Origin: Aminomonas paucivorans DSM 12260
GTDB taxonomy: Bacteria; Synergistota; Synergistia; Synergistales; Synergistaceae
NCBI RefSeq assembly: GCF_000165795.1
Contig: NZ_CM001022.1
Location: 1,893,812-1,957,811, forward strand
Direction of reading: 5' to 3'
Length of the DNA: 64,000 nucleotides
Within the stretch, counting starts at the first letter, position 1. Every line of letters begins with the position of its first letter. The translations under genes and the position numbers were made by a program. Of the stretch, positions 1 through 64,000 are shown piece by piece. The notes under the pieces were generated by a model, which was not told the DNA's origin, searched no databases, and worked only from the letters and a program-made list of their open reading frames with translations.

Positions 1-16
1 GGGAGGTGGAACCATC

Positions 17-2392
17 TTGAGAGGGATCTGCATCCACGCCCATTTCTACCAACCCCCCAGGGAGGACCCCTGGCTGGACGACGTGCTCCTGGACCCCAGC
101 GCCGCGCCCGCCCACGACTGGAACCGGCGCATCGACGAGGAATGCTACCGCCCCAACCGGGCCGCCCGCCTGGTGGACGGGGAAGGGCGCATCGTCCTCA
201 TCGTGAACAACTACCGCCACCTGAGCTTCAACGTGGGACCCACCCTGCACCGGTGGATCGTGCGCCACGACCCCACCCTGAACCACCACCTCATCGAGGC
301 GGATCGTTTCTCCCTGGAAGCCACCGGGGCGGGAAACGCGGTGGCCCAGGCTTACAACCACATGATCCTCCCCCTGTCCACGGGACGGGACAAGCACACC
401 CAGATCCGCTGGGGCATGGCGGACTTCCGGTCCCGCTTCGGGCGGGACCCGGGAGGCATGTGGCTGCCCGAGACCGCCGTGGACACCCCCACCCTGGAGG
501 CACTGGCCCAAAACGGCATCCGCTTCACCATCCTGGCCCCTTCCCAGTGCGCCGCCGTGTGCCCCCCCGGGGGGACCTGGAGCCCCACACCCGGGGGACA
601 GGGCCTGGACGTCACCCGTCCCTACCGGGTCGTCCTCCCCTCGGGGCGGAGCCTGACCCTGGTGTTCTACCAGGGGGACATTGCCCAGCAGATCGCCTTC
701 GGGGGACTGCTGGACAACGGAGACCGATTCGCGGAACACCTGATCCGTTCCACCCCCGGGGAGGACGGGCCTCGGCTGCTGGTGGTGGCCACGGACGGGG
801 AAACCTACGGGCACCACCACTCCTTCGGGGAGATGGCCCTGGCCCGGGCTTTCCAGCGTCTCTCGGAACAGCGGGAGGTCCTGGTGACCAACGTGGACGC
901 CTTCCTCCGCCAGCACCCCGCCACCTGGGAATGCCGCATCGCGGAGAACACCTCCTGGTCCTGCGCCCACGGAGTGGAGCGGTGGCGCAGCGACTGCGGC
1001 TGCCACACCGGGGGCGAGCCGGGGTGGCACCAGGCATGGAGGGGCCCCCTTCGGGACGCCCTGGACCGCCTGCGCGACCGGATCGACGAGCTCTACGAGG
1101 AACGGGTGGGGGCCTACTGCGATGCCCCCTGGGCGCTTCGGGACCAGGCGGTGGAGCTGTACCTGGACAGCCCCAAGAACCTGGGAGCCCCGAAGGCGAC
1201 GCGGGAAGGGTTTCTGGCTCGGCATTGTCCCGGCTTGGACCCCGAAGCCTCCCGCCTCGTCCTGACCTTCCTGGAGGCCCAGAAGCTCCGCCTGTTCATG
1301 TACACCTCCTGCGGCTGGTTCTTCAACGACGTGGCGGGACTGGAGACCCAGCAGATCCTGGGCTACGCCCTGAGGGCGGCGGAACAGGTCCGCTCCGTGA
1401 CGGGGGTGGACCTGGAACCCCCGCTCCTCCGGGACCTGGAGGAGGCCCGGGGCAACTGCCCCGACCTGCCCAACGGCCGGGCGGTGCTGGAGCGCAAGAT
1501 GCTTCCCCGAAGGCGCTCCCTGGAGGATCTGGCGGCCACGGCGGCCCTCCTGGACACCTCCGGGGCCTACTACGCCTTCTTCGTCCGCAGCGCCACCCGA
1601 ACCCTCCCCTCCGGAGACCTGGCCCTGCGGGTTTCGGATCTGGAGATCACCGATGCCCGCACCGGCGCCTCCTGGTCCGGATCGGCGGCGGTGCTCTCCT
1701 CCGGGGGCATCGACGACGTGTGCCGTCTGAGCCCCGCTCCCTTGGGGGACGAGGAGACCCTGCGCCGGGGCTTCTACCGCAAGGACCTCATCTCCCTGGG
1801 GAGCTTCCTGGAGGAGCACTTCCCCCTGGGGCCCTGGCACCTGGACGTCCTGGCGCCGGACGACCGGCTCATGGTGGCGGGAGAACGCACCCGCCATGCG
1901 GAACTGCGGCACATGGACACGGCCCAGGACATCCTGACGGCCAACTGGCGACTGCTGGTGCAGCTCCACGACATCGGCACCCCGCCCCCGGCCTTCCTGG
2001 AGGCCGCCTCCACCCTGGTCTTCCGGGAGCGTCTGGCGGGGATGGCCCGTCAGGTCTCTCACGTGCTGGACCTGCTGGAGCCCGACTCCCCCCTCCTGAC
2101 GCTTCTGGAGGAGGCCCACTCCATGGGGTTGGCCCCGGAACTGTCCCTTTTCGCCCCCCGATTGGCGGAGGGCTTCCACGACGAGCTGCACCGGCTGCGC
2201 ACCGCCCCGGACGAGACGATCCTGGACCGGCTCCTGCGCCTCTGGCGCGTGGCCCGGGATTTGGACATCCCCGTGAACCCCTGGCGGCTTCAGAACGAGA
2301 TCTGGAGATCCCTGGAGCGCGCGGAGGAAAGGACAGCCCGTCGCTGGCTGCCCCTGGCCCGGGAGCTGGGTTTTGCCACGCCTCAACCCTAG
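17..2392 (+). CDS. GH57-family glycoside hydrolase, DUF3536 type
   Basis: Predicted cytoplasmic alpha-glucan-active enzyme of glycoside hydrolase family 57; its neighbours glgP, glgA and glgC place it in glycogen turnover. Seen: the N-terminal HAHFYQPPREDP stretch typical of GH57, the WLPE motif at residues 149-152 (family catalytic Glu region) and DGETYGHHH near residue 260 (second acidic region). The long C-terminal half fits the DUF3536 domain that accompanies this subgroup. At 791 aa it matches GH57+DUF3536 proteins. The start is a TTG at 17 with GGAGGT at 2-7; no better in-frame start exists in the window, so the gene is probably complete. Exact activity (amylase, pullulanase-like or transferase) cannot be told from motifs. 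Confidence 0.85.
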   Translation: MRGICIHAHFYQPPREDPWLDDVLLDPSAAPAHDWNRRIDEECYRPNRAARLVDGEGRIVLIVNNYRHLSFNVGPTLHRWIVRHDPTLNHHLIEADRFSLEATGAGNAVAQAYNHMILPLSTGRDKHTQIRWGMADFRSRFGRDPGGMWLPETAVDTPTLEALAQNGIRFTILAPSQCAAVCPPGGTWSPTPGGQGLDVTRPYRVVLPSGRSLTLVFYQGDIAQQIAFGGLLDNGDRFAEHLIRSTPGEDGPRLLVVATDGETYGHHHSFGEMALARAFQRLSEQREVLVTNVDAFLRQHPATWECRIAENTSWSCAHGVERWRSDCGCHTGGEPGWHQAWRGPLRDALDRLRDRIDELYEERVGAYCDAPWALRDQAVELYLDSPKNLGAPKATREGFLARHCPGLDPEASRLVLTFLEAQKLRLFMYTSCGWFFNDVAGLETQQILGYALRAAEQVRSVTGVDLEPPLLRDLEEARGNCPDLPNGRAVLERKMLPRRRSLEDLAATAALLDTSGAYYAFFVRSATRTLPSGDLALRVSDLEITDARTGASWSGSAAVLSSGGIDDVCRLSPAPLGDEETLRRGFYRKDLISLGSFLEEHFPLGPWHLDVLAPDDRLMVAGERTRHAELRHMDTAQDILTANWRLLVQLHDIGTPPPAFLEAASTLVFRERLAGMARQVSHVLDLLEPDSPLLTLLEEAHSMGLAPELSLFAPRLAEGFHDELHRLRTAPDETILDRLLRLWRVARDLDIPVNPWRLQNEIWRSLERAEERTARRWLPLARELGFATPQP

Positions 2393-2474
2393 GGTTTCCG
2401 GAAGGACCCGCAAGGCTTCGTTCCCCTCGCACCCCTTCACCCGAACCACGAAACGAGTTTAAGGAGGAAAAACC

Positions 2475-4211
2475 ATGACCGTGATGACCTATGGCGACAA
2501 CATCGGCAGCTCCATGCTCAAAACCCTGGAACACGATCCGGTTTTCCGCTCCATCGCCTATTTCTCCATGGAGATCGCCATCCGCCCGGAGATCCCCACC
2601 TACTCCGGAGGCCTGGGGGTCCTGGCGGGGGACATCCTGAAGAGCGCCGCGGACCTGGGAGTCCCCATGGCGGGGATCACCCTCCTCTACCGGAAGGGCT
2701 ACTTCATCCAGCACATCGACGAAGGGGGCAACCAGCAGGAGCAGCCCGTGGAGTGGAAGCCCGAGGAGTTCCTCACCCTGCTTCCCAACGAGGTGACCGT
2801 CAGCCTGGAGGGACGACCCGTGAAGGTCCGGACCTGGGTGTACGACCAGGTGGGCCAGTCGGGCTACCCCCTGCCCATCTACTTTCTGGACACGGACTTC
2901 GAGGGCAACTCCCCCGCGGACCGCAACCTCACCTGGCACCTCTACGGGGGGGATCAGCGCTACCGTCTCTGCCAGGAGCTGATCCTGGGGGTGGGAGGCC
3001 TGCGGATGCTCCGGGACCTGGGGTACCGGAACATCAAGACCTTCCACCTCAACGAGGGACATGCGGGGTTCCTCACCCTGGAGCTGATGCGGGAGCAGGG
3101 CTACGAGAGCTACGAGAAGATCCGGGACAAGGTGATCTTCACCACCCACACCCCCGTCCCGGCGGGACACGACCACTTCTCCTACGAGCTCATCGACCGG
3201 GTGATGGATCCCATCTTCGTCCACCACATCAAGCGCATGATGGGCCCCGAGGGGGTTTCCATGACGGAGCTGGGGCTCAAGTACAGCCGTTACGTCAACG
3301 GCGTGTCGGTGAAACACGCCGAGGTGAGCCGCAACATGTTCGGCAACGCCCACGTGGACGCGGTGACCAACGGGGTGCACTCCACCACCTGGACCTGCCC
3401 CGGCTTCGCCAAACTCTTCGACCGGGACATCCCCGGGTGGCGCAACGACCCCAGCCGCCTCATCCAGGCGCTCCAGCTTTCCGACGAGGAGGTCTGGAAG
3501 GCCCATCAGGCGGCGAAGATGAAGCTGTTGGCCCGAGTTCTGGAGGAGACGGGACAGGAACTGGACGCGGACGTGTTCACCATCGGCTTCGCCCGCCGCG
3601 CCGCGGCCTACAAGCGGGCGGACCTGATCTTCTCGGACGTGAAGAAGCTCCTGGACGTGTGCTCCGGGCAGGTGCAGTTCATTTTCGCCGGCAAGGCCCA
3701 TCCCAACGACGAGCCGGGCAAGGCCCTGATCCGACGCATCCACTCCATGGCCAAGGAGATCGGCACGGCCCTGCCCATCGTCTTCATGGAAAACTACGAC
3801 ATGAGCCTCGGGGCGGTGCTCACCGCGGGGGTGGACCTGTGGCTCAACAACCCCCGCCGCCCCCGGGAGGCCTCGGGCACCAGCGGCATGAAGTGCACCC
3901 ACAACGGGGTGATGAACTTCTCCGTGCTCGACGGCTGGTGGATCGAGGGCTGGGTGGAGGACGTGACGGGCTGGTCCATCGGCCCGGAACCCTCGGAGGC
4001 GGAGCTGGTGGACTACGACGAGATGCAGGACGCCCTGGACCTGTACGCCAAGCTGGAGGACAAGATCCTCCCCACGTACTACCACCAGCGGGACAAGTGG
4101 GTCTCCATGATGAAACACACCATCGCCCTCAACGCCAGCTTCTTCAACACCCACCGGGTGGTGAAGGAATACTGCGAGAAGGCCTACGGCACGGTCTTCC
4201 GGGGCCTGTAG
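2475..4211 (+). CDS. glgP: Alpha-glucan phosphorylase (short GT35 type)
   Basis: Releases glucose-1-phosphate from glycogen or maltodextrin; a PLP enzyme of the cytoplasm. Seen: SMEIAIRPEIPTYSGGLGVL near the N-terminus, FHLNEGHAGFLTLE near residue 195, and EASGTSGMK near residue 470, the conserved C-terminal block of glucan phosphorylases. At 578 aa it is the short, AgpA-like form (about 800 aa in the classical enzyme). AAGGAGGA lies just before the ATG at 2475. It ends two bases before the glgA start, so the two are almost certainly cotranscribed. Confidence 0.93.
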   Translation: MTVMTYGDNIGSSMLKTLEHDPVFRSIAYFSMEIAIRPEIPTYSGGLGVLAGDILKSAADLGVPMAGITLLYRKGYFIQHIDEGGNQQEQPVEWKPEEFLTLLPNEVTVSLEGRPVKVRTWVYDQVGQSGYPLPIYFLDTDFEGNSPADRNLTWHLYGGDQRYRLCQELILGVGGLRMLRDLGYRNIKTFHLNEGHAGFLTLELMREQGYESYEKIRDKVIFTTHTPVPAGHDHFSYELIDRVMDPIFVHHIKRMMGPEGVSMTELGLKYSRYVNGVSVKHAEVSRNMFGNAHVDAVTNGVHSTTWTCPGFAKLFDRDIPGWRNDPSRLIQALQLSDEEVWKAHQAAKMKLLARVLEETGQELDADVFTIGFARRAAAYKRADLIFSDVKKLLDVCSGQVQFIFAGKAHPNDEPGKALIRRIHSMAKEIGTALPIVFMENYDMSLGAVLTAGVDLWLNNPRRPREASGTSGMKCTHNGVMNFSVLDGWWIEGWVEDVTGWSIGPEPSEAELVDYDEMQDALDLYAKLEDKILPTYYHQRDKWVSMMKHTIALNASFFNTHRVVKEYCEKAYGTVFRGL

Positions 4212-4213
4212 CC

Positions 4214-5722
4214 ATGGAGGCGACGAACCGTCCCCCGCGCTCCCGCGTGCTCCACGTGACCCCGGAGCTGGCCCCCCTGGTGAAGCTGGGGGGGCTGGGG
4301 GACGTGGCGGGCTCCCTGCCCCGGGCCCTTCGGGAGGACGGGGTGGACTGCCGCGCCCTTCTGCCCGCCTACCCGGGGGTGCTGGATCGGGTCCACGACC
4401 TGGGCCTGCCCTGCCGCCGGGTCCCCCAGAACCTTCACGTGGCCCTGAACTGGCGGGTCTACTCCGGTCGCCTCTGGCGCACCGACCTGGACGGAGTCCC
4501 GGTGTACCTGCTGGAGCAGCCGGAGCTCTTCACGGACCCCCAGGTCTACCCCGGCTCCATGACCTGCGAGACCGTGCTCCCCTTCCTCTTCCTGGGGGCG
4601 GCAGCCCTGGAGCTGGCCGGAGCGGCCCGCTGGAAACCCCAGATCCTCCACCTCCACGACTGGCCCGCCTCCACCGCCTCGGTGCTCCTCAAGTGGCACC
4701 GGCACTACCACCGCCTGGCGGAGGAATACGACACGGTGCTCACCATCCACAACCTGGCCCACCAGGGCATCGTGGCCCACACGGGCCTGGACGGCTGGGG
4801 GTTCCCCAAGACCTGCTTCTCCATCGAGGGCCTGGAGTTCTACGGACACGTGAACCTCCTCAAGGGGGGCATCCTGGCGGCGGACGCCATCACCACCGTC
4901 AGCCCCCGCTACTCCTGGGACGTCCAGACCCACGACGGGGGCATGGGGCTGGAGGGGGTGCTCTACGCATCCCGAGGCAAACTGCGGGGCATCCTCAACG
5001 GCATCGACTACCGGATCTGGAACCCCGCCGCGGATCCCCTGATCCCGGCACCCTACTCCGCCCAGGACCTGGCGGGCAAGGCAACCTGCCGGGAGGAGCT
5101 GCTGCGTACCTGCGGCTGGAGCGCCGAGGGTGGCCCCCTGCTGGTGTTCATCGGTCGCCTGGTGGAACAGAAGGGCATCGACCTGATCCTGGCATCCCTG
5201 GACCGCCTCCTGGCAGAGGGAAACCGGGTGGTGCTCATCGGATCGGGACACCCCCTCTTCCGGGACCGGGTCTCGGCGGCGGCGCAGCGACACCCCGGCC
5301 GGATGTGGACCTTCACGGACTTCGACGAACGGGTGGCTCACCAGGCCTACGCAGGGGGCGACCTGCTCCTCATGCCCTCCCTCTTCGAGCCCTGCGGCCT
5401 CTCCCAGCTCATCTCCATGGCCTACGGGACCATCCCCGTGGCCCGGGCCACGGGAGGACTGGCGGACACGGTGATCGATGCGGACGGCTCCCCCGACGGC
5501 ACGGGGTTCCTCTTCCTGGACTACGACCCGGGGGAGCTGATCCAGGCGGTGCGCCGGGCTGCCAACGCCATGGGCGACCCCGTCCGTTGGGGACAGATCC
5601 AACAGAGAGCTATGACGGCGGACTTCTCCTGGGCTCAGTCGGCCCGGGCCTATGAGGACCTTTACCAGGACCTCCTGGGCTACGGACCGGAGGAGGACTT
5701 CTACCGGGAGGAAAGCCCATGA
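4214..5722 (+). CDS. glgA: Glycogen synthase (ADP-glucose type)
   Basis: Transfers glucose from ADP-glucose to the non-reducing end of an alpha-1,4-glucan. Seen: the KLGGLGDVAGSLP motif near residue 22 (KxGGL binds ADP-glucose), IHNLAHQG near residue 180, and the C-terminal GT-B block with MPSLFEPCGLSQL and ARATGGLADTV. 502 aa is normal for GT5 synthases. The ATG at 4214 follows the glgP stop by two bases; the same frame stays open far upstream, but that part overlaps glgP and is not coding. Supplied with ADP-glucose by glgC downstream. No glycogen branching enzyme gene is visible in the window. Confidence 0.95.
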   Translation: MEATNRPPRSRVLHVTPELAPLVKLGGLGDVAGSLPRALREDGVDCRALLPAYPGVLDRVHDLGLPCRRVPQNLHVALNWRVYSGRLWRTDLDGVPVYLLEQPELFTDPQVYPGSMTCETVLPFLFLGAAALELAGAARWKPQILHLHDWPASTASVLLKWHRHYHRLAEEYDTVLTIHNLAHQGIVAHTGLDGWGFPKTCFSIEGLEFYGHVNLLKGGILAADAITTVSPRYSWDVQTHDGGMGLEGVLYASRGKLRGILNGIDYRIWNPAADPLIPAPYSAQDLAGKATCREELLRTCGWSAEGGPLLVFIGRLVEQKGIDLILASLDRLLAEGNRVVLIGSGHPLFRDRVSAAAQRHPGRMWTFTDFDERVAHQAYAGGDLLLMPSLFEPCGLSQLISMAYGTIPVARATGGLADTVIDADGSPDGTGFLFLDYDPGELIQAVRRAANAMGDPVRWGQIQQRAMTADFSWAQSARAYEDLYQDLLGYGPEEDFYREESP

Positions 5723-5730
5723 AATTTCCC

Positions 5731-5759
5731 TTGACCCAGGATGCCCTCTAGCTTATTCT
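5731..5759 (+). promoter_or_regulatory. Predicted sigma-70 promoter for glgC
   Basis: TTGACC (5731-5736), a 17-bp spacer and TATTCT (5754-5759) lie in the gap after glgA, about 75 bases before the chosen glgC start. This suggests that glgC and the SYLF gene can be transcribed independently of glgP-glgA. Confidence 0.6.
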
Positions 5760-5832
5760 CCTTGTAATGTGAACCCCACGTCGGCTCGCCACCGGGATGC
5801 CGACCACCACATTCCTCCAGGGAGGGATTCCC

Positions 5833-7128
5833 ATGATTCTGGGCAAGTACGGTCGCGTCCTGGGCATCGTCCTGGCCGGGGGGAAGGGGGAGCGCCTCAT
5901 GCCCCTGACCCGCTACCGGGCCAAACCCGCGGTCCCCTTCGCGGCGAAATACCGCATCGTGGACTTCGCCCTGTCCAACCTGGTCAACAGCGGGCTCTTT
6001 TCCATCTACTGCCTCGTCCAGTTCAAGAGCCAATCCCTGAACGAGCACATCGAACGGGGCTGGCAGTTCGGCACCGCCCTTCGGGGGCGGGACTACTTCA
6101 TCACCGTGGTTCCCGCCCAGATGTGGACGGGGGAACGCTGGTACGAGGGCACCGCCGACGCGGTGTTCCAGAACCTGCACCTGGTGACCCTCTACGACGC
6201 GGACCGGGTCTGCATCTTCGCGGCGGACCACATCTACAAGATGGACGTGGAACAGATGCTCCAGTACCACGTGGACAACCACGCGGACGTCACCGTGGCG
6301 GCCAACGTGGTGCCCGTAAGCGAGGCTCGCTCCTTCGGGTGCATCGCCGTGGACGAGACGGGGCGCATCGTGGACTTCGTGGAAAAACCCGCCGTCCCCC
6401 CGGAGATTCCCGGTCGCCCGGGCTTCAGCTACGCCTCCATGGGAAACTACATCTTCGAGCGGGAGGTCCTGGAGGAGGCCATCCTGGAGGACAACCGCAT
6501 CGAGGGGAGCAGCCACGATTTCGGGAGGGACATCCTGCCCCGGGTCTTCAAGCGCTGCCGCATGATGGCCTACGACTTCCCCAGCAACGTTCTGCCCGGG
6601 GACGACCGCCCCTACTGGAAGGACGTGGGGACCATCAAGGCCTACTTCGACGCCCACATGGACCTGCTCCAGCATCCCTCGGACCTGACTCTCTACAACC
6701 CCCACTGGCCCATCCGCACCGTGTCCTTCGCGGACCCGCCGGGATTCACCTACCCCGACAAGGGGCAGAGCTGCTCCGTGGTGGGCACCCTCCGGGCCGA
6801 GGGAAGCCGGGTGCTGGGGTCCATCGTGCACCGGTCCGTCCTGTCCCGAAACTGCATCATCCACGCCGGAGCGGTCCTGGAGGAGTGCATCGTGGGCCAG
6901 GGCGTGGTGGTGGGGGAGAACTGCAAGCTCCGCCGGGTGATCCTGGACGCCTACAACGTGGTGCCCCCCAACACGGTGATCGGCTACAATCGGGACATCG
7001 ACGCGGAACGGTACCACCTGGACGGCGATTCGGGGATCGTGGTGCTCTCCATGCCCAAGATCCAGCTTCGCAAAAACCTGAGGCTCCCCCTGGAGGACCA
7101 GATCACCACCGCCATCGAGGGCTTCTAA
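5833..7128 (+). CDS. glgC: Glucose-1-phosphate adenylyltransferase
   Basis: Makes ADP-glucose from ATP and glucose-1-phosphate, the committed step of bacterial glycogen synthesis. Seen: LAGGKGERLMPLT followed by RAKPAVPFAAKYRIVDF (nucleotide-binding and regulatory N-terminus), CIFAADHIYKMD in the catalytic core, and a C-terminal left-handed beta-helix segment with hexapeptide-like repeats (about residues 320-400). The ATG at 5833 has GGAGGG at 5821-5826; an in-frame ATG 36 bases upstream (5797) has no ribosome site, so the shorter 431-aa product is preferred. It has its own upstream promoter-like sequence and is followed after 20 bases by the SYLF gene. Confidence 0.95.
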   Translation: MILGKYGRVLGIVLAGGKGERLMPLTRYRAKPAVPFAAKYRIVDFALSNLVNSGLFSIYCLVQFKSQSLNEHIERGWQFGTALRGRDYFITVVPAQMWTGERWYEGTADAVFQNLHLVTLYDADRVCIFAADHIYKMDVEQMLQYHVDNHADVTVAANVVPVSEARSFGCIAVDETGRIVDFVEKPAVPPEIPGRPGFSYASMGNYIFEREVLEEAILEDNRIEGSSHDFGRDILPRVFKRCRMMAYDFPSNVLPGDDRPYWKDVGTIKAYFDAHMDLLQHPSDLTLYNPHWPIRTVSFADPPGFTYPDKGQSCSVVGTLRAEGSRVLGSIVHRSVLSRNCIIHAGAVLEECIVGQGVVVGENCKLRRVILDAYNVVPPNTVIGYNRDIDAERYHLDGDSGIVVLSMPKIQLRKNLRLPLEDQITTAIEGF

Positions 7129-7148
7129 TCACCGAACGGAGGTCTTTC

Positions 7149-7862
7149 ATGAACGCGACTCGTCTTTGCCGCACGACCCGCCCTTTCCTTTCCCTGGCCC
7201 TGGCCCTGTGCCTCCTGGCTCTGGGAGCCGCCGCCGCACTGGCCTCCTCCCCCCAGGAACGCATCCGGGACTGCACCAAGGTGCTCCGGGAGATGGCCAA
7301 GGAGAACGACTCCGGAGCCATGGCGGACCTGATCCGCTCCGCCAAGGGGGTGGCCATCTTCCCCTCGGTGGTGAAGGCGGGGCTGGTTTTCGGAGGCAAA
7401 TACGGGGAAGGGCTGATCCTCCGCCGGGACCCCGGGACGGGACGCTGGTTCGGCCCCAGCTTTCTCAACGTGGCGGGGGCCTCCTGGGGCCTCCAGATTG
7501 GCGTGCAGTCCACCGCCCTGGTGCTGGTGATCACCAACGACCGGGGCATGGAGGGCTTCGTGGGGGACAAGGTCACCCTGGGAGGCGACCTCTCCGTAGC
7601 GGCGGGCCCGGTGGGGCGAAACGCCGAGGCGGGGACGGACTCCAGCCTCACGGCCTCCATCTACAGTTACTCCATGTCCAAGGGCCTCTTCGCGGGGCTC
7701 TCCCTGGAGGGGGCGGTGGTGAGCACGGAATACGACACCAACCGCAGCTACTGGAAGAAGGACCTGGACAGCCGCAGGGTGCTGAACACCCGGGCCACCA
7801 AGGACGCGATCCAGCCCCTGATCCAGGAGCTGAACCGGCAGATCAAGCGAAGCAGGCAGTAA
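7149..7862 (+). CDS. Exported SYLF (Ysc84) domain lipid-binding protein
   Basis: 237 aa. Residues 1-32 look like a signal peptide: a basic start, a Leu/Ala-rich core (SLALALCLLALGAAAALA) and an Ala-x-Ala cut site. The rest is a SYLF/Ysc84 domain: KGVAIFPSVVKAGLVFGGKYGEG, FGPSFLNVAGASWGLQIG, and SYSMSKGLFAGLSLEGA near the C-terminus. Family members bind phosphoinositide or other lipids in eukaryotes; the bacterial role is unclear. CGGAGG sits 7 bases before the ATG at 7149. It follows glgC by 20 bases and a strong hairpin terminator follows it, so it is probably the last gene of the glgC transcript. A link to glycogen is positional only. Confidence 0.85.
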   Translation: MNATRLCRTTRPFLSLALALCLLALGAAAALASSPQERIRDCTKVLREMAKENDSGAMADLIRSAKGVAIFPSVVKAGLVFGGKYGEGLILRRDPGTGRWFGPSFLNVAGASWGLQIGVQSTALVLVITNDRGMEGFVGDKVTLGGDLSVAAGPVGRNAEAGTDSSLTASIYSYSMSKGLFAGLSLEGAVVSTEYDTNRSYWKKDLDSRRVLNTRATKDAIQPLIQELNRQIKRSRQ

Positions 7863-7886
7863 GGCCGATCCGTTTCTTTCACGAAA

Positions 7887-7926
7887 AAACAGCGGGGGCG
7901 CTCCCTACCAGGGGCGCCCCTGTTTT
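7887..7926. terminator. Bidirectional intrinsic terminator
   Basis: A GC-rich stem (left arm AAAACAG-CGGGGGCGC, right arm GGGGCGCCCCTGTTTT, with a small bulge) is flanked by an A-run on the left and a T-run on the right. It lies between the convergent SYLF and comB genes and can end transcription in both directions. Confidence 0.8.
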
Positions 7927-7953
7927 GCAGAACAGATGACTTACGCGATGTCT

Positions 7954-8682
7954 TCACCCCGTGAAGGCGGGCAGCCCCTCCCAGCGCGTCAGTTCCGGCA
8001 CGGAAACACCGGCGTCCACCTCGCAGCAGAAGGCCACGTCCCCCCCCAACCCCAGGTCCAGCAGCCGGCGGGCGTGCTCCGAGGCCAGAACCCCGGAGGC
8101 GAAATCCCCCGCCCCGGCTCGATAGGCCCGGCGGACCAGTTCCGCCCCCTCGTCCAGGGTGGCCCCTCGGGGCTCCTCCTCCAGAAGCCGCTCCACCAGA
8201 AGCCCCGCGCAGAGGCCGTCCTCCCAGGAGAGCCCCCCCTTGAGCCCCGCGCAGAGGATCCCCAGCCTGTCCCCCGTCTCCCGGACCGCCCGGGCCGCCG
8301 CTCGGGCGTTGCGGGCGCAGGAGGCGAAGACCCGTCCCCCCGAGGCCAGAGCGGTCAGCAGGGCCCGGGTCCCGTTGGTGGTGGTGAGCACCCCCCGAAG
8401 ACGCGCCTTCTGGGGAAGGCGAAGCAGCTCCAGGGGGGAATTGCCCGCGTCGAACCCCTCCGGGGGCAGGGACTCCCGCTCCCCCATGAGCAGCCACCCC
8501 GCCCCCAGCCGTTCCTTCAGGGAACGGGCCTCCTCCAGAGTCTCCACGGGCAGGAGCACCTGGCCCCCTCCGTCGAAGAACGTGGCGATCTGCGACGTGG
8601 CACGAAGCAGGTCCACCACCAGCCAACCGTCCCGGTCCCCCGGGAGGGGATCCCCCGGCGTCAGGACCACGCGGATATCCAT
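7954..8682 (-). CDS. comB: 2-phosphosulfolactate phosphatase family protein
   Basis: ComB-family, Mg-dependent acid phosphatase; the founding member removes phosphate from 2-phosphosulfolactate in coenzyme M synthesis, but many non-methanogens carry a homologue with an unproved substrate. Seen: VDLLRATSQI near residue 24 (family DxxRATSxI), TTTNGTRAL near residue 98, and a C-terminal DVAFCCEVD. The ATG at 8682 gives 242 aa, the usual ComB length; a longer reading to 8802 would run into the divergent stress gene and lacks a ribosome site. AAGGGG precedes the chosen start. No other CoM genes are seen here, so the substrate is open. Confidence 0.85.
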   Translation of the reverse strand: MDIRVVLTPGDPLPGDRDGWLVVDLLRATSQIATFFDGGGQVLLPVETLEEARSLKERLGAGWLLMGERESLPPEGFDAGNSPLELLRLPQKARLRGVLTTTNGTRALLTALASGGRVFASCARNARAAARAVRETGDRLGILCAGLKGGLSWEDGLCAGLLVERLLEEEPRGATLDEGAELVRRAYRAGAGDFASGVLASEHARRLLDLGLGGDVAFCCEVDAGVSVPELTRWEGLPAFTG

Positions 8683-8764
8683 GGTTTCACACCCCTTCTT
8701 CTCCATCCGTTTCCCGTGATAAACTATTGGCAGAATCTCGCTAACCTCGAAAGGAGTGGACCTC

Positions 8765-9223
8765 ATGCCGAAGAAGATGCTCGTGGCGGTGGATCTGAGC
8801 AAGCTGGGACAGGCGGTGGTGACCTACGGCCATTCACTGGCGCACCGGCTGAACGTGGAGACCACCTTCATCCACGTGATGCCCGCGCACCAGCTCTGGA
8901 AGGGCTACGAACCCTGGTTCCCCCCCAACTTCGACACGGAGATCCGGGAGATCGCGGAGAAGAAGATCGCCTACTTCGTCCGCAAGGCGGAGGAAGACGC
9001 CCCGTACCCGGAACACAAGAGCCACTCCATCGTCTACGCCTCCGGGGACCCGGGGGAACAGGTCATCGAGTACGCCAAGCAGCACCACATGGACCTCATC
9101 GTGGTGGGCTACAAGGGACAGAGCACCCTGGAGCAGCTCATCGTGGGCAGCACCGCCTCCAAAATCGCCCGCTACGCCCCCTGCTCGGTGCTCATCTACC
9201 GCCCGGGCTTCGAGGTCCTGTAG
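8765..9223 (+). CDS. Universal stress protein (UspA family)
   Basis: 152-aa single-domain USP of the ATP-binding class. Seen: the N-terminal KKMLVAVDLSKLG strand with Asp, and the C-terminal nucleotide motif G-YK-G-QSTLEQLIV-GS that matches G2xG9xG(S/T) exactly. The ATG at 8765 is spaced 8 bases from AAGGAG (8751-8756); a GTG at 8756 overlaps that site and is unlikely. It is divergent from comB and ends at a hairpin shared with fcl. Regulation is not visible beyond a TAAACT -10-like hexamer near 8720. Confidence 0.9.
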   Translation: MPKKMLVAVDLSKLGQAVVTYGHSLAHRLNVETTFIHVMPAHQLWKGYEPWFPPNFDTEIREIAEKKIAYFVRKAEEDAPYPEHKSHSIVYASGDPGEQVIEYAKQHHMDLIVVGYKGQSTLEQLIVGSTASKIARYAPCSVLIYRPGFEVL

Positions 9224-9240
9224 TCCCCTATGACCAACGT

Positions 9241-9271
9241 CGCGGGGAGGGCGTTTCCTCTCCTCCCCGCG
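9241..9271. terminator. Hairpin between convergent genes
   Basis: Perfect 10-bp stem CGCGGGGAGG / CCTCCCCGCG with an 11-base loop, located exactly between the convergent stress-protein and fcl genes. There is no clear T-run on either side, so it may be a weak or factor-assisted terminator. Confidence 0.55.
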
Positions 9272-9278
9272 GTTCGCT

Positions 9279-10211
9279 TCACCCCCGCAGGCTCTCCCGG
9301 TACCACCGCACCGTTTCCCGAACCCCCTCCTCCAGGCCGATCCGGGGTTCCCAGCCCAGGGCCTTCATCCGCTCCACGTCCAGCACCTTTCGGGGGGTCC
9401 CGTCGGGCCGGTAGGGGTCCCAGAGGATGCGCCCCCCGTAGCCCGTCTCCCGGGCCACCAGCTCCGCCAGGTCCCGGATGGGCAGGTCCTCCCCCGTGCC
9501 CACGTTGAGGATCCCCTCTCCCTCGTAGCGCTCCATCACCAGAAGGCAGGCCCGGGCGAGGTCGTCCACGTGGAGGAACTCCCTCCGGGGGGTCCCGGTG
9601 CCCCAGAGGGTCACCGACGGGGCCTGCACCTCCGCCGCCTCGTGGAACCGCCGGATCAGGGCGGGGAGCACGTGGGAGGTCTCCAGGTCGAAGTTGTCCC
9701 CGGGACCGTAGAGGTTCGTGGGCATGACGCTCACCATGGGGCACCCGTACTGCCGGGCCAGGGCCCGGGCCGCCACGACCCCCGCGATCTTGGCCACCGC
9801 GTAGGGCTCGTTGGTGGGCTCCAGCTTCCCGTCCAGGAAGGACTCCTCCCGGATGGGCTGGGGGGCGAACTTGGGGTAGATGCAGGAACTGCCCAGGAAG
9901 AGGAGCTTGCGCGTCCCGAAGCTCCGGGCGCAGTCCAGCACGTGGGTCTGGATCAGCAGGTTCTGGAGGATGAAGTCCCCCCCACAGGCGCTGTTGGCCC
10001 CGATGCCTCCCACCTTGGCCGCCGCCAGGAACACGTAGTCCGGCCGCTCCTCCCGAAAGAACCGCTCCACCGCCTCCTGGCGGCACAGGTCCAGCTCCTG
10101 TCGGGTCCGCAGCAGCAGGTTCGAGAAGCCCTCCCCCCGGAGGGCCCGCACCAGGGCGGAACCCACCAGCCCCCGGTGCCCCGCCACGTAGACCTTGGCG
10201 TCCCGCTCCAT
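9279..10211 (-). CDS. fcl: GDP-L-fucose synthase
   Basis: Epimerises and reduces GDP-4-keto-6-deoxymannose to GDP-L-fucose with NADPH. Seen: GHRGLVGSAL near residue 11 (Rossmann GxxGxxG), LGSSCIYPK near residue 105 with the family Ser-Cys, YAVAKIAG (YxxxK) and NLYGPGDNFD. 310 aa is the normal length. The ATG at 10211 overlaps the gmd stop by one base (TGATG), so the pair is translationally coupled. Together with gmd it supplies L-fucose for the polysaccharide encoded to the right. Confidence 0.95.
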   Translation of the reverse strand: MERDAKVYVAGHRGLVGSALVRALRGEGFSNLLLRTRQELDLCRQEAVERFFREERPDYVFLAAAKVGGIGANSACGGDFILQNLLIQTHVLDCARSFGTRKLLFLGSSCIYPKFAPQPIREESFLDGKLEPTNEPYAVAKIAGVVAARALARQYGCPMVSVMPTNLYGPGDNFDLETSHVLPALIRRFHEAAEVQAPSVTLWGTGTPRREFLHVDDLARACLLVMERYEGEGILNVGTGEDLPIRDLAELVARETGYGGRILWDPYRPDGTPRKVLDVERMKALGWEPRIGLEEGVRETVRWYRESLRG

Positions 10212-11326
10212 CAGCCCCGCCTCGGGGCGCGGGGGCCCCGCTCCTCCAGGGACGGGCACACGGAGTACCCCGCGTCCCGGCAGAGAAGCTCCCGCCGGAA
10301 GAGGTTCAGGTCCTCCTCCACCATGGTGCGCACCAGTTCCTCGAACTCCACCCTGGGGGTCCAGCCCAGCTCCTCCCGGGCCTTGGTCGGGTCCCCCAGG
10401 AGCAGGTCCACCTCCGTGGGACGGAAGTAGCGCGGGTCCACCAGCACCCGCACCTCCCCGGCCCCGTCGATCCCCCGCTCCTCCACCCCCGACCCCTCCC
10501 AGCGCAGGGGCAGCCCCGCCTCCCGGAAGGCCGCGTCGGCGAACTCCCGCACCGTGTGGGTCCGCCCCGTGGCGATGACGAAGTCGTCGGGGCGGTGGTG
10601 CTGGAGCACGAGCCACATGGCCTCCACGTAGTCCCGGGCGTGACCCCAGTCCCGCTTCGCGTCCAGGTTCCCCAGGTACGCCCGCTTCTGGAGCCCCAGG
10701 CGGATCCGTGCCGCCGCCCGGGTGATCTTGCGGGTCACGAAGGTCTCCCCCCGCAGGGGGGACTCGTGGTTGAAGAGGATGCCGTTGGAGGCGAAGACCC
10801 CGTAGGCCTCCCGGTAGTTCACGGTGATCCAGTAGGCGTAGAGCTTCGCCGCCGCATAGGGGCTCCGGGGGCAGAAGGGGGTGGTCTCCCGCTGGGGGGT
10901 CTCCTGCACCTTGCCGAAGAGCTCGCTGGTGGAGGCCTGGTAGAACCGGGTGGTCTTCTCCAGCCCCAGGATGCGCAGGGCCTCCAGAAGCCGCAGGGTG
11001 CCCAGGGCGTCGCTGTTGGCGGTGTACTCCGGCGTCTCGAAGCTCACCTGCACGTGGCTCTGGGCCGCCAGGTTGTAGATCTCGTCGGGGCGCACCTCCT
11101 GGACGATGCGGATCAGGTTGGTGGCGTCGGTGAGGTCCCCATAGTGCAGCCTCATGCGCACCCCCACCTCGTGGGGGTCCTCGTAGAGGTGGTCGATGCG
11201 CCCCGTGTTCAACAGGGAGCTGCGCCGTTTGATGCCGTGGACCTCGTACCCCTTCCCCAACAGGAACTCCGCCAGGTAGGCCCCGTCCTGCCCGGTGATG
11301 CCTGTGATCAGTGCGACCTTGGACAT
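10211..11326 (-). CDS. gmd: GDP-mannose 4,6-dehydratase
   Basis: First step of GDP-L-fucose synthesis. Seen: [18 protein letters not shown] at residues 5-22, the KRRSS stretch, [13 protein letters not shown], the STSELFGK active-site block, [12 protein letters not shown] (YxxxK) and [19 protein letters not shown]. 371 aa is typical. GGAGGAGG lies upstream of the ATG at 11326. A promoter-like pair lies just before it. Only gmd and fcl appear to be on this transcript. Confidence 0.96.
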
Positions 11327-11356
11327 GCTCGAACCCCCTCCTCCGCTCAACCCCCC

Positions 11357-11385
11357 ATGGTAGGCATCCCTCCGCCGCCGGTCAA
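11357..11385 (-). promoter_or_regulatory. Predicted sigma-70 promoter for gmd-fcl
   Basis: Read on the minus strand: TTGACC (11385-11380), a 17-bp spacer and TACCAT (11362-11357), about 31 bases before the gmd ATG. The same divergent gap holds a TAGAAT hexamer at 11416-11421 on the plus strand that could serve the opposite operon, though no good -35 was found for it. Confidence 0.6.
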
Positions 11386-11466
11386 ACGGACGATGCGCCC
11401 CTCCCGGGTCGCTGCTAGAATCAGGAGGTTGTTCCCACACCCCATGAGAAGAAGGGAGGCGTTGCG

Positions 11467-12426
11467 GTGCGCATTCTGGTCACGGGGGGCACGGGCTTTC
11501 TGGGCGTCCCGGTCTGCCGAACCCTGATCGGCGGGGGCAACGAGGTCCTGGCCGCCCTGCGCCCCGGCTCCGACCCCTCCCGGCTTCCTCCGGGGGTTCT
11601 CCCCGCCCCCTTCGATCCCGCCTCCCCCGGTACCCTGGAGGGGGCCCTTCGGGGATGCGACGGGGTGGTGCACCTGGCGGCCCGGACCCACCGGGGGGAC
11701 GCGGCGGACCCGGCGGCCCTGCCCCTCTACCGAGAGACCAACGTGGCCCTCACGGAGGCCCTGCTGCGCTGCGCCGTCCGGGCGGGAGTCCGGCGGTTCC
11801 TCTTCCTCAGCTCCATCAAGGCGGTGGGGGAAGGGGGGGGCTCCCCTTACGACGAATCCTCCCCCTGCGCCCCCGAGGACGCCTACGGGATCAGCAAGCG
11901 GGAGGCGGAAGAGGCGGTGGGCGCCGCCGAAGACCTGGAGACGGTGGTCCTGCGCATCCCCCTGGCCTACGGCCCGGGGGTGAAGGGCAACTTCCGCCGC
12001 CTGCTGGAGACGGTGGCCCGAGGGACGCCCCTGCCCCTGGGGGGCATCCGCAACGCCCGAAGCCTGGTGTCCTCCCAAAACCTGGCGGAGGCGGTGCGGA
12101 CCTGCCTCCTGCACCCCGCCGCGGCGGGAAAGACCTTCCACGTGGCGGACCGGGAGGCTCCCTCCACCCCCGAGCTGGTCCGCGCCCTGGCGGAGACCCT
12201 GGGGGTCCCCCCCCGGCTTCTGCCCGTCCCTCCCGCCCTGCTCCTCCTGGCGGGGATCCTGACGGGACGAAGGGAATCGGTCCGCAAGCTCACCTCCAGC
12301 CTGGTGGTCCGCACGGACCGGATCCGGGAGGTCCTGGGCTGGACTCCCCCCCGCACCCTCCGGGAGGGACTGGCGGACACCGCCGCGTGGTGGCGGGCCT
12401 CCGCCTGCGGGGGATTGTCGTCTTGA
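11467..12426 (+). CDS. NAD-dependent epimerase/dehydratase, WbpV-like 4-keto-sugar reductase
   Basis: Extended short-chain dehydrogenase of 319 aa. Seen: VTGGTGFLG at residues 5-13, LSSIKAVGE near residue 116 (active-site Ser), and YGISKREAE (YxxxK) near residue 140. It immediately precedes a WecA/WbpL-type phosphotransferase; this pairing matches wbpV-wbpL, in which WbpV reduces UDP-4-keto-6-deoxy-GlcNAc (made by WbpM) to UDP-D-FucNAc or QuiNAc and WbpL puts that sugar on undecaprenyl phosphate. A WbpM-like dehydratase is present at the far end of the locus (49679-51538), which supports this. GTG start at 11467 with GGGAGG upstream. Substrate is inferred from context. Confidence 0.75.
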
Positions 12427-13457
12427 CCCTCCTGTACGCCCTGGTGGCCGCAGCCCTGGGGTTCGCCCTCTCCGCCCTCCTCACCGGGGGGGTGGTGCGC
12501 CGGGCGAAACGAGCCGGGGCCCTGGACCTGCCCAACGAACGCAGCTCCCACCGAACCCCCACCCCCCGGGGTGGGGGCCTGGGGTTCGTCCTGACCTGCA
12601 CAGCCCTGCTGGCCCTGCTGGCCCTGCTGGACCGAGGCGGCTTCCGCCTCTGGCTGGCCCTGGCTGGAGCGTTCCCCGTGGCCTGGGGAGGGTGGCTGGA
12701 CGACCGCAGGTCCCTCTCCCCCCGGCTTCGCCTGGCGGTCCAGGCCGCCGCCGCCCTCTGGACCCTCCTGTGCCTCGGGGGAGTTCCGGTGCTGGACTGG
12801 GGACCGAGCCGGTGGAACCTGGGGTTGGGGGGGACGATGGCCGCCGCCCTGGCCCTGTTGTGGGGGACCAACCTCTTCAATTTCATGGACGGCATCGACG
12901 GGTTCGCGGGGATCGAGGGAGCCTCGGTCTTCCTCCTCGGGGGGGCGGCGTTCCTCCTGCGGGGCCCCGTCCCCCTGGGGTTCCTGTGCCTGGGCCTGAC
13001 GGGGGCCCTGGGGGGATTTCTGCTCTGGAACTGGCCTCCCGCCCAAATCTTCATGGGGGACGTGGGAAGCGGCTTCCTGGGGTTCCTCTTCGCCGCCGTC
13101 GCCCTGGCGGGGCAACTGGGGGGCATCCCCATCCCCTTCTGGATGGTCCTGGGGACAGGGTTCTTCGTGGATGCCACCGCCACCTTGCTGCTTCGGGTGG
13201 GCACGGGAAACTCCCCCGTCCAGCCCCACCGGGAACACGCCTACCAGCGCCTGGCCCGGCATGGCCTCAGCCACCGGACCCTCTCCCTGGCCCTGGGAAG
13301 CTTCAACGCCCTCTGGGGCCTCGCTGCCCTGGCGGCCCTGGCCCTGGCCCCTCAGGCCCTGATGCCCCTGTGGGGGGCCTCCTGGAGCGCCGCCCTGGCG
13401 GTCTGGGTCCTCGCCCGCTGCCTGCCCCCCACCACCGACGGGACCCGGAGGGTGTAG
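12423..13457 (+). CDS. WecA/WbpL-type undecaprenyl-phosphate sugar-1-phosphate transferase
   Basis: Integral membrane enzyme of the MraY/WecA superfamily that starts glycan synthesis by moving an N-acetylhexosamine-phosphate onto undecaprenyl phosphate. Seen: about ten hydrophobic segments, PNERSSHRTPTPRGGG near residue 40, WLDDRRSLSPR (catalytic Asp pair region), NLFNFMDGIDGFAG, FMGDVGSGFLG and HREHAYQRL; these are the signature blocks of the family. 344 aa from a TTG at 12423 that overlaps the previous stop; GTG codons at 12387 and 12390 are alternatives, so the start is uncertain. Donor is probably UDP-D-FucNAc or QuiNAc given the preceding gene. Confidence 0.88.
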   Translation: MTLLYALVAAALGFALSALLTGGVVRRAKRAGALDLPNERSSHRTPTPRGGGLGFVLTCTALLALLALLDRGGFRLWLALAGAFPVAWGGWLDDRRSLSPRLRLAVQAAAALWTLLCLGGVPVLDWGPSRWNLGLGGTMAAALALLWGTNLFNFMDGIDGFAGIEGASVFLLGGAAFLLRGPVPLGFLCLGLTGALGGFLLWNWPPAQIFMGDVGSGFLGFLFAAVALAGQLGGIPIPFWMVLGTGFFVDATATLLLRVGTGNSPVQPHREHAYQRLARHGLSHRTLSLALGSFNALWGLAALAALALAPQALMPLWGASWSAALAVWVLARCLPPTTDGTRRV

Positions 13458-13459
13458 GG

Positions 13460-14704
13460 GTGCGCATCCTGCTGGTGACCCAGTACTTCTGGCCGGAGAA
13501 CTTCCGCATCAACGAGCTGGCGACGCAGCTCCGGGACCGGGGACACGAGATCACCGTGTTCACGGGGCTCCCCAACTACCCCTCCGGGAAGATCTTCCCG
13601 GGATACGGCTTCTGCAGGCGCCTCCGGGAGGACTACCGGGGCATCCCGGTGATCCGCTTCCCCCACCTCCCCCGGGGAGACCGGGGCTTTCTGGGCATGG
13701 CGGCCAACTTCGTCTCCTTCGCCCTCCTGGGCAGCCTCCTGGCTCCCTTCCTGCTCCGGGGGCGGCCCTTCGACGTGATCTTCGTCTACGAACCCTCCCC
13801 CATCACCGTGGGCTTTCCCGCCGTGGTCATGCGGGCACTGCGGAAGATCCCCCTGGTGTTCTGGGTCCAGGACCTCTGGCCCGAAAGCCTCACCTCCGCG
13901 GGCAACATCCGCTCCCCCTGGATCCTCAAGCCCGTGGAACGGATGGTGCGGTTCCTGTACCGACGCTTCGACCGGACCCTGGTCACCTCCCGGGGCTTCG
14001 TCCCCTCGGTGGTCAGGCACGGGGCTCCCCAGGACCGGGTGGAGTACTACCCCCAGAGCGCCGAGCGGGTCTTCCGCCCCCTGGAGGTCCCCCCGGACGC
14101 ACCGGAGCGGGGGCTCCTGCCGGTGGGGTTCGTGCTCCTCTTCGGGGGGAACATCGGGGTCTCCCAGGATTTCCCCACCATCATGGAGGCGGCGGAACTC
14201 ACGCGAAGCCGCACGGACCTCCACTGGGTTATCATAGGCAGCGGCCGGATGGAGGACTGGGTCCGGGAGCAGGTGGCAGCGCGCCGACTTGGGAAAACGG
14301 TCCACCTCCTGGGGCGGCATCCCCTGGAGCGGATGCCCCGGTTCTTTGCCTGCGCCGACGCCCTGCTGGTGACCCTCAAGCGGGACCCCATCTACGGGGT
14401 GACCCTTCCGGCGAAGCTCCAGGCCTACATGGCCTGCGGACGCCCGGTCCTGGCGGCCCTGGACGGGGAAGGAGCCCAGGTGATCCGTGAATCGGGGTGC
14501 GGCCTCGCGGTCCCCTCGGGAGACCCGAAGGCCCTGGCGGAGGCGGCCCTGCGCCTCGCCTCCCTTTCCGGTGAGGAACGGTGCTCCATGGGAAGACGGG
14601 GACGGGACTACTGCTCCGTCCATTTCGATCCGGAACGACTTCTCCTGCGTCTGGAGGAGATCCTCCGGGACGCGAGGGTGGAGGAAATGCACAAGGAGGC
14701 ATGA
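13460..14704 (+). CDS. Glycosyltransferase family 4, WbuB-like
   Basis: Cytoplasmic GT-B glycosyltransferase of 414 aa. Seen: N-terminal LLVTQYFWPENFRINELA and TGLPNYPSGKIF, both typical of the WbuB group, VQDLWPESL near residue 143, and the C-terminal donor block with LPAKLQAYMACGRPVLA. In E. coli O26 WbuB is linked to the fnlABC genes as the probable L-FucNAc transferase, and fnlA-fnlC lie just downstream here. GTG start at 13460 with GGAGGGT upstream, three bases after the preceding stop. Its stop shares the ATGA at 14701-14704 with a spurious upstream ATG of the next gene. Confidence 0.88.
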   Translation: MRILLVTQYFWPENFRINELATQLRDRGHEITVFTGLPNYPSGKIFPGYGFCRRLREDYRGIPVIRFPHLPRGDRGFLGMAANFVSFALLGSLLAPFLLRGRPFDVIFVYEPSPITVGFPAVVMRALRKIPLVFWVQDLWPESLTSAGNIRSPWILKPVERMVRFLYRRFDRTLVTSRGFVPSVVRHGAPQDRVEYYPQSAERVFRPLEVPPDAPERGLLPVGFVLLFGGNIGVSQDFPTIMEAAELTRSRTDLHWVIIGSGRMEDWVREQVAARRLGKTVHLLGRHPLERMPRFFACADALLVTLKRDPIYGVTLPAKLQAYMACGRPVLAALDGEGAQVIRESGCGLAVPSGDPKALAEAALRLASLSGEERCSMGRRGRDYCSVHFDPERLLLRLEEILRDARVEEMHKEA

Positions 14705-14706
14705 GC

Positions 14707-15642
14707 ATGAACTGTTTGGTGACGGGAGGAGCGGGCTTCATCGGCTCCAACCTCGTGGATGCCCTGTTGGCGGACGGTCACGGGGTGACGGTTCTGGACG
14801 ACCTCTCCTCGGGCTACGGGGAGAACCTGGCCCACCTGCGCGGACGGGAGGGTTTCCGTTTCCTGGAGGGGGACGTGCGGGACGAGGCACTCCTGGCACA
14901 GGCCGCCCGAGGGCAGGAGGCGGTGTTCCACCTGGCCGCCTCGGTGGGCAACAAGCGCTCCATCGACAACCCCCTGACGGACGCGGACATCAACGTCCTG
15001 GGGACCCTCAAGGTTCTGGAGGCGGCCCGCTCGGCGGGATGCCGGAAAGTGGTGTTCTCCTCCTCTGCGGGGATCTTCGGGGAGCTGAAGACCCTGCCCA
15101 TCGCCGAGGACCACCCGGTGGAACCCGACTCCCCCTACGGCTGCACCAAGCTGTGCGCCGAAAAGCTGTGCCTGGCCTACGCCAAGCTCTACGACCTGGA
15201 GGCGGTGGCGCTGCGGTACTTCAACGTCTACGGCCCGAGGCAGCGCTTCGACGCCTACGGCAACGTCATCCCCATCTTCGTCTTCCAGATCCTCCGGGGG
15301 GAGCCCATCACCGTGTTCGGAGACGGAGAACAGACCCGGGACTTCGTGCACGTCCGGGACGTGGTGCAGGCCAACGTCAAGGCGGCCCTCTCCCGGGAGG
15401 TCAGCGGGGCCTTCAACATCGCCAGCGGCACCCGCATCACCCTGAACGACCTGGTGGACCTGCTGCGGGAGACGGGACTCTCCCCGAAGGTCCTCTCGGG
15501 CCCGCCGCGCCCCGGAGACGTGAGACACAGCCTTGCGGACCTCCGCCAGGCACGGACTCTCCTGGGCTTCGAACCCCGGGTGGACCTTCGGGAAGGGCTG
15601 AAGGAGTACGTGGCCTGGGCCCGGGAGGAAGCGGCCCGATGA
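14707..15642 (+). CDS. UDP-sugar 4-epimerase/dehydratase family protein
   Basis: Extended SDR of 311 aa close to UDP-glucose/UDP-GlcNAc 4-epimerases (GalE/WbpP type). Seen: LVTGGAGFIGSNL at residues 4-16, VFSSSAGIFG near residue 115, YGCTKLCAEK (YxxxK) and RYFNVYGPRQ, FGDGEQTRDFVHV. AAGGAGG at 14693-14699 is 7 bases before the ATG at 14707 but only one base from an in-frame ATG at 14701, so 14707 is chosen. Substrate not determinable; UDP-GlcNAc to UDP-GalNAc is one option. Its stop overlaps the next start (ATGA). Confidence 0.8.
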   Translation: MNCLVTGGAGFIGSNLVDALLADGHGVTVLDDLSSGYGENLAHLRGREGFRFLEGDVRDEALLAQAARGQEAVFHLAASVGNKRSIDNPLTDADINVLGTLKVLEAARSAGCRKVVFSSSAGIFGELKTLPIAEDHPVEPDSPYGCTKLCAEKLCLAYAKLYDLEAVALRYFNVYGPRQRFDAYGNVIPIFVFQILRGEPITVFGDGEQTRDFVHVRDVVQANVKAALSREVSGAFNIASGTRITLNDLVDLLRETGLSPKVLSGPPRPGDVRHSLADLRQARTLLGFEPRVDLREGLKEYVAWAREEAAR

Positions 15643-16544
15643 ACCGGCTTCGGGTCCTCATCCTCGGCGGCACGGGCATGGTGGGGCACAAGATGTTCCA
15701 GGTCCTCTCCTCCCGGCCCCATCTGGAGGTCTACGCCACCGCCCGGGACCTCCACGGCCTGGAGGGCTGGTTCGACGACGAGGCCCTGACCCGGATCCGC
15801 CCCCATGTGGACGCGGCGGACTTCGACACGGTCATCCGCGCCCTGGCCTCCGTCCAGCCCGACGTGGTGGTGAACTGCATCGGCCTCATCAAGCAGCTTC
15901 CCCTGGCGGAGGACCCCCTCACGGCCATCACCGTGAACGCCCAGCTTCCCCACCGTATCAGCCTCATCTGTCGGGCCGCCAAGGCCCGGATGATCCAGAT
16001 CGGCACGGACTGCGTCTTCGACGGGACCCGGGGGGGCTATCGGGAGGACGACCCTTCCGACGCCAAGGACCTCTACGGACGCACCAAGTACCTGGGGGAG
16101 GTGACCTATCCTCACTGCATCACCCTCCGGACCTCCATCATCGGCCACGAGTTGAAGGGGCGCCTCTCCCTGGTGGAGTGGTTCCTGGCCCAGAAGGCCC
16201 CCGTCCGGGGCTACACCCGGGCCCTCTATTCCGGTCTCACCACCCCGGAGCTGGCCCGGGTGGTGGCGGACTACGTCCTGCCCCATCCGGAGCTGAACGG
16301 CCTCTACCACCTCTCCGTGGATCCCATCAGCAAGTACGACCTGCTGCGCCTGTTGGCGACCCACTACGGCGTGTCCACCCCCATCGAACCCTTCGACAGG
16401 GTGGTCATCGACCGATCCCTGGACTCCACCCGGTTCCGGGAGACCACGGGGTATTTCCCCCCCACCTGGCCAGAACTGGTGGAGGCCCTGCATCGGGACT
16501 ACCTGGCATGCGGCATCTACGCTTTGGGAGGCGACGGACGATGA
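15639..16544 (+). CDS. fnlB: RmlD-like reductase of UDP-L-FucNAc synthesis
   Basis: 301-aa SDR resembling dTDP-4-dehydrorhamnose reductase. Seen: LILGGTGMVGHKMFQ near the N-terminus, VVNCIGLIKQ near residue 85, IQIGTDCVFDG near residue 120 and YGRTKYLGE (YxxxK) near residue 146. It sits immediately before an FnlA/CapE-type dehydratase, and an FnlC/CapG-type 2-epimerase follows further down; in the FnlA-FnlB-FnlC scheme this enzyme reduces the 4-keto intermediate on the way to UDP-N-acetyl-L-fucosamine. ATG at 15639 shares ATGA with the previous stop; GGGAGGAA upstream. Unlike CapF it lacks a C-terminal cupin domain, as expected for the FnlB form. Confidence 0.82.
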   Translation: MNRLRVLILGGTGMVGHKMFQVLSSRPHLEVYATARDLHGLEGWFDDEALTRIRPHVDAADFDTVIRALASVQPDVVVNCIGLIKQLPLAEDPLTAITVNAQLPHRISLICRAAKARMIQIGTDCVFDGTRGGYREDDPSDAKDLYGRTKYLGEVTYPHCITLRTSIIGHELKGRLSLVEWFLAQKAPVRGYTRALYSGLTTPELARVVADYVLPHPELNGLYHLSVDPISKYDLLRLLATHYGVSTPIEPFDRVVIDRSLDSTRFRETTGYFPPTWPELVEALHRDYLACGIYALGGDGR

Positions 16545-17620
16545 TCCTGCAGGACAAACGGGTTCTGGTCACCGGGGGCACCGGCTCCCTGGGCAAGGTG
16601 CTGGTGCGGCGCATCCTGGCGGGAGAGGTGGGGCTTCCCTCGAAGCTCATCGTCTTCTCCCGGGACGAGGCCAAGCAGCACGACATGCGCATGGGCTACC
16701 TGAACCGCACCGTGGCCACCGACGAGACCATCTACCGGAACTTCATGAACCTCCTGGAGTTCCGCATCGGGGACGTGCGACGCTTCGAGGATCTGGTGGC
16801 GGCGTTGCGGGACGTGGAGGTGGTGGTGAACGCGGCGGCGCTGAAGCAGGTCCCCGCCTGCGAGTACTTCCCCGACCAGGCGGTGGCCACAAACTGTCTG
16901 GGAGCCCTGAACCTGGTTCGGGCTGTGGGAGAGGCCGCCGCCCCCCCGGAAACGGTGCTCTCCGTGAGCACCGACAAGGCCTGCAAGCCCGTGAACGTCA
17001 TGGGCATGACCAAAGCCCTGCAGGAAAAGATCTTCATCGCCGCCGGCGTCACCAACCCCCGGACCCGATTCGTGGGGGTGCGGTACGGCAACGTGCTGGC
17101 CTCCCGGGGCTCCGTCATCCCCCTCTTCCACGACCAGATCCGGGGCGGTGGCCCCGTCACGGTGACCCACCCGGACATGACGCGCTTTCTCATGTCCCTG
17201 GACCAGGCGGTGGACACCATCTTCGCCGCCCTTCGGGGCGCCTGCCCCGGGGAGATCTACGTCCCCCGGGTGCCCGGGGCCCGCATCCTCGACGTGGCCC
17301 GTGCCCTGGTGGGAGAGCGGAACGTGGAGATCCGCGTCACCGGCATCCGCCCGGGGGAGAAGATGCACGAGACCCTGGTCTCCGAGGAGGAAGGGGCCCG
17401 CACCGCCGCACGAGGCGCCTGGATGGCCCTGCGCCCCATGCTCCCGGAGCTGCTGGAGCGGTGCAAAGAGGGGGACTTCGCCCCCGTGCCCCTGGAGGGG
17501 CGGGAGTACAGCTCCGCCGACGACCTCCTGGACCTGGAGGGAGTGCGCGCCCTCCTGGCCCGGCACCGCCTGCGCCTGGAGGACCTGGAACCCGGCGCGA
17601 AGGGAGAGCTGCTGCGGTAA
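16541..17620 (+). CDS. fnlA: UDP-GlcNAc 4,6-dehydratase/5-epimerase (FlaA1/CapE type)
   Basis: Converts UDP-GlcNAc to a 4-keto-6-deoxy product with C5 inversion, first step to UDP-L-FucNAc. Seen: VLVTGGTGSLGKVL near the N-terminus, NAAALKQVPACEYFP near residue 98, VSTDKACKPVNVMGMTK with Met154 in place of the usual catalytic Tyr before Lys158 (hallmark of this soluble dehydratase group), and VRYGNVLASRGSVIPLF. 359 aa without membrane segments, so it is the soluble CapE/FnlA class. ATG at 16541 shares ATGA with the fnlB stop; GGAGG lies 9 bases upstream. The matching 2-epimerase fnlC begins only at 19177, after two inserted toxin-antitoxin modules. Confidence 0.9.
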   Translation: MILQDKRVLVTGGTGSLGKVLVRRILAGEVGLPSKLIVFSRDEAKQHDMRMGYLNRTVATDETIYRNFMNLLEFRIGDVRRFEDLVAALRDVEVVVNAAALKQVPACEYFPDQAVATNCLGALNLVRAVGEAAAPPETVLSVSTDKACKPVNVMGMTKALQEKIFIAAGVTNPRTRFVGVRYGNVLASRGSVIPLFHDQIRGGGPVTVTHPDMTRFLMSLDQAVDTIFAALRGACPGEIYVPRVPGARILDVARALVGERNVEIRVTGIRPGEKMHETLVSEEEGARTAARGAWMALRPMLPELLERCKEGDFAPVPLEGREYSSADDLLDLEGVRALLARHRLRLEDLEPGAKGELLR

Positions 17621-17642
17621 CGCCCCGAACCGACGGGATCCT

Positions 17643-18044
17643 TCAGGATCGAGCCAAGGCAGCCTCGATCCTCTCCAAAAGGACCTCCATCAGCCCCCGG
17701 TAGAGGGGCAGGTTCCCGTGGATCCGTACCGCCAGAGGTTCCAGATAAGTGTGGACCGTCAGGTTGCGGTCCTGGGCCATCGCCAGGGCAAGGCTCGTCT
17801 CCTCCTGGCTCAGCAACCCTGCCAGGGCCAGGTTTCGGAAGACCCCGTTCGGGGAGTTCGCCTGCAGGGCTTCCACCACGTACAGGTAACGCTGCCCCAG
17901 CTTCCAGAGGGCTTCAAACGTGTATTCGAAGCGCTGGATGGCTCCGTCCCGCTCCAAAGGGGACGGAGCTTCCAGCGCCAACGCCTCCGTAAGGGTGACC
18001 AGGGATCTTTTCGCATCGTCGAGGCGCTCTACCAATCTCTCCAT
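17643..18044 (-). CDS. hepT: HepT-type HEPN toxin
   Basis: 133-aa HEPN-domain protein, the predicted ribonuclease toxin of a MntA/HepT (MNT/HEPN) pair. Seen: largely helical sequence, RFEYTFEALWKLG near residue 41, and the R-NLTV-H-T-Y segment (RX4HXY) near residue 92 that carries the catalytic residues and the modifiable Tyr in characterised HepT toxins. The ATG at 18044 lies inside the end of the MntA gene (16-base overlap), so the two are coupled. The module points against the surrounding fnl genes. Toxicity is inferred from family knowledge. Confidence 0.85.
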   Translation of the reverse strand: MERLVERLDDAKRSLVTLTEALALEAPSPLERDGAIQRFEYTFEALWKLGQRYLYVVEALQANSPNGVFRNLALAGLLSQEETSLALAMAQDRNLTVHTYLEPLAVRIHGNLPLYRGLMEVLLERIEAALARS

Positions 18045-18349
18045 AGCAGCCCCTCCTTCCGCACCTTCTCCCGCAAACCCTCGGAGGCCCGAGCCCCGTC
18101 CACCAGATCGACGAAGCAGGGAACGACGCTTGCCTCCAGAGCCTCCGCCAGGCGAGCCAGAAGGTCCGGCGGCACCGCCCCGCCTTCGGGCATCTGCAGA
18201 AAAAGGTCCCAATCCGACAGGGGGCGCGCATCTCCCCGGGCCCGGGAGCCGAACAGCCACACCCGAACCGGAGACCCTTTCAGGACTTCCTCCAGGATCC
18301 CCCGAATCACCCCTTCCGAGGCCACCCCGTCCAGTGCCCCTCCCGTCAT
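18029..18349 (-). CDS. mntA: MntA-type nucleotidyltransferase antitoxin
   Basis: 106-aa minimal nucleotidyltransferase. The motif GSX10DXD is intact (LFGSRARGDARPLSDWDL near residue 33), which in known MntA proteins transfers AMP to the HepT tyrosine and neutralises it. A further acidic strand (CFVDLVDG near residue 80) fits the third catalytic Asp. ATG at 18349 chosen as the start of the conserved region; frame stays open upstream to 18460 without support. Located upstream of hepT on the same strand, opposite to the flanking polysaccharide genes. Confidence 0.85.
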   Translation of the reverse strand: MTGGALDGVASEGVIRGILEEVLKGSPVRVWLFGSRARGDARPLSDWDLFLQMPEGGAVPPDLLARLAEALEASVVPCFVDLVDGARASEGLREKVRKEGLLWRDW

Positions 18350-18537
18350 TCGGTCGTTCCGTTTCGGATCATCGCCATTACCGCACCCCCCTTGGGGGCT
18401 TCTTCCTCCCGAGGATCGGCCCACAGACTCCACTCTACCCTCCCGCAACTCCCCTGCCAAGACGCCCTTCTACGAGGACGCCCCCGGGAACCTCCATGCC
18501 TCCGCCGGGGGACAGCGGTCGCCTCGTCACGGGATCC

Positions 18538-18566
18538 TTGCGCCCCCTCCTCTCCCTGGCTACAAT
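18538..18566 (+). promoter_or_regulatory. Predicted promoter of the ParD/RelE module
   Basis: TTGCGC (18538-18543), 17-bp spacer, TACAAT (18561-18566), about 22 bases before the antitoxin ATG. It may also drive fnlC downstream, restoring expression after the inserted genes. Confidence 0.5.
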
Positions 18567-18587
18567 CGTAGGCAGGAGGGATGGGCC

Positions 18588-18869
18588 ATGCAGACAGCTC
18601 GAAATCCCGCGAAAAAGCAGGACAGGCCCCCCCATCGGGGGACCTCGGTCCGCATCGAACGCAGCTTTTACGAATCCGCCATGAAAACAGCCAAGGCGGA
18701 ATGCCGTACCATCTCGGGACAGGTGGAATACTGGGCCCGAATCGGCAAGGCAAGCCTGGACAACCCGGACCTGCCGGTGGAGTTCATCCAGCAGATCCTG
18801 GTGGCAAGGGAACGCATGGAAACGGAACCCTTTGTCCCCGAAGACACCTCTTCAGCGGACGTGCCGTGA
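18588..18869 (+). CDS. ParD-like antitoxin
   Basis: 93-aa small protein. Residues 19-66 (TSVRIERSFYESA through ISGQVEYWARIGKA and DNPDLPVEFIQQIL) match the ParD-like antitoxin family, which has a ribbon-helix-helix type N-terminus and a toxin-wrapping tail. GGAGGG is 7 bases before the ATG at 18588. The stop shares GTGA with the start of the toxin gene, a typical coupled arrangement. Expected to repress its own promoter at 18538-18566. Confidence 0.82.
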   Translation: MQTARNPAKKQDRPPHRGTSVRIERSFYESAMKTAKAECRTISGQVEYWARIGKASLDNPDLPVEFIQQILVARERMETEPFVPEDTSSADVP

Positions 18870-19153
18870 AGGCCCCGGAAAATCCCGTTCAGGTCGTTCA
18901 GGAAAGACAGTTCCGGGTCGCCTACAAGAAGCTCCATCCCCATCAGAAGAGTGCGGTGAACCAGGCCATCCGGGACCTCGTGGAAAACCCCCTCGCAGGC
19001 AAGGAAAAAGCAGGAGACCTTCGCGGAATCTTCGTCCACAAGTTCTCTTGCGCAGGCACGGAATACCTCTTGGCCTACCTGTGGGACCCGCAAACCCGCG
19101 TCCTTCTCGCCCTGGGAGTTCACGAGAACTTCTATCGCGACCTGAAGCGCTAA
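18866..19153 (+). CDS. RelE/ParE-superfamily toxin
   Basis: 95-aa protein with a RelE-fold pattern: an N-terminal helical hairpin (RVAYKKLHPHQKSAVNQAI), the Gly-Asp-Leu-Arg-Gly turn near residue 53, a strand run with TEYLLAYLW, and a C-terminal LGVHENFYRDL with His and Tyr in places often catalytic in RelE RNases. GTG start at 18866 overlaps the antitoxin stop. It lies just upstream of fnlC with a 23-base gap. Whether it is an RNase or an inactive adaptor is not decidable here. Confidence 0.8.
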   Translation: MKAPENPVQVVQERQFRVAYKKLHPHQKSAVNQAIRDLVENPLAGKEKAGDLRGIFVHKFSCAGTEYLLAYLWDPQTRVLLALGVHENFYRDLKR

Positions 19154-19176
19154 ACCAAGAAAAAGGAGAAACCGCC

Positions 19177-20313
19177 ATGACCCTCAAGGTGCTCACCCTG
19201 GTGGGGACACGGCCGGAGATCATCAAGCTCTCCCGGGTGATCCCCGCCCTGGACGCCCACACGGACCACCTGCTGGTCCACTCCGGCCAAAACTACGACT
19301 ACGAGCTGAACGAGATCTTCTTCCAGGAGATGGAGATCCGCCGACCCGACCGGTTCCTCGAGGCCGCCCGCCCCACCGCCGCGGAGACCATCGGGGAGGT
19401 CATCGCCCGCACGGACCGGCTGCTGGAGGAGACCCGTCCGGACGCCTTCCTCATCCTGGGGGACACCAACTCCTGTCTGGGGTGCCTCGCCGCCAAACGG
19501 CGCCACATCCCGGTGTTCCACATGGAGGCGGGGAACCGTTGCTTCGACGACCGGGTGCCCGAAGAGGTGAACCGCCGGGTCATCGACCACGCCAGCGACA
19601 TCAACATGCCCTACAGCGCCATCGCCCGGGAGTACCTCCTCCGGGAAGGCATCGCCCCGGATCGGGTCATCAAGACCGGATCCCCTATGTTCGAGGTGCT
19701 GGAACACTACCGCCCCCGCATCGACGCCTCCGACGTCCTTTCCCGTCTGGGGCTCTCCGAAGGGGACTACTACGTGGTGAGCGCTCACCGGGAGGAGAAC
19801 GTGGACTCCCCGGAGAAGCTGCGGCGCCTGGTGGGGATCCTGAATCGCCTGGCGACGGAGACGGGACGCCGGATCATCTTCTCCGCCCACCCCCGCACCC
19901 GCAAGCGCCTGGAGGCGGCGGGGCTCAGCCTGCACGAGAAGGTCCAGGCCATGAAACCCCTGGGGTTCTTCGACTACGTGCACCTGCAGCTCCACGCCGC
20001 CGCCACCCTATCGGACAGCGGCACCATCACCGAGGAATCCTCCCTCCTCAACTTCCCCGCCCTGAACCTGCGGGAGGCCCACGAGCGCCCCGAAGGAATG
20101 GAAGAAGGCTCGGTGATGATGACGGGCCTCGACCCGGACCGGGTCTTCGAGGGACTGGACATCCTGGCCCGTCAGCCCCGGGGGAGGGAACGCCTCCTCC
20201 GCCCCGTGGAGGACTACCTCATGCCCAACGTCTCCGCCAAGGTCCTGCGGATCCTGGAGTCCTACACGGACTACGTGGGGCGGAAGCTCTACGGAGACAA
20301 GGCCTCCTCGTGA
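19177..20313 (+). CDS. fnlC: UDP-sugar 2-epimerase (FnlC/CapG type)
   Basis: Non-hydrolysing 2-epimerase of the last UDP-L-FucNAc step. Seen: VLTLVGTRPEIIKLSRV at residues 5-21, LVHSGQNYDYELNEIFF near residue 31, ILGDTNSCLG near residue 92, HMEAGNRCFD near residue 112, SAHREENVD and LSDSGTITEESS. The QNYDYELN wording and 378-aa length fit the CapG/WbjD branch rather than WecB. AAAAGGAG lies before the ATG at 19177. Separated from fnlA/fnlB by about 1.5 kb of toxin-antitoxin genes. The stop shares GTGA with the next gene. Confidence 0.9.
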   Translation: MTLKVLTLVGTRPEIIKLSRVIPALDAHTDHLLVHSGQNYDYELNEIFFQEMEIRRPDRFLEAARPTAAETIGEVIARTDRLLEETRPDAFLILGDTNSCLGCLAAKRRHIPVFHMEAGNRCFDDRVPEEVNRRVIDHASDINMPYSAIAREYLLREGIAPDRVIKTGSPMFEVLEHYRPRIDASDVLSRLGLSEGDYYVVSAHREENVDSPEKLRRLVGILNRLATETGRRIIFSAHPRTRKRLEAAGLSLHEKVQAMKPLGFFDYVHLQLHAAATLSDSGTITEESSLLNFPALNLREAHERPEGMEEGSVMMTGLDPDRVFEGLDILARQPRGRERLLRPVEDYLMPNVSAKVLRILESYTDYVGRKLYGDKASS

Positions 20314-21545
20314 CCGACCCCGCAAGGGAACCCGACGTTCCCGCAAAGCCGCTGAAGGTCCTGTACCTGCACGCCTGCCCCACCCGGGGAGGGTCCTCCA
20401 CCAGCCTCCGAAACCTCATCGCCGCCTTCCTCCCGGGAACGGTGGATCCGTTGGTGCTCTGCCCCGAGGGCTCGGCGCAGGACCTCTTCCGTGCCAGCGG
20501 GATCCCCGCAGAAACCCTGCCCCGCCTACCGGAGTTCTCCAACCTCCGGGCCAAGCCCATGAGGGGGCTCCAGAGCCTCCGGATGCTCTTCCATCTGCGC
20601 CGAAGCTACGAACCTCCCCTGAGGCAGGCCCTGGATCGGTTCCGCCCCCATCTGGTCCACCTCAACGACAGCACCCTCCTGCATCCCCTGGGCGTGGTCC
20701 GCTCCCTGGGCTATCGGACGGTGCTCCACGCCCGCTCCACCCTCTCCGAGACCCCCCGGTGGGCCTGGACCTACCAGACGGACCGGATGCGCCGCGAGGC
20801 GGATTCCATCCTGGCCATCGACGAGAGCGTCCTGCGCACCCTGGGGGATCAGCCCCGAGCCCGGGTGGTCTACAACCCGGTCTTCACGGAACCCATCCCT
20901 ACATCCCCCGAACACGTTCCCTCCCCCGAAGGAGCCCTTCGGGTAGGATTCGTCTCCCTCTTCCACGATTTCAAAGGGGTCTGGGAACTGCTGGAGGCGG
21001 CCAGAATGCTGCGCGACCGCAAGGACGTGACCTTTCTGTTCGCCGGAGGCAACGGAAGGCCCGCGTCGTTCTACCGAAGCCCCGGGGGAAGGATCTGCGA
21101 TCTTTTGGGGTTGGCCCCCGACACGGAGAGGCGCATGAAAGCCTTCGTCGCAAAGAACCGGTTGACCCACGTGACCATCCGGGGTTTCGTGGAGGACGTG
21201 CCGGAGCTGCTCCGCACCGTCGACCTGCTGGCCTTCCCCAGCCGTCTCGACGCCATCCCCCGAAGCGTCTTCGAGGCGGGCGCCCTGGGAATCCCCTCCG
21301 TGGTGGCCCTGGTCCACCGGGTGGACGACATCGTCCGGGACGGGATCAACGCCCTGGTGGTACCGGAACGGGACCCGCAGGCCCTGGCGGAGGCGATCCT
21401 CCGGGCCGCCCAGAATCGCCCCCTGCTCCAGGCCCTGGGGCAAAGGGCCCGGGAGCAGTACCGGGAACAGTTCTCCGCCCGCCGAAGCGCCGAAGCGGTC
21501 CTGCGTGCCTATGCCTCAGCGATCGGAGCGCAGCCTGCGGTATAG
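20310..21545 (+). CDS. Glycosyltransferase family 4
   Basis: 411-aa GT-B enzyme. Seen: VLYLHACPTRGGSSTSLRNL near residue 17 (acceptor-side Gly-rich loop), FVSLFHDFKGVWELLEAARM near residue 218, and the donor-binding end with FPSRLDAIPRSVFEAGALG and a second Glu. GTG start at 20310 coupled to fnlC by a GTGA overlap. Its last 30 bases overlap the end of the convergent amidotransferase gene. Probably adds one of the sugars made in this locus; donor unknown. Confidence 0.85.
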   Translation: MTDPAREPDVPAKPLKVLYLHACPTRGGSSTSLRNLIAAFLPGTVDPLVLCPEGSAQDLFRASGIPAETLPRLPEFSNLRAKPMRGLQSLRMLFHLRRSYEPPLRQALDRFRPHLVHLNDSTLLHPLGVVRSLGYRTVLHARSTLSETPRWAWTYQTDRMRREADSILAIDESVLRTLGDQPRARVVYNPVFTEPIPTSPEHVPSPEGALRVGFVSLFHDFKGVWELLEAARMLRDRKDVTFLFAGGNGRPASFYRSPGGRICDLLGLAPDTERRMKAFVAKNRLTHVTIRGFVEDVPELLRTVDLLAFPSRLDAIPRSVFEAGALGIPSVVALVHRVDDIVRDGINALVVPERDPQALAEAILRAAQNRPLLQALGQRAREQYREQFSARRSAEAVLRAYASAIGAQPAV

Positions 21546-22640
21546 GGTCCGACCCCAGCGGTACCACCCCTGCTCCAGCAGGTCGAAATGGGGATAGTCC
21601 CGGTAGTCCTTCGGAGGATTCCGCAGGATCCCTTCGAACTTCTGCTCCGTCAGCCCGAACTTCTTGGTGGCGTACTCCCGATCTTCCCGCTGCAGCTCCT
21701 CCGGGTAGGGGGGCTTCTTGAGTTCTTCCAGCGCCTCTTCCCGGCTCATTTTCCCGGAACAGATCAAGGAGGAGAGATGGGTCTTTCGCTTGTCGAAACC
21801 GAACTTCCGGGGAAGGATGTACCCCTGGTAGAAGCGGGTGTAGATGGATTCGTAGTGCTTTCCTCCGTAGTACTTCCATCCCAGGGTCTCTTCCATCTCC
21901 CGGATCGCCCGCTCCTTGTCGTAGTCCACCAGATTGAGCAGGTCCACCCACTCCAGGCGTCCCGTGGCAAGCCAAAGACTCAGCTGCAACACGGAGACGT
22001 GGGGAAAGGTCCTCAGGGGACGTCCGCCGAAACGTCGATTCAGCTCCCGAATGTACTTCCAGTCCAGGTGTCCCGAGGACCAGCGCCTCGGAAGGTGGGA
22101 TTCGGTCTGGTAGTTCCGCCCCGTCACCATGAATCGGATCCGGTGCTTCACCGCGGTGCGGCACAGCAGGGCTACGATGGCATGGTCCGAGGGAATCTCC
22201 GAATCGGGGGTGGAGGCCCTCAGGAAGGCCAGTTGAAGGTCCCGGAACTCCTCCCAGTCCACCACGTGGGTGATCAGATCGATTCCCAGTTTCGTCACCA
22301 GGTTCTCGATGTTCTTCACTGCCAGCTCCGAATTCCACCCGTTGTCCAGATGAACCGCCAGGGGACGCACCCCGTGACGCACCAGCAGATGGGCCACGTA
22401 GGAACTGTCCACGCCGCCGCTCAGGCCGATGACGCAGTCGTAGTCCTTGCCCTTCCCTTCCTGGCGCATCCGGGCGACGAGGGCGTCGAACCGCTGCTGT
22501 CGTTCCTCCGGCGAGAAGGCGAAGCGGGCGGCGTTGGCATCGTAGGCTCGACAGTGGTTGCAGATCCCTCGTTCGTCGAAGACGATCTCCGGATCGGTGA
22601 TATCCATGACGCAGCGTGAACACACGCGGATCGGTTCCAT
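21516..22640 (-). CDS. wbpG: N-acetyl-sugar amidotransferase (WbpG/PseA family)
   Basis: 374-aa PP-loop ATPase-type amidotransferase that turns an N-acetyl group on a sugar into an acetamidino group with ammonia supplied by HisH/HisF-like partners. Seen: an N-terminal four-Cys cluster (CSRCVMD and CNHC), the PP-loop IGLSGGVDSSY near residue 73, and TGRNYQTESHLP in the active-site region. It directly follows hisF- and hisH-like genes, as in P. aeruginosa wbpG-hisH2-hisF2. GGAGGG precedes the ATG at 22640. With the WbpA/B/D/I-like genes elsewhere in the locus this suggests UDP-ManNAc(3NAm)A. Confidence 0.88.
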   Translation of the reverse strand: MEPIRVCSRCVMDITDPEIVFDERGICNHCRAYDANAARFAFSPEERQQRFDALVARMRQEGKGKDYDCVIGLSGGVDSSYVAHLLVRHGVRPLAVHLDNGWNSELAVKNIENLVTKLGIDLITHVVDWEEFRDLQLAFLRASTPDSEIPSDHAIVALLCRTAVKHRIRFMVTGRNYQTESHLPRRWSSGHLDWKYIRELNRRFGGRPLRTFPHVSVLQLSLWLATGRLEWVDLLNLVDYDKERAIREMEETLGWKYYGGKHYESIYTRFYQGYILPRKFGFDKRKTHLSSLICSGKMSREEALEELKKPPYPEELQREDREYATKKFGLTEQKFEGILRNPPKDYRDYPHFDLLEQGWYRWGRTLYRRLRSDR

Positions 22641-22657
22641 CGCACCCTCCTGCCTCT

Positions 22658-23419
22658 CTAGGTCAGTCCCGCCTCCAGCAGTTGCTCGTCCTGGGGGAAC
22701 TGGATGAGCACCGCCCGATGCTTGCCGTAAAACACGAACAGGCTGCCTGCAGCGGCGGCGGAGGCCCCCGCCTGCACCGCATCCCGAAGATCCTCCAGGG
22801 AACCCGCTCCTCCCAGGGCTACCAGGGGAACGGAAAGAGCGGAGGCCACGTCGCGGATCAGGGGGAGATCGTAGCCCCGCCGAGTTCCGTCCCGGTCCAC
22901 CGCCCCCAGGATGATCTCCCCCGCTCCCAGGGCCTCCATCCTCTTGGCGTAGGGCGTCGGGGCCATGCCGGTCCTTCCGGCACCTCCCCTCGTCACCACT
23001 TCGACCTTGCCCCACAGACGACGCTTCACGTCCACGGAGACCACCACGGTGGAGCTGCCGAAGGCGTCCGCGGCGCGCCTCACGAACTCCGGATTCTCGA
23101 AGGCCACGGTGTTGAGGACCACCTTTTCCACCCCCAGGGACAGGATGATCCGGAGGTCCTCCAGATCGCGAACCCCTCCCCCGTAGGCCAGGGGCATGAA
23201 GCACTCCCCGGCAATCCGTTCGATCACGTCGAACCGGGGTCGGTATCCTCGCCGGGTGGCGTCGATATCCAGGAAAACCAGTTCGTGGCATTCCTTCTCG
23301 TTGAAGATCCTCACCGCATTGACCGGGTCGCCCACATAGCGAGGATCCCCGAAGCGCTCGGTCTTCACCAGTCCGTTCTCGTGCATCAGCAGGCAGGGGA
23401 TGATCCGGGTATCGATCAC
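22658..23419 (-). CDS. HisF-like ammonia-channelling subunit for sugar amidination
   Basis: 253-aa (beta/alpha)8 barrel of the HisF family. Seen: DTRIIPCLLM near the N-terminus, FLDIDATRRGYRP near residue 52, YGGGVRDLEDL near residue 80, and LGGAGSLEDL near the C-terminus. The CLLMHENGLVKT wording and the 20-residue insert before FLDIDAT distinguish it from histidine-pathway HisF and fit the amidotransferase-linked branch (AglZ/HisF2 type). The GTG at 23419 shares GTGA with the hisH stop and aligns with usual starts; a GTG at 23431 is the alternative. No other histidine genes are present. Confidence 0.87.
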   Translation of the reverse strand: MIDTRIIPCLLMHENGLVKTERFGDPRYVGDPVNAVRIFNEKECHELVFLDIDATRRGYRPRFDVIERIAGECFMPLAYGGGVRDLEDLRIILSLGVEKVVLNTVAFENPEFVRRAADAFGSSTVVVSVDVKRRLWGKVEVVTRGGAGRTGMAPTPYAKRMEALGAGEIILGAVDRDGTRRGYDLPLIRDVASALSVPLVALGGAGSLEDLRDAVQAGASAAAAGSLFVFYGKHRAVLIQFPQDEQLLEAGLT

Positions 23420-24045
23420 AGCAGGCCGCACCCCCTGCAGAAATTCTCCAGAACCCTCATCCCATGACGCAGGCTCTTCTCCGGGTGAAACTGCACCCCC
23501 CGGATGTTCCCTCGGGAAACGGCGCAGACGAACGGATCGCCGTAGTCGCTGGTGGCCAGAACATCCGCAGGATCCTCACACGCCATGTGGTAGGAATGGA
23601 CGAAGTAGAACCGAGCCTTGGGGTCCATGCCGTCCAGAAGGGCATCGGGTTTCCTCGGGGCAACGGGCCGCCATCCCATGAGCGGAACCCGCTTCCCCGG
23701 GGCTTCACGAAAGCGGACGCAGCGACCGGGAATCCATCCCAATCCCCGCAGATCTCCTTCCTCGCTCCCTCCGCACAACAGCTGCATGCCCAGACAGATC
23801 CCCAGCACGGGGACCCGGCGCTTCAAAACCAGATCATTCAGGAGCACCGCCAAACCCAGACGGTTCAGGTTACCCATGCCTCGGTCATAGGCTCCGACCC
23901 CCGGAAGGAAGATCGCCGAAGCACGAGAAAGGACCGAAGGGTCTCCGGAAATCTCCGCCTCCACCCCTAGGCGTTTGAGCATGTTGCGCAGAGAACCCAG
24001 ATTTCCTGTTTCGTAGTCTACGATGACGGCACCCTTCGTCGGCAT
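23416..24045 (-). CDS. HisH-like glutamine amidotransferase subunit for sugar amidination
   Basis: 209-aa class-I glutaminase that hydrolyses glutamine and feeds ammonia to the HisF-like partner. Seen: VIVDYETGNLGSLRN at residues 7-21, the nucleophile elbow GICLGMQLL near residue 81, FYFVHSYH near residue 140 and GVQFHPEKS (His-x-Glu) near residue 190, so the catalytic triad is intact. The ATG at 24045 is preceded by GGGGGAGAGG. Gene order hisH-hisF-wbpG with overlapping ends supports one transcript. Confidence 0.88.
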   Translation of the reverse strand: MPTKGAVIVDYETGNLGSLRNMLKRLGVEAEISGDPSVLSRASAIFLPGVGAYDRGMGNLNRLGLAVLLNDLVLKRRVPVLGICLGMQLLCGGSEEGDLRGLGWIPGRCVRFREAPGKRVPLMGWRPVAPRKPDALLDGMDPKARFYFVHSYHMACEDPADVLATSDYGDPFVCAVSRGNIRGVQFHPEKSLRHGMRVLENFCRGCGLL

Positions 24046-24083
24046 GTCCTCTCCCCCCGCCGCTTTTGGCCCGACAAATCGAC

Positions 24084-25556
24084 CTAAAGACAACCCACCT
24101 GCTCCAGAAAGGAGCTGTAATTCTCCTGCCAGTTCGGCGCCCAGATCTCATCCACCGATTCCAGCGAAACCCTTCCGGCGTTAGGGTCCCGAATCTTCTC
24201 CGCAAGCTCGTTCACGTCCGTAAAGGATTCGAAAGGAAGCTCGGGGTAAGCGAATCGGGCTTTCGGGGTATCCCACACCAGAATCTTGTTCGCAAGCCCG
24301 ACAGCATCGAAGAGTCCCGTGGAGACCTCGCTGACCACGGCAGAGGCCGCGAGGAGGGCACCATAGATATCCCGATGGTCGTCCAGAAACACATCGCCGC
24401 TCCTGCCCGAGGGGAAACTCTCCCTCACGCGACTTCGTTCCAGGGGATGGGGGCGAAACCACACCTGTCCCGAAGCCCCGAGAACCCTCGCCAACTCTCG
24501 ACAAAGGGCCAGATAACGCTCCGTCTCGATCCCGTCGCCCAGCACCAGAACTCGGGAAGAATCTGGCACCGATTTTCCCCGATCCTCCAAGGCAAACTCC
24601 CGATACGGGTTGCCTACGACATGCTTCAGCAGGGGAGCGTTGAACTGCTCGTTCCACCACTTCCCGTATCCCAGGAAGTGCTCCGGAAGATTCCAGCGGA
24701 ATTCCACGTTCTTCAAAAGGCTAGCAGCAAACATATATGCATAATGTCCCTTGCTTACAACTCCATGCTGGTACTCCGCCGTCGCAATCCCCAAAGAACG
24801 GGCGGCCGAAAAAAGGGGGGCGCTGTGCCCGTAGCACCCCTCCTCACGAAGTACCAGCCGGACGCTCAGTTTTTTCAGGAGTTCCCGGTATATCGTTTGG
24901 CGGGAGGACATCCCCGCAAGCTTCCGAACCAGCATCCTCTCGAGGAAGACCGTACGGTCCTCGTCCAGTCGCCAATGCAGAAGATCCTCCGCACGAACCC
25001 TCACCAGGGCCACCAAATCCCGAGCCAGTGCCCTTCGAGCTGATCCCCCTCCGAATCTCTCCCGTACCAGAGCCTTGACCAGAAACGGGAACCGATAGAG
25101 CACTCTCTGGTTGCATCGAGCACCAGGCCAATTCCAGTCGAAGAAGTCCTCCACAAGGACAGAACGGTCCGGGAACAGCAGCGCAAAGGGATCTGCCAGC
25201 CGATTGAACCACCGTCCGTCGTCTTGGCGAACTCCGGAACCGCTGGCCACCAATAACACATCACCCCTGCCGCGAAAGGCACGATTGTGTCCCCAGCCTT
25301 TCATGGATGTCCAGAGAGCCTTTGTCAGGGGCGGCTTGTTTTGAGTCTCCACCAAGGGGGCCCCGTAAAGCAGATCTTCCATCAGGAACCGAAAGAAGAC
25401 ACAGCGGATCGCGGGCCACAAAAGAATACCCGTCTCGGGGCACCGATAGTCCAGCAGGCAAGGGTCGTCCTCCACCGCCAGAAGGTCCTCCAGGCTCAAC
25501 TCCCTTTCCCTAGTCACGCTGCTACACACCGGACAACGGGGACACGACGCTCCCAT
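24084..25556 (-). CDS. Putative GT-B glycosyltransferase (capsule/CDP-glycerol-transferase-like)
   Basis: 490 aa, not matched to a named family with certainty. Seen: a Cys cluster near the N-terminus (CPRCPVCSS), AEYQHGVVSKGHY near residue 267, WFRPHPLER near residue 365 and VSEVSTGLFDAVGLANKILVW near residue 405; the QHG, RPHP and STGLFDA blocks recall CDP-glycerol glycerophosphotransferases and polysialic-acid-type transferases. Its first 35 bases overlap the end of the CMP-nonulosonate synthetase gene, so a role as the legionaminic acid transferase is a reasonable but unproved idea. ATG at 25556 with GGAAGGGG upstream. Confidence 0.5.
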   Translation of the reverse strand: MGASCPRCPVCSSVTRERELSLEDLLAVEDDPCLLDYRCPETGILLWPAIRCVFFRFLMEDLLYGAPLVETQNKPPLTKALWTSMKGWGHNRAFRGRGDVLLVASGSGVRQDDGRWFNRLADPFALLFPDRSVLVEDFFDWNWPGARCNQRVLYRFPFLVKALVRERFGGGSARRALARDLVALVRVRAEDLLHWRLDEDRTVFLERMLVRKLAGMSSRQTIYRELLKKLSVRLVLREEGCYGHSAPLFSAARSLGIATAEYQHGVVSKGHYAYMFAASLLKNVEFRWNLPEHFLGYGKWWNEQFNAPLLKHVVGNPYREFALEDRGKSVPDSSRVLVLGDGIETERYLALCRELARVLGASGQVWFRPHPLERSRVRESFPSGRSGDVFLDDHRDIYGALLAASAVVSEVSTGLFDAVGLANKILVWDTPKARFAYPELPFESFTDVNELAEKIRDPNAGRVSLESVDEIWAPNWQENYSSFLEQVGCL

Positions 25557-26232
25557 GCCCCTTCCGACTTAGGAGGAAGCGGGCCCAGAGGAGATCCTCT
25601 TCCGTGTCCACGTCCACGGATCTTTCGGGGGGCATGAAGAAACTCAGGGTTTCCTGGCCAATGAAAGCCTCGTTTTCGAGAAACCAGCGTCGCTCCATCA
25701 CGTAAACCGCCCCGTTCAACACCCCCCAGGCTCCTTCGTCCCCTCGCCAGGCATCCTCATGAGGACACAAACGATCATTCTCGTCGACCCGGTAGATCCA
25801 GGCCGGTTTTTCCCTGAGGGAGCTCAGGGACACCACAGAAGGCGCTCGTCGCTCCACGCAGAGCGCGATACCCCGGTCAATGTCCTCCCCCAGCCGGAAG
25901 GGGGAAGTGGGCTGTAGGAGAACAACATAGTCGTATTCCTCCTCGAGGGATACCAGCGCGTGACGCACCACAGAAGCGCTGGTGGCCGTATCGGTGGCAA
26001 ACTCCGCCGGGCGCTCGAAGGGGACTTCGCATCCCGCTTTGCGGCAGCAGGCCATGATCTCCCCATCCTCCGTGGAAAGGACCAGTCGGTCCAGGAATCT
26101 CGCCTGCCGCGCCGCCTCCACGGACCAAATGATCAGAGGACGACCGCCAAGATCCCTCAGGTTCTTTCCGGGGATCCTCTTGGATCCCCCCCGCGCGGCA
26201 AGAATGCCCAGGATCCGCTTGCCCTCAAACAT
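25522..26232 (-). CDS. legF: CMP-nonulosonic acid synthetase (CMP-legionaminate synthetase)
   Basis: Activates a nine-carbon sialic-acid-like sugar with CTP. 236 aa. Seen: ILAARGGSKRIPGKNLR at residues 8-24 (CTP-binding P-loop-like motif of NeuA/LegF/PseF), LSTEDGEIM near residue 51, LLQPTSPFR near residue 100, and VDVDTEEDL near the C-terminus. ATG at 26232 with GGAGGGG upstream. The genes for a complete legionaminic pathway follow on the same strand upstream, which is why LegF is preferred to NeuA or PseF. A palindrome lies 24 bases upstream of the start. Confidence 0.85.
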   Translation of the reverse strand: MFEGKRILGILAARGGSKRIPGKNLRDLGGRPLIIWSVEAARQARFLDRLVLSTEDGEIMACCRKAGCEVPFERPAEFATDTATSASVVRHALVSLEEEYDYVVLLQPTSPFRLGEDIDRGIALCVERRAPSVVSLSSLREKPAWIYRVDENDRLCPHEDAWRGDEGAWGVLNGAVYVMERRWFLENEAFIGQETLSFFMPPERSVDVDTEEDLLWARFLLSRKGHGSVVSPLSGV

Positions 26233-26680
26233 CGACGCCCCTCCGCTCGGTTTCGTTATGGCCATAATCCTTGCAAACAAGAAAAACAACATACTCAAAC
26301 CACTCAGAGCGAAACAAACCTTCTCCGACCAACCCAGGGGATTATTGGATAAAACTCAAAAAACGACACCCAAGCATATCGCATTTCCATAACAAGCACC
26401 TAGGATTTTTGGCCGATCCCCATCTCACTATGCATGTATAGCCAAATCCACTAAACAAACAGTCCAATCATCTCAATAAACACTATTTTTCTCTTTGTAG
26501 CGTTAGTTTCTTCGGTATCAATAGATAGACCCTTAATAGCCTCTCTAGAAGCCCCCGACTCAAATAGCCCGGATTAACCACCGATAACTACGAATTAATT
26601 CCGCAGCAACAACACTCGAACAACAAAAAATACCATAATTACCCATTTTTATCCATTATACGGCAAGGAATATTTCATTA
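26233..26680. other. AT-rich gap without a recognisable gene
   Basis: About 450 bases between the legF start and the methyltransferase stop. From about 26260 onward it is strongly AT-rich, unlike the GC-rich flanks. No open frame with a ribosome site or protein motif was found, and no convincing terminator, RNA gene or repeat. It probably contains the legF promoter and may be the edge of an imported segment. Confidence 0.6.
26256..26267. promoter_or_regulatory. Short palindrome upstream of legF
   Basis: TTATGGCCATAA, a perfect 12-bp palindrome 24 bases before the legF ATG. It may be a regulator site or a chance occurrence. Confidence 0.2.
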
Positions 26681-27409
26681 TCAGCCATTTGTTTTTCTTC
26701 CAACGAAAATATAATGGAAATTGCTATACATATCAAACATGCTTTGGTCAAAATAACCCACTGAAACCGGCTCGAATGATTTAAAAAGACGGCATAAATC
26801 CGATTCATCTCTTGCTATGAGGATCAATTCTCTAACCCCGAATAATCTATGGTTAGGATCGTCAATTATAACTTCATATATCCGATCATTAATTATCCTC
26901 TTGGAATGATGCGTAATATAGTAATTTTTCATTCCCATCATAGTAAAGAAGACATATCCGCCAGGCTTTAGCACTCTTAGCATTTCAGCACATACTTTAT
27001 GTAAAAAATCCTCATTAGGCATATAATAAAGAACTTGATTGGACACTATAAAGTCAAAAAAGCTATCAGGAAAATCAATTTTTGGCGTATTGGGATCCTT
27101 TTGCCGAAAATTGCTTATTAAAGCTTCATTTAATCCATTGCTTTTGAGATTCTTCTCTACTAGGCTTATAAAAGAAGGTGCTACGTCTACTCCATAAACT
27201 TCGTAGTTGTTTTTTATAAAAAAAACAGAGTTGTTCCCGGATCCACAACCGAAATCTAATATCTTCGCTCCCTGGGGAATATTTTCCCTCATGAACATAT
27301 TATGAAACCTAATAATCCAATCCGCAGGGTACCTTAGAAAGGCTTGTTCTTTTGAATATAGGCCCTCGTAATTATTTTTATTTGCCTCTAGAATAGAAAG
27401 ATCATCCAT
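26681..27409 (-). CDS. Class I SAM-dependent methyltransferase
   Basis: 242 aa. Motif I is clear (ILDFGCGSGNNS near residue 49), followed by VYGVDVAPSFI (motif post-I acidic residue), FDFIVSNQVLYYM (motif II region) and LRVLKPGGYVFFT (motif III). The gene is AT-rich with AT-ending codons, unlike its neighbours legF and ptmE, so it was probably acquired separately. GGGGAGGT precedes the ATG at 27409. Position between ptmE and legF suggests O- or N-methylation of the nonulosonate or another residue of the glycan; the substrate is unknown. Confidence 0.82.
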   Translation of the reverse strand: MDDLSILEANKNNYEGLYSKEQAFLRYPADWIIRFHNMFMRENIPQGAKILDFGCGSGNNSVFFIKNNYEVYGVDVAPSFISLVEKNLKSNGLNEALISNFRQKDPNTPKIDFPDSFFDFIVSNQVLYYMPNEDFLHKVCAEMLRVLKPGGYVFFTMMGMKNYYITHHSKRIINDRIYEVIIDDPNHRLFGVRELILIARDESDLCRLFKSFEPVSVGYFDQSMFDMYSNFHYIFVGRKTNG

Positions 27410-27438
27410 ATTTCACTACCTCCCCTTCGTTAAGATAG

Positions 27439-28527
27439 CTATACCCTATTACTTTTGAAAATCCTGTGTCTCTGCCCCCCCCAGTCACACAACATTTTTT
27501 GCGCTAATGCAAAATCATCCATCCTGCCCACATCCATCCAGAGTCCCCGGATGAGATGGGAGCACACCCTTTCCTTCTTCGCGATCAGCCGTTCCAGCAG
27601 GGCAGGCATGGAACAGGCTGCCCCGGGCTCCACCAAGGCGCAGACCCGCGGTTCCAGCACGCAGATCCCCGCACTGGCCTGATAGGAAAAAACGGGTTTC
27701 TCTCGGATCGCCGCGACCTGTCCGTCCTTCTCCTCCACCACCCCATAGGGAACCTCGTAACGCACTTCCCGGAGGCACAACGTCGCCGCAGCCCCGGATT
27801 GCTCGTGCCGGTCCACTAGGGCTGCGAAATCCATGTCCGTGAGGATGTCCCCGTTCATCACCAGCAGGGAGGACTCGGGAGATGGTGACAGCAAACCCAG
27901 GGCACCGGCGGTATCCAGGGGCGATTCTTCCCGGAGGTATTCGATGTGCGCCCCCCTGGAAGCTCCGTCTCCGAAGTGACCTTCAATCTGTTCCCCCAGG
28001 TAGTTCACGGAAAGGATGAACCGTTCAAAACCGTAGGCGATCAGGTTCTCCAGGATCAGCTCCAGGATAGGCTTGTCCCCGATTCGAAGCATCGGTTTGG
28101 GGCAGGATTCCGTGAGAGGCCAGAGACGGGAGCCACGCCCGCCCGCCATCAGAAGGACGGGGTTCTTCCTCTTCCGGGGCATGGCCATATCGGCAAAGCG
28201 AACGATTCCCGCGACGCGATCCTCTTCGTCTACTTGGACCAGGAAAGGCAGATCCAGGTCCTTCATGCGACGAAGCTGAGAGAACCGAGGTTCCTCCGGT
28301 CGGGTCCTCTGAGGCCTGGGATTCATCACGCGAACCACAGGGGCATCCAGGGAAACCCCTCGAAGGATGCCCCGCCGCACATCTCCGTCGGTCACGACCC
28401 CAAGAAGCTTTCCTTCCGGGTCCGCCACAAGGGCCATCCGTTGGGAATTCCTATCGATCACGGAAAGAGCATCCCGAATGGTGGCCTCCGGCGCCACCAG
28501 AAGACCTTCCAAGTCGCTAACGGGCAT
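27439..28527 (-). CDS. ptmE: CBS-domain sugar-1-phosphate guanylyltransferase (PtmE-like)
   Basis: 362 aa with two parts: residues 1-115 form a CBS pair (LLGVVTDGDVRRGIL, RVAGIVRFADM), and residues 120-350 a nucleotidyltransferase domain (LLMAGGRGSRLWPLTESCPKPM near residue 124, LVMNGDILTDMDF near residue 220). This layout is that of PtmE, which makes GDP-glucosamine for the GDP-based legionaminic route of Campylobacter. ATG at 28527 overlaps the preceding amidotransferase by 11 bases. Supports a GDP-linked rather than UDP-linked legionaminic pathway. Confidence 0.83.
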   Translation of the reverse strand: MPVSDLEGLLVAPEATIRDALSVIDRNSQRMALVADPEGKLLGVVTDGDVRRGILRGVSLDAPVVRVMNPRPQRTRPEEPRFSQLRRMKDLDLPFLVQVDEEDRVAGIVRFADMAMPRKRKNPVLLMAGGRGSRLWPLTESCPKPMLRIGDKPILELILENLIAYGFERFILSVNYLGEQIEGHFGDGASRGAHIEYLREESPLDTAGALGLLSPSPESSLLVMNGDILTDMDFAALVDRHEQSGAAATLCLREVRYEVPYGVVEEKDGQVAAIREKPVFSYQASAGICVLEPRVCALVEPGAACSMPALLERLIAKKERVCSHLIRGLWMDVGRMDDFALAQKMLCDWGGQRHRIFKSNRV

Positions 28528-29650
28528 CCGATACCCTCTGTTGTTCCCAGACCGGATGTTTGAGAACCCATCGTCCGAAGCGATCCTTCTCGAACAGATC
28601 CCGATTGTAGAACCGCTCTACAATCCCCCAGAACTCACGTTCGGAGTAGCCGCAGAATGCACAGAAATCCCTTACCGCCAACGGGTCCAGATCGTGATCG
28701 TGCCGACGGACCCGTTCGACGGCCTCCTCCCGTGTCATCAGCCCGTAGCGGATAAAGCGGGACGCATAGTCCGTGGCGATCTGGTGCCCGAATTTGGGGT
28801 ATTTCATCCAGTAGTGAACCGTGTAAGCTCTGCTGTCCACTTGGTCGAAGTTCTCGATGTTGTGCTTCCGTTCCCACTCGTGCGTCAGATCGTGGAAGCC
28901 TGCGGATTTTGCAAAAAGGTAGTTTGAGTAGCTGTTCCATGGAAGGAAGTAGCTGAGGTAGACAGGCTTGATGGAGTTCATCTCCTCCTCTGTCGGCGGT
29001 TGGCAGAGGGTGAGATCCTTGGTGGAGACAACACCGTCCAGCAGTTCTTCCACAGGGATGTCCGCCGCGACACCGTTGGAAATCTGCTCTCTTGCCGAGG
29101 AAGTCTCCTCTGCTCCGTGTCCGCCGTACTCGTAGCTGATGTTCTCTCCGTATACCAGAAGAGGTATCTTGAACTTCACGGCCATGTGAAGCGGATAGGT
29201 GTAGATAAGACGGTCGACGTACCACGTCGGCTTGCCGTGCTTTTCGAACATGGTGCGCATGAGGCGCTTCTGCGCGCGGATGTTCGGCTTGATGGCGATG
29301 ATTTCGCAGCCGAACGCCTCGGAGATGTTTCGAATGTTGTTCTTCCCCGCCTCGGTCATCGGGAAATTGTCCTCCACGGTGACGAGAAGAGGGTTCATCC
29401 CCATTCTCTCCTTCATCACGTGCGTCTGAAAGTGACTGTCCTTGCCGCCGCTGACGGCGATCATGCAGTCGTAACCGAAGGGACCGGTGTTGCGGTGTCT
29501 GTCGCAGAGGGCCTTCAGCTCTTCGTAGCGCTTTTCCCAGTCGATCTCTTTTCTGCGCTCGTACGCCCGGCAAGCGGAGCAGACCCCCTCATCGTCAAAG
29601 CGGATGCCCGGTCTTGTATCTGGCATGACACAACGGGTACAGAATCTCAC
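28517..29650 (-). CDS. Second N-acetyl-sugar amidotransferase (PtmG/PseA-like)
   Basis: 377-aa PP-loop amidotransferase, paralogous to the enzyme at 21516-22640. Seen: N-terminal CTRCVMPDTRPG and CSACRAYE Cys pairs, the PP-loop IAVSGGKDSHFQ near residue 68, and YGENISYEYGG near residue 165. The GTG start at 29650 shares GTGA with the legH stop, so it belongs to the legionaminic operon; in Campylobacter PtmG at this place makes the acetamidino form of legionaminic acid. No second hisH/hisF pair sits beside it; it could share the pair at 22658-24045. Confidence 0.85.
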   Translation of the reverse strand: MRFCTRCVMPDTRPGIRFDDEGVCSACRAYERRKEIDWEKRYEELKALCDRHRNTGPFGYDCMIAVSGGKDSHFQTHVMKERMGMNPLLVTVEDNFPMTEAGKNNIRNISEAFGCEIIAIKPNIRAQKRLMRTMFEKHGKPTWYVDRLIYTYPLHMAVKFKIPLLVYGENISYEYGGHGAEETSSAREQISNGVAADIPVEELLDGVVSTKDLTLCQPPTEEEMNSIKPVYLSYFLPWNSYSNYLFAKSAGFHDLTHEWERKHNIENFDQVDSRAYTVHYWMKYPKFGHQIATDYASRFIRYGLMTREEAVERVRRHDHDLDPLAVRDFCAFCGYSEREFWGIVERFYNRDLFEKDRFGRWVLKHPVWEQQRVSDAR

Positions 29651-30312
29651 GACAGACCACCCCTTTCGTTTACCCGGGCAGGGATACCCCTGACTCGTCT
29701 TGCGTCTGCGACATCTCCCGTCACCACGGCCCCTGCTGCCACCAATACATCTTCCCCGATTCGGATGCCCTGGATCACCACGGCTCCCGTCCCCAGATGG
29801 GTCCTCGCTCCCACCCGAACCCCCCCCGAAAGCACACAGCCGGGCGCCACATGTACATGCTCCCCCACATCGCAATCGTGATCCACCATCGCTCCGGTGT
29901 TGACGAGGACATTCTCTCCGATCCTGGTCCCCCCCTGGATCAGCGCCCCTCGGTGAACCTGCGCACCCTCCTCCAGGACAACCCAGGAGGAGACGCAAGC
30001 GTGAACGGAGACGAGAGGAGGGAATCGAAATCCCCTGCGGCGGCACTCTTCGAATACCCGGACGCGAGGTCCCGGATCTCCAACGGATCCGATCCCGTTG
30101 GCCAACGCCACCTGATCGGGGGTCCATTCTCCGAGGATCTCGTCTCCTCCCAGTCGGGAAATTCCATAGAGGAACGAACACGCATCGTCGGGACTCAGAA
30201 AACCCAGGACTCTGTCGCCCCTTTCCTGCAGAAGATCCAGGACAACCCGGGCATGCCCACCACCTCCCAGGAGAAGGAAGGGCAGAGAGCTAGAGGAAGT
30301 CGTCCGCGTCAT
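29647..30312 (-). CDS. legH: Nonulosonate-pathway N-acetyltransferase (NeuD/PglD/LegH type)
   Basis: 221-aa acyltransferase with a PglD-type N-terminal domain (FLLLGGGGHARVVLDLL at residues 13-29) and a left-handed beta-helix of hexapeptide repeats from about residue 100 to 205 (GTRIGENVLVNTGAMVDHD, with catalytic His). LegH acetylates the 4-amino sugar made by LegC. ATG at 30312 lies inside the end of legI (23-base overlap). Order legI-legH-amidotransferase is tightly coupled. Confidence 0.85.
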   Translation of the reverse strand: MTRTTSSSSLPFLLLGGGGHARVVLDLLQERGDRVLGFLSPDDACSFLYGISRLGGDEILGEWTPDQVALANGIGSVGDPGPRVRVFEECRRRGFRFPPLVSVHACVSSWVVLEEGAQVHRGALIQGGTRIGENVLVNTGAMVDHDCDVGEHVHVAPGCVLSGGVRVGARTHLGTGAVVIQGIRIGEDVLVAAGAVVTGDVADARRVRGIPARVNERGGLS

Positions 30313-31363
30313 AATCCCGCTCCGCAACCTCCGAACACGCCGCCCAGTATTCCATGGGCGATCGCCCCGTGCCGGGACGCTTGACGCCAAGGACCCCTTC
30401 CAAGGGTTCTCCTCTGCGGATCCCTCGATTCACCACCAGACTCCTACGGACCAGGGAACGGTTCTGTTCCTCCTCCGGGGAGAATCTCTTCCGAGCCCCC
30501 CCCAGAGCCCGTTCCACCCGCCGAACCCCCCGAACCAGGGATTGCAGCTCCCCCGGATCAAGAGATGCCTTATGATCCGGCCCGGGCAAGGTCTTGTCCA
30601 GGGTGAAATGCTTTTCCAGCACGCAGGCCCCTAAAGCCACCGCCGCCAAGGGGACATCGACCCCTTCCGTGTGGTCCGAAAACCCCACGGGGAGGCCAAA
30701 AGCAACCCGAAGGGCCTCCATAGCCTTCAGGTTCACCTGTTCCGGGGGCGCCGGGTATTCACTGGTACAGTGAAGGAGCACCACCCTTTTCCCCAGGGCA
30801 TCCTGGCCCCGCTGCGAACAGAAGGCCCGCAAAAACGCTTCCCTGGATGGAGGCTCTTCCCCCTGGACATAAGCATAGGCAAGAACCGCCAGGGCTTCCT
30901 CCACCTCCCCCAGGGTGCTCATGCCCGTGGACAGGATCACCGGATACCCCCTCCTTGCCAAGTGCAGCAGGAAAGGACCGTTGGTGATCTCGCCGGAAGG
31001 GATCTTGACGCGCTCCATGCCGAATCGTTCCACAAGCCAATCGGCGCTCTCCTCGTCGAAAGGGGAGGAAAGGAAGCGGATCCCGCGCTGGGCACACCGA
31101 TCCACCACGGCACCATGCATGGCCTCGTCCATCTCCAAGGCCCGCAGCATGTCCAACTGGGTCCCCTCGCCCCCCATGTTCTCCACCTGGTAACGGGCCT
31201 TCGGGGTATCACGGCGCACCAACCGGGAGGCCCGAAAGGTCTGAAATTTCACTGCGTCAGCCCCCGCCTCGGCCGCCGCATCCACCAGCCGCAGCGCCAT
31301 GTCCAGGGATCCGTTGTGGTTCACCCCCGCCTCGGCGATGATCAGGACCTTTCCTTCGGACAT
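30290..31363 (-). CDS. legI: N,N'-diacetyllegionaminate synthase (NeuB family)
   Basis: Condenses a 2,4-diacetamido-trideoxy-mannose with phosphoenolpyruvate. 357 aa. Seen: IIAEAGVNHNGSLDMAL at residues 8-24, AVKFQTF near residue 38, FLSSPFDEES near residue 100, KIPSGEI near residue 124, LHCTSEYPAPPEQVNL, FSDHTEG, and a C-terminal SAF-like domain (about residues 285-345). The ATG at 31363 has GGGGGAGGGA upstream and begins one base after the legG stop. The neighbouring hydrolysing epimerase and legB/legC favour legionaminic over sialic acid. Confidence 0.9.
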   Translation of the reverse strand: MSEGKVLIIAEAGVNHNGSLDMALRLVDAAAEAGADAVKFQTFRASRLVRRDTPKARYQVENMGGEGTQLDMLRALEMDEAMHGAVVDRCAQRGIRFLSSPFDEESADWLVERFGMERVKIPSGEITNGPFLLHLARRGYPVILSTGMSTLGEVEEALAVLAYAYVQGEEPPSREAFLRAFCSQRGQDALGKRVVLLHCTSEYPAPPEQVNLKAMEALRVAFGLPVGFSDHTEGVDVPLAAVALGACVLEKHFTLDKTLPGPDHKASLDPGELQSLVRGVRRVERALGGARKRFSPEEEQNRSLVRRSLVVNRGIRRGEPLEGVLGVKRPGTGRSPMEYWAACSEVAERDYDADDFL

Positions 31364-31364
31364 C

Positions 31365-32528
31365 TCAATCCCTCCCCCGAGGCAGGTCATAGAATCCCTT
31401 CGTTCCGCCAGGCTTCCAGGTACGCAGGATGCGGACCATCTCCGCCGCCGGGTTCCTGCGGCAGGCTTCCTCCCGTTGTCGTCGGGCCTGCCCCTTCATC
31501 GCCGATTCCAGGCAAAAAGAAAGGGCTTCCCGGATCCGCCCCGCGTCGAAGGGGACGTCCAGGACGGTAGGCGGGCGAAGTCGACCCTTCTGTCGGTCCC
31601 CCACGTTCACGGTGGGAGTCCCCAGTAACGGAGCCTCAACGATCCCGCTGGAGGAGTTGCCCAACACCACATCGCTAGCCGCCACGAGAGCCGGATACAG
31701 GCGCCTTCCCAGGGATTCGACAAACCGGCAGGGTTCTCCATGGCGTGCGCAGAACGCGAGGATTTGTTCTCTGATACAGGTTCCTCCCGTGTCCGCATTG
31801 GATCCCGTGAAGACCCAGGTCCCCCAGGGGAACCCCTCCAGGGCCCCCAGCAAAACGCGCACCTGCTCGTCCGGAGAAAGAGAACAGAGTGTCTCCGGAT
31901 GGTACGTCACCACCCCGACAGGAGCCACAAGGGGAAAACCCAACTTCTTCTCCAAATCCTCCCTGCCCAGCAGAGGTTCCCGGGTAAGGGAATCAATACA
32001 GGCGGGTCCCACCTCATGCACCGTTTCGGGGACCTCACCGAGCTGGATCACCCGATCCCGATAGACCGGATAAGACACGAAGTGCAGCGAAGCCATCTTG
32101 GTGACGGCATGACGGATGGCATCGTCGAAGGCCCCTTGGGTCAACTCCCCCCCGTGCAGATGCGCCACCGGAATCCTCGCCACCAGCGCCGCCTGGGCAG
32201 CGGCCAACGTCTCGAATCGGTCTCCCAGCAGCACCACCACATCGGGACGCAAACGGGCGAAGGTTTCCGCGAAGCCGATGGTCCCCAGGCCCAGGGATTT
32301 CCCTACCCCCTCGGCGGAATCGGAGGCCAAAAGCATATCCACCCTTCCGGCAATGGCAAACCCGTCCGCCTCGATCTCCCGAACGGTCTCCCCAAACCGA
32401 GGAACCAAGTGGGTCCCCGTGGCCACCACCTGAAGCTCCAGGTCCCCTGCCGCCTGAATCTCCCGCATGAGCCAGTACAGGAGCCCGTACTCCGCCCGGG
32501 TGCCGGTGACCACGCAGATCTTCCTCAT
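31365..32528 (-). CDS. legG: Hydrolysing UDP/GDP-sugar 2-epimerase (NeuC/LegG type)
   Basis: 387 aa. Seen: VVTGTRAEYGLLYWLM at residues 6-21 (NeuC wording, not the GTRPE of non-hydrolysing enzymes), LLGDRFETLAAAQAAL near residue 101, HLHGGELTQGAFDD near residue 123, YHPET, and LGNSSSGIVEAPLLGTP near residue 290. Releases 2,4-diacetamido-2,4,6-trideoxymannose for LegI. The ATG at 32528 shares ATGA with the legC stop. Confidence 0.9.
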   Translation of the reverse strand: MRKICVVTGTRAEYGLLYWLMREIQAAGDLELQVVATGTHLVPRFGETVREIEADGFAIAGRVDMLLASDSAEGVGKSLGLGTIGFAETFARLRPDVVVLLGDRFETLAAAQAALVARIPVAHLHGGELTQGAFDDAIRHAVTKMASLHFVSYPVYRDRVIQLGEVPETVHEVGPACIDSLTREPLLGREDLEKKLGFPLVAPVGVVTYHPETLCSLSPDEQVRVLLGALEGFPWGTWVFTGSNADTGGTCIREQILAFCARHGEPCRFVESLGRRLYPALVAASDVVLGNSSSGIVEAPLLGTPTVNVGDRQKGRLRPPTVLDVPFDAGRIREALSFCLESAMKGQARRQREEACRRNPAAEMVRILRTWKPGGTKGFYDLPRGRD

Positions 32529-33658
32529 TGATCGCCTTCCGAAAGCACCCGCCGCAGCGCTTCGGCGGCGAAGCGAATCATCCCATCATCGTTGCAGGTG
32601 GACCCGGGGAGGTTCAGCCCCCGGGCGAAGAGATGCTCCGCCACGGGATACGTCCCCTTAGCAAAAGGAGCAAACTGGGGCAGCGCCGGGAGAGGCTGGA
32701 ACACCCGCCGGGTGGGGACTCCCCGTTCCCGGAGGGCTTCCTGCGCGGAGGACACGGAAGCAGTACCTTCAAGCGTCACGGAAGGGAGCCACCAGGAGGG
32801 CAGGCTACCTTCCGGTGCCTGCTGGAAGCGCACCTGCGGCAAGTCGTCCAGGATTTCCCGATAGGCGCCGACGAAATCCCGCTTCTTTTCCAGAAAACCG
32901 GGAAGGCGCTGCAACTGCGCCAGGCCCAGGGCCGCCTCCAGGTTGGTCATGCGGTAATTCCAACCCAGTCCGGTGTGCCAGAACCCCTTCTGCGGGTCTC
33001 GAGCCTGGTTCACCAGGTGCTTGATCCGCCCCCCCAGCTCGTCGTCGTCGGTGACGATCATGCCCCCGCCTCCGGTGGTGAGCACCTTGTTGCCGTTGAA
33101 GCTGAAGCACCCCAGGTGTCCGAAGGTGCCGGTCATGCGCCCCTGGTAGGTTGCCCCCAGGCTTTCCGTGGCATCTTCGATGACCGTCAGGCCGTGTCTC
33201 CTCGCCAATTCCCCCAGCTCGTCCATGGCACAGGGAACCCCGTAGAGATGCACGGGAAGAACAGCCTTAGTTCGGGGGGTGATGGCCCGTTCCACACCCC
33301 GAGGATCCAGGGTCCAGGTCTCCGGGTCCACGTCCACGAACACCGGGACGGCTCCCACGTAGAGGATAGGGTTGGCGGTGGCCACGAAGGTCAGGGCCGG
33401 GCAGATCACTTCGTCCCCAGGGCCGACGCCGGAAACCATCAGGGCCACATGGAGAGCCGCCGTGCCGCTTTGGACGGACACGGCCCGAGCACACCCCACA
33501 TAGGCAGCGAAGCGTTCCTCGAACTCTCCCACGAAGGGGCCCACGGTGGAGACATAGTTTTCATCCACGCACCGACACAGATACTCCTTTTCCAGTTCCC
33601 CCAGGTTCGGGGCATCCAGAAGAAGGGAGCGCTCTTTCGAAGGAATCCCGCCGTTCAT
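32525..33658 (-). CDS. legC: DegT/DnrJ-type PLP aminotransferase
   Basis: 377 aa. Seen: VQSGTAALHVAL near residue 60, EDATESLGATYQG near residue 160, FSFNGNKVLTTGGGG (PLP Lys) near residue 187 and the C-terminal PTRRVFQPL substrate loop. LegC aminates the 4-keto sugar made by LegB. ATG at 33658; GGGGGATGAGG upstream. It is the only DegT-type aminotransferase in the window although a WbpE-like reaction is also expected, so it may act twice or WbpE is elsewhere. Confidence 0.88.
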   Translation of the reverse strand: MNGGIPSKERSLLLDAPNLGELEKEYLCRCVDENYVSTVGPFVGEFEERFAAYVGCARAVSVQSGTAALHVALMVSGVGPGDEVICPALTFVATANPILYVGAVPVFVDVDPETWTLDPRGVERAITPRTKAVLPVHLYGVPCAMDELGELARRHGLTVIEDATESLGATYQGRMTGTFGHLGCFSFNGNKVLTTGGGGMIVTDDDELGGRIKHLVNQARDPQKGFWHTGLGWNYRMTNLEAALGLAQLQRLPGFLEKKRDFVGAYREILDDLPQVRFQQAPEGSLPSWWLPSVTLEGTASVSSAQEALRERGVPTRRVFQPLPALPQFAPFAKGTYPVAEHLFARGLNLPGSTCNDDGMIRFAAEALRRVLSEGDQ

Positions 33659-33683
33659 GATGCCTCATCCCCCTCGGCCCTGC

Positions 33684-34679
33684 TCATAGGATGTACCGGT
33701 CCGTACGGTAGCACGCCAAGTTTCGGGGATCGGAGAACCAGCGGACCGTCTCCTCCAGGCCCCGGCGCAACCCCTCGCGCCCTGCGTACTTCGGCTCCCA
33801 CCCGAAAAGTTCCATCGCCTTGCGGTTGTCCGCCCAGAGGCGCTCCACCTCGGAGTTCTTCGGGCGCAGCCTTTCTTCTTCACAGCAGATGGAGACCTTG
33901 GCCCCCATCACGTCGGCGATCAGCTCTGCCAACTCGCCGATGGAGATCTCGTAGTTGCTGCCCAGGTTGGCCACCTCCCCCACTCCCGCATCGCTTGCAA
34001 GCGCCGCGAGAAACCCGGAAACCGTGTCGGCCACGTAGTTGAAGTCCCGGGTGGGGGAGAGAGCCCCCAGGCGGATCTCCCGGGCTCCCGAGGCGATCTG
34101 GGAGATGATGGTGGGGATCACCGCCCGAGCGGACTGCCGCGGACCGTAGGTATTGAAGGGACGCACCGTCACCACCGGCACCCCGAAGGAGGCGTAGAAC
34201 GAATAGGCCAGTTGATCCGCCGCGATCTTGGAAGCGGAATAGGGAGACTGTCCCTGAAGGGGATGGTTCTCGTCGATGGGAACGTAGCGGGCCGTCCCGT
34301 AGACCTCGCTGGTGGAGGTATGGATCACCCGCCGCACCCCCAGTTCCCGAGCCGCCTGCAGGACGTTGAGCGTCCCCTTGACGTTGGTGTCGATGTAGGA
34401 ATCCGGCGCCCGATAGGAGTAGGGAATGGCGATGAGCGCCGCCAGGTGCAACACCGCCTCGCATCCCTCCATGGCACCTCGAACCCAACGAGGATCCCGT
34501 ACATCCCCGAGAGCAACGTCGAGCTTCGTCGCAAGCTCGGGGGCGATGCGATCCAGCCACCCCCAGGAACCAAGGGAATTGTACAGGCCCACAGCCCGCA
34601 CGACGTACCCTTCCCTGACCAGGGCTTCCGCAAGGTGGGACCCGATGAATCCGTCCGCTCCGGTGACCAGAACGCTCAT
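33684..34679 (-). CDS. legB: Nucleotide-sugar 4,6-dehydratase (LegB type)
   Basis: 331-aa extended SDR. Seen: VLVTGADGFIGSHLAEAL at residues 3-20, YNSLGSWGWLD near residue 33 (characteristic of LegB), HLAALIAIPYSY near residue 79, STSEVYGTARYVP near residue 123, YSASKIAAD (YxxxK) near residue 148 and RPFNTYGPRQSARAVIP. Converts GDP-GlcNAc (Campylobacter scheme) to the 4-keto-6-deoxy sugar. The ATG at 34679 shares ATGA with the preceding radical SAM gene; an open frame continues upstream to 34808 inside that gene and is not used. Confidence 0.9.
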   Translation of the reverse strand: MSVLVTGADGFIGSHLAEALVREGYVVRAVGLYNSLGSWGWLDRIAPELATKLDVALGDVRDPRWVRGAMEGCEAVLHLAALIAIPYSYRAPDSYIDTNVKGTLNVLQAARELGVRRVIHTSTSEVYGTARYVPIDENHPLQGQSPYSASKIAADQLAYSFYASFGVPVVTVRPFNTYGPRQSARAVIPTIISQIASGAREIRLGALSPTRDFNYVADTVSGFLAALASDAGVGEVANLGSNYEISIGELAELIADVMGAKVSICCEEERLRPKNSEVERLWADNRKAMELFGWEPKYAGREGLRRGLEETVRWFSDPRNLACYRTDRYIL

Positions 34680-35797
34680 ACGCAAACCACCAACTTGCCC
34701 TTGTGAGCATGCGACAGTGCCTCTATCTCCATACGAAGAGCTGCCACATCTTCCTTTAAGGGTTTGTGGAACATATTGCACCCAGCGCAGATATCGGGAG
34801 CGCCCCACAAAAAGCTTCGACGAATCTTTCGCAACATCGGGGAGTGAAACACCTTGTTCATCCCCACGACGATGTTGCCCAAAGGCAGTTCGGCAGAAAA
34901 ATCCGCGCAGCAGAGGGATATTTTACCGTCGAAAGAAATTGTCAGCGTATCAAAAGGATAGTTGCAGCTACGTGCCCTTTTAAACTCAAAAGAATAGAAA
35001 TCATCTTTGAGATCCTCCGGGTGTTCCGTGATAAAACGGCTTCCGTCGAAGCGCGTCGTCCCCATGAGGAAGCTGATGCTTATTTTATCGACGAACTCCC
35101 CCCAACAGTCGAGGTATTGAGCTATGTCCGTCTTTTTAGTTAAAAGCAAATGGGCCGATATCTCCGGACGATCCGTGTGTTCCTTCGCGTAGGCGGAGAA
35201 CGAGCACACTTGCTCCTGTATGACATCGAACTTCAACGGATAGCGTAGCTTTTCGTACGACTCTTTGTCCCATCCGTCGATGGAGAGTTGCAGCGTATCC
35301 ACAAGCAAGAGGCTGTCCCGGTGCCTCATGAGGAAAGCGCCGTTAGTGGAGACGCAGATGGACATCCCCTCGGCTTTCAGTCGTCGCACGATCTCGTCGA
35401 AGCAGGGGTGCAGCGTCGGCTCGGAAGTCGCGTACAGGCGAACGTCTTTAATCCTCTGCGCTTTCAGCTCGTTCACGCATCTTTCAAAAAGCTCCATCTT
35501 CATGAAGCCCTTCGTCCGCTCCTCCGGCATGTACACTCGCGGGCAAAACGGGCACTGTGCATTGCAGACGGCGGTGATGTCCAGGATCGCTAAGCTCGGA
35601 CGACGTTTATTCCAAAGATAACGGATAAACGGAACGAAGCGGTGAGGAATGATTGCCCTTACTAGTTCCCTAAAGATCCCCAATTTTAGGACTCCTCTCT
35701 TTTGCTTGTCGACATAATCTCGCAACAGAGGGGGTGCATTTAACCAATTAACTTCCACAACAACCAATTCATGTCTAAATTTTACCTCTGAAGGCAT
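34676..35797 (-). CDS. Radical SAM protein with SPASM-like C-terminus
   Basis: About 373 aa. Seen: LDITAVCNAQCPFC with the CxxxCxxC cluster motif near residue 80, ATSEPTLHPCFDEIV near residue 125, VSTNGAFL near residue 150, LQLSIDGWDKESYEKL near residue 170, and a C-terminal Cys set (CNYPF, SLCCADF, ICAGCNMF) as in SPASM auxiliary-cluster domains. AT-richer than legB, pointing to separate origin. The start is uncertain: ATG 35797 is used; ATG 35866 or TTG 35869 would add 23-24 residues and neither has a good ribosome site. Overlaps legB by ATGA. Related proteins occur in sugar-modification loci, but the reaction is unknown. Confidence 0.78.
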   Translation of the reverse strand: MPSEVKFRHELVVVEVNWLNAPPLLRDYVDKQKRGVLKLGIFRELVRAIIPHRFVPFIRYLWNKRRPSLAILDITAVCNAQCPFCPRVYMPEERTKGFMKMELFERCVNELKAQRIKDVRLYATSEPTLHPCFDEIVRRLKAEGMSICVSTNGAFLMRHRDSLLLVDTLQLSIDGWDKESYEKLRYPLKFDVIQEQVCSFSAYAKEHTDRPEISAHLLLTKKTDIAQYLDCWGEFVDKISISFLMGTTRFDGSRFITEHPEDLKDDFYSFEFKRARSCNYPFDTLTISFDGKISLCCADFSAELPLGNIVVGMNKVFHSPMLRKIRRSFLWGAPDICAGCNMFHKPLKEDVAALRMEIEALSHAHKGKLVVCV

Positions 35798-36051
35798 GAC
35801 AGTAGTTCTCAGGCAGGGCCTATTTTTATTCCATAGAGTTTTCCAAGAGATCAACACAAGGACCATCAAGAGTTTTTTAATCTAACCACTGCTTGGCCAT
35901 TTCCTAGAGAGCAGCTTCCCCTTGTTACACCTCTTGGGCACCACATATCCTGCTTAATCGATGAAAGTAGCATATAAGGCATTTTCCCCGGCTAATTAAG
36001 TTATAACAACCACAAAATGGCTGTTCAATCTCAAAGAAGTTCCAAGGAACA

Positions 36052-36756
36052 TTATCTGTTATCAGATTTGCCATCAGACCTAGCAACTGCAATACTGTCA
36101 AAATACAAGCTAATTGCATTATAAACTAACAAATGACCCAATTTAGTTAAGTGATGCCCATCTTCTATTGTCAGAATGTCGTCTTCGTGCATAAGATAAG
36201 GATTGATATACTCGCAATTCTCATTTAGCTGCGTTATTGTATCAATTGTTCCATTATACAAGGATATATCCTCTGATATTCCATGAACCATCGATTTTAT
36301 ATACCCTCCGGGAGGGCATATCCCAAGCAAACACAGCCTGATACCTTTACATACACATATATCTACAATTTTAGATATATTTTTTTTGAATTTATCAATT
36401 TCAACATACCTCGTGCCGAAGATCTTCGTAAGGGTGTATGAAAACTTCTTTCTTATTTTTTTATAAATAAAACCCACAAGAGGGACGCGAAACAACAAAA
36501 ACTCAAGCCTTTTACCCACAATCCTCTTGCTACAATCACATATTCCCACCTGAACTACGGCAAAATCTGGAGAAAATTCACAAAATAAATCATTTAAGTC
36601 TAAAACCACATCATTTGTGGTTAGACCTCTCCTGAGATAGGTATAAGCCACCCCGTTACTCCCCACTTTTTGCAAGAATTGATATACCCAGGTATCTTGC
36701 ACTGGCATCCCCTTTCTGGGCATGCCCAAAGAGTCAGTAATCAATATTATATTCAA
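36052..36756 (-). CDS. SGNH/GDSL-like hydrolase, AT-rich
   Basis: 234 aa. Block I ITDSLGMP at residues 6-13 (GDS-like Ser), VQVGICDCS near residue 69 in the place of the Gly/Asn blocks, and a C-terminal DGHHLTKLGH (DxxH) near residue 205 fit the SGNH-hydrolase fold used by sugar O-acetyl esterases and acyltransferases. No signal peptide, so it would act in the cytoplasm. TTG start at 36756 is supported by AAGGGTGA upstream. Strongly AT-rich with AT-ending codons, an imported gene between wbpB-like and radical SAM genes. Confidence 0.65.
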   Translation of the reverse strand: MNIILITDSLGMPRKGMPVQDTWVYQFLQKVGSNGVAYTYLRRGLTTNDVVLDLNDLFCEFSPDFAVVQVGICDCSKRIVGKRLEFLLFRVPLVGFIYKKIRKKFSYTLTKIFGTRYVEIDKFKKNISKIVDICVCKGIRLCLLGICPPGGYIKSMVHGISEDISLYNGTIDTITQLNENCEYINPYLMHEDDILTIEDGHHLTKLGHLLVYNAISLYFDSIAVARSDGKSDNR

Positions 36757-36777
36757 AAAACTTCACCCTTTGCAATT

Positions 36778-37797
36778 TTATCCGCGTTTGCTTTCCGCAA
36801 AACCGTAAACCCCTTCAATTAGTTCAACTGTTTTCCTGCCTTCTCTGGCATTCACCACTTTAGCCTCCACTCCCACAGCTGCATTCAACACATTTTCGTA
36901 AACAAACTTATGCCCACTTCCATAAACACTCTTCGGTTCGTAACCAACAGATTTTACTTGTTGATCCATTACATCGTCATCGGCAAACTGCCACTGCTCG
37001 ATGCGGTTCATGGCCACTCCTCCTACACGCACGGTGCCCCTCTCTCCCATGACGGTGATGCTGCCCTCCAGGTTGCGGGGGTAGGTGAGGACGGAGACGT
37101 TGATGCTGCCGATGGCACCGCTGCGGAACTTGAGGCCTACGGTGATGGTGTCCTCCGCCTCGATGCGCCGTCCCAGGGTGGAGGAGAGGGCGAAAACCTG
37201 CTCCACCGAACCGCCCATCCACTGGACCATGTCCACGTAGTGGGCCGCCTGGTTGGACAGGCACCCTCCATCGAACTCCCAGGTGCCCCGCCAGGGGGCC
37301 TGGTCGTAATACTCCTGCGGGCGGGTCCAGAAGACGTTGGCGGTGATCATGTGGAGGCGTCCGAAACGCCCTGCCTCCAAAGCCCGACGCAGCAGCCGGA
37401 TGGGGGGGTTGAGGCGGTTCTGCTTGACCTCCATGTAGAGAACCCCCGCCTCGTCGCAGACCCGGATGGCCTCGTCCACCGCCGCCAGAGAGGTCCCCAA
37501 GGGCTTTTCGGAGAGCACGTGCCTGCCCGCCCGGGCCGCCTGAATGGCATGGCGGGGGTGAAGCCCCGAAGGGGTGCAGAGGGAGACGAGGTCGCACTCC
37601 ACCTCCCGAAGCATGGTCGCGTAGTCCGTGAAGGGACGGCATGGGGAACCGGCGACGGCCGCTGCCGCCTCTGCCCGGTCCGAGAGGAGGTCGCAGACCC
37701 CCACCAGTTGGGCCTTCCCCTCCTGTCGAAGGGCTTCGATGGCCTCGATGTGGTTTTTGCTGATGCGGCCGCAGCCGACCAAGGCGATGCGCAGCAT
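36778..37797 (-). CDS. wbpB: Gfo/Idh/MocA oxidoreductase (WbpB/WlbA-like)
   Basis: 339 aa. Seen: RIALVGCGRISKNHIEAI near the N-terminus (Rossmann), LCTPSGLHPRHA near residue 76, SEKPLGTSLAAVD near residue 98 (EKP motif), and GGCLSNQAAHYVDMVQWM near residue 176 with the catalytic His. WbpB-type enzymes oxidise C3 of UDP-GlcNAcA before amination. WbpA-, WbpI- and WbpD-like genes lie just upstream in transcription order, supporting this. ATG at 37797 has GGAGGT 8 bases upstream; a TTG at 37806 overlaps that site. The last part of the coding sequence is less GC-rich, next to the AT-rich neighbour. Confidence 0.78.
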   Translation of the reverse strand: MLRIALVGCGRISKNHIEAIEALRQEGKAQLVGVCDLLSDRAEAAAAVAGSPCRPFTDYATMLREVECDLVSLCTPSGLHPRHAIQAARAGRHVLSEKPLGTSLAAVDEAIRVCDEAGVLYMEVKQNRLNPPIRLLRRALEAGRFGRLHMITANVFWTRPQEYYDQAPWRGTWEFDGGCLSNQAAHYVDMVQWMGGSVEQVFALSSTLGRRIEAEDTITVGLKFRSGAIGSINVSVLTYPRNLEGSITVMGERGTVRVGGVAMNRIEQWQFADDDVMDQQVKSVGYEPKSVYGSGHKFVYENVLNAAVGVEAKVVNAREGRKTVELIEGVYGFAESKRG

Positions 37798-37838
37798 GGT
37801 TTTCAACCTCCAGAGAATGATCCTGTGATTGTTCTACT

Positions 37839-38132
37839 TTATACGATCCGCTCCGTCGTCCTTTTCAGGGAAGCAAGAAATGCCGGGTCCAGATCCCTCT
37901 CCTCCACCACGTCCACCCGAAAGGGCAGGGGGGACTCGCTCAAAGCCTGGCAGAGCAACCCCCGCTCCTCCAGGGAGAGGGGCCGAGGCAGGCACAGAAG
38001 CAGGTCCAGGTCGGAGAAAGGGCTGTGGGTCCCCGCAACCCGGGAACCGAAAGCCCAAACCTCCCCCTCGGGGACGCGGGAACGGAGAATCTCCCGCAGA
38101 ACCCGAAGGTGCTCTTCTTCTACGTGGACCAC
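37839..38132 (-). CDS. mntA: MntA-type nucleotidyltransferase antitoxin (second copy)
   Basis: 97 aa. The GSX10DXD motif is intact (FGSRVAGTHSPFSDLDL near residue 29), and FRVDVVEERDLD near residue 70 supplies the third acidic position. GTG start at 38132 overlaps the end of the hepT-like gene by 13 bases; GGAGGAG lies upstream. Predicted AMP-transferase that silences HepT. Here the toxin gene comes first, the reverse of the module at 17643-18349. Both face the same way as the flanking sugar genes. Confidence 0.83.
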   Translation of the reverse strand: MVHVEEEHLRVLREILRSRVPEGEVWAFGSRVAGTHSPFSDLDLLLCLPRPLSLEERGLLCQALSESPLPFRVDVVEERDLDPAFLASLKRTTERIV

Positions 38133-38569
38133 GCGATCCGCTCCTCCAATCGCGCCAGGAGAAAGCGCGCCTCGTCCCGAAAGGCCGGGATCACCGCAAA
38201 GACCGCCTGGGCCTTGGCTCCATCGTAGGTGTGGCTGGTGGTGCCCCGGGCCTCCCGGTAGGCCATCCAGGCCGTCCAGTCCGACAGAACCAATCCCCGC
38301 TCGCACCCCCAGCGGATGAGATCCGGGAAAGGCAAAGACTTCACCTCCTGGGGGTTCGGCTCGGTGAGAGCCCCATAACGACGCAACATCTTCCAGGAGA
38401 GTTCGTAGGTGAACTCGAAGGCCTGGATGCAGGCGGCCCGAAGCTGTTCCGCCAGCTCATCCTGTCCTTCCTGGGCCGCCCTTTCGTGAAACTCCAGAGC
38501 CCGATCCAGTTGGGACAGGGCGTTCCTCAGGGCGGTCAGGTCCAATGGCGGTCGAGAAAGAATCGTCAA
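38120..38569 (-). CDS. hepT: HepT-type HEPN toxin (second copy)
   Basis: About 149 aa, helical. Seen: FEFTYELSWKMLRRYG near residue 60 (typical of the nucleotidyltransferase-substrate-binding HEPN family) and R-GTTS-H-T-Y near residue 114, an exact RX4HXY motif. Start uncertain: TTG 38569 is used, with AGGTGA upstream; TTG 38545 is an alternative. Lies between wbpA-like and wbpB-like genes. Sequence differs clearly from the first HepT, so this is not a recent duplication. Confidence 0.8.
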   Translation of the reverse strand: MTILSRPPLDLTALRNALSQLDRALEFHERAAQEGQDELAEQLRAACIQAFEFTYELSWKMLRRYGALTEPNPQEVKSLPFPDLIRWGCERGLVLSDWTAWMAYREARGTTSHTYDGAKAQAVFAVIPAFRDEARFLLARLEERIAWST

Positions 38570-38603
38570 CGGGACATCACCTCTCCTCGCGGGTGCGCCA
38601 CAC

Positions 38604-39920
38604 CTAAAGCCGGAAAACCCGGGGGCTTGCCGCTTCTTTTCCCAAAACCTGGGCAAGCACGTTTTTGGCGTCCAGCACCAGGGGTGCCCGGTCCAGAACC
38701 AGTCGGTAGTCCACCCGGTGCAGGTGCGCCGTGGTCACCAGGACGGCGTCGCAGGAATCCAGCAGCTCCGCAGTCAGTTCTTGGGTGAGGCACTCCTCTC
38801 CTCGCCACCGAACGGTGGGGCAGTAGGGGTCCACGGGGACCACCTGGGCTCCCTTCTTTTCCAGTTGTTCCCATACTTTGAGGGCCGGGGATTCTCGGAG
38901 ATCTTCGATGTCTCCCTTGTAGGCCAGCCCCAGGAGGACGACCCGAGAACCCTTGAGGGGCTTGGCCTGGTCGTTGAGAAGGTCCTGAAGCCGCGAGACC
39001 ACGTAGGAGGGCATTTCGTCGTTGATGTCCCCCGCCAGCTCGATGAGTCGGGTGTGGTAGTCCTCCGCCCGAGCCCGGTAGGTGAGGTAGTAGGGATCGA
39101 TGGGGATGCAGTGCCCCCCCACGCCGGGCCCCGGATAGAAGGGGACGAAACCGAAGGGTTTGGTGGCCGCCGCGGCGATGACTTCCCACACGTCGATGCC
39201 CATCTTGTGGCAGATCACCGCCATCTCGTTGGCCAGGGCGCAGTTGACGATGCGGAAGGTGTTCTCCAGGATCTTGGTCATCTCCGCCTCTTTGGGGCTG
39301 CGCACGGGGAAGACGGGGGCCTCCAGTACCGCTTCGTAGAGGGCCCGGGCATGGCGGGTGCATTCGGGGGTGCAGCCTCCCACCACCTTGGGGGTGTTTT
39401 TGGTCTTGAAACGTGCGTTTCCCGGGTCCACCCGTTCAGGAGAGAAGGCCAGGAAGAGGTCCTTCCCCACGGTAAAGCCCCGCTTCTCGAAGATGGGGCG
39501 GACCACTTCCTCCGTGGTTCCCGGGTAGGTGGTGGACTCCAGGAGCACCAACATGCCCGGGTGGGCGTGCTGAGCCACCGACTCCGCCGAGGCCCTCACG
39601 AAGGAAAGGTCCGGCTGTTTGAAGGAATCCAGAGGGGTGGGGACGCACAGGGCCACCACGTCGCAGGAGGCGATGCGGGCAAAATCGGCGGTGGCGGCAA
39701 GCTTGCCCGAAGAGGCCAGGCGAGCCAGCTCCTCCGGCACCACGTCACCGATGTAGTTTTCCCCCCGGTTGACCCGGTCCACCTTGTCCGTCTGGATGTC
39801 GAACCCCAGGACGGAGAACCCCGCCTTGGCCTTCTCCACCGCCAGGGGAAGCCCCACGTACCCCAGCCCCACCACCCCGACGGTGGCGGTTTTTTGGGTG
39901 ATCTGATCAAAAAGCGTCAA
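38604..39920 (-). CDS. wbpA: UDP-N-acetylglucosamine 6-dehydrogenase (WbpA type)
   Basis: 438-aa NAD-dependent nucleotide-sugar dehydrogenase. Seen: VGVVGLGYVGLPLAVEKA at residues 14-31, CVPTPLDSFKQPDL near residue 92, LESTTYPGTTEEV near residue 127, and the catalytic Cys in PGVGGHCIPIDPYYL near residue 263, followed by VVLLGLAYKGDIEDLRESPAL. The wording fits the WbpA/WbpO branch acting on UDP-GlcNAc or UDP-GalNAc. TTG start at 39920 with AAAGGGGA upstream. First enzyme of the predicted UDP-ManNAc3NAcA route. Confidence 0.88.
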   Translation of the reverse strand: MTLFDQITQKTATVGVVGLGYVGLPLAVEKAKAGFSVLGFDIQTDKVDRVNRGENYIGDVVPEELARLASSGKLAATADFARIASCDVVALCVPTPLDSFKQPDLSFVRASAESVAQHAHPGMLVLLESTTYPGTTEEVVRPIFEKRGFTVGKDLFLAFSPERVDPGNARFKTKNTPKVVGGCTPECTRHARALYEAVLEAPVFPVRSPKEAEMTKILENTFRIVNCALANEMAVICHKMGIDVWEVIAAAATKPFGFVPFYPGPGVGGHCIPIDPYYLTYRARAEDYHTRLIELAGDINDEMPSYVVSRLQDLLNDQAKPLKGSRVVLLGLAYKGDIEDLRESPALKVWEQLEKKGAQVVPVDPYCPTVRWRGEECLTQELTAELLDSCDAVLVTTAHLHRVDYRLVLDRAPLVLDAKNVLAQVLGKEAASPRVFRL

Positions 39921-39945
39921 CGATATCCGTCCCCTTTATCGAAAC

Positions 39946-41034
39946 TCATGACGGGAAAGAAGCCCCCGCCAAAACGGCCACGAGAGATTCCGCCGCCCTT
40001 CCCTCCCCGTAGAGTTCCTGCGGGTAAGGGTAGGGATCGAGGGCACCCAGAGAAGCCCTCCAGATGGCCCCTTCTTCGGGGGCGGCCAAAAGGTTCCAAC
40101 CGGTCTCCACCAGCTCTCTCCATGCCGTGTCGGGCATCAGAACCACCGCCCGCTTCCCGGCAAAGTACGCCTCTTTCTGGAACCCTCCGCTGTCCGTCAG
40201 GACCAGGGCACACTCCTGGAGGCAGGACAAAAGCTCCAGATACCCCAGGGGTTCGGTGACATGAAGGGGTTCCAAGAAAGGCTGAAGCCCGAACTCCTCC
40301 ACTCGCTTTCGGGTGCGGGGGTGCAGGGGCAACAGAACCGGCCAACCCGTCTCCACCTGAACCCGGCAAAGGCCTCGCAGAATGCCCTCCAGGGACTCCG
40401 GACGGTCCACGTTGAAATCCCGATGGAGGGTCGCCAGGGCAAAGGCACCGCGTCGCAGCCCCCACCGCCGCAGGGCAGCGTCGGGGTCCAACGAGGGGAC
40501 CATGGTCCGGTACAGATCGTACATGACGTCCCCCACCACGTGTACCCCCTGGCGGATGCCCTCGTCAGCCAAGACGGTCCGTCCCCGCTCGGAACAGCAG
40601 AAGAGGAGGGTCGATGCCCGGTCCGTCAGGACCCGGTTGATCTCCTCGGGCATGTCTCGTGGTTCCTGGCGCAACCCCGCCTCCACGTGGGCCACGGGGA
40701 TTCGGAGCTTCACCGCCCCCAAGGCCCCCGCAAGGGTGGTGTTGGTGTCTCCGTAGACCAGCACCGCATCGGGGCGCTCCGACAGCAGAATCTCCTCGAA
40801 GCGGACCAGGACCTCGCCGGTCTGTTTCCCGTGGGACCCGGAGCCCACCCCCAGGAAATGGTCCGGCGCGGGAATCTCCAACTGCTGGAAGAAGATGTCC
40901 GACATGTTGCAGTCGTAGTGCTGCCCCGAGTGGACCAGCACATGCCGCCACGCCCCCAGGCGGCGCGCCGCCCGGCTCACCATGGCCTCCTTCACGAATT
41001 GGGGGCGAGCCCCCACCAACGAGACCACCTTCAC
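39946..41034 (-). CDS. wbpI: Non-hydrolysing UDP-sugar 2-epimerase (WecB/WbpI type)
   Basis: 362 aa. Seen: VVSLVGARPQFVKEAMVS at residues 3-20 (Ala in place of the usual Thr in GTRP), LVHSGQHYD near residue 33, VYGDTNTTLAGAL near residue 92, HVEAGLRQEPRDMPEEINR near residue 112, and LTDSGGFQKEAYF near residue 285. In a wbp-type set it converts the GlcNAc3NAcA donor to its manno epimer. GTG at 41034 has AAGGACG at good spacing; GTG 41043 is too close to it. A 25-base gap separates it from wbpA. The LRQEPRDMPEEINR wording is found in WecB and WbpI alike, so specificity is from context. Confidence 0.8.
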   Translation of the reverse strand: MKVVSLVGARPQFVKEAMVSRAARRLGAWRHVLVHSGQHYDCNMSDIFFQQLEIPAPDHFLGVGSGSHGKQTGEVLVRFEEILLSERPDAVLVYGDTNTTLAGALGAVKLRIPVAHVEAGLRQEPRDMPEEINRVLTDRASTLLFCCSERGRTVLADEGIRQGVHVVGDVMYDLYRTMVPSLDPDAALRRWGLRRGAFALATLHRDFNVDRPESLEGILRGLCRVQVETGWPVLLPLHPRTRKRVEEFGLQPFLEPLHVTEPLGYLELLSCLQECALVLTDSGGFQKEAYFAGKRAVVLMPDTAWRELVETGWNLLAAPEEGAIWRASLGALDPYPYPQELYGEGRAAESLVAVLAGASFPS

Positions 41035-41089
41035 CAGCGCCACCGTCCTTCGACTGGGGTTTCCTGTTCCCAACCACCTCTTCGTCTGT

Positions 41090-41851
41090 TCATCGGTCGT
41101 AGAAGACCTGGTGTTCCAAAAGCTGTTCCGTGGGCACAGGGCGCAGGATCCGGGCGGGGACCCCCGCCACCACCACCCCCGGGGGCACGTCCCGGGTGAC
41201 CACGCTGCCCGCCGCCACCAGGGCATCCTCCCCGATCTCCACCCCCGGAAGCAGGGTGGCGTTGCCCCCGATGCGGGCCCCCCGGCGCAGGGTGGGGCCG
41301 CCGAAGTGCTTCCGGCGCTCCTCCGTGCGGCCCAGGAAGTTGTCGTTGGTGAAGGTCACCTCCGGGGCGATGAAGCAGTAGTCCCCCACGATGGAGAGGG
41401 CGGTGATGTAGGCCTCCGTCTCGACCTTCACCTTCCTGCCGATGGTGACCTTGTTCTCCACCGTGACGCCCCGGCCCAGGATGGTGAGGTCTCCCACGGT
41501 CACGTCCTCCCGAAGGGTGACCAGGTCCCCCACGAAGACCTTGGGGCCCAGCGTAGCCCCCCGATAGAGGACACACCCCGCCCCCACGATGCACCCTTCC
41601 CCCAGGACGAGGGGAGGCAGCTCCGGCGCTTCCTGCGTGACGGCGCTGTTGGCCGCCGAGGCGGGCCGCTTGCCCAGAACGGTCTGGTCGCCGATGCGAC
41701 ACCCCGGGCCGATGCGGACCCCGGAGCGAATCACCACGTGGTGGCCGATCTCCGCCCCCGCGCCGATCTCCACGTCCTCCTCCACCACCACGCCGAAGCC
41801 CAGGCGGGCGGTGGGGTTGATTGTCGCTTCAGCAGAAACCCAACGTTCCAT
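41090..41851 (-). CDS. Hexapeptide-repeat acetyltransferase (WbpD-like)
   Basis: 253-aa left-handed beta-helix protein. Repeats of the [LIV]GxxxX type run from about residue 15 to 235 (GAGAEIGHHVVIRSG, GDLVTLREDVTVGD), with FTNDNFLGR near residue 167 and a C-terminal VVAGVPARIL that ends most sugar acetyltransferases. It would acetylate the 3-amino group in UDP-ManNAc3NAcA synthesis, as WbpD does, but it is longer than WbpD (about 190 aa). ATG at 41851 with AAGGTGG upstream. Other acyl sugars are possible. Confidence 0.68.
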   Translation of the reverse strand: MERWVSAEATINPTARLGFGVVVEEDVEIGAGAEIGHHVVIRSGVRIGPGCRIGDQTVLGKRPASAANSAVTQEAPELPPLVLGEGCIVGAGCVLYRGATLGPKVFVGDLVTLREDVTVGDLTILGRGVTVENKVTIGRKVKVETEAYITALSIVGDYCFIAPEVTFTNDNFLGRTEERRKHFGGPTLRRGARIGGNATLLPGVEIGEDALVAAGSVVTRDVPPGVVVAGVPARILRPVPTEQLLEHQVFYDR

Positions 41852-41954
41852 GGGGACCACCACCTTTCCCAGAAAGCATTGCTCTGGTCACATTGCATCT
41901 GTCCACAAGGATTACCAACCGACCTCAAAGAGACCACGATTCTTGTAATGCTTC

Positions 41955-42239
41955 TCACGGAGCGATCCTGTGAGGCATGGGAGGGATCTCCTTCGAGAAA
42001 CGGCAATGCCAGAAGCTCCAGGAGCGGGGCGAGAACTGCCCCATCTCCGCATGGGCCAAGACCTCCGCCAGTTCCTCGGGGGTGAAGAGCGCCGTCATGC
42101 GGCACCAGTCCTCCCACACTCCAAGGTTCATCACCTGGGCCAGGATCCTCCGGGGACACGCAAGGGCCTCCTCGGGCTGCTGCCACCAAAGATACCGCCC
42201 TGCGGCCTCCAAGAGAAAAGCCCTCTGCAACGGGCTCAT
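41955..42239 (-). CDS. Small conserved protein, DUF6922-like
   Basis: 94 aa, no known activity. Seen: MSPLQRAFLLEAAGRYLWW at the N-terminus, MNLGVWEDWCRM near residue 37, FTPEELAEVLAHAE and FSPRSWSFWHCRF near residue 69, a pattern recalled from small proteins encoded beside AbiEii-type nucleotidyltransferases and other mobile accessory genes. ATG at 42239 shares ATGA with the end of the TOPRIM-like gene, so it is the third member of an ATPase/TOPRIM operon. The family assignment is from memory of the motif and is tentative. Confidence 0.55.
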   Translation of the reverse strand: MSPLQRAFLLEAAGRYLWWQQPEEALACPRRILAQVMNLGVWEDWCRMTALFTPEELAEVLAHAEMGQFSPRSWSFWHCRFSKEIPPMPHRIAP

Positions 42240-42883
42240 TCACCCTGCCTCCTGGGAACGGGCCCCCTCTCCCGCGCCAACCGAAGCATTGTATCCAACA
42301 GATCCTGAAGCTGCGGGCACTTCTCACAGGCCCTGTCCGGGTCCAGCCGGCTGAAAAGGTCCCTTCCGTTAATGACCTTTTTGTAGGGATGCTTCGTATG
42401 TTGACGATAGAGACGATCCAAGAGCTTCGCTGGTGGTTCGTCGAAGTTCACCGTTTCCGGATCCACGATCTTTCCCGGGAAAGCATTACGGACACCTAAA
42501 GGGAAAAGGTCCGGCTGGCTCAGGAGCCAGGCCTCCACTTCGTGAACGGCGAAGCAATGAAAGAATTTTTCTTCCTTCACCTGGTTCTCCAACTCCCGTT
42601 TCCCCCAGGCAACTCGCTCGTCTATGCCCGTCAAGTGCACCGGGTAGATCGTCGGTCCATAAAGATCCAAGAGAGAGATCACCGCGATGATCTTATCCTT
42701 TGAAGAACCCTTCAAATACATCTTCGCCTTCTTCGCCGCACTTTGCCAAAGATCCGGCCAACCGTCAAAACGAACGGTCTGTATGCCGACGGGAAAGTCC
42801 AGCTTCGGATCAAGCCATCTCTTCAAAAACGCGGGAAGCGCCTTGTCTTCTGTGTGCCCTTCAACAAACAGAATAAACTTCAT
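42236..42883 (-). CDS. DUF4276-family TOPRIM-like protein
   Basis: 215 aa. Seen: ILFVEGHTEDKALPAFL at residues 4-20 (TOPRIM Glu), ISLLDLYGPT near residue 75 (Asp-x-Tyr-Gly in place of DxD, usual in DUF4276), and CFAVHEVEAWLLS near residue 112. It is coupled to the upstream AAA ATPase by ATGA and to the next small gene by ATGA. Such ATPase+TOPRIM pairs are common in anti-phage systems, in which the TOPRIM protein is usually the nuclease. GC content is lower than in wbpD. Function is inferred from context. Confidence 0.78.
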   Translation of the reverse strand: MKFILFVEGHTEDKALPAFLKRWLDPKLDFPVGIQTVRFDGWPDLWQSAAKKAKMYLKGSSKDKIIAVISLLDLYGPTIYPVHLTGIDERVAWGKRELENQVKEEKFFHCFAVHEVEAWLLSQPDLFPLGVRNAFPGKIVDPETVNFDEPPAKLLDRLYRQHTKHPYKKVINGRDLFSRLDPDRACEKCPQLQDLLDTMLRLARERGPVPRRQGE

Positions 42884-44064
42884 GACATCTGCTCCAGTTC
42901 CCCGGACTTGAAGAGGGTGCCAAGGGAGTACTCCTGCAACCAGTAGTCCAATTCTTTGCCGTTCAGGGTCCGAAGCACCGTCTCTCCGTTCTTCCAATCC
43001 GACACGGTGGTGACAGGCTTCGTCTCCGTGAAGGCATCCAGCAGTTGAGTGGAGTGGGTCGTCAGGACGACCTGGGAGCGGGAAGCCGCATCCACCGCAA
43101 ACTCCGCCACAAGAGGCAGCATGGACGGGTGAAGTCCCGTCTCCGGTTCATCGATGGCGATCACCGAAGGAGGCGAGGGGTTTGCAAAGACCGCCAACAA
43201 GAGGAGAAAGCGAAGCGTTCCGTCGGACATCTCCGCCGTCGATTGTTCTCGTTTCAGCGTCTTCCAGCGAATCCGCATCTGCACTCTCTGGTCGGAAGCA
43301 GGGGGGAAAACCAGCTCCTCAAAATCGTCGCCAAAGGCACCTCGCATGGCAAGATGGAGATCCCGCTTGAACTCCCGGTCTCCCGTGTACAACGTGTGAA
43401 GCACCGAGACGAGGTTCTGTCCATCCGGATCCACTCGATCCTCCCTTCGGGCAACCACGGGGCCACGGACCGGGGCATTTCTATGGGTAAGGATGTCGTG
43501 GTAAACGGCTATCGAAGCCAGCTCCCGCTGGAAGGGCGGAATGCGCGGGTTATGAGTGAAGGGACCGGAAGCCAGGGAGAGCAGGGTCTCCTCCTCCGAA
43601 ATAAAATCCTCGGGAGTGGTAAAACGTTTTTGTTCTACGTCAAAAAGAACGGCGGTCTTCCCCTTTCGATCAAGGAAAACAAAGGGCTGTTCCTTCAAAC
43701 CTGATCGCACATCGAAAGAATTGATCAGGCGTTCGCTTCCGATCCGGTAGGAACTGCTGGTTCCCAGCCGGGCCATTTCCAGCTCGTATTGTTCCGGGGC
43801 TCGATCATCCCCTAGAGTGGTCGTCTTCAGGACACACCGGATGGAAGGGGCTTCCCCGTCCCAAACGATCGGGTCCATGCCTCCCAGGGACTGGATGTGC
43901 TTGCCCAGCCTGCCTTGGGCGGACAGGGAGAGAAGTTCCAGAAAGCGCAGCAGATTGGACTTGCCGCTTCCGTTGGGGCCGATGATGATGTTGAGGTTCC
44001 CGGGCCGCCAGCTCACATTGCGGAGGGAACGATAGCCTTCGATATCCAACTGTTCGATGTTCAT
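42880..44064 (-). CDS. AAA ATPase (AAA_21 type) of an ATPase/TOPRIM pair
   Basis: 394 aa. Seen: IEGYRSLRNVSW near residue 10, Walker A IIGPNGSGKSNLL near residue 29, signature-like AEMSDGTLRFLLLLAVFAN near residue 275, Walker B VIAIDEPETGLHPSML near residue 300 and the H-loop VVLTTHSTQLLDAF near residue 328. It is an SMC/RecF-like soluble ATPase, not a transporter. AGGAGGTGG precedes the ATG at 44064. Overlaps the DUF4276 gene by ATGA. Together they resemble the AbiL-like group; activity untested. Confidence 0.85.
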   Translation of the reverse strand: MNIEQLDIEGYRSLRNVSWRPGNLNIIIGPNGSGKSNLLRFLELLSLSAQGRLGKHIQSLGGMDPIVWDGEAPSIRCVLKTTTLGDDRAPEQYELEMARLGTSSSYRIGSERLINSFDVRSGLKEQPFVFLDRKGKTAVLFDVEQKRFTTPEDFISEEETLLSLASGPFTHNPRIPPFQRELASIAVYHDILTHRNAPVRGPVVARREDRVDPDGQNLVSVLHTLYTGDREFKRDLHLAMRGAFGDDFEELVFPPASDQRVQMRIRWKTLKREQSTAEMSDGTLRFLLLLAVFANPSPPSVIAIDEPETGLHPSMLPLVAEFAVDAASRSQVVLTTHSTQLLDAFTETKPVTTVSDWKNGETVLRTLNGKELDYWLQEYSLGTLFKSGELEQMS

Positions 44065-44212
44065 CGTTTCCACCTCCTAAGGTTGCCGGGTCCCGGGACG
44101 GGACACGTTTTTGCGGCGAGAACCATCCTTCGGAGCAGGCTCCTTGAGGAAGCGGCAGGAGATAGGACAGGGCTCCGTCAACGGCGAAGCAAGGACGGCC
44201 AAGGAAGAACGA

Positions 44213-44791
44213 TCATGGATAGTCCTGCATGGGGACGATGCGGGTTCGATACTCTCTGCATGCCATGGCCAGAGAATCAGGAGCACCCGGGGGCAGAGCC
44301 TTCGCCTTGCACGCGGAAGCAAGATTTGAAATACATGATCGGCAATCAATAACCATTGCCTTCCCCATCGCCTTGTAATCCTGCCCCTCGTCCACGTCGC
44401 ACCCCTCAAGATAGGCAATCCACGTTTCAATGTTACGTTTAGGGACGGCAATCGCGACAGCTTCCTCCTGCGTCCTGAAGGGAAGCCCTATCCTTGTACA
44501 GTGATCCTCAAGAGATTTTATCCTAGTTTCAACCCTTTGGTTGTCCGCATCAATCATTACAATGAGCGCCGAGGCTACCTTGTTTTTGTGCTGCCTGTAA
44601 TACTGAAGCTCCTTGGGAAAACTCTGCAGAACCCATCCAGAAGCAGCACCTTTACCCGAGGGACTTGTTTCGTATCGGATAGCAGCCCAGCGTTTCTTTC
44701 CCCACCCCATTGCCAGCAGAAAGTGTCTGACAAAAAACTCCTGCTGCTTGTCCTCGCAGAGAGCGACTATTTGCACACGACGCCTCTTCAC
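44213..44791 (-). CDS. TOPRIM-like protein of a second ATPase pair, unnamed family
   Basis: About 192 aa. Seen: VQIVALCEDKQQEFFVRHFL at residues 6-25 (Glu-Asp of a TOPRIM start), ALIVMIDADNQ near residue 76 (DxD), and VPKRNIETWIAYLEG near residue 116. It appears to be a TOPRIM-fold protein distinct from DUF4276 and I cannot name its family. The GTG at 44791 shares GTGA with the ATPase stop and begins right at the conserved part; an ATG at 44842 would overlap the ATPase by 55 bases. Likely effector of the pair. Confidence 0.65.
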   Translation of the reverse strand: MKRRRVQIVALCEDKQQEFFVRHFLLAMGWGKKRWAAIRYETSPSGKGAASGWVLQSFPKELQYYRQHKNKVASALIVMIDADNQRVETRIKSLEDHCTRIGLPFRTQEEAVAIAVPKRNIETWIAYLEGCDVDEGQDYKAMGKAMVIDCRSCISNLASACKAKALPPGAPDSLAMACREYRTRIVPMQDYP

Positions 44792-45927
44792 TCTTGCCAA
44801 CCCCTGGCGATGCGTTCTGACAGCTTCAGCGGCTGCCCCCATGCTCCCGCTTCGCCTTTACCTTCTTCCTCGCTCAATGCAATAGCTCGAATTCTTGCTG
44901 GGCCGAGAGGCTCTCGATCCATCCATAGTCCGTAGGCTCCCCCAAGATAATCGATCAACTCGGGGTTGTGGCTGATCAAAACCGCTTGTACCTCTTCTTC
45001 TGCACAAAGGTCACTCAGTTCTACAAGCCATGGCTGAATCTCATCAATGCTTAAATAATTGCCCGGCTCATCCAAAAATAGAGTGCGATGCTGCCCCTCT
45101 ACGTCACACAAAAGAGAATAAAGGACAAGAAGAATACGCTGTCCATCGGACAGTCGGTCAAAATCAAAGTAAAAGGGAGATGACCCATGTATCTCTTCGT
45201 CTGCAAACCCCACTCTTAACACTCTTGTATTTCCTTCTTGTTCCAGTTTAAAGGAATAAAAGCCAGGAACAATCTCTTTCAATCGATTTATTAGAGAAAA
45301 GATCCTATCCTGATGTTCCTGGGATAAATAGCGATACCAAGAGGCAAAATTTGCACCGCTGTATTCCAGTCTCGATGATTCTTCGGAGGCTAAGGCGGTC
45401 ATGTCCTGTGGAAGAGGCTTTAGAATGATCATTTGCTCCAGCCAGTTTTTAAACCAAGTCAACTTCGTATTGTCTGACCGAGAGATAATGGTCGACAAAG
45501 AAGAGTAACTCCAGTCAAAGGGGTAGATGGGGCCTGGTTCATGATCGTCATGGAAGAGGTGTACTGAACCTTGCTCGTAGCGAAAGAGCGGATTCCCATT
45601 AAATAGCAGCTCTTCAAGGTCGACCCTTTCTTTCTTGCGATCCTTCGTATGCCCTATGGCAAGTCTATAGGCATACAAGCCCCCATTGCCCTCAACATCC
45701 ACCTCAAAGCGCTGTTCGTCCCGGGCTACCCAACTGGTCAAGTCCTCGGGGGGGAAAACCTCTGTCACTTTCGCTCCGTTTGTCACAAAACGACGAATTC
45801 TATCCACAATATCAAAAACAGTTGACTTTCCACAACCGTTTGCCCCCATAATCAGGTGCAACGAGCCAAACTTCACCTCAAAGTTCACTAAACAACGAAA
45901 ATGATTCACATAAAGCCGACGAAGCAT
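44788..45927 (-). CDS. AAA ATPase (AAA_21/RecF-like) of the second pair
   Basis: 379 aa. Seen: LYVNHFRCLVNFEVKF near the N-terminus, Walker A IMGANGCGKSTVFD near residue 26, RLSDGQRILLVLYSLL near residue 262, Walker B TLFLDEPGNYLSIDEI near residue 285, and the H-loop AVLISHNPELIDYLGG near residue 318. The Walker B Asp-Glu is intact. Only weakly similar in wording to the ATPase at 42880-44064, so the two pairs are not a simple duplication. GGAGGGGG precedes the ATG at 45927. Codon use is less GC-biased than in galE. Confidence 0.83.
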   Translation of the reverse strand: MLRRLYVNHFRCLVNFEVKFGSLHLIMGANGCGKSTVFDIVDRIRRFVTNGAKVTEVFPPEDLTSWVARDEQRFEVDVEGNGGLYAYRLAIGHTKDRKKERVDLEELLFNGNPLFRYEQGSVHLFHDDHEPGPIYPFDWSYSSLSTIISRSDNTKLTWFKNWLEQMIILKPLPQDMTALASEESSRLEYSGANFASWYRYLSQEHQDRIFSLINRLKEIVPGFYSFKLEQEGNTRVLRVGFADEEIHGSSPFYFDFDRLSDGQRILLVLYSLLCDVEGQHRTLFLDEPGNYLSIDEIQPWLVELSDLCAEEEVQAVLISHNPELIDYLGGAYGLWMDREPLGPARIRAIALSEEEGKGEAGAWGQPLKLSERIARGWQE

Positions 45928-46008
45928 GCAGGCCCCCCCTCCCTCGTCCCTCATTCCCCAATCAACCGGACGAATCCCCCAAACCCCTGAGCTTGGCTAC
46001 CGGGCAGC

Positions 46009-46563
46009 TCAACCCGCCGTAAACGGGCCTCCGTCGGCGGACCAGACCACCAGCGCCGCGTCCTCCTTGAAGCGTTCTTTGAGAGTCCCGAACTCCACAC
46101 GGGAGAGCACCAATCCCCGGATCTTGCGGCCCACCAGGGCCTCCGCCTTGGCCACCAGGTCGTGGAAGTAGGCCTGGTCCACCTGGCCCACCAGCACCAG
46201 GTCGATGAGCCCCGAGTCCACCCCCTTGGCGTAGTCCCCGGTGACGAAGGCCAGTTCCACGTTCCCCAGGCGTCGGACCACCTGTTCCACCACCCGGTCC
46301 AACCCCAGGGTCTTGGCGGCGATGCTGCGGATCTCCGGGAAAAGGGGATGGCTCTCATTGGCCCGGTAGACCTTGGTGCGCCCTTCCGGGGCCACGGAAA
46401 GAAGCCCCGCCTCGGAAAGGCGGTTCAGCTCCACCCGGACCGCGTTTGTGGACTCGCCAAACTCGTCGGCCAGCCCCCGGAGGTGCGCCCGGGTGTCCGG
46501 ATTGAGAAAGAACTTGAGCAAAAGACGTGTGCGGGTCTTGGAGGTGATGAGCGATTCGATCAT
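46009..46563 (-). CDS. Winged-helix regulator fused to a degenerate nucleotidyltransferase domain
   Basis: 184 aa. Residues 1-70 are a winged helix (LKFFLNPDTRAHLRGLADEF, STNAVRVELNRLSEAGLL). Residues 85-180 look like a minimal nucleotidyltransferase, but the GSxxxG....SDxD core is altered to TGDYAKGVDSGLIDL, losing the Gly-Ser pair and the first Asp, so catalysis is unlikely. Probable DNA-binding regulator. A perfect inverted repeat overlaps the start codon. No ribosome site is visible, so the mRNA may be leaderless. It sits between galE and the ATPase pairs. Confidence 0.75.
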   Translation of the reverse strand: MIESLITSKTRTRLLLKFFLNPDTRAHLRGLADEFGESTNAVRVELNRLSEAGLLSVAPEGRTKVYRANESHPLFPEIRSIAAKTLGLDRVVEQVVRRLGNVELAFVTGDYAKGVDSGLIDLVLVGQVDQAYFHDLVAKAEALVGRKIRGLVLSRVEFGTLKERFKEDAALVVWSADGGPFTAG

Positions 46564-46581
46564 GAGTCATAAAATGACTCA
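46563..46581. promoter_or_regulatory. Perfect inverted repeat, probable autoregulatory operator
   Basis: TGAGTCAT (46563-46570), spacer AAA, ATGACTCA (46574-46581): 8-bp arms, perfect symmetry. It begins on the first base of the regulator's start codon and covers the expected -10 region, a natural site for self-repression. Confidence 0.6.
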
Positions 46582-46599
46582 AAAAACCTCGACCGTCAA
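46571..46599 (-). promoter_or_regulatory. Candidate promoter of the winged-helix regulator
   Basis: Minus strand: TTGACG (46599-46594), 17-bp spacer, CATTTT (46576-46571). The -10 is weak and lies inside the inverted repeat; transcription would begin almost at the ATG. Confidence 0.35.
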
Positions 46600-46603
46600 G
46601 GGC

Positions 46604-47584
46604 TCAGTCCGCAGGAAACCGCTTTATGTACCAGGCCCAGGCGGTAGACACGATGTCCTCCAGGTCCCCATGTTCCGGCACCCACCCCAGAACCTCCTGG
46701 GCCTTTCGGGAGGACGCCACGAGGCGGGAGGGGTCTCCGGACCGCCTCGGCCCCACTTCCAGGGGGACGGGTCTGCCCGTGGCCTTTTCCGCCACCTGGA
46801 GCACCTGGCGCACCGAATGGCCGTCCCCGTTCCCCAGGTTGAAAGCCTCGCACCGGTCCGGGGCCTCCAACAGGCGGCGAAGGGCCCGCACGTGGGCCTG
46901 AGCCAGGTCCGTCACGTGGACGTAGTCCCGGATGCAGGTGCCGTCGGGGGTGGGGTAGTCCTCCCCGAAGAGGGTCAGATGCTTCCGCCGTCCCTCGATG
47001 GCGTCGAAGATCAGGGGGATGAGGTGGGTCTCCGGGACGTGGTGCTCCCCCGTGCGGCATCGGGGGTCCGCCCCGGCGGCGTTGAAGTACCGCAGGGACA
47101 CGCTGCCCATGCCGTAGGCATCCCGATACCGCCGCAAAGCCCCCTCCAGGAAGAGCTTCGTCTCCCCGTAGGTGTTGGTGGGAACCTTGGGGGCCTCCTC
47201 GGAGATGGGCTGTTCCGTCGGGTCTCCGTACACCGCCGCGGTGGAGGACAGGACGAACCGACGGACCCCATGAGCCCGCATGGTTGCCAGGAGGTTCAGG
47301 GTGCCCCGGAGGTTGACGTCGTAGTACCCCTCCGGGTCGGACATGGACTCCCCCACCAGGCTGCGGGCGGCGAAGTGCAGCACCCCCTCCACGGGGTACC
47401 GGGAGAAGACTCCCTCCAGGAAGGCGGGATCCCGCAGATCCCCCTCCTCCAGCCTATCCCCAAAGGCCAGATCTCGGTGCCCCTTGCTGAAGTCGTCCAC
47501 CACCAGGACCTCGAAGCCCTCTTCCTTCAGGGCCAGGGTGGTGACGCTCCCGATGTAGCCCGCTCCTCCCGTGACCAGGATCAT
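46604..47584 (-). CDS. galE: UDP-glucose 4-epimerase
   Basis: 326 aa. Seen: ILVTGGAGYIGSVTTLAL at residues 2-19, VDDFSKGHRDL near residue 29, HFAARSLVGESMSDPEGYY near residue 71, LSSTAAVYGDP near residue 114, YGETKLFLE (YxxxK) near residue 140, RYFNAAGADP and GTCIRDYVHVTDLA. AAGGAGG precedes the ATG at 47584; the same bases are the end of the upstream secreted-protein gene (ATGA overlap). Provides UDP-galactose or UDP-GalNAc. Confidence 0.95.
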   Translation of the reverse strand: MILVTGGAGYIGSVTTLALKEEGFEVLVVDDFSKGHRDLAFGDRLEEGDLRDPAFLEGVFSRYPVEGVLHFAARSLVGESMSDPEGYYDVNLRGTLNLLATMRAHGVRRFVLSSTAAVYGDPTEQPISEEAPKVPTNTYGETKLFLEGALRRYRDAYGMGSVSLRYFNAAGADPRCRTGEHHVPETHLIPLIFDAIEGRRKHLTLFGEDYPTPDGTCIRDYVHVTDLAQAHVRALRRLLEAPDRCEAFNLGNGDGHSVRQVLQVAEKATGRPVPLEVGPRRSGDPSRLVASSRKAQEVLGWVPEHGDLEDIVSTAWAWYIKRFPAD

Positions 47585-49671
47585 GCAGGTTTCCTCCTTG
47601 TATTTCTTGTATTTTGGGATGGGATCGAATAGAACCGCGCTCCACCGCGAAGGCAGGACAGGCAGAAAAGGCTGGTCTCCAGGACCACAAGCCCCCCTCC
47701 CCCGAAGCCGCCCGCGTCGCAGCCCCCGGGGGACCTCCCGGCCTCCGAGCCTCCCGTGGGGGAAGGGGACACAGGCAGGAGGCTGGGGCAGGGGGTGGGG
47801 ACGACCAAGGGGGTAAGGAAAGGGCTCAGGGCGGGGGATGGGGACGGGGTTTCGGAGGGCAGGAAAGGGGTCGGGGAGTGGGGAACCTCGTCGGCTCGTC
47901 CGAAGAAGGCCCAAGGGTCCTGGAGGATTCCGTCCCGGCAGCCGTCGAAGACGGCGAAAACTCCCTTCCCCCGATGCACCAGGGGAAGGACCGGCCCTTC
48001 GGGGCGGGGACCGTCCGCCAGGAGCACCCGGATCCCCACGATCAGGGCATCCGAAGAGACGTCCCGTTCCAGGTCGAAAAAACGCCCCAGGGTCTCGTCG
48101 GTCCCGTCCGGGAGAAGGGGCAGCAGGAAGACCGGCTCCCCGGAAAGGACCTTCGCCGGGCACAGGTTCTCCCGAAGGAACGCCCGCAGGGAAGCCGCAT
48201 CCGCTCCCCGAGGCGTCCCCAGGGCCGGATCCAGGGGCACCCGGAACTCCAGCACCAGGGGAAGGGCGCCCGTGCCTTCCTGCGCCTCCATCCCACACCG
48301 AAGCCCCGTCCCCTCCAGAAACCGCCCTGCCCCAGGGGGAGAAGAGAGGGAATCCCGGGAGACGGCCCAGACGTCCAGGGTCTCCACGTCCCGCCCCCCC
48401 AGGAGATCCGGGGAGACCACTCCCGCCAGGAGGGGGTGCTCCCCCAGGCCCCGAGGCCATCCGTCCTCCGGCACGTCCAGCAGCGCCAACCCCGCCTCAG
48501 GCCGCCTCTCCGGAAAGACCCGCTCCTCGAACCAGTGGAGACGGCCGCCGCTGCACCAGCCCCCCAGGAGTCCCTTGCCCCTTCGGGCCAGGAAGAGGGC
48601 CTCCTCTGTGAGGGGTTCCGCCGCGAACCCTAGGGTGCGGAGGCGATGCCTGTTGCCCTCCTTCCCCCAAAGAGCCAGGCGCACCGCTTCCCCCGATCCC
48701 TGCCGGGTGGCGAAGAGGACCGCGTCCCCCGCCTCCGCCGCCGCAAGCCGAGGGCCTGCGGCGGAATCGCAGGAGGCCACCTCGCGAAAGCCCCAGGCCG
48801 TCTCCTCCCGTTCCTCCCGGACCAGGGCCTTTCTGTTTCCATCCCGGTAGAACGCCCGGACCTTCTGGTCCGGGGAAATCCCCGAGACGGCCAGGGAGGG
48901 ATGGTGGGCCGCCGAGGTCCCCTGGGTCACCCGAAAGGGTGCCCAAGCCCCCCCGGGGGACAGGGTCGTCCCGTAGCTCAAGGCCGTCGCCCCCTGGGAG
49001 AAGGCCCCGTGGGCGTTTCCCTCCTCGTCGAAGGCCAGGGCAAGGTACCGGCCCCGTCCCCGGGGGGGCTTGGCCTGACCGTCCGGGGTGCGCAGGAGGA
49101 GCTTTCCCTCCTGCCAGGGTCCCTCCGGGGCGGGAGCCCGGTGGCAAAAGGGGTATTCCTCCCCCTCCCGGACGTTGTCGTTCCCCAGAAGGTACAGGGT
49201 TCCCCCCGGGGCAACCCCCAGGACAAGGGAGCGGGCTCCCCTTCCCGTCTCCGGAGGACGGAAGACCACCCGCCACGTGCCGTCCCCCTCCCGGACCAGC
49301 AGGCGAAGCCGCCGGTCCCGGCGGTCATGAAAGGCCAGGAGTAGCCTGCGACGCTCCCGGTCCCAGGCCGGAGCCAGGGGCCCCTGGCTTTCCCCATCGG
49401 GCATCGGGGGATCCGGGGACCACCCCTCGGCGGTCTTGCGCAGGACCCGGACCTTTCCCTCCCCGTCCCCGTAGAACAGCCGGGGGGTCTCGTCGGCCAA
49501 CGTCAGGGCCAGGCCGCCCGAGGAGCCTCCGGGAAGATCGCAGGAAGCCGCGGAAAAGCGAAAGGCCTCCCCCGGACGGCTCAGGCCCAGAAAGGCCAGG
49601 GTCAGGGCAAGGGGAAGAAGTCGGGGGATGCGGCGGGGGAGCGACGGGGTGGGAGCGGGACGAGGCGCCAA
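47581..49671 (-). CDS. Large putative secreted protein, unknown function
   Basis: About 696 aa, not recognised. The N-terminus has basic residues then LLPLALTLAFLGLSRPGEA, a likely signal peptide. The body has many short Trp/Gly/Asp strands (FYGDGEGKVRVL, LLAFHDRRDRRLRLLV, YRDGNRKALV) suggesting a beta-propeller-like fold. A Pro/Ser-rich spacer near residues 610-650 precedes GGCDAGGFGGGG and a short hydrophobic stretch (LVVLETSLFCLSCL), recalling the Synerg-CTERM sorting signal, but with a longer tail than usual. Start uncertain: TTG 49671 is used; TTG 49725 lies inside the previous gene. Stop overlaps galE by ATGA. Confidence 0.6.
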   Translation of the reverse strand: MAPRPAPTPSLPRRIPRLLPLALTLAFLGLSRPGEAFRFSAASCDLPGGSSGGLALTLADETPRLFYGDGEGKVRVLRKTAEGWSPDPPMPDGESQGPLAPAWDRERRRLLLAFHDRRDRRLRLLVREGDGTWRVVFRPPETGRGARSLVLGVAPGGTLYLLGNDNVREGEEYPFCHRAPAPEGPWQEGKLLLRTPDGQAKPPRGRGRYLALAFDEEGNAHGAFSQGATALSYGTTLSPGGAWAPFRVTQGTSAAHHPSLAVSGISPDQKVRAFYRDGNRKALVREEREETAWGFREVASCDSAAGPRLAAAEAGDAVLFATRQGSGEAVRLALWGKEGNRHRLRTLGFAAEPLTEEALFLARRGKGLLGGWCSGGRLHWFEERVFPERRPEAGLALLDVPEDGWPRGLGEHPLLAGVVSPDLLGGRDVETLDVWAVSRDSLSSPPGAGRFLEGTGLRCGMEAQEGTGALPLVLEFRVPLDPALGTPRGADAASLRAFLRENLCPAKVLSGEPVFLLPLLPDGTDETLGRFFDLERDVSSDALIVGIRVLLADGPRPEGPVLPLVHRGKGVFAVFDGCRDGILQDPWAFFGRADEVPHSPTPFLPSETPSPSPALSPFLTPLVVPTPCPSLLPVSPSPTGGSEAGRSPGGCDAGGFGGGGLVVLETSLFCLSCLRGGARFYSIPSQNTRNTRRKPA

Positions 49672-49678
49672 GGGGAGG

Positions 49679-51538
49679 TCACCGATCCCCCACCCCGGAG
49701 GGCGGGACGTCCTCGCAGAGGGCAAAGAGTTCCTGGCGCAGCCGGTCTTCCGGCAGCGCCGTCAGGGCTCGGATCTTCTCCGCCATGCCCCCGTCCCGAC
49801 GATCCAGGCGGGCCCGAAAGATCTTGTCGTGGGAAGTCCGGTCCACGTGGTCCGGGTCGTAGAAAAGCTCCTCGAAGAGCTTTTCCCCCGGACGGATGCC
49901 CGAGTAGACGATGGGGATGTCCCGGTGGGGCTCCAGGCCGTGGAGGCGGATCAGGGTCTCCGCCATCTGGGCGATGACCACGGGTTCCCCCATGTCCAGG
50001 ACGAAAAGTTCCCCCCCCCGGCCCATGGAGGCCGCCTGCAGGACCAGGCTTACCGCCTCGGGGATGAGCATGAAGTAGCGCCGCATTTCCGGGTGGGTCA
50101 CCGTGACGGGACCTCCCCGGGCGATCTGGGCCTCGAACTTGGGCACCACGCTGCCTCGGCTCCCCAGGACGTTGCCGAAACGCACCGCCAGGAAGGCGGT
50201 CCCCGGGAAGGCCGACTGAGCCTCCTCCAGCATCCGCTCCGCCAGGCGCTTGGTGGCCCCCATGACGCTGCTGGGGTGCACCGCCTTGTCCGTGGACACC
50301 ATCACCATCCGCTCGGCCCCGACCTCCCCCGCCAGAGAGGCCACGTTCCAGGTGCCCAGGGCGTTGACCCGCAGGGCCTCCCGAGGGTTCTCCTCCATGA
50401 GAGGAACGTGCTTGTGCGCCCCCGCGTGGAACACCACTTGGGGGTGGTGGGTCTCGAAGAGCCGACGCAGGGTGGCTTCGTCCCCCACGTCCGCCACCAG
50501 GGGACGGCAGGGGATCGTCACCCCCTCCTCGGAGAACCGCTCCAGCAGGTTGTAGAGGGACTGTTCCCCGTGTCCCAGCACCAGCAGGGACCGAGGTCCG
50601 TGGGCCAGCACCTGGCGGCAGATCTCCGACCCGATGGACCCCCCCGCCCCGGTGACCAGCACGGTCCGCCCCCGAAGCACCCGGTCGATGCCCTCCAGGT
50701 CCAGTCGGATGGGCTCCCGGCGCAGCAGGTCCTCCAGGCTCACGGAGCGAAGGCGGGAGACGGAGACCGCCCCGGAAGCCAGCTCATGCAGGGCCGGGAG
50801 GACCCGCACCTCCACCCCCAGGGGAGAGAGACGCTCCAGGAAGGCCCGGATCCGCTGCCCCGAGGCGGAGGGGAGGGCGATGAGCACCACCCGGACCCCC
50901 CGCTGCCTCACGATCTCCCCCAGTTCCGCCGCATCCCCCAACACCGGTAGGGAGGCGATGATCTTGCCCCGCTTGTCCGGATCGTCGTCCACGAACCCCA
51001 GGGGAACCAGGTCGTCCCCCCGGCGCAGCAGGTCCCGGGCAAGCCGGGACCCCGCGTCCCCCGCCCCCACGATCAGGGTGGGGCGGGGCTCCGCCGTTCC
51101 CTCCAAGGGGGGCCGCACCACCCGCCAGGAGGCCCGGAAGGCCACCAAGAAGAAGAGACCCAGGAGGAGGAGGATCGCCAGAGAGGTGCGGGGGACCGTC
51201 AGGTCCGTCCAGAGACGGTCGATCAGGAGGAACCCCAGGGCCCCCAGGGCGTAGCCCCGCCCCAGGCGCAGGTATTCCTCCACGCTGGCCTGGGGCCAGT
51301 AGACCCGGTAGACCCCGCAGACCCAGAGGGCGAGGAGAGTGACGGGGACGAAGGCCAGGGCTGCCCGGAGCAGATCGTCCCGGAAACCCTGCTGGATGAG
51401 GAGGGTGAGACGCAGGGCGTACCCCAGGTAGACCGCCGCGGCAAGCAGAAAAAGGTCGCCCGCCAGGACCCGTCGGTTCCTGGAGGCGACCTTCATCCAC
51501 CCGGTCACGAGGCTTCGGGAAAGGCCGGTCACGCTCAT
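49679..51538 (-). CDS. wbpM: Membrane-bound UDP-GlcNAc 4,6-dehydratase (WbpM/PglF/CapD family)
   Basis: 619 aa. Four or so hydrophobic segments in residues 20-135, a first Rossmann-like domain (TLIVGAGDAGSRLARDLL near residue 154), and a second SDR domain (VLVTGAGGSIGSEICRQVL near residue 294) with VSTDKAVHPSSVMGATKRLAE near residue 412, where Met replaces the catalytic Tyr, and RFGNVLGSRGSVVPKF. Makes UDP-4-keto-6-deoxy-GlcNAc, the substrate for the WbpV-like reductase at 11467. Start at ATG 51538 has no clear ribosome site; ATG 51496 is possible. Confidence 0.9.
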   Translation of the reverse strand: MSVTGLSRSLVTGWMKVASRNRRVLAGDLFLLAAAVYLGYALRLTLLIQQGFRDDLLRAALAFVPVTLLALWVCGVYRVYWPQASVEEYLRLGRGYALGALGFLLIDRLWTDLTVPRTSLAILLLLGLFFLVAFRASWRVVRPPLEGTAEPRPTLIVGAGDAGSRLARDLLRRGDDLVPLGFVDDDPDKRGKIIASLPVLGDAAELGEIVRQRGVRVVLIALPSASGQRIRAFLERLSPLGVEVRVLPALHELASGAVSVSRLRSVSLEDLLRREPIRLDLEGIDRVLRGRTVLVTGAGGSIGSEICRQVLAHGPRSLLVLGHGEQSLYNLLERFSEEGVTIPCRPLVADVGDEATLRRLFETHHPQVVFHAGAHKHVPLMEENPREALRVNALGTWNVASLAGEVGAERMVMVSTDKAVHPSSVMGATKRLAERMLEEAQSAFPGTAFLAVRFGNVLGSRGSVVPKFEAQIARGGPVTVTHPEMRRYFMLIPEAVSLVLQAASMGRGGELFVLDMGEPVVIAQMAETLIRLHGLEPHRDIPIVYSGIRPGEKLFEELFYDPDHVDRTSHDKIFRARLDRRDGGMAEKIRALTALPEDRLRQELFALCEDVPPSGVGDR

Positions 51539-51542
51539 GGGG

Positions 51543-51980
51543 CTAAAGGATCAGCTTGCCCCCCGGCTTGGGGCCCCCCATCTTGTCCAGCTGCTGGAGC
51601 ACATTGGAGGACGCCACGGCGATGCTGGGCTTGCGGGTCTCCTGGGAAGCGTACTCCTGAAGCTTCTTCTCGTAGTCCTCCATGCTCTTCTTCAGGGCCG
51701 CCACGTCCCCCTTGATCCACTGCAGGAGACTGTCGGCGATGGCCTGGGCCATCTCCTCCGGAGGCTCCGCTGCGATGAGCCCCAGCTCCTTGAGCATCCG
51801 GTGCTCCTCCACCACCGAGTCCAGAATCTCCTGGTCCGTGAGGAGTCCCTTCTTGTAGAGCACCCGGGCGATGACGTTGAACTTGGTCTTGTTGTTCTCG
51901 TCGTTCAGGGCCAGGGAGTCCACCCGGGCCAGGAGCATGGACAGCACCTCGTCCAGACTGATCTGCATGGGCATCGGCAT
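51543..51980 (-). CDS. Small protein of unknown function
   Basis: 145 aa, soluble and strongly charged. Seen: helical SLDEVLSMLLARVDSLAL near the N-terminus, FNVIARVLYKKGLLTDQEILDSVVEEHRML, and a Lys/Glu-rich stretch near residues 90-110 (KKSMEDYEKKLQEY) that may form a coiled coil. No family recognised. Start at ATG 51980 because GGGAGGA lies at proper distance; ATGs at 52004 and 52025 are possible. It is the first gene of the long minus-strand run and ends 4 bases before wbpM. A TACAAT hexamer upstream (minus strand, about 52031-52026) could be its -10. Confidence 0.6.
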   Translation of the reverse strand: MPMPMQISLDEVLSMLLARVDSLALNDENNKTKFNVIARVLYKKGLLTDQEILDSVVEEHRMLKELGLIAAEPPEEMAQAIADSLLQWIKGDVAALKKSMEDYEKKLQEYASQETRKPSIAVASSNVLQQLDKMGGPKPGGKLIL

Positions 51981-52045
51981 GACCGTGATTCCTCCCGTTT
52001 CCATAGGATTTCCACCGTCCGCCATTGTAGCACCCCCCCAGCCCC

Positions 52046-52074
52046 TTGCGGAGCCACCCCGCCCTGCGTAGACT
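52046..52074 (+). promoter_or_regulatory. Predicted promoter of yitT and the flippase gene
   Basis: TTGCGG (52046-52051), 17-bp spacer, TAGACT (52069-52074), about 48 bases before the yitT ATG, in the divergent gap facing the polysaccharide operon. Confidence 0.5.
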
Positions 52075-52121
52075 CGTAGCGCCCGCCGCAAAAGAGCGGA
52101 GGAGCAGGAAGGGGGAGGAGT

Positions 52122-53015
52122 ATGGACGGGTCGTTTCGCGTGAAGTGGCAGGGGCTGCGGTTGGCGGCGCTGGTGCGGGCGGAGTGGCCCACCTTCGTCT
52201 CCACCACCCTGGGCTGTCTGATCCTGGTGGTGGGCATCATGGGCTTCACCGTGCCCTATCGCTTTCCCGACTCGGGCATCACGGGATTGGCGGTGCTGGC
52301 CAACTACGTCTGGAACATCTCCCCCGCCTGGGTGGTGGGACTGGCCAACGTGGCCCTCCTCGCCTGGAGCTGGAAAGAACTCTCCCCCCGCTTCGTCCTC
52401 TGGACCATCTACGGGGTGGCCCTGCTGACGGTGCTCATGAAGGTGCTGGAGGGGATGCCCCACCCGGTGATCCACGACCGGCTCCTGGTGGCCATCCTGG
52501 CGGGGGTCATCAAGGGCATCGGGGGGGGGATGGTGTTCCGAAGCGGCGCCTCCCTGGGAGGCACGGACATCATCGTGGTGGCCCTGCGGAAGCGCTACGG
52601 CGTGGAGGTGGGCAAGTACACCTTCTACATCAATTTAGGGGTGCTCACCCTGTCCGCCTTCGTGGTGGGCATCGAGGGGGCCCTCTTCGGGCTGGTGAGC
52701 GTCTACGCCAACGGGGTGGTGACGGACAACGTCCTGAGCAGCTTCGACCGAAGGCGGCTGGTGTTCATCGTGTCCAAGGAATCCGCCTCCGTGACCCGGT
52801 ACCTCACCGACCACATGCACCGGGGGGTGACGGTGCTCTCCGGCAAGGGAGGGTTCTCCGGGGAGGACCGCCCCACCCTGCTGTGCCTCCTCACTCCCCG
52901 CCAGACCATGGAACTGAAACACTACCTGGCCCTGAACGACCCCCGGGCCTTCATGGTGGTCTCCGAGGCCTCGGAGGTCCTGGGCCGGGGCTTCAAGGGA
53001 TGGAAGGAGATTTGA
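52122..53015 (+). CDS. YitT-family membrane protein with DUF2179 domain
   Basis: 297 aa. Five or six membrane segments in residues 25-205 (STTLGCLILVVGIMGFTVPY, LLVAILAGVIKGIGGGMVF), the DUF161-type GASLGGTDIIVVALRKRYG near residue 147, and a soluble C-terminal DUF2179 domain from about residue 215 (RGVTVLSGKGGFSGEDRPTLLCLL). Physiological role unknown in most bacteria. GGGGGAGGAG precedes the ATG at 52122. Its stop overlaps the start of the flippase gene, so the two are linked. Confidence 0.88.
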   Translation: MDGSFRVKWQGLRLAALVRAEWPTFVSTTLGCLILVVGIMGFTVPYRFPDSGITGLAVLANYVWNISPAWVVGLANVALLAWSWKELSPRFVLWTIYGVALLTVLMKVLEGMPHPVIHDRLLVAILAGVIKGIGGGMVFRSGASLGGTDIIVVALRKRYGVEVGKYTFYINLGVLTLSAFVVGIEGALFGLVSVYANGVVTDNVLSSFDRRRLVFIVSKESASVTRYLTDHMHRGVTVLSGKGGFSGEDRPTLLCLLTPRQTMELKHYLALNDPRAFMVVSEASEVLGRGFKGWKEI

Positions 53016-54622
53016 GCGGCCCATCCCTCCCCGAGCGGCTCCGCAACGGCATCCACCGTATCCTGGGGGTCAAGGAGGCCCGCAGCGCCACCTTGGTGCT
53101 CACCTTCCTGACCCTGGCAGGGAAACCGTTTAATTACTTAAGAATACTGCTAGTGGCTAGTTTCTTTGGAGCTTCCCTTGAAATGGATGTTTTCAACGTT
53201 GCCTTTGGCATTATGTGGCTATTTGCAGGAACAGCCGGTTCTGCAATGGAGAATGCCGTTTTGCCGCTATTGGCTCACAAAAGAGAAACAGAGGGGGAAA
53301 CGTCTGCCAAAAAAACAATGGCATTGGCTTGGTGGATTTTAATTTTATATTCCATGTTTTTATTTTTTACTATTTTGGCGTCATCTGAACAAATAATTAA
53401 ACTATTTGCAAGTGGGTTCGATCAAAATAGACTAAGTATCGGTCGATCTATGCTTTTTTGGCTTTTACCATATACTATATCTACAATATTAAAATCAGGG
53501 TTCGATATTTGGGCCCAGCATTCCGGGAAATATTCTCTTTCTGCATTTGCCTCCTCGTTTTCCGGATTATTATCTTTAATTGCCTTCTTGGCGACCTATT
53601 CGTGGTTAGGTGTTTTTTCTATCCCTTTTTCTTTTAGTTTTTCGTGGTTTATAGTATCATTGTTAACCAAACTAGGCGTAAGAGATTTCCCATTCTGCTT
53701 AGCAGATTTCGATCGTAATTCTGTTTTTGAAATACTAAAACCTACGCTATTGTCGCTGATTTTTCTTGGTACAGGAGCACTTTACGGCATGACAGACAGA
53801 TATTTTGCGTCTCTTCTGCCCATTGGATCTATTACCACTATAAGCTATGCTGATTTTATATTTGGGGCAGTTTCTATAATAACAACCCCTTCTTTGTTAC
53901 TTTTTTTATCAAAGAGCAGCAGACTGGCTGCCAATGCCAGTTCAACGAATGACTATACCTCATTTTATTCCAGCGTAACCCAAGCCCTTGTAATTGTTTT
54001 GTTTTTGTTCTTTCCACTGGGTATCGTGCTATCCGGCGTTTCCATCTCGCTAGTTGACATTGTCATTGGGCACGGTGCATTTTCGTTTGATTCTGTTATT
54101 TTAACTGGCAATTGTCTTGCTGCGTACGCATTGGCAATGCCAGCATCCCTTGGCTGTGTTGTTTTCTTTAGAATCGCCCAGGCACAAAAAAAACTAGTCG
54201 GGCTAGCCTTTGTGAGTTTACAGCTGGTATGTGTCAACGCCCTGGGGGATTGGGCCCTCTCCCGGGCCTTCGGGGCCCCGGGGATCGCCGCGGCCACAAG
54301 CATCGTCTACTCGGTGGGGTTTCTGCTCTACGGGCACTGGCTGCTTCCGGGGTGGTGGCGACACGTGGGGATGGGGGCGCTGGCGAAACAGTGCGCCCTG
54401 ACGGCCCTCTGGGCGGGGGCCTTGGGGTGGCTGGACCGGGTGGCGTTCTTCGGGAGCTGGACCCCCTGGATCGTGGCCCCCCTGGCGGGGATCGGCACGA
54501 TCCTGCACTTTCTGCTGGTGGAACGGCTGGGCTGGCTGGACGCCCTCCCTCGGGGCTGGAAGCCCACGGAGCTGCTGGAACTGGTCCTCAGTCGGCTGCG
54601 CCGCAGACCTTCGGAGGAGTAG
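53000..54622 (+). CDS. Wzx/MurJ-like lipid-linked glycan flippase, mosaic
   Basis: About 540 aa with some 12-14 hydrophobic segments, the pattern of MOP/MurJ-type flippases that move undecaprenyl-linked oligosaccharides across the inner membrane. The N-terminal EMDVFNVAFGIMWLFAGTAGSAMENAVLPLL block is like MurJ-type proteins. The first 43 codons and last ~128 are GC-rich like the region, but residues ~43-412 are AT-rich with AT-ending codons. Start uncertain: ATG 53000 (16-base overlap with yitT) or TTG 53012 (TTGA overlap). The 3' end overlaps the convergent ROK gene by 35 bases. Confidence 0.75.
   Translation: MEGDLSGPSLPERLRNGIHRILGVKEARSATLVLTFLTLAGKPFNYLRILLVASFFGASLEMDVFNVAFGIMWLFAGTAGSAMENAVLPLLAHKRETEGETSAKKTMALAWWILILYSMFLFFTILASSEQIIKLFASGFDQNRLSIGRSMLFWLLPYTISTILKSGFDIWAQHSGKYSLSAFASSFSGLLSLIAFLATYSWLGVFSIPFSFSFSWFIVSLLTKLGVRDFPFCLADFDRNSVFEILKPTLLSLIFLGTGALYGMTDRYFASLLPIGSITTISYADFIFGAVSIITTPSLLLFLSKSSRLAANASSTNDYTSFYSSVTQALVIVLFLFFPLGIVLSGVSISLVDIVIGHGAFSFDSVILTGNCLAAYALAMPASLGCVVFFRIAQAQKKLVGLAFVSLQLVCVNALGDWALSRAFGAPGIAAATSIVYSVGFLLYGHWLLPGWWRHVGMGALAKQCALTALWAGALGWLDRVAFFGSWTPWIVAPLAGIGTILHFLLVERLGWLDALPRGWKPTELLELVLSRLRRRPSEE
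53128..54236. other. AT-rich central segment of the flippase gene
   Basis: About 1.1 kb of AT-rich coding DNA with sharp edges: the left change is near the GGGAAACCG at 53120-53128 and the right near GTGTCAACGCC at 54231-54241. The reading frame is kept across both edges. Fits replacement of the gene centre by recombination with a foreign allele. Confidence 0.7.
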
Positions 54623-55526
54623 GCAGCCCCGCCGCCCCCAAGAGGGGCGCATCCGCCCCCAGGAGGGAAACCCGCAGGTCCAGGACGGCCCGGTACGGCT
54701 CCGCCAGGTAGGGCAGGGTCCGCTCCCGAAGCAGGGAGACCAACCCCTCCCCCCGGGCGATGCCTCCCCCCAGCACCACCACCTCCGGGTCCAGCAGGTG
54801 GACCAGGGAGGCCACACCCCGGGCCAGGGCATCCAGAAAGGGCTCCAGACATGCCGCGACAGCCCGTTCCTCCTGCCGCCCCCACAGGGTCCGTACGTCC
54901 TCCGGCAGACCCAAGGCTCGGGCACGGGCCTCGATGCCGTCCGCCCCCGCCAGGGTCTCCAGGTGTCCCCGCCCCCCGCAGCCGCAGGGAAGGTCCCCTC
55001 CCGTCACCAGGTGCCCCAGCTCCCCCGCCATGCCGTGGGAACCCGCGACCAGCCGCCCCCCCAGGACCACGCCTCCCCCCACCCCGGTGCCCAGGGTGAG
55101 GACCACGTAGTCCGAACACCCTCGTGCGGCCCCGGCCAGGCCCTCCCCCAGGGCGTAGGCGTTGGCGTCGTTTTCCAGGGCCACAGGAACCGGAAGCCCC
55201 GCATCCCTCAGAAGCGCTTCCAGGTTCCGGGCCAGGGGAAGACCGTCCCACCCGGGAAAGTTGGGACCCTTGAGGAAGAGCCGGCGGTCCCGGTCCACCA
55301 TCCCCGGCACCACGAGCCCCGCCCCGACCACGGGGAGCCCCCGAGACACCTCCCGAACCCCCTCCGCCAGGGCGGCCAGCACCGGCTCCGGGTCCCTTCC
55401 CGACGGGGTGGGGCGTTCGCACCGGCATACCAGCTCGGGAATCTCCCCAGGGCGAAACCGCACCGTCCCAAAGGCCAGGGTGTGCCCCCCCAGGTCCGCC
55501 CCGACGCGGAAGACGTCGCCGGTCAT
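54588..55526 (-). CDS. ROK-family sugar kinase
   Basis: 312 aa. Seen: FRVGADLGGHTLAFGTVRF near the N-terminus (phosphate-1 region), LENDANAYALGEGLAGAA near residue 116, VLTLGTGVGGGVVLGG near residue 140, and GELGHLVTGGDLPCGCGGRGHLETLAG near residue 165. The ROK zinc motif CxCGxxGCxE is present as CGCGGRGHLE, with His for the last Cys. Probable glucokinase-like activity; could be for another hexose. ATG at 55526 shares ATGA with the D-aminopeptidase stop. Confidence 0.88.
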   Translation of the reverse strand: MTGDVFRVGADLGGHTLAFGTVRFRPGEIPELVCRCERPTPSGRDPEPVLAALAEGVREVSRGLPVVGAGLVVPGMVDRDRRLFLKGPNFPGWDGLPLARNLEALLRDAGLPVPVALENDANAYALGEGLAGAARGCSDYVVLTLGTGVGGGVVLGGRLVAGSHGMAGELGHLVTGGDLPCGCGGRGHLETLAGADGIEARARALGLPEDVRTLWGRQEERAVAACLEPFLDALARGVASLVHLLDPEVVVLGGGIARGEGLVSLLRERTLPYLAEPYRAVLDLRVSLLGADAPLLGAAGLPTPPKVCGAAD

Positions 55527-56356
55527 CCGTCGGCCCTCACGCTCAGGGCGGAGGTGAGCGCCCCCTCGAACCAGCGCCGGATCTCCAGGGGATCCGGGGT
55601 GACGAAGCGCAGAGTGCGCCCGTCCATCCGTTCCCCCCCCGGGACCAGGGAGGCTCCGTCGGCCTGGTAGGTACACTGGAAGCGCACGTCCAGTCGATAG
55701 GGACCCGGGGGTGTCCAGCAGGACAGGCGTCCCGCCCCGAGACGTCCCACTGCCTCCCCCACGGCCTCGGAAAGCCGGTCCGCCGCCGCTTCCGGAGTCA
55801 GCAGCCGGGCGGAGAAACGTCCCAGTCCCTCCTTCACGGCACAGGTCACCAGGTCCTCTCCCAGGAGGGCGGAGGCCTCGTAGCCCACCGCCTCGTCCCC
55901 CGTCACCAGGGCCACGGGGACCCCCAGGGCCCCGCACAGAAAGGCGTTGAGTCCCGTCTCCCCCACCAGGCGCCCCCCCAGGCGCACCTCGTGGATCGCC
56001 CCGGTGGACATGGTGTGGTCCAACACCGCCTTCTCCGTCCCCGCCATGGCGTGGTACCCCACGAAGAACGCCCCGTCGCACCCCTGGGCTCCCTCCACCA
56101 TTCCCAGGACCCGAGGGGTTCCGCTGATCAGCTCCACCTCCTCGGGCAGGTCCCGGGCTTCCAGGTTGATCATGCGGTCGTGGGAGTCCGCCACCACCAC
56201 AGAACACCCCTCCCGAAGCAGCGTCTCCGCCACGGTCCGCACGTCGTGGAGCATCATGGCCCGACCCAGGGCGTACTCCTCCGTCCCCGCATCCACCTGG
56301 CAGGGCCGCACGATGCCCGTGCACCCCTCCATGTCCGCGCTGATGAAGATCCTCAC
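55523..56356 (-). CDS. D-aminopeptidase, peptidase family M55 (DppA-like)
   Basis: 277 aa. Seen: RIFISADMEGCTGIV near the N-terminus (metal-binding Asp-x-Glu), VVVADSHDRMINLE near residue 54, GYHAMAGTEKAVLDHTMS near residue 100, GETGLNAFLCGALG near residue 130 and VTGDEAVGYEA near residue 150. Zn-dependent removal of N-terminal D-amino acids from peptides. GTG at 56356 shares GTGA with the upstream flavin oxidoreductase; GGAGGAGGG precedes it. Common in amino-acid-fermenting anaerobes. Confidence 0.93.
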   Translation of the reverse strand: MRIFISADMEGCTGIVRPCQVDAGTEEYALGRAMMLHDVRTVAETLLREGCSVVVADSHDRMINLEARDLPEEVELISGTPRVLGMVEGAQGCDGAFFVGYHAMAGTEKAVLDHTMSTGAIHEVRLGGRLVGETGLNAFLCGALGVPVALVTGDEAVGYEASALLGEDLVTCAVKEGLGRFSARLLTPEAAADRLSEAVGEAVGRLGAGRLSCWTPPGPYRLDVRFQCTYQADGASLVPGGERMDGRTLRFVTPDPLEIRRWFEGALTSALSVRADG

Positions 56357-57357
56357 GCCTCGTCCCTCCTCCAGGCCGCCGCGGCGGCGGGATCCGAAAG
56401 CAGAAGCCTCCCCACTCCCACCAGGTCGCAGCACCCCCGGTCCAGAAGCTCCCGAGCCCGGTCGTAGGAAGTCACCCCTCCGGTGCACTCCACGGGAATC
56501 CGCTTGCCCACGGCCTCCCGGATCGCCCCGGCGTAGGGACCGAACCCCCCGGGAGCGTCGTAGCCGCAGAGGTTGCCCGACACGGCGATCCAGTCCGCTC
56601 CCAGGGCGGCCAGCTCCCGGGCCACGGCACAGGCCTCCTCGACCCGGAGCCCTCGGGGTTCTTCCCCCGGGAAGGAATCCGCCGCTCCCAGGCGCACCCC
56701 CAGGGGCAGGTCCGGGAAGGCCCCCCGCACCGCGTCCACCACGTCCAGGAGCAACCGGGACCGCCCCCGGACGTCCCCGCCGTACCGGTCCGTGCGCCGG
56801 TTGGTGAGGGGGCTCAGGAACTGCCCCAGCAGGTAGCCGTGGCACCCGTGAACCTGCACGCCCCGGTACCCCGCCTCCCGGGCCCTGCGGGCGGCCTGGA
56901 CGAAAAACCCCGGCAGCTCTCGGATCTGCCCTTCCGACAGGGGCTCGGGGATCCGCCCCGGGTCCCGTCCCGGGTGGGGCACCGGCGAAGGGGCCACCAT
57001 GCGGAAGGCCGGGTCCCCGAAGAGGTCCGGATCCGCCACGCCGCTGCCCCCGTGGTTCAGCTGCACCACCACCGGGACTCCCGCCTCGGCGAAGAGCCCC
57101 GCCAGGGGGCGGTGCCCCTCCGTCACGTCGTCCCGATCCAGCATCAGCTGCCGCACCCGGACCCGCCCCCAGGGGTGCACCGCGTGGTGCTCCAGCACCA
57201 CCAGCCCGGGGCGGGCGAAGAGGGCCTTGCGCCCCGCCTCCAGGGTCCGCTCCGTCGGGACCCCCTCGGGGGTGCAGGAGGCGGAGGCCAGGGGGGCCGC
57301 CACCAGTCGGCTTTCCAGTCGCAGGTTTCGGATCTCCAGGGGCTCGAAGAGCTTCAT
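56353..57357 (-). CDS. NADH:flavin oxidoreductase (Old Yellow Enzyme family)
   Basis: 334-aa FMN-dependent TIM barrel. Seen: MKLFEPLEIRNLRLESRLVA at the start, VVVQLNHGGSG near residue 96, VQVHGCHGYLLGQFLSPLTN near residue 180, RRTDRYGGDVRGRSRLLLDVV, and a C-terminal phosphate site with GGVTSYDRA and LVGVGRLLLSDP. The catalytic HGCHGYL block is of the 2,4-dienoyl-CoA-reductase-like branch but the protein lacks the extra FAD/NAD domain. Coupled by GTGA to the D-aminopeptidase gene; substrate unknown. Confidence 0.88.
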   Translation of the reverse strand: MKLFEPLEIRNLRLESRLVAAPLASASCTPEGVPTERTLEAGRKALFARPGLVVLEHHAVHPWGRVRVRQLMLDRDDVTEGHRPLAGLFAEAGVPVVVQLNHGGSGVADPDLFGDPAFRMVAPSPVPHPGRDPGRIPEPLSEGQIRELPGFFVQAARRAREAGYRGVQVHGCHGYLLGQFLSPLTNRRTDRYGGDVRGRSRLLLDVVDAVRGAFPDLPLGVRLGAADSFPGEEPRGLRVEEACAVARELAALGADWIAVSGNLCGYDAPGGFGPYAGAIREAVGKRIPVECTGGVTSYDRARELLDRGCCDLVGVGRLLLSDPAAAAAWRRDEA

Positions 57358-57367
57358 GGTCCCGCCC

Positions 57368-58462
57368 CTACACGTTGAACCGGATCTCGATGACGTCCCC
57401 ATCCGCCACCCGGTAGTCCTTTCCCTCCAGGCGCAGACACCCCGCCTCCCGACAGGCCGGGAAGGCGAAGCCGTGGGCAGCATAGTCGTCGTAGGCCACC
57501 ACCTGGGCGCGGATGAACCCCCGGGCCAGGTCGGAGTGGATGGTTCCCGCGGCGTCCACCGCCGTGGCCCCCTCCCGGAGGGTCCAGGCCCGCACCTCGT
57601 CGGGACCGCAGGTGAAGAAGCTGATCAGCCCCAGCAGGCCGTAGGCCCCGGCGATAAGCCGCTCCCTCCCCGGCTCGGTGATGTCCAGCCCCTCGGTGAA
57701 CTCCGCCGCCTCCTCCGGGGAGAGGTCCGCCAGGTCCATCTCCAGGCGCCCGTAGAGGGAGAGCACCCGGATCCCCGCCGCCGCGGCATCCCGAAGGAGC
57801 GCCTCTCCCCCCGGGGCGTCGACGGCCCCCTTCTGCCCCTCGTCCAGGTTCAGCACCAGGATCTGGGGCTTGGCGGACAGGAAGGTGAAGCCCCGGAGCA
57901 TCCGGGCCTCCTCGGGGGCAAGGGCGAGGTCCCGCAGGGAGCGCTCCTCCATGAGGCAGTCCTGGCAGCGCAGGAGCAGGGCCTTCTCTCCCTCCTCCTC
58001 CGGAAGGAGCTTCTTCTTGCCGTTCAGCCGGGAAAGGCGGTTCTCGATGACCGACAGGTCCCGGTAGATCAGCTCCATCTCCACGATCTTCCAGTCCCGG
58101 TGGACGTCCAGGCTCCCCTCGGGGTGCTCCACCCCTCCGTTGGCGAAGCCCCGAAGCACGTGGATCAGCGCATCCGCCTCGGCGGCGAAGGAGAGGAACC
58201 CGTTGCCCAGCCCCGCCCCCTTGCTGGCGTCCCGGGAGAGTCCCGCCAGGTCCACGAACTCCACCTGGGCGGGGGTCTCCTTCTTGGGCTGGTGCACCCG
58301 CACCAGCTCGTCGAACCGGGGGTCCGGCACGGAGACCACCGCCCGGTTGGGATCCGTCTTGCCTCCCGCGTAGGGCTTCACTTCCGCCCCCGCCCGGGTG
58401 ATGACGTTGAAGACCGTGGTCTTGCCGCTCAGGGGCAGCCCCACGATGCCGCAGTGCAACAT
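57368..58462 (-). CDS. ychF: Redox-regulated ATPase/GTPase YchF
   Basis: 364 aa. Seen: G1 motif CGIVGLPLSGKTTVFN near residue 4, VPDPRFDELVRVHQPKK near residue 45, G3 VDLAGLSRDASKGAGLGN near residue 68, VLNLDEGQKG (altered NxxE G4, as in Obg-like YchF) near residue 208, and a C-terminal TGS domain ending FRAQVVAYDD...YRVADGDVIEIRFNV in pieces. ATG at 58462 has GGGAGGA at correct spacing; ATG 58468 is too close to it. Universally conserved, ribosome-associated. A TAGAAT hexamer lies upstream on its strand (58517-58512). Confidence 0.94.
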   Translation of the reverse strand: MLHCGIVGLPLSGKTTVFNVITRAGAEVKPYAGGKTDPNRAVVSVPDPRFDELVRVHQPKKETPAQVEFVDLAGLSRDASKGAGLGNGFLSFAAEADALIHVLRGFANGGVEHPEGSLDVHRDWKIVEMELIYRDLSVIENRLSRLNGKKKLLPEEEGEKALLLRCQDCLMEERSLRDLALAPEEARMLRGFTFLSAKPQILVLNLDEGQKGAVDAPGGEALLRDAAAAGIRVLSLYGRLEMDLADLSPEEAAEFTEGLDITEPGRERLIAGAYGLLGLISFFTCGPDEVRAWTLREGATAVDAAGTIHSDLARGFIRAQVVAYDDYAAHGFAFPACREAGCLRLEGKDYRVADGDVIEIRFNV

Positions 58463-58539
58463 GTCCATTCCTCCCGTTCTCGGAACCTTCCTTCGTTCCG
58501 AATCCGCCCCCATTCTACCGTACCCCCCCGGGCTTCCGC

Positions 58540-58563
58540 GTCCCTCCGCTTCACCGGAGGGAC
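58540..58563. other. Perfect hairpin in the divergent ychF-cheY gap
   Basis: GTCCCTCCG / CGGAGGGAC, 9-bp arms with a 6-base loop (CTTCAC), no T-run. It precedes a TTAGAAT -10-like hexamer (58566-58572) for the response-regulator gene. Could be a regulator site or chance. Confidence 0.35.
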
Positions 58564-58616
58564 GTGTTAGAATCGACACAAACAGGGTCGCACCACCGGG
58601 GGAGGAGGCGCAGGAC

Positions 58617-59027
58617 GTGGCCAAGGTGCTCATCGCCGACGATGCGGACTTTATGCGCATGGTTCTCCGCCGAATCCTGGAGGACGGGGGTCACGAGGTG
58701 GTGGGGGAGGCGGACAACGGGCGGGACGTCATCGCCCTCTACTCCATGCTCCACCCCGACCTGGTGACCCTGGACATCACCATGCCCTTTCTGAGCGGCC
58801 TGGAGGCGGCGCGGCGGATCCTGGAGGAGCACCCCGACGCCCGCATCGTCATGGTCTCCGCCATGGGCACCCGGGAGAGCGTGAACAAGGCCCGGGCCCT
58901 GGGGGTCAAGGGCTTCATCGTCAAGCCCTTCCGGGAGGAGCAGGTCCTGAGCGCCCTTCGTCAGGCCCAGGAAGGGGAGGGGGACGATGTCCCCGGTCCG
59001 GCCTTTCCTGAAACCCCTTTTCGTTGA
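58617..59027 (+). CDS. Stand-alone CheY-like response regulator
   Basis: 136-aa receiver domain with no output domain. Seen: VLIADDADFMRMVLRRIL at residues 4-21 (acidic pair), phosphoacceptor Asp in LVTLDITMPFLSG near residue 53, VSAMGTRE (Ser/Thr switch) near residue 82, and GFIVKPF (Lys) near residue 101. GTG start at 58617 with GGGGGAGGAGG upstream. Likely CheY of chemotaxis or a pilus system whose kinase is outside the window. The feoA promoter overlaps its end. Confidence 0.9.
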   Translation: MAKVLIADDADFMRMVLRRILEDGGHEVVGEADNGRDVIALYSMLHPDLVTLDITMPFLSGLEAARRILEEHPDARIVMVSAMGTRESVNKARALGVKGFIVKPFREEQVLSALRQAQEGEGDDVPGPAFPETPFR

Positions 59028-59053
59028 CACCCTTCCAGAATCCGCAGTACAGT
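59024..59053 (+). promoter_or_regulatory. Predicted sigma-70 promoter of feoAB
   Basis: TTGACA (59024-59029), 18-bp spacer, TACAGT (59048-59053). The -35 overlaps the stop of the response-regulator gene. It places transcription start near 59060, downstream of a GTG at 59052, which argues for the later feoA start. Confidence 0.7.
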
Positions 59054-59123
59054 GAGGCAAGTCGACGATTCCGCCGATCCAGTCGGTTTGGGACTCGTCC
59101 CCCACCGGAGGGAGCGTTTTCAC

Positions 59124-59381
59124 TTGAGCGTAAGTCTGTTGCGGCTGCAGGACGGAGGCTGGGCGGTGGTGGACCATCTCCCCCCAGGTGAGGCGGCGCT
59201 GCGCCTGGAGGCCATGGGGCTTCGCCCCGGCAAGAGGCTGCAGAAGATCTCCGGGATGCCCTTCCACGGTCCCGTGACGGTTTGCCTGGACGGACGGCAG
59301 TTCGCCATCGGACACGGCATCGCCCTGCGCATCGCCGTGATCCCGGAAGGAGACGAAACCCCGGAGGAGTTCTGCACGTGA
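59124..59381 (+). CDS. feoA: FeoA ferrous-iron transport accessory protein
   Basis: 85-aa SH3-like protein. Seen: LPPGEAALRLEAMGLRPGK near residue 22 (FeoA MGLxPG block), VTVCLDGRQFAIGHGIALRI near residue 51. TTG start at 59124 has GGAG at suitable distance and gives the normal FeoA length; the open frame reaches back to 59052 over the promoter. Stop shares GTGA with feoB. Confidence 0.87.
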   Translation: MSVSLLRLQDGGWAVVDHLPPGEAALRLEAMGLRPGKRLQKISGMPFHGPVTVCLDGRQFAIGHGIALRIAVIPEGDETPEEFCT

Positions 59382-61174
59382 GCTGCTCCCGATCCTGCCC
59401 CCGGCGCGGTTCCTGCGCCACCTGCCCTTCCCCCTCCTCCGGCGAACCCTGCCGGGGCAAGCTCCTCCTCGTGGGCAACCCCAACGTGGGCAAGAGCGCC
59501 CTTTTCTCCCGCCTCACGGGGACCCACGCCCTGTCCTCCAACTACCCCGGCACCACCGTGGGCTTCCTGGAGGGACGCCTGGCCCACGGGGAACGGTGCT
59601 ACCGCCTGGTGGACGTCCCCGGGGCCTACACCCTGGAGGCCACCAACGAAGCGGAGGAGATCGCCTCCCGCATCGTGGACGAGGGGGCCGACGCGGCCAT
59701 CCTGGTGCTGGACGCCACGGCCCTGGAGCGCAACCTGGTGCTGGCCCTGGAAGTGCTGGAGCGCAAGCTCCCCGCCCTGGTGGCCCTCAACATGGTGGAC
59801 GAGGCGAGACACAAGGGGATCTCCGTGGACCCGGCGGCGCTGGAGGAGGCCTTGGGGATCCCGGTGGTGAGCACCGTGGCGGTGACGGGGCAGGGGGTCA
59901 AGGAGCTGCTGGACCGGCTCCCCGAGGCCCGTCCCGCCCGCTTCGCCCCCTCTTCCAAGGAGGAGCGGTGGGTCGCCGTGGGACGCATCGTGGAGTCGGT
60001 GCAGAAGGTGACCCACCGGCACCACACCTGGCGGGACCGGCTGGAGGACGCCAGCGTGGACCCTCTCTGGGGGATCCTGGTGGGTGCTCTGGTGCTGGGG
60101 GGGAGCTTCCTCCTGGTGCGCACCCTGGGGGAAGGGCTCATCGACCACGTCTTCGACCCCCTCTTCGAGAACCTCTGGCGCCCCCTCCTGGACCGGCTGG
60201 GGACCGCCCTGGGCCCCGGGACAGCCCGGGACCTGCTGCTGGGCACCCTCTTCGACGGGCAGGTGGACTTCGAGCAGAGCTTCGGTATCCTCTCCACGGG
60301 TCTGTACGTGGAGTTCGCCATGGTGCTCCCCTACATCCTGGCCTTCTACGGGGTCTTGAGCCTCCTGGAGGACGTGGGCTACCTGCCCCGGCTGGCGGTG
60401 CTCTTCGACGCCCTGCTGCACCGCATGGGCATCCACGGCTACGCGGTGATCCCTACCCTCCTGGGCCTGGGGTGCAACGTGCCGGGCATCCTGGCCACCC
60501 GGGTCCTGGAGTCGCGGCGGGAGCGGTTCATCGCCTGCACCCTCATCTCCGTGGCGGTGCCCTGCACGGCCCTGCAGGCCATGATCGTGGGCTCCCTGGG
60601 GGCCATCAGCATGGGCTACGTGGCCCTGGTCTACGGGGTCCTGCTCCTCTCCTGGCTCCTCCTGGGGCGGTTCCTCCACCGGATCCTTCCGGGCTTCAGC
60701 CCGGAACTCATCGTGGAGATCCCCCCCTACCGCCTCCCCTCCCCCCGGGCACTGGGGATGAAGCTGGCCCTGCGGGTGAAGGACTTCCTGGTGGAGGCCA
60801 CTCCCCTGGTGCTGGGGGGCATCCTGCTGGTGGACCTCCTGGAGATGGTCGGGGCCATGACCCTGCTGGCCCGGATTCTGGGCCCCCTCTTCCGGTGGGT
60901 CCTGGGGTTGCCCGGGGAGGCGGCGGGACCCATCGTCATGGGACTCTTCCGCAAGGACATCGCCATGGGGCTGCTCCTTCCCCTGCACCTGAGCCCCCGC
61001 CAGCTGGTGGTAGCCACCACGGTGCTCTCCATGACCTTCCCCTGCATCGCCACCTTCGTGGTGCTCCTCAAGGAGCTGGGGGGGCGGGACACCCTGCGGA
61101 GCATGGGGCTCATGATCGCCGCCGCCCTGCTCGCCGGGGGGCTCCTCAACGCCCTCTTCCTGCTGTTGGGATGA
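59378..61174 (+). CDS. feoB: FeoB ferrous-iron transporter
   Basis: 598 aa. An N-terminal Cys-rich stretch (CSRSCPRRGSCATC, residues 3-16) precedes the G domain: G1 VGNPNVGKSALF near residue 33, G3 VDVPGAYTLE near residue 80, G4 ALNMVDEARH near residue 144. Then about eight membrane segments with two Gate-like blocks (LLGLGCNVPGILATR near residue 363 with Cys; TTVLSMTFPCIATFVVLLKEL near residue 547). Shorter than E. coli FeoB (773 aa). GTG at 59378 overlaps feoA. Drives Fe(II) uptake, expected in anaerobes. Confidence 0.93.
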   Translation: MSCSRSCPRRGSCATCPSPSSGEPCRGKLLLVGNPNVGKSALFSRLTGTHALSSNYPGTTVGFLEGRLAHGERCYRLVDVPGAYTLEATNEAEEIASRIVDEGADAAILVLDATALERNLVLALEVLERKLPALVALNMVDEARHKGISVDPAALEEALGIPVVSTVAVTGQGVKELLDRLPEARPARFAPSSKEERWVAVGRIVESVQKVTHRHHTWRDRLEDASVDPLWGILVGALVLGGSFLLVRTLGEGLIDHVFDPLFENLWRPLLDRLGTALGPGTARDLLLGTLFDGQVDFEQSFGILSTGLYVEFAMVLPYILAFYGVLSLLEDVGYLPRLAVLFDALLHRMGIHGYAVIPTLLGLGCNVPGILATRVLESRRERFIACTLISVAVPCTALQAMIVGSLGAISMGYVALVYGVLLLSWLLLGRFLHRILPGFSPELIVEIPPYRLPSPRALGMKLALRVKDFLVEATPLVLGGILLVDLLEMVGAMTLLARILGPLFRWVLGLPGEAAGPIVMGLFRKDIAMGLLLPLHLSPRQLVVATTVLSMTFPCIATFVVLLKELGGRDTLRSMGLMIAAALLAGGLLNALFLLLG

Positions 61175-61945
61175 TCGGATCGGGGCGAGGCACCGCCACG
61201 GAGGTTCCTCCCTTCGTGCGGGCCAGCTCCCAGGGGACGCCGTATACCGATTCCATCAGGTCCAGGTCCGGCCGACGGGGCTCCGTCTCCCCCGCCAGCC
61301 GCCCTTCCCGGAGGAAGACCAGCCGGTCCGCCGAGGCCAGGGCCAGGTTCACGTCGTGGAAGGCCGCCAGCACCGCCACCCCCCCCCCGCCCGGTTTCGC
61401 AGCAACTCCGCCACCCGAAGGGTCTGCCGGGGATCCAGGGCCGCCGTGGGCTCGTCCAGGAGCAGCACCGGAGCCTCCCGCACCAGCGCCCGGGCCAGGG
61501 CTACCCGGGCCGCCTCCCCCCCGGAGAGGTCCGTGACGGGGCGCTCCTCGAAGCCCTCCAGCCCCAGCTCCCCCAGGACCTCCCGGGCGATCCGCCGATC
61601 CGTCCCGTCGTACCCCGAAAGCCCCTCCCGCAGGGCGTAACGCCCCATCACCACCGCCTCCATCACCGGGAAGGGGGCGTCGAAGACCGTGGCCTGAGGA
61701 CAGAGGGCCACCCGGCGAGCCCAGGACCGGGGGGACCAGCCCGAGGTGCCCTCCCCTTCCACCCGGACCTCTCCGGAGGAGAGGGGCAGGGCTCCGGAGA
61801 GGGCCAGGAGCAGGGAGCTCTTTCCCCCCCCGTTGGGTCCCAGGAGGGCCGTCACGGTCCCCTCCTCCAGGCGGAGGTCCACCCCCTCCACGACCCTCCG
61901 CCCTCCTCGAAGCACCCCAAGGGAACGCGCCTCCAGGAGGATCAC
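61146..61945 (-). pseudogene. FecE/BtuD-type ABC transporter ATP-binding protein, frameshifted at a G10 tract
   Basis: Nucleotide-binding subunit of an iron-siderophore or vitamin B12 importer. Residues 1-185 in the first frame carry Walker A LLGPNGGGKSSLLLALSGA, the Q-loop LCPQATVFDAPF, signature DLSGGEAARVALARAL and Walker B VLLLDEPTAALDP. At a run of ten G (minus strand, 61388-61379) the frame shifts: the upstream frame ends shortly after, while the H-loop AAFHDVNLALASADRLVFL continues in another frame to 61146. One more or two fewer G would join them into a normal ~266-aa protein. GTG start at 61945 overlaps the permease stop. May be sequencing error, slippage or real inactivation. Confidence 0.8.
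61379..61388. repeat. Homopolymer tract C10 (G10 on the coding strand)
   Basis: Ten consecutive C on the plus strand inside the ABC ATPase gene. Exactly where the reading frame breaks; slippage-prone both for polymerase in vivo and for sequencing. Confidence 0.9.
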
Positions 61946-62904
61946 GGCCGTCTCCAGAGGATCAGGCAGAAGAGGGGCCCTCCCAGGAGGGCCGTCAGGA
62001 CCCCCACGGGCAGCTCCTCCAGACAGCGGGCCCCCGCGTCCGCCAGGACCAGCAGCGCCCCTCCTCCCAGCAGAGACAGGGGCAACAGGGCGCGATGCCC
62101 CGGCCCCACGCAGAACCGAAGCAGGTGGGGTCCCACCAGGCCCACGAACCCCACCACACCGAACTGGCTCACCACCAGGGACGTGCCCAGGGACCCTCCC
62201 ACCAGCAGGCGCAGCCGAACCCGCCCCTCGTCCACCCCCAGGGCCCGGGCCTGGGTGCCCGAGGCCAGGATGTCCAGCTCCCGCCAGGAGGCCAGCCCCA
62301 CCAGGGCACAGACCCCCGCCCCCGCCGCCGCCAGGGCGGCCTGGGACCAGGTGGCGCCGGAGAAACTCCCCAGAAGCCACAGGACGATGGCCGCCACCTT
62401 CTCCCCCGCCAGGGCCTTCAGGAGGGTCAGGGCCGCCCCCAGGAGGCTGCCCACCACCACCCCCGCCAGCACCATCCGGGTGGCGTCCCCCCGGCGCCCC
62501 AGGAGCCACACCAGCCCCAGGGCGCCGAGGCTTCCCGCGAAGGCCGCGGGAGCCGTGGCGGAAAGGCCCAGGAGGATGGCGCAGGCGGCCCCGAAGGCCC
62601 CCCCGGAGGCGACCCCCAGGGTATAGGGCTCCGCCAGAGGGTTGCGCAGCGCCGCCTGGAACAGCACCCCCGCCCCGGCCAGCACCGCCCCGGAGGCGAA
62701 AGCCGCCGCCGTTCGAGGCAGCCGGATGCTCCAGAGCACCGAGGCGGCGGGGTCCCCGGACGCTCCCCCGGGCCCTTCCCGGAGGAGACGCAGCACTTCC
62801 CCCGCCGTAAGGGGCCACTCCCCCACCAGGAGGCCGCAGAGGAGGGCCCCTCCCGTCAGGCATCCCAGGGCGGCGGAAGCCGCCAGGACCCGCCCTCGGA
62901 GCAC
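61942..62904 (-). CDS. FecCD/BtuC-family ABC transporter permease
   Basis: 320 aa with about nine or ten membrane segments. Seen: SIRLPRTAAAFASGAVLAGAGVLFQ near residue 60 split over two blocks, ALRNPLAEPYTLGVASGGAFGA near residue 88, VVSQFGVVGFVGLVGPHLLR near residue 245, and LPLSLLGGGALLVLADAGAR. These are signatures of siderophore, haem and B12 permeases. Start at GTG 62904 overlaps the end of the CobT-like gene; the open frame goes further without support. Next to CobT, B12 or corrinoid import is likely. No binding-protein gene (BtuF/FecB) is in the window. Confidence 0.88.
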   Translation of the reverse strand: MLRGRVLAASAALGCLTGGALLCGLLVGEWPLTAGEVLRLLREGPGGASGDPAASVLWSIRLPRTAAAFASGAVLAGAGVLFQAALRNPLAEPYTLGVASGGAFGAACAILLGLSATAPAAFAGSLGALGLVWLLGRRGDATRMVLAGVVVGSLLGAALTLLKALAGEKVAAIVLWLLGSFSGATWSQAALAAAGAGVCALVGLASWRELDILASGTQARALGVDEGRVRLRLLVGGSLGTSLVVSQFGVVGFVGLVGPHLLRFCVGPGHRALLPLSLLGGGALLVLADAGARCLEELPVGVLTALLGGPLFCLILWRRP

Positions 62905-62906
62905 CC

Positions 62907-63899
62907 CTAGGCCCCCTGGGTCATGAGGCGGTACAGCTCCTCCGTTCGGGCGCAGACCCGCTGGGGGGACACCCCCAGGCGCTGGGCGTACCACACCGAG
63001 CCCCCCGCCCCCACTCCCTCCTTCACGAAGCCCCGCTCGTAGTCCGCCAGCCCGGGGAAGGGACAGGCGGAGAAGTCCAGGGGTGCCGCGTAGGCCTCCA
63101 CCTCCAGGTCCCGGGCCATCTCCCGGAAGTGGGCCGACGGGTCCTGGTCCACGTACCGGGTGGTGGCCACAACGAGGGGACGGTCCTCCCCCAGGTGGCG
63201 CAGCACCGCCGCCACCGCGACCATCTGGGTGCCCCCCGCCAGGACCACCTCGCAGGTCCGGGGCAGCCCCGCGACGAAACCCGCCACGGCGGCCTGCATG
63301 GGGTCCCCCAGCTGGCGCACCGCCTCCAGGGGATCCGAGCCCAGGCCGCCGAAGGAGATCCCTCCCCGGGAGGAGGCCCGTTCCCAGACCTGCTCCTTGG
63401 CGGGGACGGGGTTCTCGGGCCCCGCGGAGGAGACCATGCCGGGACGGCCCAGGGCCCGCAGCACCAGCAGCGCCGTGGTGGTACCTCCGGGGACGGATTC
63501 CCCCAACACGAAGGGCCCCGGCAGGGAAGCCAGGTTGCCCCCCAGCTCCCGGGCGGCCTCGAAGATCCCCCGGGCCTCCGGCACCGCCGGGCCCTCCTGG
63601 GGGTCCCCTCCCGGGAGGGCCCCCAGGTCCAGGAACGGACAGGCGGGGGGCAGGTAGGACCCCGATCGGACCGCCAGATAGGGGAAGCCCGACTCCAGAC
63701 GGGCCGCCCGGGTGACGAGGGCAGGGGTGGGGTGTCCCTGGGGGTCCACGGGGACCACGTCCACCACCCGGGGACGCCCCCAGCAGACCAGGTCCGCGTC
63801 CGCCGGGGCGGTGAAGGGGACCACCTGGGGGTTCGCCCCGGCGGCGGAAAGCCCCGGGACCTTGCAGATGTCGCTGGCGCCGATGAACAGGAAGAACAT
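62907..63899 (-). CDS. cobT: Archaeal-type CobT-like phosphoribosyltransferase (NaMN-dependent)
   Basis: 330 aa. Seen: FFLFIGASDICKVPGLSAAG near the N-terminus, ESGFPYLAVRSGSYLPP near residue 71, GESVPGGTTTALLVLRALG near residue 138, QAAVAGFVAGLP near residue 205, VLAGGTQMVAVAAVLRHL near residue 221, and DYERGFVKEGVGAGGSVWYA. It matches the archaeal/TIGR00303 branch that makes alpha-ribazole phosphate for the lower ligand of cobalamin. GGAGGAG precedes the ATG at 63899. It heads a short operon with an ABC importer, pointing to corrinoid salvage. Confidence 0.85.
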   Translation of the reverse strand: MFFLFIGASDICKVPGLSAAGANPQVVPFTAPADADLVCWGRPRVVDVVPVDPQGHPTPALVTRAARLESGFPYLAVRSGSYLPPACPFLDLGALPGGDPQEGPAVPEARGIFEAARELGGNLASLPGPFVLGESVPGGTTTALLVLRALGRPGMVSSAGPENPVPAKEQVWERASSRGGISFGGLGSDPLEAVRQLGDPMQAAVAGFVAGLPRTCEVVLAGGTQMVAVAAVLRHLGEDRPLVVATTRYVDQDPSAHFREMARDLEVEAYAAPLDFSACPFPGLADYERGFVKEGVGAGGSVWYAQRLGVSPQRVCARTEELYRLMTQGA

Positions 63900-63925
63900 G
63901 TCCTTGTCACTCCTCCGATGCCCCG

Positions 63926-63955
63926 TTGGCTTTTTCGTAAGCTCGGGGTTAGAAT
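63926..63955 (+). promoter_or_regulatory. Candidate outward promoter, divergent from cobT
   Basis: TTGGCT (63926-63931), 18-bp spacer, TAGAAT (63950-63955) on the plus strand. TAGAAT after a T also occurs at other starts in the window (11416, 58567). The gene it would serve is beyond the right edge. Confidence 0.4.
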
Positions 63956-64000
63956 CACGGTGCGGCTCGGGGCCGTTCGCTTCCGCGAGCATAGAACACC

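Follow-up and report, generated by a model that had tools for sequence, protein, structure and literature searches.

Within the 64,000-nucleotide stretch of the Aminomonas paucivorans DSM 12260 genome analysed here (the window; contig NZ_CM001022.1, positions 1,893,812 to 1,957,811), the gene for a MurJ/Wzx-like flippase of the MOP superfamily is a sharply bounded intragenic mosaic, with a long AT-rich core set between GC-rich ends (Table 1). We consider it probable that about 1.1 kb of a resident flippase gene was swapped in frame for the homologous segment of an AT-rich genome. An intragenic mosaic is a known and ordinary kind of event; its occurrence in this glycan flippase is new, and the composition of the gene documents within-gene transfer in a Synergistota glycan flippase with unusual clarity. 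To our knowledge, the surface glycans of Synergistota have been little studied.

Table 1 Features of the flippase gene and its locus, in window coordinates; helix positions follow the AlphaFold model.
Feature	Position	Strand	Description
CapD/PglF-like nucleotide-sugar dehydratase gene	49679..51538	-	Pfam Polysacc_synt_2; locus neighbour also in relative L070
yitT-family membrane protein gene	52122..53015	+	Upstream of flippase; Pfam YitT and DUF2179; same order in ten relatives
MOP-superfamily (MurJ/Wzx-like) flippase gene	53000..54622	+	540 aa; Pfam MurJ, 103.5 bits
GC-rich native 5' end	53000..53116	+	Codons 1-39; amphipathic helix and first half of TM1; GC3 0.87
5' junction interval	53111..53129	+	Change-point support; conserved motif SKPxGYxR
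AT-rich foreign core	53117..54233	+	Codons 40-411 (~372 codons); mid-TM1 to mid-TM11; GC3 0.35
3' junction interval	54221..54239	+	Change-point support; just 5' of conserved motif NAxLDW
GC-rich native 3' end	54234..54622	+	Codons 412-540; rest of TM11, TM12-TM14; GC3 0.90
ROK-family gene	54588..55592	-	Convergent with flippase; Pfam ROK

Composition of the flippase gene

The frame is open without a break from the ATG at 53000 to the stop codon at 54622 (540 codons), as the sequence-only reading of this DNA had said, and GC3 is about 0.89 across both ends versus 0.35 in the core. A two-change-point fit placed the maximum-likelihood boundaries at 53117 and 54233 (log-likelihood gain 77), within about 10 bp of the switches from GC-rich to AT-rich and back that the same reading had put at 53128 and 54236; the junction intervals in Table 1 enclose two units of support around each change-point. 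Using a two-state DNA model, we delimited an AT-rich segment at 53123-54237 with 39% GC, against a mean GC of 0.673 in a 483-kb sample taken entirely from this genome (the window, the adjoining 19 kb and 20 stretches of 20 kb). Throughout this sample, the core is the sole AT-rich segment >1 kb that lies within one open frame flanked by GC-rich coding DNA, and the only other such segment >600 bp, at 42352-42957, is milder (GC 0.51).

At fourfold sites, GC stands at 0.96 in yitT; within the flippase it drops from 0.88 at the N-terminal end to 0.37 in the core and returns to 0.94 at the C-terminal end. The core is foreign also at codon positions 1 and 2 (GC12 0.42) and in amino-acid make-up, with a FYMINK fraction of 0.29 versus 0.12 in the C-terminal end, which resembles GC-rich relatives (GC12 0.62, GC3 0.90). 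In dinucleotide distance from the genome, the core (210) lies beyond every one of 340 size-matched background windows (maximum 203), and the distances of both flanks are ordinary.

The encoded protein aligns through both junctions without insertions or deletions against full-length relatives, and in the structural model both junctions fall inside helices, TM1 and TM11. No flanking repeats were found at the junctions, and site-specific insertion was rejected on that ground. Beside the 5' junction, residue 45 (53132-53134) is N, at a position that is G in 36 of 36 relatives; beside the 3' junction, residue 416 (54245-54247) is G where 94% of relatives have L. Substitutions of this sort are unusual, both positions being nearly invariant.

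Identity and locus of the flippase

The flippase gene is the second MurJ-family gene of the genome. It matches Pfam MurJ and, weakly, MatE, without a match to PF01943, and its score to the TIGR01695 MurJ equivalog (125.2 bits) lies far below the cut-off of 235.55. A full MurJ gene is encoded elsewhere in the genome (1816759-1817970; 332 bits to PF03023 versus 104 for the flippase), and identity with the lipid II flippase MurJ was rejected on these two grounds. The AlphaFold model (pLDDT 88.8) has the two six-helix lobes and the additional TM13-14 of a MurJ-like fold, and its best PDB match in Foldseek is MurJ 6nc6 (E 2.5e-13, TM-score 0.75), followed by WzxE. Helices were assigned on this model by helix order and pseudo-symmetry, with TM1 predicted at residues 27-56, TM11 at 399-424, TM12 at 426-448, TM13 at 458-482 and TM14 at 488-509.

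The protein thus classified shares with MurJ (PF03023/TIGR01695) the fold, the 14-helix plan and the cavity arginines R48 and R267, but it falls short of the equivalog score, has YADF in place of the YADR motif and, like its relatives, is linked to glycan genes. With Wzx proteins such as WzxE it shares the MOP fold, the linkage to nucleotide-sugar genes in relatives and a patchy, accessory distribution, although it lacks a PF01943 match and carries MurJ-type C-terminal helices TM13-14. A profile search found no PF01943 Wzx above its cut-off in this genome, and among the genes found with the PF03023 and PF01943 profiles the flippase is the best candidate for a Wzx-like surface-glycan flippase; its putative role is probably the export of sugar building blocks.

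The linkage to glycan biosynthesis genes expected of a Wzx-type flippase was found in the locus itself, which contains capD, and beside the relatives, where UDP-GlcNAc 2-epimerase, UDP-sugar dehydrogenase or GT2 genes occur. The window also encodes UDP-GlcNAc 2-epimerases, a UDP-sugar dehydrogenase and a NeuB-type nonulosonate cluster. The flippase gene shares 16 bp with the end of yitT and 35 bp with the ROK gene. The order capD-DUF-yitT-flippase recurs in one relative (L070), and in ten genomes from four other genera of the family the flippase comes immediately after yitT. Members of the sister genus (L033-L035, L089, L090) have the ROK gene directly behind yitT, with no flippase between, and two of its three species carry the flippase elsewhere, beside nucleotide-sugar genes.

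Relatives and source of the core

We found homologues at 27-36% identity in 35 of 188 Synergistota genomes, including this one, and close matches of the flippase subfamily are confined to Synergistota. The compositional contrast is specific to the gene studied here: ends-minus-core GC3 is +0.55, versus -0.02 ± 0.04 (range -0.11 to 0.06) in 36 aligned relatives, all of them Synergistota from outside the genus Aminomonas, which places the gene 13.7 SD outside this group. An AT-rich centre is present in 0 of the 36, and the GC-rich ones have a core GC3 of 0.85-0.91. A profile common to the relatives, named beforehand in the sequence-only reading as the outcome that would speak against recombination, was looked for and is absent from the set.

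The core resembles DNA from an AT-rich genome that has not yet ameliorated. Its composition (GC12 0.42, GC3 0.35) is close to that of the flippase resident in G109, a relative with low GC (GC12 0.43, GC3 0.37), which suggests a fairly recent event. No close donor was found in one genome each of ~85,000 species or in the 188 Synergistota genomes, the best core match being 35-38% identical. Carriage of the core by a phage or plasmid was rejected, as no relative of the flippase was found in viral contigs or plasmids. A silent cassette, or gene conversion within the genome, was likewise rejected: neither a further copy nor a cassette of the core occurs in the genome, and the only other substantial match is MurJ, at 22% identity.

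The window gene forms a lone long branch in both a core tree and an ends tree. For the core, the preferred placement is with the sister genus (70/62), and for the ends it is with the yitT-linked clade (71/70). None of the placements submitted to the AU test was excluded for the core or for the ends; this difference is not significant, and it is from composition alone that we infer recombination. Of the earlier proposal that a core was replaced between native ends, the presence of a foreign core between native ends is supported by the sharp junctions and the flat relatives; the trees do not place the two parts in different clades at a significant level.

Proposed origin and alternatives

The recipient would have been a resident, GC-rich, Wzx-like flippase gene of the Synergistota 'DRYFAS' subfamily, and the donor a homologue from a genome of ~40% GC, probably another member of the Synergistota. 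Codons 40-411 would have been exchanged for the matching segment, with junctions adjoining the two conserved motifs, putatively by two crossovers at short conserved stretches. Homologues at ~30% identity are too distant for ordinary homologous recombination, which would require a more closely related donor than the searches turned up. Given the conserved locus and the overlap with both neighbours, we favour the replacement of an internal segment. Crossovers beyond the limits of the gene would be liable to disrupt the overlapping yitT and ROK genes, and the ends probably stayed native because both neighbours are spared only when the crossovers fall within the gene. Synteny suggests that the resident allele acted as the recipient.

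The opposite direction, in which a gene acquired whole from an AT-rich donor later had its ends exchanged for, or joined to, native flippase sequence rich in GC, seems improbable to us. The adjacency of yitT and ROK in the sister genus speaks for it, as it would fit an insertion of the flippase in this lineage. On the other hand, the flippase stands behind yitT in the ten relatives from other genera, so its loss from the sister genus is the simpler account, and native flippase ends imply a resident flippase in any case.

Assembly error or contamination, with sequence from two genomes joined, is very improbable. Composition by itself would be compatible with such a chimera, but the reading frame and the alignment register with full-length relatives are kept at both junctions, and the source appears to be a finished type-strain genome (2,630,170 bp, one contig). 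The Aminomonas paucivorans GLU-3 genome has been described as finished, at 2,630,120 bp with one gap in the rDNA region (PMC3035310).

We give almost no credence to a structural or selective constraint that would render the centre of such flippases AT-rich on account of its membrane helices: AT skew is negative throughout the core, in keeping with the preference of membrane helices for T at the second codon position, but the flat profiles of the relatives, GC-rich ones among them, remove this explanation, the C-terminal end is also transmembrane and yet GC-rich at third positions, and the depletion of GC in the core extends to fourfold sites.

Extent of the proposed exchange and the headgroup cavity

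In the in-frame replacement that we favour, the exchanged part would, on the structural model, span the headgroup cavity from TM1 to TM11, and TM12-14 would be native. The core carries the cavity residues R48, D63, D266 and R267, of which R48 and R267 align with conserved arginines of the genome's own MurJ. From this alignment, R48 and R267 may correspond to R24 and R255 of T. africanus MurJ, both functionally required in that protein, and the TM13-14 groove of MurJ has been proposed to hold the lipid tail (PMC6465408). With the cavity in the exchanged segment and the TM13-14 groove native, it is plausible that glycan preference changed and the lipid side was retained; the gene product would putatively flip an undecaprenyl-linked surface-glycan unit. 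The sequence-only reading held that the substrate-determining core had been swapped, and the location of the cavity residues agrees with this. Its further description of the gene as a direct record of glycan antigen switching overreaches, antigen switching being no more than plausible.

More speculatively, and with considerable doubt on our part, the headgroup-cavity module from TM1 to TM11 may be exchanged as a unit in these flippases, the TM13-14 groove and the neighbour-overlapping ends staying native, so that substrate switching would be modular. If this were true, the gene would provide a naturally occurring chimera with which the determinant of glycan preference in a MOP flippase could be located. 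We found little directly on point in the literature on mosaic wzx genes. The pneumococcal wzx, among the recombination-affected genes in the emergence of serotype 6D (PMC5850285), is similar in that flippase genes of surface-glycan loci recombine. In the pneumococcal case, however, a probable source has been named and there is a difference in serotype, whereas the piece exchanged here is confined to the interior of a single gene (1.1 kb).

Other features of the window

The nonulosonic-acid-type cluster occupies 24084-36756 and encodes NeuB, an epimerase, an aminotransferase, a dehydratase and a cytidylyltransferase. It contains two AT-rich stretches, 26251-27522 (37% GC) and 34676-36989 (44% GC), that look like genes acquired separately. 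At 42236-45954, where GC is lower than in the surroundings, two AAA ATPase genes are each followed by a small gene, one of them encoding a DUF4276 protein. These pairs match the PADLOC candidate defence models HEC-01A/HEC-01B, and the region is possibly a defence insert within the glycan region.
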